Made by a program: the position numbers and the translations under genes | Origin: a virus | Direction: 5' to 3' (one strand) | IMG/VR virus record: IMGVR_UViG_3300026075_000036 | Location: 1 to 23,284 of that record | Length of the DNA: 23,284 nt | Notes under the pieces: generated by a model | The model's input: only the letters and a program-made list of their open reading frames with translations | The model's database searches: none | Told to the model about the DNA's origin: nothing | Part shown: piece by piece, positions 1 to 23,284 of the stretch | Numbering within the stretch: the first letter of the stretch is position 1 | Layout of the letters: every line of letters begins with the position of its first letter

Positions 1-1145
1 GTGACCGTTCCGTTTCCCGTCCCATTCGTGCTGGAAAACGTAACCCAAGTTACGGGGCTTGATGCTGTCCAAGCGCAGCCACTGATCGTGCTGACAACTA
101 TGTTGCTGCTTCCGCCAGCCGAGGTGAACGACCCGGATGAAGGAGCTATTGAATAGCTGCACGCAACCACGCCTGCTTGCGTGACGGTGAAGGTTTGACC
201 CGCCGCCGTAATTGTCCCAACCCTTTGATTGCTGTTCGTATTTGCGGCCAGGACATACGTAATCGTGCCGCTGCCAGTCCCGCTGCTACCCGATGAAATG
301 GTTATCCAAGAGCCGTTTGGAGTGGCGTTCCATGTGCAGGTGGTTCCTGTAGTCATCGCTACAGTATTGGTGACGCTATTAGCTGGCGCGTTGGTGCTGG
401 TGGGAAACAGGGCATAAGTGCAGGCGGGGGCTGCTGCTTGATCGATAGTGACCGTTGCACCAGCAATCGTCATCGTCCCGACGCGAGCGGTTAACGCAGT
501 GTTCGCCGTGACGGAATAGGTTACTGTCCCGGTCCCGGTGCCAGTGCTTCCAGAGGTAATCGTAATGAATGAATCATTCGACGCGGCAGACCATGAGCAA
601 CCAGTCGTTGTGGTAACGGTTACGGTGCCGGAACCAGCCAAATTGCTAAATGATTTGCTCGTTGGATTGACGCTGTACGAGCAAGGCCCGCTTCCAACGC
701 CTATAGCCAAACGTATCTTTCCGCCTGCCCCGTTATACCCGCCAACCAGAATCACATAGGGGATGCCGGAGATTGCATTGAAATTGACGACGCTCGTGAA
801 AGCACCGTTGCCTGAGTCATCATTCTCAGCAATCGAAGTCAGAGCGCCAAGGGCCGTCCCGGTGAACACCCCGAGCAGCGTGTCAAAGCTGCTGCCTGCC
901 GTGCTGACTGTCACCGGGCCGGTAAAAGGAGCAGTCCACGAATACCAGACTGAGCGGCTTACGACATCGCCTGCAATGGTTGGCTCAAGAGCCTGAGTCG
1001 TGGCGGAAGCATTCCTGTCTGCGATACTGATAGAGCCGCTGGAAACAAGTGCAGTGCGGTTGGCGAAATCATCGTTGGCTGGAGGTGGAGCAGCAGCGAA
1101 GGTCGAGAGCGCCAAAAGCGGTAAGAGGCAAAGGAGGTTTTTCAT
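1..1145 (-). CDS. Secreted PPC-domain plus BACON-repeat adhesin-like protein (C-terminus cut by window edge)
   Basis: This frame is open from the ATG at 1145 to the left window edge, about 381 codons with no stop, so the gene is partial. Residues 1 to about 19 form a Sec signal (MKNLLCLLPLLALSTFAAA). Residues about 24-150 match the pre-peptidase C-terminal (PPC) type beta domain common in secreted PVC-group proteins: ANDDFANRTAL, SVWYSWTAP, SSFDTLLGVFTG, then a beta-rich end. From about 155 there are three BACON-like repeats of roughly 86 residues. They begin CSYSVNPTS, CTYALFPTS and CSYSIAPSS, and each carries a second Cys and a Trp (GCSWSA, TCTWNA, GCAWTA) followed by a GTGxGT strand. BACON domains are generally thought to bind carbohydrate or mucin; the role here is inferred to be adhesion. 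The ATG shares one base with the upstream stop (TGATG). What follows the third repeat is unknown. Confidence 0.85.
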   Translation of the reverse strand, partial: MKNLLCLLPLLALSTFAAAPPPANDDFANRTALVSSGSISIADRNASATTQALEPTIAGDVVSRSVWYSWTAPFTGPVTVSTAGSSFDTLLGVFTGTALGALTSIAENDDSGNGAFTSVVNFNAISGIPYVILVGGYNGAGGKIRLAIGVGSGPCSYSVNPTSKSFSNLAGSGTVTVTTTTGCSWSAASNDSFITITSGSTGTGTGTVTYSVTANTALTARVGTMTIAGATVTIDQAAAPACTYALFPTSTNAPANSVTNTVAMTTGTTCTWNATPNGSWITISSGSSGTGSGTITYVLAANTNSNQRVGTITAAGQTFTVTQAGVVACSYSIAPSSGSFTSAGGSSNIVVSTISGCAWTASSPVTWVTFSSTNGTGNGTV

Positions 1146-2008
1146 CAGTTCGATTGCGACACTTCGCATTGTTTAGGTTTCATCGTGTCGTTGCATTCTG
1201 AATGAAACGTATCGGGTTCTGACCTAAACCATCGCGGGCCTTGCGAGTTCCAGTTGTTAGTGACCGGGGAATACCCCCATCCAAATCGTTTTCCGCATTT
1301 GCAGCATCGACTAAAGGCCCACCGCTTGAATTGCTGTAGAGGATGACACTGAAACTGCCAATGCCAAAAATGCCACTTGGGATGTTTCCACCAAGGACGG
1401 CGCTCGGTCAGAATGCTCCGTGCGACATTGCAAAGAATGCCTTCGAAATGATGCTGACGGTCATCGGCAGAGTCCTTTTGGGAATTGGTGTGGTAACCGG
1501 GCAGGAAGCAAAATGCGCCACCGTATTTACTTCCCGACTCTCGAACGTGTGTTGCTTCCGTGGCATATCGAGCCGCTTCTTCGTAAGTGACCTTAAGGCG
1601 CAGAACGCGGCCAACCAGCAACACAAGACCTCGATAAAGCGATTCGACTTCGACATGGTTCCCGTCCCATTCTTTTTTGGCACAGCAAAGAAAGTGCGGG
1701 TATTGACCCTCGCACCATGCGGCATTGTGTAACACTTCACGCTGCTTTTTGGTGAGTTTTATGTAGGAATATCCGCAGGAGTCATCTGAACCATCGCGTT
1801 CAGGATCGACGTGCCAGATTGTGATAAAAGTGTCCCTGTAGCCTTCCATCCAGAACGAATCGCACTTTGAACGCTGGGCATCAGTCATCTTTTTCCACGC
1901 CTGTTTCTTAGCCCAAGAATTGGGATCACTGCGAAATCGTTTCGGCCAAGGCCGATAACGATACCAAGGATATTTGATCTCGTGAGCTACTGTCATTGGA
2001 TCATGCAT
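1145..2008 (-). CDS. Trp/Cys-rich conserved phage protein of unknown function (287 aa)
   Basis: The frame is open further upstream, but I choose the ATG at 2008 because it follows the preceding stop by four bases and has GGAAAGGA about eight bases ahead. The protein is very rich in Trp, Cys and His. Conserved-looking blocks are an N-terminal HDPMTVAHEIKYPW, a middle EGYRDTFITIWHVDPERDGS followed by DDSCGYS, and a C-terminal RRPWWKHPKWHFWHW leading to SRCCKCGKRFGWGY. CxxCG plus a later HSEC could bind zinc. I recognise this as a type of uncharacterised protein seen in many environmental and gut phages, from memory only, and I assign no function. It directly precedes the PPC/BACON gene with a one-base stop/start overlap, so the two are probably co-translated. 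Confidence 0.75.
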   Translation of the reverse strand: MHDPMTVAHEIKYPWYRYRPWPKRFRSDPNSWAKKQAWKKMTDAQRSKCDSFWMEGYRDTFITIWHVDPERDGSDDSCGYSYIKLTKKQREVLHNAAWCEGQYPHFLCCAKKEWDGNHVEVESLYRGLVLLVGRVLRLKVTYEEAARYATEATHVRESGSKYGGAFCFLPGYHTNSQKDSADDRQHHFEGILCNVARSILTERRPWWKHPKWHFWHWQFQCHPLQQFKRWAFSRCCKCGKRFGWGYSPVTNNWNSQGPRWFRSEPDTFHSECNDTMKPKQCEVSQSN

Positions 2009-2012
2009 GACG

Positions 2013-2261
2013 TTATCCTTTCCAATCTTCTGGAGGCTCAAGTTTATCTGCGATCTGGATGGCAATATCCTCTGCTTGCGATTGCTCGATAAATTCCTGG
2101 CAAAGACCACGACGGGCGTACCAGTTCCCAGATCCCCGCTTCTGGCTTCGGCTCTTGCCATCTGACGACAAGAACGTGCCAACGACCTGCACGGCATCGT
2201 AAATCTCAGATAATGCGCTGACGTGCTTATCGAGGATCTGCATTCTTTGTTCGTCGGTCAT
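2013..2261 (-). CDS. Small phage protein, unknown function (82 aa)
   Basis: The ATG is at 2261 and the stop is four bases before the next gene. The N-terminus is helical (MQILDKHVSALSEIYDAVQ). The middle is basic with the phrase GSGNWYARRGLCQEF, a short motif I associate with small unannotated proteins in other phage structural regions. The acidic tail ends EPPEDWKG. There is no membrane segment or signal. No Shine-Dalgarno sequence is visible. On the minus strand the bases before the start instead hold two near-identical tandem copies, CTATCAATTG and CTATCAAATTG, with unknown meaning. The position between a 62-residue and a 287-residue protein suggests a three-gene cassette. Confidence 0.65.
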   Translation of the reverse strand: MTDEQRMQILDKHVSALSEIYDAVQVVGTFLSSDGKSRSQKRGSGNWYARRGLCQEFIEQSQAEDIAIQIADKLEPPEDWKG

Positions 2262-2288
2262 ATCAATTTGATAGCAATTGATAGTAAA

Positions 2289-2477
2289 TTAATAATACTC
2301 TGCCGCCGCATATTTGGCCGTCAGCACTTCGGGCTTTGCATTTACGGCTGTGCCTTTTGGAACAGCTACGACTGAGCCGTCAGGCTGGATCTGAATGTCG
2401 AGCGGTTCGCCGCTGGCCAATATCCTTTCCAGTTCTTCGATAGTCGGCCTTGGTTTCGGTTCGGATTCTAATGCCAT
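2289..2477 (-). CDS. Small phage protein with PTIEELERIL motif (62 aa)
   Basis: This short gene encodes an acidic, non-secreted protein. A helix PTIEELERILASGE is followed by a beta-like PLDIQIQPDGSV and a flexible tail ending AAAEYY. The IEELE...I.PDGSV pattern resembles small conserved proteins in other phage late regions, but no function is known to me. The start at 2477 has no clear ribosome-binding site. A six-codon reading frame (MAFLWH, start 2488) ends across this start codon, which might place ribosomes there, or it may be chance. The gene lies 25 bases after the spike-like gene and 27 before the 82-residue gene. Confidence 0.6.
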   Translation of the reverse strand: MALESEPKPRPTIEELERILASGEPLDIQIQPDGSVVAVPKGTAVNAKPEVLTAKYAAAEYY

Positions 2478-2502
2478 AAGAATGCCATTGTTATTCGTCG
2501 TT

Positions 2503-3690
2503 CTAAAACCAGTTCACTCCATTCCAAAAATACATGACGCTTGGCGGATCTAGATCGTACGCCAAGGCCGCACTCACCACCGGCACATCGACGGGCAAGA
2601 CCCCGCCATAGTTGCCAGAGTAAACCTCTTTCGTTAACGTTGACACACTTAATCCCTCTTTTTCGCTGGCAAGAAGCCGTCCTCCCGTTTTCCAAATGGC
2701 AAGTCGATTGACAACCCCGACGCCCCAATCATTCGTAACTTGCTGAGAATCCCCAGTGGCGTAGCGATAGCGATCGTAGGCGCTATTAATGATAAGTGAG
2801 AAGTTGCCGGTGTTGGTAACGGTCAGATTGACGTTGTGAGCATCCGGCCACGTCAGCATGTTGAGCGTTGAATCGCAGGTCAGAAGCAAGTTGAATTCGT
2901 CTCCAGATCCCGCATCAACGTCCAACGGGCCGCATACGGCCCCAAGTTCGATTGTGCGGGTTGTCGATCCGCCGTTGAATACAATGTTCGTCAGATTGAG
3001 ATTGGTCGAGAGCGTGATGTTCGTGCCGTTGATCGTGAACTGGTCCCCGAAATTGAAAACGTTGCCCACGGGTTGCCATGTGATGTTGTTGGAGCCATCA
3101 TTAACGAACACGCTTCCCGGTACGCCCTGAACCGTCGGCATGCGATAGGCAAATCCGTTGATCGAGTAAATGAAGTTGCTGCTCGTATCCGTATAAATGT
3201 TCAATCCGTTCAGCGTGCCGACTTGGAGATATTTCTGATTCGCCTTGAGCGTCGGAGGGGTTAGCGCCTGGATATATTGTAACGAGTTCGACACACCGCG
3301 CAGGTTGGAGACGTAGATCGCGTACCCCTTGGCAATCCCTGCTGCGATGGTTGCGGTGATGAGTGCGTTGTCGGGTGCGGTCCCGCTGCCAGTTGCCCCA
3401 CCCCATCGCAGATCGAAAGGGCCGCTGAACTTGCGGTCGTAGGACCACGCAGCATCAGCAGTTGAAGCGATGCGAAAGATGTTGTCAGCGCCAACGACAG
3501 AGTTGGTGATCGTGAACAATCCGCCCCCGCCGTCATCTTCAGTGTTATAGCCACGGACGAAGATCGACTTGTTCAACCCGCCGACGAGTCGCGTCTTGAG
3601 CGCTGCGACAGTGGGAATCTCTTCGACAAATCGTTGAGCAAATAGCGGTAGGCAGGCGAACAGGATTAGGAGGCTGATGACCGTTTTCAT
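2503..3690 (-). CDS. Sec-signalled tail-spike-like structural protein (395 aa)
   Basis: The ATG at 3690 overlaps the stop of the giant gene upstream as ATGA and has AAGGAAAAG ahead of it, so I prefer it to an in-frame start ten codons earlier. Residues 1-19 form a clear Sec signal (MKTVISLLILFACLPLFAQ). The mature N-terminus contains FVRGYNTEDDGGGGLFTI, the VxGY...DGGGGLF signature found at the start of many phage tail spikes and pectate-lyase-fold proteins. A long Asn/Thr/Gly-rich beta region follows. The C-terminus ends PPSVMYFWNGVNWF, like the YxWNGxxW ends of phage fibre proteins. No catalytic domain is visible. Inferred role: receptor-binding or surface-exposed appendage. An export signal on such a protein is unusual, because phage virions assemble in the cytoplasm. 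Confidence 0.75.
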   Translation of the reverse strand: MKTVISLLILFACLPLFAQRFVEEIPTVAALKTRLVGGLNKSIFVRGYNTEDDGGGGLFTITNSVVGADNIFRIASTADAAWSYDRKFSGPFDLRWGGATGSGTAPDNALITATIAAGIAKGYAIYVSNLRGVSNSLQYIQALTPPTLKANQKYLQVGTLNGLNIYTDTSSNFIYSINGFAYRMPTVQGVPGSVFVNDGSNNITWQPVGNVFNFGDQFTINGTNITLSTNLNLTNIVFNGGSTTRTIELGAVCGPLDVDAGSGDEFNLLLTCDSTLNMLTWPDAHNVNLTVTNTGNFSLIINSAYDRYRYATGDSQQVTNDWGVGVVNRLAIWKTGGRLLASEKEGLSVSTLTKEVYSGNYGGVLPVDVPVVSAALAYDLDPPSVMYFWNGVNWF

Positions 3691-6600
3691 GGTTTCTTTT
3701 CCTTCGAATGCTTTCGCCACACTTCAAAGAATCTTGCCGCTATTAGCTTTCTTTCTTCGATAGCGTCGGTGAACACTTTGCGTTCGTGTTGAGATAGCGA
3801 TTCCAGCAACTTCTGATCGTTGGCCTTGCTTCCCGTGAATGGGCGTTTCGGATAGTTGCGGAAGTATTCAAGTATGTCTGGTGCCTTCTTGAGTTTTTCG
3901 AGCTTGGTCAACTCCTTATCCGCGCGCACGAGGTCCGCGCTTTCGAGCGCCCGATGCAACTGGTGATAGTCGCTCTCGCCGATAAATTGAATCTGCGGCT
4001 TTTTGCCCTGAGCATCGTTGAAGGTCTTGACGAATTCGCGCACCTGAGTCTCAGCGGTGAACCTGCGATTCGTGATGCCGATGGCTCCAAGGAAGCTCTC
4101 CCACCAATAGCGCTCTTTGTCACTTCGGAAGCTAATTGGAATAATGGTTTGGGCCTCATCCTGAAGTTGCTCCAAGGCGTTTCTCGGTCGCCCAAACGTG
4201 TCCTTGCCAGTGACAAACTCGACTATCGCGCGAGTGTAAATTGGATTGAGCCGGTTGCGCGTGTATTTCCCCGGCTCGTTAATAAGGTGCCAAATATCAG
4301 CCGCCACATTGCGCAGGGAATATTCGTGGCCTTTATACATTAGCGAGAATGGATGCTTCCATTCGTAGTCGTCATTGACCGCCTTATTTGCGATCCTAGC
4401 AATCGTCCACAATCCAACCGCGCCCAGCGCGAGCGCCATTCTCTGTTCGCCGCCGTAACGAGTTGCAGCCTGTGCCGGAAATCGGATGCGTGCTTCGCCA
4501 AAGTCAGGTGCTAGGAACGTCGCCCGCAGCATATCCTGAAAGGTTGGGTGCCGGTACATCGCCCGATAATTCTGTTCACCGAACGCCGCGTTGCTCTCGC
4601 GGGCCGTGAGTCTAACCATTTGTTCACGAGTCACCTTGCCAGCCTTGATGTCCTTATCGTATCGAGCGAGATTGCGTTCCAAGGCGTGCAGGGCCATCGT
4701 CATTTTGACTTGCGGGATGTAGTCCTTGAAAAGCCAATCGTTAGCTGCGGTTAGCCATTTGCCGACGATGGGTATTTTCTCAGTCAAACCAACACCTCCG
4801 ACACCTTCGCTGAAAAGCTGGCTGGCGTGATGATCTGCTACCATCAATCCGCCTTCGATCAATTCAGCCTGTGCTGGGTCTTTGAAGTTAATCTCGGTCA
4901 GCTTGAATGGGCTAACCTTGTGTTCCAGCGCGTGAGTCGTGATTTGCACTGGATGAAACGCGGATATGGAAAGCATCGTCTGCTTAACAACCGAACTGGG
5001 GACAAGGATCGCGCGACCTATTTTGCGTCGGCTGAACCATGAACGGTCGAAAAGCGCACGGAACTTCCTGGCATATTCTGGGTGAACCGCCAGCGTGCCT
5101 TCCACCATAATTGGCTTCCCGGCTTCGTCCGCTGTAGCCCATACCCATTTTCGGAACGCCGGATGATCGAACGCAACGTAATCGCCGCGATAATCCAAAG
5201 GTGAATCGCCTCCCTTTATAGAGTGCGGCTTTACCATGTAAGCCGAAACATCGCCACTATCTTTATCGAGAACGCGATCCCCTCTGCCTTGCGTATCTAT
5301 TACGGGACGCTCGTCAGATGCCTTCAACTCGTACGCCTGCTTCACGAATGCCCGTGCCGCCATTGCGCGATTGAATCCCTGATCGTAATGCAGGATTCGC
5401 GCGGCGAGATTCTTCACGGGCTTCAATCCCGCCTGCTCTGCTTCAAAGTCAGTCGCGTAAAAGCGCTTTTTGAATCCCTCGAAATTCGTTCGGAATTTGC
5501 CTGAGTTTATCTCGGCAAGAATAGAATTGGCCTGCGGACTATCGGCTTCGTAAAAGCGATGGATGTAGTTCTCGACGCCTCCCTCCAAAGCGCCAGCCTT
5601 GATCGCCTGCTGCAATCGCTGCTCGAAGTAATATTTCACTTCATCAGCAAGGCGCTTTTGGTCCTCGGTGAGCTTCATGGCGTCCTCGTAGCCCTTTTTG
5701 TATCGGGCCTTAGACGCTGCTGCACGTTCAGCAAGAACTGACACATCGCCTTCCGCCTCGATGTAATTCGTAAGAGCTTCGAGTGTGTCGGCGCGTGGAA
5801 ACTTTTCTCTTACCACCTTGGCGAACAGTCGTGAGTTGTGGCTAAGTTCCTGATCCGCTAGATTCCACTTTCCGACAGGTCGATCCAAATCCTCGACCTT
5901 CGGCGCGGAGACGATGTGATTTTTGACCCATGCGGCTCCTGCTCTGGCCGTCCCGATAGCGCGCTCAAAATTGTCCTTGGTCCCTTCAGCCATTTTCGAT
6001 ACCCAATCTTCAAGCTGCTCGTGCAATGGAACCTTCGGCTCAGCCGGCAGTGTTTTTATGGCATCGCTGACACGCTGGAGCGGGTCGATGTTGGATTCTC
6101 CAAGGCCGACATCGGCGGGACGGGCCGCGCCGGGGCCGGTTGGAAGTTCCGGCTTTGCAGGCTCGGCGATCGCTGGCGCTTCTACTTTTGGAACTTCCGT
6201 CCTAGCTCCGTGTGCGCGTTGGGCTCGAACTTCGGCTAAGCCGGGTGCTGTTGAAAGTTCTCCAAGACCTTGAGCCTCACTTCTTCTATCGAAAAATGGA
6301 TTTACCCTTGGTGCTTCGCGTTCCGAAACTGATTTGGCCAGCCGTCGCATCTCATTTCCGAGCTTTATTACCGCTGCTTGGTATTGAGGTTCGGCTTCAT
6401 CTCGCACGAGCTTTGAAATTTTCTGCGCCTGAGAGTAGTCAAGCATTGCGCGCGCTTCTGATTTCTCCAGTCCGTAAGCTGAGGCAGCATAGTCGGCAGC
6501 GAAATCCATCACTTTTTCGGGTGTCAATTGTCTTGCTTCGTCCAATGGCAAGGTTGTCATCTCCATTTCTATTTCATCGGAGATGGCATTCTGTGTGGGA

Positions 6601-7766
6601 TCAAGAAATCGTCGAGCTGCCTTTACGTCAACTTCAGTTGCCTCACCTTTCATCATTCTTGTAAGTGCAATTATTCCTTCTTCGGTTTCCTTGGGATTAT
6701 AAATTTTAAGTTTCTTTTCTGATGCAATCTTCACTTGCTTAACGAGGTCTGCGGCGGCTTCTGCTACTTCATCCACAATAGGGTCACTGTTAAATTCATC
6801 CAGAAAATCATTGGGTGACTCCCGCAAATCTCGAAGATAAATACGATCTTGGCGTAGCGTGTCTGCTCGCTGGTTTAGAATATCTTGGTGCGTAGGTTCT
6901 CCAACACGTTCAAGCCCTTGAGTCTCGCTCTGACGATCAAAAAAGGGGGCAATTCCGGGCCGATTCCCAGAATAATTTGGAGCTACTGTCGTGCTGATAC
7001 TGCTGGCATTTGGTGCTCCTTCCTGTATTACGTTACCTAGTGCTTCTGAAGTTCTAGGAATTAAAATCTCTGGTGCTTTTATGGTAGCGGATCTGCGCGA
7101 TAACTCAGCCATTCCAGCATTCAGAATTGTCTCGCCTATCGCCTTGCCGCGTTCCTCCGGTGTTTTGGACTTAAAAATATCGCTTAAGCCCTTAATGGTT
7201 CCGATGGTTCCCAATGTCCCAAACACTAGCGGAGCCATTGGGCCAGCCACGGCGATTTGCTCCAGCCCTTGCTCGGTGAACACGGATTCAAGCCCTGCGC
7301 TGATCGCCGTAGCCATTCCTTTGGCGACCTTGAGGCGGTCTGGGTCGCTGGCAAATATCTCAGGCTTCGGTAGCGACAGGATGGGCTTACTGGAAGTGTC
7401 TCCGAGAACGACTGTGCCGTGAGACACGCCAGTTCTCAGGATGTCAGCTTGCGCTGCTGCGCCCTCCGTGAGCGGCGAAGCGGTTGTCTCTGGTATTGCG
7501 GAAGCGGCGGCTGGAGTTGGTTTGGCAAACAATCGATCAAAGGCTTGAGATGCTGGAACGCTCGGTTCCGGCGTTGGCGCGACTGCTGGCGCTGGTGTTT
7601 CCTGCACGGACTTGTTGAGCGCCTGCAACGCATCGAATTCCTCTTTGAAATCAGGTTGCTCCAAATAGGCGGGATATTTCCTCCCGATGGCATCAATTAG
7701 AGTGTCGCGGTTTACCTCTTTGTAAACCGGGTACTTCTCCAACAGTTTGTTCATCACTTCGCTCAT
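3687..7766 (-). CDS. Giant internal-virion / polyvalent-type protein (1359 aa)
   Basis: This is the largest gene in the window. It starts at ATG 7766, overlapping the upstream stop as ATGA. Residues 1-55 are helical with a repeated KYP motif (LLEKYPVYKEV, IGRKYPAYLEQ). About 56-120 is a Pro/Ala linker. A hydrophobic Gly/Ala stretch follows near 165-205. A PFFDRxSExQGL motif occurs twice, at about 274 and 490, bracketing a helical segment. Long helices run to about 760. Around 920-940 is AILVPSSVVKQTMLSISAFHPVQ, a pattern reminiscent of large polyvalent phage proteins. The last 350 residues are charged and helical. Size, coiled-coil character and position after the tail genes fit an ejected internal virion protein like those of podoviruses. 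No enzymatic motif is evident, so the role is inferred. Confidence 0.7.
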   Translation of the reverse strand: MSEVMNKLLEKYPVYKEVNRDTLIDAIGRKYPAYLEQPDFKEEFDALQALNKSVQETPAPAVAPTPEPSVPASQAFDRLFAKPTPAAASAIPETTASPLTEGAAAQADILRTGVSHGTVVLGDTSSKPILSLPKPEIFASDPDRLKVAKGMATAISAGLESVFTEQGLEQIAVAGPMAPLVFGTLGTIGTIKGLSDIFKSKTPEERGKAIGETILNAGMAELSRRSATIKAPEILIPRTSEALGNVIQEGAPNASSISTTVAPNYSGNRPGIAPFFDRQSETQGLERVGEPTHQDILNQRADTLRQDRIYLRDLRESPNDFLDEFNSDPIVDEVAEAAADLVKQVKIASEKKLKIYNPKETEEGIIALTRMMKGEATEVDVKAARRFLDPTQNAISDEIEMEMTTLPLDEARQLTPEKVMDFAADYAASAYGLEKSEARAMLDYSQAQKISKLVRDEAEPQYQAAVIKLGNEMRRLAKSVSEREAPRVNPFFDRRSEAQGLGELSTAPGLAEVRAQRAHGARTEVPKVEAPAIAEPAKPELPTGPGAARPADVGLGESNIDPLQRVSDAIKTLPAEPKVPLHEQLEDWVSKMAEGTKDNFERAIGTARAGAAWVKNHIVSAPKVEDLDRPVGKWNLADQELSHNSRLFAKVVREKFPRADTLEALTNYIEAEGDVSVLAERAAASKARYKKGYEDAMKLTEDQKRLADEVKYYFEQRLQQAIKAGALEGGVENYIHRFYEADSPQANSILAEINSGKFRTNFEGFKKRFYATDFEAEQAGLKPVKNLAARILHYDQGFNRAMAARAFVKQAYELKASDERPVIDTQGRGDRVLDKDSGDVSAYMVKPHSIKGGDSPLDYRGDYVAFDHPAFRKWVWATADEAGKPIMVEGTLAVHPEYARKFRALFDRSWFSRRKIGRAILVPSSVVKQTMLSISAFHPVQITTHALEHKVSPFKLTEINFKDPAQAELIEGGLMVADHHASQLFSEGVGGVGLTEKIPIVGKWLTAANDWLFKDYIPQVKMTMALHALERNLARYDKDIKAGKVTREQMVRLTARESNAAFGEQNYRAMYRHPTFQDMLRATFLAPDFGEARIRFPAQAATRYGGEQRMALALGAVGLWTIARIANKAVNDDYEWKHPFSLMYKGHEYSLRNVAADIWHLINEPGKYTRNRLNPIYTRAIVEFVTGKDTFGRPRNALEQLQDEAQTIIPISFRSDKERYWWESFLGAIGITNRRFTAETQVREFVKTFNDAQGKKPQIQFIGESDYHQLHRALESADLVRADKELTKLEKLKKAPDILEYFRNYPKRPFTGSKANDQKLLESLSQHERKVFTDAIEERKLIAARFFEVWRKHSKEKKP
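6243..6947 (-). repeat. Duplicated PFFDRxSExQGL motif bracketing a lower-GC segment inside the giant gene
   Basis: Two related stretches of the 1359-residue gene lie 216 codons apart. Copy one is at 6894-6947 (PFFDRQSETQGLERVGEP) and copy two at 6243-6299 (PFFDRRSEAQGLGELSTAP). Ten of the first twelve residues match, and the DNA is also alignable. The rows from about 6340 to 7080 are mostly 30-50% GC by hand count, against roughly 55-75% in rows checked on either side. This pattern would fit insertion or duplication of a module by recombination, but it could also be a short functional motif used twice. Confidence 0.55.
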
Positions 7767-8548
7767 TGGGGAAACAAGATTCCGATTGGGTCTTTGGGAT
7801 TTACGGGACGCGATTCACCCTTCGGAAGCGCGATGAAATCGTCATAGATTTTACGCAACGCCGGGGCTGCTTCTTCTGGCGTCTTGCCAGTGCTGCGAAC
7901 GTAAGTGCCGAGTGACCGATTGAAAAACTCGTCCCATGTGACTTCCTTGCCGCGATTCAGCAGCAGTCTATTCTGTCGAAGAATTTCGCGCTCGGCCTTC
8001 GCTTCGTTGTTTGTAATCGCAAGCTCATTCCTTGCGATGATGGCGGCATCCAATCTTTCCTTGGCGGCTTGAATTTGAGCGTCGGAAATTGATTGTCGTG
8101 TTGCCAGCGTTTCTCGGACAGATTCAAGTCTTGCGTCCGTCGCCGCCTGTTTCGCGCTGTAAATCTGAGCACCGCGAACACTTCCCTCGATGAGTTGCAA
8201 AGCTTGCGGATCGACGTTCCCGCCCTTCTCAGCAATCTTGCCGTATAACTGGCTTACGGACGCCGGATTGTCCCACTGGGTTTGCCCTATCTGCCCCCAA
8301 ATATCTGCACTCGCTGCCTGAATGTTGAGCGCGGTGGAAATCTTTTCCTGCTTGATCTGATGATCCAGCGCTTCATTCGCCAACCGCGCCTGCATCTCCT
8401 GCTGCCTCAGCGGTAGCAATGACTTCTCAATGTCGAGCTGTTGTTGCCGCTGTTTCAGTTGAAACGCCTCGGCAAGGCTCATCGGCTGATTGCTGTCGGG
8501 CCGTTGCTGCAACCATGCGGGTTCGTAGTTGAGGTTGAGTTCAGCCAT
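7763..8548 (-). CDS. Coiled-coil internal virion-like protein (261 aa)
   Basis: The gene starts at ATG 8548, sharing a base with the upstream stop (TAATG), and its own stop overlaps the giant gene (ATGA). Residues about 22-75 are Gln/Leu/Glu-rich with heptad character (LAEAFQLKQRQQQLDIEK onward). A second long helical stretch runs about 130-195, with many Ala, Arg and Glu. No signal peptide, membrane segment or enzyme motif is present. Together with the Gly-rich 274-residue protein before it and the giant after it, the layout resembles internal core or DNA-ejection proteins. It might instead be a chaperone or scaffold for the giant protein. No family was recognised with confidence. Confidence 0.65.
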   Translation of the reverse strand: MAELNLNYEPAWLQQRPDSNQPMSLAEAFQLKQRQQQLDIEKSLLPLRQQEMQARLANEALDHQIKQEKISTALNIQAASADIWGQIGQTQWDNPASVSQLYGKIAEKGGNVDPQALQLIEGSVRGAQIYSAKQAATDARLESVRETLATRQSISDAQIQAAKERLDAAIIARNELAITNNEAKAEREILRQNRLLLNRGKEVTWDEFFNRSLGTYVRSTGKTPEEAAPALRKIYDDFIALPKGESRPVNPKDPIGILFPQ

Positions 8549-9372
8549 TACCGCCAGTTATTTAGTTCGCCGGGATAAAACCCCGTATCGAAATTGCTGC
8601 CGCCACTTACAACGTCCCTCGTGGCAGGCGTCATATCCTGCGCGGTCAATCCGCCGCCCATCATACTTGTCATCCCACCGCCGCCACCTAGCGCACCGCC
8701 AAGCCCCATCGTCGCCGCGCTCGCCAGTGTTCCCTCAACCCAATCGGTCAATCCGGCCAAGCCGTGCTCAAGCCTGCTTCCGCTCGCAGCGACCTTGGCT
8801 TTGTAGAGGTTGTAGTTGAACCGATTGTTGCGTTCCTCGACCGCAAAACCGATCTGCTGCTGCGGACTAATGAACATTGAGGTTGCATCGGCTAGGCGTG
8901 GAAGGCGAGAACTTGCCGACTGTAACCAGCGCTCGGACGATGACAAGCCTTCACGAATCAAATCCAGAGAGGCCAGTCCAAGGCTCTCAGCTTCGGCAGC
9001 TCCAGCCACACCTGATCCACCGTAGCCACCGGCAAACGACCTCGCCCCACGCGAACGCTGAATCTGCCGCTGGACATCCTCAGGCAACTCACCTTTGAGC
9101 AGAGACGTGATCTGCTTACTGCCCGTCTGCATGATCTCGTCATAGCCGGGGATCGCCGCCTTGAGCATGTCCTGCAACTGCTGGAAGTTGAACTTGTTGA
9201 TCCCTGCGGCAAGCTGCGTAGCTTCTGGCAGTGCGGCAATGTTCCCCGAGATCGCCTTCTTCTGTTCCGTCTGCGCGCTGATTTCTGGCAGATCGGGGAT
9301 GTATCCAAGAAAGTCGCTCGTCCCGTAAGCGGGAGTTAATCCCAGTGCATTGCCTAAAACATTGGCTGACAT
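8548..9372 (-). CDS. Internal virion-like protein with Gly/Met-rich C-terminal region (274 aa)
   Basis: The ATG at 9372 lies one base after the upstream stop. Residues about 30-110 are helical (ISAQTEQKKAISGNIAAL, FNFQQLQDMLKAAIPGYDEI). Near 170-200 is ATSMFISPQQQIGFAVEERN, which resembles the SPxQQ...xExN segment I associate with uncharacterised virion-associated phage proteins. From about 215 comes a small hydrophobic, Gly/Met-rich stretch (LASAATMGLGGALGGGGG) that could insert in a membrane or oligomerise. The end is polar (YPGELNNWR). The mix of helices with a glidobactin-like Gly stretch and the position among tail and giant genes suggest a head-internal or ejection role, which is inferred only. 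Confidence 0.6.
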   Translation of the reverse strand: MSANVLGNALGLTPAYGTSDFLGYIPDLPEISAQTEQKKAISGNIAALPEATQLAAGINKFNFQQLQDMLKAAIPGYDEIMQTGSKQITSLLKGELPEDVQRQIQRSRGARSFAGGYGGSGVAGAAEAESLGLASLDLIREGLSSSERWLQSASSRLPRLADATSMFISPQQQIGFAVEERNNRFNYNLYKAKVAASGSRLEHGLAGLTDWVEGTLASAATMGLGGALGGGGGMTSMMGGGLTAQDMTPATRDVVSGGSNFDTGFYPGELNNWR

Positions 9373-9373
9373 A

Positions 9374-10420
9374 TCAGGTGAAATTCTCGATGTATCCCGC
9401 GCCCCACAACGCCGGGTCTTGCATGCGCGGCGTGGCTACTGGGCCGTCGCCGTTGAAGTTGGCTAATTCCTCTTCAAGTAGATTTATCGCTCCACCCCTG
9501 CGCGATGGTGTCCCGTATTCGTTCGTCACCGCGCCCTCGATAAGCCGCATCGCGTTGTCGTACTGCCCGTTCTCTTCCTCAAGAATGCCTTGCACGCAGA
9601 GCTTGAGCGCTTGGAGGTTGCCGATGATCAGATAGTCAGTATCACGCGCCACGGGAATGAAAGCCATCTTGACCAGCAAATCGACGGTGTGCAGGTCGCA
9701 ATCGTTGTCACACTCGTTGTTCGTAGGAGAATCAGGCAAGCCGGGAATCAGATAGCGTCGATACTGAGGCAGCGTTTCGTCTGGTTCGTAAACGGCCAAT
9801 GCATTCACGTTGGCCATGCTCGGCACGTCGTACGAGTAAAGACGAATGTTGCCGTTGGTGACGGGCTTCTGCACGCCGGTCAAGCTGCTGAAGTAATTGA
9901 CGGTGATTTGAAATGTCGTGCTCAAGGGCACGCGCTCACCGTCAATCCACGTTCCGTCTGGAAGCTGCGTCAGAATCCAATTCGAGTTTTCGTCAAAGCC
10001 TTGAAGCAGGATGTAAGCGTCAGGGTCTTCGTCCAAATCACTGTAAACTTTTATCTTCTGCGTTCGGCTGCTCATCTCATCGAATGCCACGGCAAGGCCG
10101 CGAGTAATGAGCGTGTTGCCAGGGCAGTCGCCTTCGCCCAAGATGCCGTAGGAAGTCCCTTGGAACTCGAAGAATTCGTTGCGGATCATGCCTGGGCAAG
10201 AACAAAGCGCAAATCCCTCGACCGTCTCGAAATGTCTCGGAAGCGTGATGCAGGCAGAATTGATGCACGTTCGGTAGCGCTGAAATGTCCCCTTCCACTT
10301 GCCGCGCGGAAGCAGGCGCTGGACAGCTTCGTTGAGATAGGCGGGAACTTTATCGCTAGTCGCGCAAACCCCAAGAACCTTGGCAATGGTCGGCCTTGCC
10401 GCGCCTAATGTGAGTCTCAT
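9374..10420 (-). CDS. Neck/tail-tube candidate protein, Cys-rich (348 aa)
   Basis: I use the ATG at 10420, which forms TGATG with the upstream stop; an in-frame TTG one codon earlier is less likely. The N-terminal region has YLNEAVQRLLPRGKWKGTFQRYR, a pattern seen in phage head-tail or tail-tube proteins where a helix precedes a GxWxGT strand. Next come CINSACITLPRHFETVEGFALCSCPG, NEFFEF and a central beta-rich part. The C-terminus is helical (LQALKLCVQGILEEENGQYDNAMRLIEGAV) and ends in WGAGYIENFT. About ten cysteines are present, some in pairs (CSC, CDNDC). Its gene is near the gp12-like gene and before the internal proteins, so I infer an adaptor or tail-tubular role comparable with T7 gp11, with low certainty. 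Confidence 0.6.
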   Translation of the reverse strand: MRLTLGAARPTIAKVLGVCATSDKVPAYLNEAVQRLLPRGKWKGTFQRYRTCINSACITLPRHFETVEGFALCSCPGMIRNEFFEFQGTSYGILGEGDCPGNTLITRGLAVAFDEMSSRTQKIKVYSDLDEDPDAYILLQGFDENSNWILTQLPDGTWIDGERVPLSTTFQITVNYFSSLTGVQKPVTNGNIRLYSYDVPSMANVNALAVYEPDETLPQYRRYLIPGLPDSPTNNECDNDCDLHTVDLLVKMAFIPVARDTDYLIIGNLQALKLCVQGILEEENGQYDNAMRLIEGAVTNEYGTPSRRGGAINLLEEELANFNGDGPVATPRMQDPALWGAGYIENFT

Positions 10421-11220
10421 CAAACTGTATAGTAAGCCCGCGCCGTCCGCTTTACGACATATACCGCAACGTAAGGCGGCATGTTCTCGTGTGGCTTTGA
10501 ATCCACCGGAGGCGTGGCCGAAGTATCCCCGCCTGCGTTAGCCAGCGTCGTGTTGATCGGAACTTCCTGTGTGGCAACCCCGGCCAATCCATCATTGTTC
10601 GGATATACGTTCCCGGTCCCGGCACCACCTGCCGGATCGCTCCCCCAGATTTTATTGGCAGGTTTCCCGGCCTGTTCCTCAGCCTGTGGCGTATGCGTAT
10701 GCGGGAACATTTCCTCGAGCGTCAGCTTCACCTGATCCAGTCCACCCGTATCGCCCACGGCCAGAACTATCGTTGAAACTGGAAGCGTTCCCACGCCGAC
10801 AATCGTTCGCGCGGCAAATGCCGTGTCTTGTTCCCAGAAACTTCCAGTGACTTGCGTTGGAGGCGTCACAGTCGGATCGATACCATCGCCGCCGTCGAAG
10901 GCGTAAAGGTTGGCCAAGGTGCCAACCCAAATCTGCCGCATATCGGACGATGCAGGAACGGGATGTTTCTTCGTCCACCTGCCATAGCCAAAGGTCCACG
11001 TTCCAAGATCACCGCCAGAAACGTCGGTGCGTATCCACGGCTTCCCCTGGTCGTCCACGCCGGGGATGTCGGGGCCGTAATTGAATCCGATGCCTAGACT
11101 GCCGGGAATGGTTCCGAATGCTCCCGTGAAAATATCTATCACGAGTTGCCCCCAAGAACTGAAACAGTAACCTGGGGGTAAGCTTCCCGGTGTCAGCGGA
11201 ATGGTTGTTGGCATTGGCAT
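10420..11220 (-). CDS. Tail-collar / short-fibre-like protein (266 aa)
   Basis: The ATG at 11220 shares its A with the upstream stop (TAATG). The N-terminal third is Gly/Pro-rich (PLTPGSLPPGYCF, IPGSLGIGFNYGPDIPG). The C-terminal part has a collar-type layout: a Gly-Asp turn (VGDTGGLDQVKLTLEEM), an HTHT metal-type motif at about 196, a long loop, and the ending HENMPPYVAVYVVKRTARA. That last phrase is the hallmark of phage tail-collar and short-tail-fibre tips, HxNxPPYxAxxYxxR. In T4-like short fibres, His pairs in an HxH arrangement bind iron. The neighbours are tail proteins. Likely role: trimeric receptor-binding or collar fibre at the tail. Confidence 0.75.
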   Translation of the reverse strand: MPMPTTIPLTPGSLPPGYCFSSWGQLVIDIFTGAFGTIPGSLGIGFNYGPDIPGVDDQGKPWIRTDVSGGDLGTWTFGYGRWTKKHPVPASSDMRQIWVGTLANLYAFDGGDGIDPTVTPPTQVTGSFWEQDTAFAARTIVGVGTLPVSTIVLAVGDTGGLDQVKLTLEEMFPHTHTPQAEEQAGKPANKIWGSDPAGGAGTGNVYPNNDGLAGVATQEVPINTTLANAGGDTSATPPVDSKPHENMPPYVAVYVVKRTARAYYTV

Positions 11221-13031
11221 TATTCGCTGGAATACGTAAACGGATTAACATCGCAGCCAGTAACTGACTGGCACGGCCCCTCGCCTCTGCACTCTCCAAG
11301 CGGAGACTCATCAACCCAATGTACGTGAAGCAGAAGGCGTTTTATTCTACAGTACCCCTCGATCGTCTGTCTCACCTGAAACTCGAATCCCAAGTCAAAC
11401 GGCTTATCCACATCTGCTTCGCATGAATCGGGAGGCTTGGGAAAGCGCATGTCTGGTCTGTACTGGAGCCGATGCTGAAGCGGTCCCGTTTGAGGCTGTC
11501 CGCACGGAGGTGTTGCACAGTCCTGAAAGGTTGAGCATTCGCTCCAAGCTGTCCAGTCCAGCCACAGCGGATAGGAGTCCGGTCGAAATTGGAGATTAAA
11601 CGTGACCTGTCCATAAAGTTCATCAACCGATTGCTGGCCGGTCATAAGCCGCTTGAGTCCCAGCCCCTGATCGCTGAACCGCAGAGAACGGTCCTCGTGT
11701 GACCACACAATTCGCTTGGATTGATTGTCCTGCTTGTCCGCACGGCTCAATTCCCAAAGCTCAATCTTGTTGGCATTCGACAGCGTGAACATGAAGCAGC
11801 GCTCGGTCTTGTTCACGGTCGCTGTCAGGATTTGGAGTATCTTCAAGCCCGTCCACACGCCATTCCAGGCCGGAGGTGATTGCCGCCCGATGCCAGCCAC
11901 AGTCGAGAAATCAAGGGCAGTAAGTCCACGGAAATAGGTGCCGTGCGTTGTCCAGACGGGGCTTAAGGTTGTGAGTAACCTGTTATCAAAGTTTACCGAG
12001 CTTCCGTGGTTTAGCGTGGCTTGCTGGTCGTACTCGAGGATGGGCCGGATCTCGTCCGACATGCCACTGTTCGACCAAGTGTTCTGCCCGCCAAGTTGGA
12101 AGTTTCTGCGAGCGACGATGAAGCTTCGAATGTCATTGAGCGAACGAAACCACAGGTCGGAATTCACCTGAGACACCGCATTCTGATTCACTGGCCCGGC
12201 GCCAATCATCGAAATAGTTTCAATGGGAAAGGTCACAAGCTTCCAAATTGCGCGATCAATCGGGGCGTTTATCGAGAACGCGTGCGTCTCGGTGAACACC
12301 ATGAGCGGCCCCTGCCCTGTCGAGGTATCCAGCACCGCAATCGGCACAATAGCCGTTATCTGCCCCGCCGAGTCCGGTATCGAGAACGCCCCACCCGTAG
12401 CAAGCAGGTCGTTCTCCGTCATCTTAAGGACCGCATCGCGGTAATTGTAGGTTGCCGTGCCGCTCGGACCATAAACCAGATCGCCAGCAACGAATTGGTG
12501 CCGATCTGGGGAGGCGATCCAAAGTCTGCCCATCACGTATTGGATTATTGTTCCAACTGGAATCTCGTTGGGCGTGGCTCTCCGCGCAGTAGCCCCGTCG
12601 AAGATGTAGGGAGCACTCACGCCGTCCTGCATGATGAAGAATTGCTCGGCTTGCTCCATCCAGGTGAATTCCAGAAGCGATGAATTCGGAGAACCGGCAA
12701 CCGTGATGTCCTGCACCTTGAACTGATTGGCGATGTCGATCTTGAACATGCGTCCGCCGATTGCAGCCATCAGCACATCGTTGCCGGATGCGGTGCGATA
12801 GCGATGCGCTCCCTGAAACTTCCCATCCTCGAAGAGCGCGGAGTCCACGCCGGGGAATCGAAGCGTTCGCTTGTTTACGCCGGGACGAGGTTTTATATAC
12901 CCACCACGCATCTGAGCGTTGACCGCTGCGGCGACTTGCGTTGGCTTGATAAGCGAAGGCGCAAGGCCGGAGTCAACACCCGCTTCAAGCGTTGTAAAAC
13001 CGTCTGTAAGTCTGCGTGGATCTTTAGTCAT
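11220..13031 (-). CDS. gp12-like tail protein, beta-propeller type, Cys-rich C-terminus (603 aa)
   Basis: The frame extends upstream, but the ATG at 13031 has GGAGATAAGT just before it and overlaps the preceding stop by eight bases, so I start there. The N-terminus contains GLAPSLIKPTQVAAAVNAQM then RGGYIKPRPGVNK, followed by blade-like repeats (VLMAAIGGRMFKID, AEQFFIMQDGVSAPYIFDG, MGRLWIASPD). This is the usual layout of podovirus tail proteins that plug the tail tube, such as T7 gp12 and its relatives. The last 110 residues are unusual: eight cysteines in a Pro/Gly-rich setting (SECSTFQDCATPPC, DSC, GYC, GECRGEGPC, TGC), which could bind metal or form disulfides. Expected place: distal tail tube. 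Confidence 0.75.
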   Translation of the reverse strand: MTKDPRRLTDGFTTLEAGVDSGLAPSLIKPTQVAAAVNAQMRGGYIKPRPGVNKRTLRFPGVDSALFEDGKFQGAHRYRTASGNDVLMAAIGGRMFKIDIANQFKVQDITVAGSPNSSLLEFTWMEQAEQFFIMQDGVSAPYIFDGATARRATPNEIPVGTIIQYVMGRLWIASPDRHQFVAGDLVYGPSGTATYNYRDAVLKMTENDLLATGGAFSIPDSAGQITAIVPIAVLDTSTGQGPLMVFTETHAFSINAPIDRAIWKLVTFPIETISMIGAGPVNQNAVSQVNSDLWFRSLNDIRSFIVARRNFQLGGQNTWSNSGMSDEIRPILEYDQQATLNHGSSVNFDNRLLTTLSPVWTTHGTYFRGLTALDFSTVAGIGRQSPPAWNGVWTGLKILQILTATVNKTERCFMFTLSNANKIELWELSRADKQDNQSKRIVWSHEDRSLRFSDQGLGLKRLMTGQQSVDELYGQVTFNLQFRPDSYPLWLDWTAWSECSTFQDCATPPCGQPQTGPLQHRLQYRPDMRFPKPPDSCEADVDKPFDLGFEFQVRQTIEGYCRIKRLLLHVHWVDESPLGECRGEGPCQSVTGCDVNPFTYSSE

Positions 13032-13641
13032 ACTTATCTCCAAAGACCCAAATGTTCGCAGTCGGAATCGGAGGCGCTGCAATCGAAACGCTCAACGAAA
13101 AGTAGATGATCGGCACAACCACAACAGCAGCCAGCGGGTAAGCGTCCAGCGTGAGCGCTTTCCAGTCCACAACCGTTACCAGCGTGTTGTATGTCTGTGC
13201 TGCCCCTACGATGACATTCCCCGTCTTGAGCGGCCCCGTGTAGATTCCGCCAGAGGGAGCAATCGTGCTGAAATCCATGCTCGGGCTTTCCACGATAATG
13301 TCCGTAATCCGGCAACGGCTGGACGAAAGGGCTATTGGCTGATCTGCATTCGTGTTGAACACGGCCCCGATAAGTGAGCCGAGCATTCCCCGCCGCGGCA
13401 GATAAATAGCCGTAGGGACGCCAGCCGGACCTGTGGGGCCTGCCGGACCGACCGCACCTGCGGGACCGGCAACGCCAGGAACTCCCTGCGGTCCTGCCGG
13501 CCCTGGCGCACCATCAGCACCTATCGGCCCCGTAGGGCCGGGAGGCCCGACACCGATCGGCCCCTCAGGTCCAGTAGGCGTGAGCTTGGCCCCGCTCGGA
13601 ATCACCGTGCCAGCATCTACGTTGGTTGGATAGGCGCCCAT
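13024..13641 (-). CDS. Collagen-like phage structural protein (205 aa)
   Basis: The ATG at 13641 directly abuts the preceding TAA. Residues about 20-75 are an uninterrupted or nearly uninterrupted Gly-X-Y tract (for example [19 protein letters not shown]), roughly 17 triplets, expected to form a collagen-type trimer. The remaining 130 residues are a hydrophobic beta-type domain with an Arg-rich entry ([16 protein letters not shown]) and the ending [11 protein letters not shown]. Short collagen tracts are common in phage fibres, where they act as trimeric spacers. The C-terminal domain is not recognised. The first collagen-like protein upstream in transcription order is at 19735, so three copies of the same design are spread through one operon. 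Confidence 0.75.
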
Positions 13642-15042
13642 TTATGGAAAGGGGATTTCGATAACGGTTAATCTCACCCATTGAGTTGCTGTGCTGGCAT
13701 CGGTTGCGACAACCAAGAAATCTCCGGGGAAAAGAATCTCCCCCGGAAGGCTCGTAAAAGACTTGTTGGCGGCATTCTTTGTAAACTTAATATTTGTTCC
13801 GCCAGGGGAGCCGCCAGATGGAACCACATAGAAACTCACGGACCTCGTGGTTCCAGACTCATTCATTAAGACAGCAGAAACGCTGGTATCGCCAGCATTA
13901 CTTGGCTCAGTAATTATTGGTGGACTCAAAGCGCATTTGCCTGCGGGACAGGTGTACACAGTATTGTTTCCAACGCTAAGGCTCAACTTTCGCGGAGAAT
14001 ACATCGGTGCGTTGGTCGGGAATAATAACCCCGCCAAAGAGACGTTGGCCCCGTTCAAGGTGGTACTGATAGCAATGCTTTCCCCGGCTTCAAAGAGGAA
14101 ATTATCCCCGGTGTTTCCAATGGCATTGCAAGCACCTGTTGTAGCAGTTCCGTCTATGCTGAATCGAAAATAATTCCCGTTGGTTTTGAGTAAGGCGTAA
14201 TGAGTGATCGTGCTGGCATTTGTAGAAGATATATTAAATGCAGTTAGCATTAAGCGTTTTGCGGCTGGCACCGTGAAGATGTCGTTGGTTCCAAGAGGGA
14301 GATTGCCTGAACGAATATTGGTAGGAGTTATGTTGCTCGCCGTGAATCCGTACTGACTACCGTAATAGACTAATTGAAAATCCGGTCCTGTCTGATTCCC
14401 GTCGCTTCGCACAAATGTTGTGGTGCTCCCGGTGAGTCCTAGCGCATTGGTCATGTGCGCTAGGGTCGCAGCGATGCCGTTAGTCTTGGTTGCATCCACT
14501 GCAAGAAGGCCAGCAGACGCTACGTTGTTTAACACGGTGTCGGTAAGCGCGCCGCCGATGGGAGCGCCGTTGAAAGTCAACGCCGATCCATTATCGGCAA
14601 CCAGATTGGTTTGCCCGCTCAGGGATATGCTGCCTGCCACCGCTTCCAATACGTTGCTGCCATTTATCCGCAACCGGATTGAATACGGTCCGACTGCATC
14701 GAAGGTGAGATTGGTATTCGCCACCACGAATTTGTCTGCATACGCTTGAATCGATTGACCGGCTGCACCAGCCACGGCAAGGTTTAATAGCAAATCGCCA
14801 GTGTCATTCGTGTGGACAATGCTCAGAAATCCCAAGGCCGGATCGTAAAAGAGAGCATTCGCGTACGCGGTGGGAGAGGCGACAAATTTACCGCTCGGAA
14901 AATCGAAGTAGGGAATTGCCCCACCAACGATGTCGGTGTCAAACGTGTTCGTCGTGAAAACGGTTTCTTGAATTGGAACTATCGCAGCGCGGCAATTGAG
15001 CGCCAGCAGTGCGAGTATTAAGATTCTAAATAAGGTGTTCAC
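13642..15042 (-). CDS. Sec-signalled beta-rich structural protein with tandem C-terminal domain (466 aa)
   Basis: I choose the GTG at 15042 because it overlaps the upstream stop as GTGA, like most junctions here; an in-frame ATG at 15060 would add six residues. Either way the N-terminus is a Sec signal (NTLFRILILALLALNCRAA). The body is Asn/Thr/Ser-rich and beta-like, as in phage fibres. Two similar domains lie at the C-terminal end. The first is around 245-345 (GTNDIFTVPAAKRLMLTAFNIS, ending SLAGLLFPTNA); the second is around 350-466 (GNNTVYTCPAGKCALSPPIIT, ending WVRLTVIEIPFP). Both share the NxTV..xPAxK start and a Gly-Glu-hydrophobic strand. The role is inferred as an exposed appendage protein; an exported virion protein would be odd. 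Confidence 0.7.
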   Translation of the reverse strand: MNTLFRILILALLALNCRAAIVPIQETVFTTNTFDTDIVGGAIPYFDFPSGKFVASPTAYANALFYDPALGFLSIVHTNDTGDLLLNLAVAGAAGQSIQAYADKFVVANTNLTFDAVGPYSIRLRINGSNVLEAVAGSISLSGQTNLVADNGSALTFNGAPIGGALTDTVLNNVASAGLLAVDATKTNGIAATLAHMTNALGLTGSTTTFVRSDGNQTGPDFQLVYYGSQYGFTASNITPTNIRSGNLPLGTNDIFTVPAAKRLMLTAFNISSTNASTITHYALLKTNGNYFRFSIDGTATTGACNAIGNTGDNFLFEAGESIAISTTLNGANVSLAGLLFPTNAPMYSPRKLSLSVGNNTVYTCPAGKCALSPPIITEPSNAGDTSVSAVLMNESGTTRSVSFYVVPSGGSPGGTNIKFTKNAANKSFTSLPGEILFPGDFLVVATDASTATQWVRLTVIEIPFP

Positions 15043-15488
15043 GCGATTCTCAATTCCCATCCGGTGTCATTGGTTCCTGCACCAGTCTTGAGCCACACTG
15101 CTCCGACATCATCGTAGAACACGGCAGGACGGGTTGCGGTGACAACGCCGTTTGGGTCGCCAGTCCCGAAAAACACCTGAGCCTCAGTTAGCCCAATGCC
15201 AGTCGCTGCATCGTCGCGCAGATTCAGCAGCGTGAGTGTCGTCGCGTCGGGAATGCCGACAACTTGGAAGTAGCCTGCCAGCGCGAGGTAAATCACGGAA
15301 CCGATAGAAAATACAGACGAATCCTCCACGCTCGCATCTGCGCTGCTGCCTTGTTCGGGAACGGTGAAGTCGCCAGTCAGGATCGTGCTGGCCGAGGCAC
15401 CGTCCGCACCATCAGCGCCGGGAAGCCCATTCGTACCCCTTGGGCCGGGAATCGACGTTGCCAAGCAAACTCTGGTTGGGAGAGCCAT
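15039..15488 (-). CDS. Short collagen-like structural protein (149 aa)
   Basis: The ATG at 15488 directly follows the TAG of the acetyltransferase gene. After a short leader (MALPTRVCLATSI) there are five to six Gly-X-Y triplets (GPRGTNGLPGADGADG), then a beta-type region: DFTVPEQGSSADASVEDSSVF, YLALAGYFQVVGIPDATTLTLLNL. The C-terminus contains AVWLKTGAGTNDTGWELRI, a phrase found in many phage fibre proteins (VWxKTGxGxxxTGW). The pattern of alternating strands suggests a small trimeric fibre or adaptor. The stop overlaps the following gene as GTGA. Confidence 0.7.
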   Translation of the reverse strand: MALPTRVCLATSIPGPRGTNGLPGADGADGASASTILTGDFTVPEQGSSADASVEDSSVFSIGSVIYLALAGYFQVVGIPDATTLTLLNLRDDAATGIGLTEAQVFFGTGDPNGVVTATRPAVFYDDVGAVWLKTGAGTNDTGWELRIA

Positions 15489-15965
15489 CTAAAACGTCCT
15501 TTCAAATGCACGAGCGGGTTCGCATTTCACGCAGGCGTTCGGTTCCACATCGCTCGTGACTATTGCGCCAGCGGCGATCATTGCGCCCTCGCCGATCGTC
15601 ACGCCGGGAAGCAGCACAGCCCCCGCGCCGATCGCCGCTCCATCCTCGATTATCGGAGGCTGGGCATCATAATCCGGGTTGTTCACACGTGGATATTTGT
15701 CATCGGTGGCCACCACACCTGGGCCAACAAAGACATTCTCTCCAATCATACTGAAGGCCGGAAGAAATACGTGTGCTCCAATGCGCGATCCATTTCCGAT
15801 GCGACTTGCCCTTCCAACCTCGGCCCCACAACCAATCGAACACGAACTCCCAATGTGAACGTTATTCTGAATGACCGCATGGTGCCAAATGTAGGTATCT
15901 ACACCAATGCAAACTCCGCGCCCTATGATGGCGGTTGGCGCGATATTTTGTTCAGAGAGATTCAT
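15489..15965 (-). CDS. Left-handed beta-helix sugar acetyltransferase (158 aa, WbpD-like)
   Basis: The ATG at 15965 overlaps the upstream glycosyltransferase stop by 14 bases; an in-frame start 14 codons earlier would overlap it further. Almost the whole protein consists of hexapeptide-repeat units ([IV]GxGxx types such as IGRGVCIGVDTYIW, HIGSSCSIGCGAEVG, IGAGAVLLPGVTIGEGAMI), giving a trimeric beta-helix. TYIWHHAVIQNNVHIG, the central FVGPGVVATDDKYPR, the second block after it and the ending ACVKCEPAR correspond well to the WbpD/WlbB class of nucleotide-sugar N-acetyltransferases. In those enzymes acetyl-CoA is the donor. The substrate here is unknown. With the adjacent glycosyltransferase it probably modifies a glycan, on host or virion. 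Confidence 0.8.
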   Translation of the reverse strand: MNLSEQNIAPTAIIGRGVCIGVDTYIWHHAVIQNNVHIGSSCSIGCGAEVGRASRIGNGSRIGAHVFLPAFSMIGENVFVGPGVVATDDKYPRVNNPDYDAQPPIIEDGAAIGAGAVLLPGVTIGEGAMIAAGAIVTSDVEPNACVKCEPARAFERTF

Positions 15966-16917
15966 AGATTTTGAACATTTGAGACGCCATCTCTTTTGAT
16001 TCCGCAACGGAAGTCTTCTCTCTTGCCTCTGTTTTACCAGTTAATATCGCCAGTAACTCATCCGCCATCACACGCTGATCGCCTTCGGTAATCCAGAAGT
16101 CGGAATAGGGATTGCCGCGATAGCTGATGGTCTTTGCACCACTCGCATTTGCTTCGAGTGAGATTTTGTCGAAGTCGCCGTAGCGCACGAGGCCGATGTA
16201 AAACGAGGTCGAACAAAAGGCGTTTCGTAGGTTCTCTGGAGAAAACACCTGCGGGCCGATGTAACTGTGGAACGAGCACCCGTTCCGATTGACCAGCGGA
16301 AAGAACCAACGATGCTGGTCTTTCGGCAGGTAAATCGCGTGGAGTCTTGCTTGATGCAATTCCTTCGTGATCCACGGCCACGCCAAGAACAGATCGAGAT
16401 ACCACTTAATCTCGTACTGGTTCTCGGCGGTGAACACTGAAGGCGTCCCGGCGTATTTGCCGCCACTCGCAATCGGCTTCCAGAATTCCTTATCGATCCC
16501 CATCGGGATGCACTCCACGCGCGTGTTCCTGTCGCAAAGGCTTTTCCAGATTGCCTGATGCCGTGGCCAGAAGGTGACGGTCAGATCGCAATGCTGAAGC
16601 CAATACTGGGCCATCATCCAGGGATCGCCGTGGCCATAGACGGCTCCTATTCCTGCTTCGTATCCGCTGTGAAACATCACTTCCGGCGTGCCGTGAGCGA
16701 CCCAAATCTTAGGCCTATCGGTGTGAAGATAGGCATCGGGAAGATGCGTATGGATAACGTGAATGTCCGCATTGTCGGCGGCAGGCCATGCGGCAGGATT
16801 GACGCAATCAACGAGGACGCTGTTAAGGCCAAGCGCGAGTTCCCCGGCGACGAGAGCAGCAGCGATGTTGTGCATTCCGCTGTTATTGATTAGGCACCAA
16901 TGGGAGATTTTTGGCAT
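15952..16917 (-). CDS. GT-B fold glycosyltransferase, family 4-like (321 aa)
   Basis: The ATG at 16917 abuts the preceding TAA. The N-terminal half opens with HWCLINNSGMHNIAAALVAG, a typical GT-B start with a nucleotide-free acceptor-side loop, and continues with HTHLPD and WVAHGTPEVMFHSG. A hinge CIPMGIDKEFWKP separates the halves. In the C-terminal half, FYIGLVRYGDFDKISLEANASG corresponds to the sugar-nucleotide-binding region, with SLEANASGAKTISY equivalent to the family-4 ExxAxGxPxI motif. A helical tail follows. These features suggest transfer from a nucleotide sugar, with retention of configuration. Similar genes occur within phage tail blocks. Possible targets are the neighbouring Ser/Thr-rich fibre or a host surface glycan; nothing here decides which. 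Confidence 0.8.
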   Translation of the reverse strand: MPKISHWCLINNSGMHNIAAALVAGELALGLNSVLVDCVNPAAWPAADNADIHVIHTHLPDAYLHTDRPKIWVAHGTPEVMFHSGYEAGIGAVYGHGDPWMMAQYWLQHCDLTVTFWPRHQAIWKSLCDRNTRVECIPMGIDKEFWKPIASGGKYAGTPSVFTAENQYEIKWYLDLFLAWPWITKELHQARLHAIYLPKDQHRWFFPLVNRNGCSFHSYIGPQVFSPENLRNAFCSTSFYIGLVRYGDFDKISLEANASGAKTISYRGNPYSDFWITEGDQRVMADELLAILTGKTEAREKTSVAESKEMASQMFKIYESL

Positions 16918-17121
16918 TTAAGCGTTTAACTTTGCAATAATTTCCTTGGCCATTGGCCCAGGTTCCCAATCATCATGTTCCCAAGACCATTTGCCGACTT
17001 TGCACTTTGGCCGTTCGTCCAGTTTTGCAATGTGTGTTTCTTCCGGGCGCTTCCAGATGTGTTGTGTTGGCGGATCGCCTTCGCCATCGAAATCAAAGAC
17101 AATGTAATAGTTGGCGTTCAT
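16918..17121 (-). CDS. Small acidic/Trp-containing protein, unknown (67 aa)
   Basis: The ATG at 17121 overlaps the fibre stop as ATGA, and the TAA abuts the glycosyltransferase start, so the gene lies tightly inside the coupled chain. The N-terminus is strand-like (NANYYIVFDFDGEGDPP), the middle alternates charged and Trp residues (HIWKRPEETH, GKWSWEHDDWEPG) and the end is a short Lys-rich helix. No signal or membrane segment is seen. I do not recognise it. Its placement between fibre and glycosyltransferase suggests a fibre-assembly or glycosylation accessory role, but that is a guess. Confidence 0.55.
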   Translation of the reverse strand: MNANYYIVFDFDGEGDPPTQHIWKRPEETHIAKLDERPKCKVGKWSWEHDDWEPGPMAKEIIAKLNA

Positions 17122-19418
17122 CGGTATTCTGTCGCTACGAAAATTCCAGTTCCACCGGCACCACCTGGGCGATTAACATTGGACGCCGTTTCCGCACCTG
17201 CACCGCCCGCGCCGGTGTTGGCCCCAGCCGCTGCTCCTGTCCCGGCAGTTGTAGTGCCAAGACCGCCGCCGCCAAAAAGAGTGTCACCACCGTTGCCACC
17301 GCAGGCTTGAGCCACAAGCAATCGTATTCCGAATGTTCCAGGGGCACCTGGCGCGTTTATGTCGCCACCACCGCCAGCGGCCCCGCCTGCTCCACCAGCA
17401 GCGATTGAATTCGTATTGCCGACAACCATGCCAGCCCCACCAAGACCACCCGCCGCGCTCATCACCGTCGAGACGAGTGTTGAACCACCAGTGCCACCGC
17501 TGACCCCGAGCGACGAACCGCCGGCACCGGCCCCGCCTATGCCGATCGAGTAACTAGCCGCCGGAGAGGTGACGAACTTGCGGCAATAACCACCAGCACC
17601 ACCACCACCTCCAGCCGCAAAACTGCTGGCCGCTCCGGTCACTCCGCCACCTCCGCCGCCGCCAGCAACGCATTCCATCATGATCGCTGTGCAATCCGCG
17701 CCCGTGGTATAAATGCCTGTCGCCGATATAATGGTGACCCGCAATGGAGTGCCCTTGGAAGCGCTGACCGCCTTACTGCTGGCGCTTGATGTCAGCAGGG
17801 ATAGTGATGCATCTTTGCTGTCCGCTGTCGTTTGAAGGGTCGAAATGACTGCAGAATCACTTACAGCCTTTGAATCGGCAGTGGAGGTAACAAGGCTCAG
17901 AGAGGCGGCTTTAGAATCACTGGTGGTTTGGAGTGTGGAAATTACCACGCTGTCAGACACAGCCTTGGAATCTGCTGTGGAGGTCACAAGCGAGAGTGAG
18001 GCAACCTTGCTGTCGCTTGTGGTTTGCAGGGTCGATATTACAACGCTGTCCGATACCGCCTTGGAGTCAGCGGTTGAGGTTAGCAAACTCAAAGAAGCAG
18101 CCTTGCTGTCTGACGTGGTTTGCAAGGTAGAGATGACGAGACTATCGCTCACCGCTTTGCTATCAGCCACCGATGCTGAGCTTCCCGCTGACACTCCCTT
18201 ACTATCGGCGGTCGATGTCAAAAGGCTGTCACTCACAGCCTTTGAATCGGCTACCGAAGCATTGGCTGTCGCTGTGGAGATCAACGCTGACTGCGATACG
18301 TCTTTGCTGTCAGCCGTGGTCTGGAGCGTTGAAATGACCACTGAATCGCTCACCGCCTTTGAATCCGCCACCGATGCCGCACTGCCAGCACTGACACCCT
18401 TGCTGTCGGCTGTCGATGCCAGTAATGAATCAGACACCGCTTTGCTGTCGGCCACTGACGCATTCAACGCCGCGCTGTCTGCCATGCTTCGCGCGGTGCT
18501 ATCCGGGCTTCCGGCATCAGCCGTGGATTGCGCGGAAGAAATCAGCGATGATTGTGAAACGTCCTTGGAATCGGATGTCGTTTGAAGCGTTGAAATTACC
18601 GCGCTGTCGCTTACGGCCTTGGAGTCCGCCACGGACGCAGCCGTTCCAGCACTGACCGCTTTACTGTCAGCCAACGATGTTAATGCCGAATCCGATACAG
18701 CTTTTGAATCGGCTATGCTGGCTGCACCGCCTGCACTCGTGGCACCAGACCCGGCAAGTGAAATCAGGCCGCTCTGCGAGCTGTCCTTACTATTCACGGC
18801 TGATTCCAACCCCGACGTTATCAGCGAATCACTAACTGCTTTTGAATCGGCGATAGATGCGTTGAGTGCGGCGCTGGTCGCCATGCTCCTGGCTATCGAG
18901 TCGGCACCGCCAGCCGCTGCCGTGGATTGCGCGATCGAAATAAGAACTGACTGCGATACGTCCTTTGAGTCGGCGGTCGTTTGAAGCGTGGATATTACCC
19001 CACTGTTGCTGACTGATTTGCTGTCTGCCGTTGAAGCAGCCGCACCAGCCGAAACCGCTTTTGAGTCAGCAATCGAAGGATCGGATGATACGGCTTTGCT
19101 GTCAGCGGTGGAAATTAACAGGCTCTGCGAGGCATTCTTGCTGTCGGCGGTGGTCTGTAGCGTGCTCGTTACCGCGCTATCGCTGACCGCCTTCGAGTCA
19201 GCAACGGAGGCGTTAAGAGCAGCACTAACGGCCATGCTGCGCGCGTCGGAGTCCGCTGCCGCTGTGAGATCAACGAAGTACGCGAGGCCGGTCCACGCCG
19301 TTACACCGTCTCCGAATTTCGCTTTAAGGGTATCGGTTTCAAGCCCGACCTGCCCAAGCCCGAGCACCGGATCTCCGGCAGTCCAGTTGGCGGCAGTGTT
19401 TCGAGCAAGTTGAATCAT
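17118..19418 (-). CDS. Long tail fibre: Mtd-type N-terminus, DSKAVSDS repeats, glycine-rich C-terminus (766 aa)
   Basis: The ATG at 19418 overlaps the collagen-like stop as ATGA. Residues 1-48 (MIQLARNTAANWTAGDPVL, then LGQVGLETDTLKAKFGDGVTAW) match the N-terminal module named after the Bordetella phage tropism determinant (Mtd_N), found at the base of many phage fibres. Residues about 52-553 are Ser/Ala/Asp-rich repeats carrying eleven exact ADSKAVSDS copies and many near copies, likely a trimeric coiled-coil stalk. Residues about 554-766 begin PLRVTIISATGIYTTGADCTA and MMECVAGGGGGGG, then continue in Gly-rich runs ending in IFVATEYR, the layout of glycine-rich phage tip domains. Probable role: host-recognition fibre. 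No reverse transcriptase or template repeat for diversification is visible here. Confidence 0.85.
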   Translation of the reverse strand: MIQLARNTAANWTAGDPVLGLGQVGLETDTLKAKFGDGVTAWTGLAYFVDLTAAADSDARSMAVSAALNASVADSKAVSDSAVTSTLQTTADSKNASQSLLISTADSKAVSSDPSIADSKAVSAGAAASTADSKSVSNSGVISTLQTTADSKDVSQSVLISIAQSTAAAGGADSIARSMATSAALNASIADSKAVSDSLITSGLESAVNSKDSSQSGLISLAGSGATSAGGAASIADSKAVSDSALTSLADSKAVSAGTAASVADSKAVSDSAVISTLQTTSDSKDVSQSSLISSAQSTADAGSPDSTARSMADSAALNASVADSKAVSDSLLASTADSKGVSAGSAASVADSKAVSDSVVISTLQTTADSKDVSQSALISTATANASVADSKAVSDSLLTSTADSKGVSAGSSASVADSKAVSDSLVISTLQTTSDSKAASLSLLTSTADSKAVSDSVVISTLQTTSDSKVASLSLVTSTADSKAVSDSVVISTLQTTSDSKAASLSLVTSTADSKAVSDSAVISTLQTTADSKDASLSLLTSSASSKAVSASKGTPLRVTIISATGIYTTGADCTAIMMECVAGGGGGGGVTGAASSFAAGGGGGAGGYCRKFVTSPAASYSIGIGGAGAGGSSLGVSGGTGGSTLVSTVMSAAGGLGGAGMVVGNTNSIAAGGAGGAAGGGGDINAPGAPGTFGIRLLVAQACGGNGGDTLFGGGGLGTTTAGTGAAAGANTGAGGAGAETASNVNRPGGAGGTGIFVATEYR
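17765..19265 (-). repeat. DSKAVSDS fibre-stalk repeat array
   Basis: This is the DNA encoding the fibre stalk. At the transcription-downstream end (about 17845-18135) three adjacent units of 96 bases encode 32-residue repeats of ADSKAVSDSVVISTLQTTSD plus a second DSK helix. DSK triplets alternate 14 and 18 residues apart, consistent with a mixture of heptads and one hendecad step. Towards 19265 the order becomes less regular, with inserted Ala/Gly spacers. The units keep their protein sequence while differing at many third codon positions, so this is not a fresh slippage array. Confidence 0.8.
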
Positions 19419-19735
19419 GGAGATCCGTCATCAACGATGAATGTTCCCGGCGTTAAACCATCGCCGTCATCGACATTAAAAGTTCCAGTGCCGCCAACAC
19501 CCGGTATTCCCTGCGGTCCCTGCGGACCTGTAGCACCGACTGGTCCTGGCAAACCAGTGGCACCGATTTGACCTGCTGGACCTGCCGGACCTGCGGCACC
19601 GGTCAATCCGCGCGGCCCAGCAACGCCAGCCTTGACCAACGGATTTAGGCTAATCGTGATCGAGTCCTGCCCGGTGTAGGCAACCGTCACTTCGCCGGGA
19701 GTCCCGAAGAGTTTCGGTAGTGGGGCTGGATTCAT
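19415..19735 (-). CDS. Collagen-like protein at the fibre base (106 aa)
   Basis: The ATG at 19735 abuts the preceding TAA. Residues 1-35 form a small beta-type domain (LFGTPGEVTVAYTG, ITISLNPLVKAG). Residues about 39-83 are about 15 Gly-X-Y triplets (GPRGLTGAAGPAGPAG and onward). The C-terminus is acidic and duplicates a motif, FNVDDGDGLTPGTFIVDDG. The arrangement is that of a short trimeric spacer. Its stop overlaps the long fibre gene as ATGA, so the two are probably made together and may form one appendage. Confidence 0.75.
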   Translation of the reverse strand: MNPAPLPKLFGTPGEVTVAYTGQDSITISLNPLVKAGVAGPRGLTGAAGPAGPAGQIGATGLPGPVGATGPQGPQGIPGVGGTGTFNVDDGDGLTPGTFIVDDGSP

Positions 19736-20065
19736 TTATCCAAGCCATTTTTTCCACCGACCGGGATCTCCGATTGCAATCGAGTTGGGTTTTATCGTTG
19801 AGATTCCGTCATCGGCATCGATCGATGCGCCGTCAAAGTAATAGAAGCCGCCACCAAGCCCGTCGCCCCTTGCCAGCAGTCCATACACAGTTGCCGAAGT
19901 GTCATCCACCAAAATAGCGGCACGCGATTCCTGCCGCAGGACTTCCATGCTGTCGTAGGCAACGCAGCATTCGCCTGTGCCGCCACCGCTCGGCAGATCG
20001 ACAATATCCACTTCGCAGCAGGTGGAGCAGCAATCGTTGACCGATGAGGGGAGGATGCTAGGCAC
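19736..20065 (-). CDS. Stand-alone tail-spike-type module with CCSTCC motif (109 aa)
   Basis: The start is a GTG at 20065 overlapping the upstream stop by eight bases; the next in-frame Met is too far in to keep the Cys-rich head. Residues about 10-36 hold six cysteines (DCCSTCCEVDIV, GTGECCVAYD). Residues about 61-109 read YGLLARGDGLGGGFYYFDG, a DADDGIS turn, and GDPGRWKKWLG. The GDGxGGxFYYxD...DDG...GRWxR order is the recognisable N-terminal module of many phage tail spikes, where it precedes a beta-helix. Here it ends the protein, so it looks like a free-standing base or adaptor. The close-set cysteines could bind metal or cross-link. Confidence 0.7.
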   Translation of the reverse strand: MPSILPSSVNDCCSTCCEVDIVDLPSGGGTGECCVAYDSMEVLRQESRAAILVDDTSATVYGLLARGDGLGGGFYYFDGASIDADDGISTIKPNSIAIGDPGRWKKWLG

Positions 20066-20294
20066 GATTTTTGAACGCTTCCGTTATTCGATTTCCCATT
20101 CCTTCCTCGGTCCCGTAGTCCTCATCATCTTTCTTTCCTTCATCGAGGATCGGCGCGTCTCCGACTTTGATGATGCAAATCTTGCCGCTCTTCTTGAGCT
20201 TGAACGTGGCGATGTCTTCGAACGTCTCGCCGTCTTTCAATCCCTCTGGCAAGATATAGGACTCTGGCGGCTGAAACTCAGGATAAGCTGCCAT
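20058..20294 (-). CDS. Small acidic protein, unknown (78 aa)
   Basis: The ATG is at 20294 with no clear ribosome-binding site, just after the hairpin at 20302-20325. The protein has a Pro-rich start (YPEFQPPESYILPEG), a beta-type middle (ETFEDIATFKLKKSGKICIIKVGD) and an acidic, then helical end (DEGKKDDEDYGTE, ITEAFKNRA). No signal or membrane segment is seen. I do not recognise a family. Between head and fibre genes it may be a small head, neck or assembly factor, but the sequence alone cannot tell. Confidence 0.55.
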   Translation of the reverse strand: MAAYPEFQPPESYILPEGLKDGETFEDIATFKLKKSGKICIIKVGDAPILDEGKKDDEDYGTEEGMGNRITEAFKNRA

Positions 20295-20301
20295 AAATTG
20301 A

Positions 20302-20325
20302 GGCGGGCCGATCCACCGACCCGCC
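20302..20325 (-). terminator. GC-rich hairpin after the 136-aa head gene (possible attenuator)
   Basis: In the minus-strand transcript, GGCGGGTCG pairs with CGGCCCGCC across a six-base loop: a nine-pair stem including one G-U wobble that exists only in this orientation (the plus-strand RNA would have a C/A mismatch there). It begins eight bases after the stop of the 136-residue gene. The tail is TCAATTTATGG rather than a clean U-run, so it is more likely a partial terminator or mRNA-stabilising stem between abundant head proteins and the fibre genes than a full stop. Confidence 0.45.
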
Positions 20326-20332
20326 GATTGAA

Positions 20333-20743
20333 TTACGAGTATTGGCCTTCGATGCCTACTTCATTGATCTTCACGTCAGCGCGCCAATTTATAGTTGTAA
20401 CCGCTGCGCCCGTGACGCGAATGATAATTGCGGGAACTGTGCCCGCCGCGAGAACAACTGTCCCGGCTACGATTTCGCAATCGTAGGCAGCGTTATCCTC
20501 GTGAGTGGCAATCGAGGTTGTCGCACCGGCTTGCGTGAGCGCGCCAAGCGCGTCCGTTTTGAAGGTCGCCGCCCGCTTGTAGCCTGCCGCAGCGGTGAAA
20601 TCGGTTTTCAAGCCGACCACGTTTGCGTCAACCAGGTAGCATTTGCCGGGGCTGGTTCGGAAGTACGACAGCGTTGTTACTGTCGCGTCCGTGGTTTGTA
20701 GCGCCTCACCGAGTAAGGCCAATGTATTGTGTGCGTTTGCCAT
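20333..20743 (-). CDS. Probable head decoration / minor structural protein (136 aa)
   Basis: The ATG at 20743 follows the capsid stop by 26 bases. The protein is Ala/Thr-rich and beta-type: LSYFRTSPGKCYLVDANVVGLK, AGYKRAATFKTDALGAL, TIVPAIIIRVTGAA-like strands and the end WRADVKINEVG. Small proteins of this composition directly downstream of a major capsid gene are usually capsid decoration or stabilising proteins, or a head-fibre base. The phrase SPGKCYLVDANVVG parallels the PAGKCALSPPII strand of the exported 466-residue protein, possibly a shared beta fold. Function is inferred from position and composition. Confidence 0.65.
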   Translation of the reverse strand: MANAHNTLALLGEALQTTDATVTTLSYFRTSPGKCYLVDANVVGLKTDFTAAAGYKRAATFKTDALGALTQAGATTSIATHEDNAAYDCEIVAGTVVLAAGTVPAIIIRVTGAAVTTINWRADVKINEVGIEGQYS

Positions 20744-20769
20744 AATAGTTTTTCTTTCTCGGTTAAGGG

Positions 20770-21957
20770 TTAGCTAACGCAGGCAGTTGCCGCGATTGCA
20801 GGGTCACAACGCAGATGCACGAATGCAACGCCGCGCTCCGGGTGAACCGGCATCGGCGCTTCGGCCAAGATACCGCGATGATAGATGATGTTACCGTCAG
20901 GATTACAAACGCGATCGGGTATATTCATCACCTTCCAGACGCCCGTGTAATTCACCGGGTTGAAGGGGAATTTGTTGGCCACCGTCCCAATCGGTCGGGG
21001 AATGAGGCTCTTGTAAACGGTCGGATCGAAGATAACCGTTTCTTCGTATGGGGCCGTCTCGTAGGACGGGTTGATCTCAGCTTTGACGCCCTTGGTCGCT
21101 GCCGTGGTGTAGAACGCCGGGACTTCGGTGTAAACGCCGCCAGCGCAGGTGAACCGACGAGGATAATCATCGATCAGGTGAACAAACCCGCGATAGATGC
21201 GCCGGTCGGTCAGGAATGGCTTGAGCAGTTCATTCGGTTGGCCATACCTCAGGTCCTGGCGAATGTCCGCGTTGTTGAAGATCAAACTGTTCGCCGTCTC
21301 CCATGATGTCAGCAAGGTGAGAACAGCCGAGCCGTTATCGGTAACCATCGCTGATTGCCGGGCACCATCCCGGCGAAGCTTGGCCGCGTAGATGTCCAGC
21401 AAACCTTGGGTGAGAATCGAGCTTGGACAGGTCGCGGGATACGTGAGCGCCCCGGTATTGCTTTCGACGGGGCCAGAGAGGGTGGCCACGACTTTGCGTT
21501 TGACCATCCTGAAGTAGTTGTGGCGATAGCGAATCTCCCATTCGAGGCGGGAGTACTCGCCAAGGATGTCCACGATGGCATTGAGTTGCTGTTGCAACTC
21601 AAACGGGCCGCGCATGGATTCAGCGCAGAAATCCGGGCCTTCCAGAAAGATCCGCTGCATGTTGAACGATCGGGTAGTGCTGGCGATGCCGACTTTCGTG
21701 GCTGGAGCCAGACACATCCCGCCTTCAGCACCATCGGATTCGGAGCTAAGGACATTGTGCCATGTCGGTTCGACTTCGGTTGGAGCCGAGCGTTCATAGG
21801 TCAGAACCGACCATGAATCGCCCATGCCTTCAGGGACTACGCCGCGTTGAACGAGGCGGATGATTGGGGTATCGGCAAAGTGCCGGGTGTAAATTTCGTT
21901 GGCGATGAAGCGACCGCTTTCGCGTGTCACAACCTCGGTTATTGCGGTGCAACTCAT
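20770..21957 (-). CDS. Probable major capsid protein (395 aa)
   Basis: I prefer the ATG at 21957; a TTG four codons upstream is open but less likely. The size fits phage coat proteins. Features resembling coat families are an N-terminal helix (ITEVVTRESGRFIANEIYTR), a polar loop (YERSAPTEVEPTWHNV), a long amphipathic spine-like helix (FELQQQLNAIVDILGEYSRLEWEIRY), a DNG turn followed by a helix (AMVTDNGSAVLTLLTSWE), and a beta-rich C-terminal half with YKSLIPRPIGT and GVAFVHLRCDP. The phrase FLEGPDFCAES also recurs, to my memory, in capsid-like proteins of related phages. A promoter and leader lie just ahead and a decoration-type gene just after, as expected for a highly expressed coat protein. 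A head-scaffold fusion is not apparent. Confidence 0.65.
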   Translation of the reverse strand: MSCTAITEVVTRESGRFIANEIYTRHFADTPIIRLVQRGVVPEGMGDSWSVLTYERSAPTEVEPTWHNVLSSESDGAEGGMCLAPATKVGIASTTRSFNMQRIFLEGPDFCAESMRGPFELQQQLNAIVDILGEYSRLEWEIRYRHNYFRMVKRKVVATLSGPVESNTGALTYPATCPSSILTQGLLDIYAAKLRRDGARQSAMVTDNGSAVLTLLTSWETANSLIFNNADIRQDLRYGQPNELLKPFLTDRRIYRGFVHLIDDYPRRFTCAGGVYTEVPAFYTTAATKGVKAEINPSYETAPYEETVIFDPTVYKSLIPRPIGTVANKFPFNPVNYTGVWKVMNIPDRVCNPDGNIIYHRGILAEAPMPVHPERGVAFVHLRCDPAIAATACVS

Positions 21958-21964
21958 ATACTTA

Positions 21965-22013
21965 GACAAAAATTACTGCGACAAGATCTACGGATAGATC
22001 TCAGGTTTTTGTC
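21965..22013 (-). promoter_or_regulatory. Structured leader ahead of the capsid gene, with alternative pairings
   Basis: In minus-strand RNA the last 50 bases before the capsid start can fold as an outer stem GACAAAAA/TTTTTGTC (22006-22013 with 21965-21972) around an inner hairpin AGATCTA-TCCG-TAGATCT (21984-22001). A competing stem, ACAAGA/TCTTGT (22012-22017 with 21981-21986), uses bases from both. The outer stem ends about eight bases before the capsid ATG, so folding could affect ribosome access. No known riboswitch class was recognised. Confidence 0.45.
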
Positions 22014-22132
22014 TTGTGCCGGAAGACTTAAAGGCGATTGCAGTCCGCTCAGGCTGCGCCAATAGAGCGTAAGTTTTGGGAAGGTGAGATCAACACCGGG
22101 AGGATCAGTTTTTTATTCCCGAACTTAAATCG

Positions 22133-22160
22133 AGAATAGGCTTGCTTGCACTTTTGTCAA
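22133..22160 (-). promoter_or_regulatory. Sigma70-type promoter driving the capsid and downstream genes
   Basis: On the minus strand a perfect TTGACA (22155-22160) is followed by a 16-base spacer and TATTCT (22133-22138), four of six matches to TATAAT including the first two and last positions. Transcription would start near 22125, giving a leader of about 165 bases before the capsid ATG. It is the only strong promoter-like pair I found in the window, and it sits in the only sizeable gap. Confidence 0.6.
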
Positions 22161-22256
22161 GCGGCATGATTTTGCCACTTGGTTTGGCTCTCCGCGCAAC
22201 GGTCTGGTTCTCCCAGATTTGCTCAGGTCGGGCTGTGAAAGCCGAGGTATGGTACT

Positions 22257-22490
22257 TTAATCCCCTTGCAGCAATGTGAGGGGATTTTCTTTTCGGAAGA
22301 TAGGTTGGATGTGTTTCCAAAATCCAGCGTCCATTATGAAGAAGCATTCATATTCGGCGGTAACGTAGGAAGGATTGATGATCGGATTCCGCTGCACCTT
22401 CCAAATCCGCTCATACGTCTCCGCAGGCGGCAGGAGGCTAAACCCGAACAGGGCGAGCGCGGAGTTTTTAAGGAATGATCGGCGGTTCAT
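22257..22490 (-). CDS. Small protein with twin-arginine (Tat) signal (77 aa)
   Basis: The ATG at 22490 overlaps the upstream 68-residue gene by 23 bases. The N-terminus MNRRSFLKNSALALFGFSLLPPA is a textbook Tat signal: RRSFLK, a hydrophobic segment, then a Pro/Ala region. The mature part is only about 50 residues, with ITNP-like strand RNPIINPSYVTAEYECFFIMD and GFWKHIQPIFRKE. I recall small Tat-signalled proteins with AEYECFFIM-type phrases beside capsid genes in other phages, but know no function. A Tat protein of this size would be exported to the periplasm or cell envelope folded or with a partner. Candidates are superinfection exclusion or envelope modification, both guesses. The last codons coincide with a hairpin. 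Confidence 0.65.
   Translation of the reverse strand: MNRRSFLKNSALALFGFSLLPPAETYERIWKVQRNPIINPSYVTAEYECFFIMDAGFWKHIQPIFRKENPLTLLQGD
22259..22286 (-). terminator. Hairpin at the 3-prime end of the Tat-signal gene
   Basis: AATCCCCT (22259-22266) and AGGGGATT (22279-22286) form an eight-pair stem with a 12-base loop that covers the last codons and stop of the Tat gene. In the minus-strand RNA no U-run follows, so it is not a classical terminator in that direction; in plus orientation it is followed by TTCTTTTC, but no plus-strand gene needs it. It may stabilise the 3-prime end of the upstream message. Confidence 0.3.
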
Positions 22491-22674
22491 GCAAATATTT
22501 GATTATGACCTCGCCCTTGATTCTATTCACTGATTCGTAATCATGCATCGCACCGCAGAGCATCATCTGCTGGGACACCGCAATCCCAAATTCTTTCGCC
22601 TTGTCGTCGCTCAATTCTACTACATGCAGAATAGTTCGCCCATCAACTTGTTCGGTCCAACTGATCGTCCTCAT
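22468..22674 (-). CDS. Small protein, unknown (68 aa)
   Basis: The ATG at 22674 overlaps the methyltransferase stop as ATGA, and the C-terminus overlaps the Tat gene. It is a small soluble alpha/beta-type protein: strand RTISWTEQVDGRTILHVVELS, a helix KAKEFGIAVSQQMMLCGAMH and a final strand GEVIIKYLHEPPI. No signal, membrane segment or known motif is visible. I do not recognise it. Coupling to both neighbours suggests a three-gene unit upstream of the capsid promoter. Confidence 0.6.
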   Translation of the reverse strand: MRTISWTEQVDGRTILHVVELSDDKAKEFGIAVSQQMMLCGAMHDYESVNRIKGEVIIKYLHEPPIIP

Positions 22675-23282
22675 GCCCTCTGGAACACCTTGTATTTCTC
22701 ATCGGCGTTGATCGCTTTGAATCCATAGCCCTCGATCAATCCCAGCGCCTTCTGCGTCGAGCACCAATCCGAGTCATCAAAAATCCAAAAGCTTTTGCGT
22801 TTGAGCAACGGTGCGAATTGCTTCACTTCCCGGCAGCTGATTTCTTCGGAGTGGTTGCCGTCTTGATGAAAGAAGTCGATTGAACGCTCGGGGAACATTT
22901 TAGCTGCTTGCTGGCTACTTGCGTAAATCCACCGCAGATAGCGTCCGAGCTTTAGATCCATCGTGGACTTTACGAAGCCAGCGTAGATCGCATCCAAGTC
23001 CACGTTCTTGCTCCACCACTCGACATGCTCTTGGCCTTGCTCGCCAGCGATGGCATCTTCAACGCTCCACGGGTCAATGCCGTAGAAAACACCGCTGCCA
23101 TTCTCGCGCAGAGCCATTGCGATTGGGACCGCTGATTTGCCGCCAAAGATACCCGTCTCCACCACGAGCTTCGGCTTGTGCTCAAGAATTATCTCCGCCA
23201 TGACGACAGCCTTTTCGGGCGTGCACCAGCCTTCGAGCGGCTTCATGGCTTCGAGGATTGAGGCTTTGAATTGCTCGGTCAT
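22671..23282 (-). CDS. Class I SAM-dependent methyltransferase (Methyltransf_24 / CmcI-like, 203 aa)
   Basis: The ATG at 23282 is two bases from the window edge, so an upstream extension cannot be excluded, although a 203-residue length fits the family. The Rossmann motif I is KLVVETGIFGGKSAVPIA (about 35-52), with the Gly-rich turn for SAM. Motif II is GVFYGIDPWS. DFFHQDGNHSEEISCREVKQF (about 136-156) is the usual I/VDxxxxDGxHxxE signature of this group, which includes cephalosporin-hydroxylase-like and sugar methyltransferases, where the Asp and His hold metal and substrate. FWIFDDSDW follows. The substrate is unknown; a sugar is plausible, given glycosyltransferase and acetyltransferase genes later in the cluster. 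Its stop overlaps the next gene as ATGA. Confidence 0.8.
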   Translation of the reverse strand: MTEQFKASILEAMKPLEGWCTPEKAVVMAEIILEHKPKLVVETGIFGGKSAVPIAMALRENGSGVFYGIDPWSVEDAIAGEQGQEHVEWWSKNVDLDAIYAGFVKSTMDLKLGRYLRWIYASSQQAAKMFPERSIDFFHQDGNHSEEISCREVKQFAPLLKRKSFWIFDDSDWCSTQKALGLIEGYGFKAINADEKYKVFQRA

Positions 23283-23284
23283 GC

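Follow-up and report, generated by a model that had tools for sequence, protein, structure and literature searches.

The spike-type, fibre-type and BACON/beta-propeller proteins described here are encoded in a cassette of late genes shared across a clade of uncultured soil phages, and the products of this cassette would be exported by the Sec pathway, cleaved by signal peptidase and most likely act outside the virion, a reading to which a probability of about 0.55 is assigned. The cassette proteins are built from receptor-binding modules of tail fibres and tailspikes together with glycan-binding or glycan-cutting domains. The window, that is, the whole stretch of 23,284 nucleotides analysed, is an entire IMG/VR record and a linear fragment; almost all of its genes are read from the minus strand and make up a late-type operon. 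The features on which the argument rests are as follows.

1..1145, minus strand: BACON/beta-propeller protein, 5' part (381 of ~1373 codons), running to the contig end.
1089..1145, minus strand: Sec signal of the BACON protein, 17-19 residues.
2503..3690, minus strand: spike-type protein of 395 residues, with a conserved N-terminal domain (residues 19-215) and a variable C-terminal part.
3637..3690, minus strand: Sec signal of the spike, 18 residues, expected cleavage between LFA and QRF, kept in relatives.
3687..7766, minus strand: 1359-residue protein without a signal, its stop overlapping the spike start.
13642..15042, minus strand: fibre-type (beta-rich) protein of 466 residues with a GTG start, a conserved N-terminal part to about residue 165 and a C-terminal tandem beta-sandwich.
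14986..15042, minus strand: Sec signal of the fibre, 19 residues, expected cleavage between CRA and AIV, kept in relatives.
15039..15488, minus strand: collagen-like protein without a signal, its stop overlapping the fibre start.

Signals were called with a rule-based scorer (charged n-region, 9-residue h-region and the -3/-1 rule), which accepted 5 of 1245 internal-methionine pseudo-N-termini (0.4%) and 1.0% of shuffled N-termini. Among the minus-strand ORFs of at least 100 residues in the window, the spike, the fibre and the BACON protein pass and no others do; two further passes are plus-strand shadow ORFs. All three proteins show the charged n-region, h-region and small residues at -3 and -1 of a Sec/signal peptidase I signal, the spike beginning MKTVISLLILFACLPLFA before QRF, the fibre VNTLFRILILALLALNCRA before AIV and the BACON protein MKNLLCLLPLLALSTFAAA. 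Each of these starts overlaps the preceding stop: the spike ATG at 3690 overlaps the stop of the 1359-residue ORF (ATGA), the fibre GTG at 15042 overlaps that of the collagen-like ORF (GTGA) and the BACON protein starts at a TGATG junction at 1145. Since the start codons overlap preceding stops, the starts are well placed and false signals arising from wrong start codons are ruled out. The initial annotation had assigned Sec signals to these three proteins and had placed them in coupled operons; both statements are borne out, and the extent of the signals is wider than was claimed. The region 2503-15042 also contains ~10 kb of tail and internal-protein genes without signals, among them the 1359-residue protein, which is probably an internal virion protein as judged by its size and place and which gave no match in a family search.

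The tail protein, spike, fibre and terminase served as queries for finding relatives, whose gene calls are longest ORFs and whose contigs are mostly fragments. A Sec signal is present in every homologue with an available N-terminus, the spike signal being kept in G001, G002, G003, G005, G007 and L003 and the fibre signal in G002, G004, G005, G006, G400 and L004, where cleavage is expected between CRA and Gln. Homologues starting after the signal region, which would speak against export, were searched for and none was found; the one candidate (G001 31796-33151) was rejected because its signal begins at codon 82. Between the window and G005 the Sec signal is identical at 17 of 17 residues and 47 of 51 nucleotides, with silent changes only. 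More distant relatives retain 57-62% identity in the mature domains while the signals are nearly wholly replaced: the window spike matches G001 at 4/16 signal residues and 107/180 mature-domain residues, and G007 at 5/17 and 103/179, and the window fibre matches G006 at 3/18 and 72/116. The diverged signals nevertheless stay signals, and Ala or Gly precedes Gln in most of them. Under simulated unconstrained drift a scoring signal survived 20 substitutions in 1.3-2% of trials and 25 substitutions in 0.6%. At the level of sequence comparison, the signals are real and under selection. Because the hydrophobic character, the charged n-region and the small residue before Gln are kept and the sequence is not, the N-termini behave as generic export signals and not as docking peptides.

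In the relatives, the spike gene is the first in a run of overlapping genes, translationally coupled and with signals, for proteins of spike, BACON/beta-propeller, LamG lectin, beta-helix, glycoside hydrolase (GH)-like and fibre-like type. In G002 the run comprises a spike (398 residues), a BACON protein (1373), a fibre-like protein (779), a small lipoprotein-like gene and a beta-helix protein open at the contig end; in G001, a spike (1759), a 499-residue protein, a GH-like protein (825), a 139-residue protein with a signal seen by eye that falls below the scorer cut and a beta-helix protein (837); in G007, a spike (1247), a LamG lectin (253; match E 1e-22), a 154-residue protein and a beta-helix protein (828). 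The GH39-like and Y_Y_Y matches are weak, and the GH-like and beta-helix matches lie below Pfam's own cut-offs. The three window proteins are members of this larger cassette, the rest of which is cut off by the fragment. The 499-residue protein belongs to the downstream cassette in G001 but is found beside the fibre in G002, a shift of place which indicates that modules move between appendage loci and keep their signals. The scorer is positive for 25 of 32 genes in appendage loci and for 4 of 178 elsewhere, a count that is descriptive and not a test since the loci were drawn knowing the signals. Three of the four outside positives are small lipoprotein-like genes; the outside count would become 5 because the true start of a 370-residue signal-bearing fibre close to the capsid gene of G001 lies 82 codons inside its ORF. 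None of the clade's head, tail-tube and packaging proteins carries a signal.

Several further features of these contigs were observed. Near the G001 capsid gene, a 110-residue protein (L020:15175-15507; G001 35165-35497, minus strand) begins MNRRNFLKNSALALFGF, a Tat-like signal, and gave no match in a Pfam search. Compared with G003, in which the flanking proteins are ~99% identical, the window (1145-2480) has ~1.1 kb extra between the spike and BACON genes, an indel between close relatives that holds a Cys-rich ORF (287-350 residues) and a 62-residue ORF near an 82-residue homologue of a 74-residue G003 gene. Sugar-modifying genes lie inside the structural operon of the window (15489-16917 and 22671-23282), namely a hexapeptide transferase, a weak glycosyltransferase family 4 match and a methyltransferase matching CmcI/rhamnosyl O-methyltransferase; G001 likewise carries glycosyltransferase genes, and these enzymes may act on virion or host glycans.

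The tailspike character of the spike family is apparent through its G001 member. The only family match of the window spike is PHROG_17640 (E 0.085); the signal-bearing G001 spike, the largest of the spikes, matches tail-spike family PHROG_4636 (E 1.4e-19) and holds genuine tailspike/fibre modules that occur in Escherichia, Klebsiella, Acinetobacter, Pseudomonas, Gordonia and other phages. The predicted spike structure (pLDDT 37) provides no usable model. The window fibre is identified as a fibre through fold match only: its model (pLDDT 51 overall) is usable in the C-terminal half, a tandem beta-sandwich with folds that match, at the low confidence of the model, phage fibre-like and virion proteins. 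Matches of the fibre to PDB entries at TM 0.1-0.2 were discarded as meaningless, and a sequence search against solved structures gave no match. A 766-residue signal-less fibre is encoded elsewhere in the window (17118-19418); its start resembles Mtd_N, its repeats (xADSKAVSDS...) are long and degenerate, and its end is rich in glycine. The BACON protein is full-length in L012 and L013 (1373 residues), where it contains eight BACON stretches, one Big_7 and one beta-propeller (SBBP) match; BACON (PF13004) and viral BACON_2 (PF19190) exceed the Pfam cut-off. Cysteines occur as one pair per repeat in the BACON repeats only, and Cys content was dropped as a marker of extracytoplasmic folding since it is not discriminating. 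A match to a Leptospira phage beta-propeller was set aside as not relevant.

Outside the clade, appendage-type genes lack signals in the sister contigs G397 and G398, which have terminase identities of 40 and 37% and tail-protein E values of 2.3e-64 and 1.9e-123, respectively. They also lack them in a prophage-like region that turned up in one Verrucomicrobiota genome of the 388 scanned, where the tail protein matches at E 5.5e-27. The appendage signals look like a derived trait of the clade. In the prophage-like region (L071; G200:C3, ~120000-147000), a 2130-residue protein follows the tail genes without a signal-bearing cassette. In G398 (L086, ~5300-8600), dense simple repeats give rise to several copies of ORFs with Ser/Arg and Ala/Gly/Val repeats; these may represent a variable repeat cassette or be artefactual.

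The host is likely to be a member of the Verrucomicrobiota, on the basis of the tail-protein match in one of the 388 genomes, which is thin evidence alone, together with the N-terminal domain of the BACON protein, which resembles bacterial surface proteins mostly of this phylum. The tail protein was absent in three other phyla (385, 382 and 388 genomes), a genome scan with tail-protein patterns gave no match, and no relatives of the capsid, tail protein, spike or fibre were found among 50,697 phage records.

Because the signals are real, conserved and absent from comparator tail appendages, export of the three proteins, as the initial annotation had suggested, is well supported by these comparisons. 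The spike, fibre and sugar-binding proteins would probably leave the cytoplasm of the infected cell during virus production. In the proposed mechanism, the cassette proteins would be made late in infection together with the virion proteins, exported by host Sec and relieved of their signals by signal peptidase, and would fold in the periplasm to form a pool that is freed with the progeny at lysis. The freed proteins would then most likely occupy receptors and bind or cut surface and surrounding polysaccharide, sparing the progeny from being trapped on the dying cell or on its debris and matrix. Inspection of the C-termini by eye recognised no outer-membrane secretion or anchoring signal; residence in the periplasm until lysis, rather than at the cell surface, is therefore the default expectation, and action on the cell surface before lysis is doubtful.

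Alternatively, the spike and fibre could belong to the virion itself: after export they would stay in the periplasm and be attached only once lysis brings the compartments together. This is possible if rather less probable. Both proteins combine a conserved N-terminal domain with a variable C-terminal part, the layout of docking tail fibres, and their overlapping genes keep fixed places in the late structural operon. These features fit virion docking rather than free action, as do the tailspike modules of the G001 spike, and in vitro P22 tailspikes can join heads that are already complete. The fibre also has a structural neighbour with which it appears to travel. The last ~48 residues of the collagen-like protein (GDPNGVV...GTNDTGWELRIA) resemble a common tailspike end-module, and in a second lineage (G004 and G400) the gene before the signal-bearing fibre ends in this shared 48-residue module; the arrangement suggests that the fibre was exchanged between lineages along with its signal. 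The other structural proteins of G004 and G400, however, gave no match to those of the clade, and a fibre N-terminus common to two such lineages is awkward for a virion-specific dock; in addition, the lectin, GH-like and BACON neighbours look like free secreted proteins and a partial literature search found no precedent for docking after lysis. Free action is somewhat likelier than docking because of these glycan-type partners and the fibre N-terminus common to two virion lineages. The fuller proposal, a tail finished outside the cytoplasm with Sec-exported spikes and fibres that mature in the periplasm and bind virions only at lysis, is unlikely; if true, such completion would keep progeny from sticking to their own host before release.

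The hydrophobic N-termini might instead serve as assembly or virion-anchoring elements, or as membrane-active peptides, of tails built in the cytoplasm. Every other tail gene of the operon encodes a cytoplasmic protein and the comparator appendages assemble in the cytoplasm; a specific dock, however, would not be expected to keep its signal character while losing its sequence, as generic Sec signals would, and the same type of N-terminus is found on unrelated BACON, LamG, beta-helix and GH-like proteins with secreted bacterial relatives, making this explanation improbable. Capture of host genes or chimeric contigs, to which the bacterial resemblance of the BACON N-terminal domain might point, is largely refuted and very improbable given that independent contigs hold the same genes at the same places, that the starts are coupled and changes in close relatives silent only, and that the spike N-terminal domain is absent from the 388 Verrucomicrobiota genomes.

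Sec signals on spike, fibre, lectin and glycan-type genes would mean either that the envelope and its surroundings are targeted, as in the preferred reading of action outside the virion, or that virions are finished after lysis; both outcomes would matter for superinfection, for the release of progeny and for host range. The clade also opens a view of phages of the Verrucomicrobiota, its inferred host.

The usual view is that the receptor-binding proteins of tailed phages are assembled in the cytoplasm, and the expectation in the initial annotation that tail parts normally lack signals holds for the isolates: of the isolate phage proteins that bear the tailspike modules of the G001 spike, eight were read and all eight are signal-less, whereas every available clade homologue carries a signal. 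Such tailspikes and fibres, among them those of Escherichia phage Gally (P22-like tailspike), IME11, Klebsiella K38PH09C2 and Acinetobacter D0, have modules in common with the G001 spike, including the end-module GSGSPEG...GNTGW. Like the clade proteins, they pair a conserved N-terminal with a variable C-terminal part and are encoded in the late operon. No tailed phage with Sec-exported fibres or spikes came up in a literature search whose coverage was partial, so that this is weak evidence of novelty. BACON-domain proteins occur in crAss-like gut phages; those of gut phages and bacteria have BACON/BACON_2 domains in common with the clade protein, which combines them with a Verrucomicrobiota-type N-terminal domain, a beta-propeller and a Sec signal, the signal having been read in the clade only. 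Lom, Bor, Cor and Llp are exported phage proteins of the host envelope for which receptor blocking is one proposed role; they are small outer-membrane proteins or lipoproteins, whereas the clade proteins are large, of tailspike-module type and encoded in the late structural operon. Signal-peptide endolysins such as Lys44 of Oenococcus phage fOg44 are exported through the host Sec pathway and lose their signal by cleavage (PMC6116005). These are lysis enzymes, in contrast to the clade proteins with their receptor- and glycan-binding modules, and searches of Pfam and PHROG found no endolysin (peptidoglycan-cutting) domain in the three proteins. The clade would represent tailspike-type proteins with a predicted export route that known tailspikes lack.
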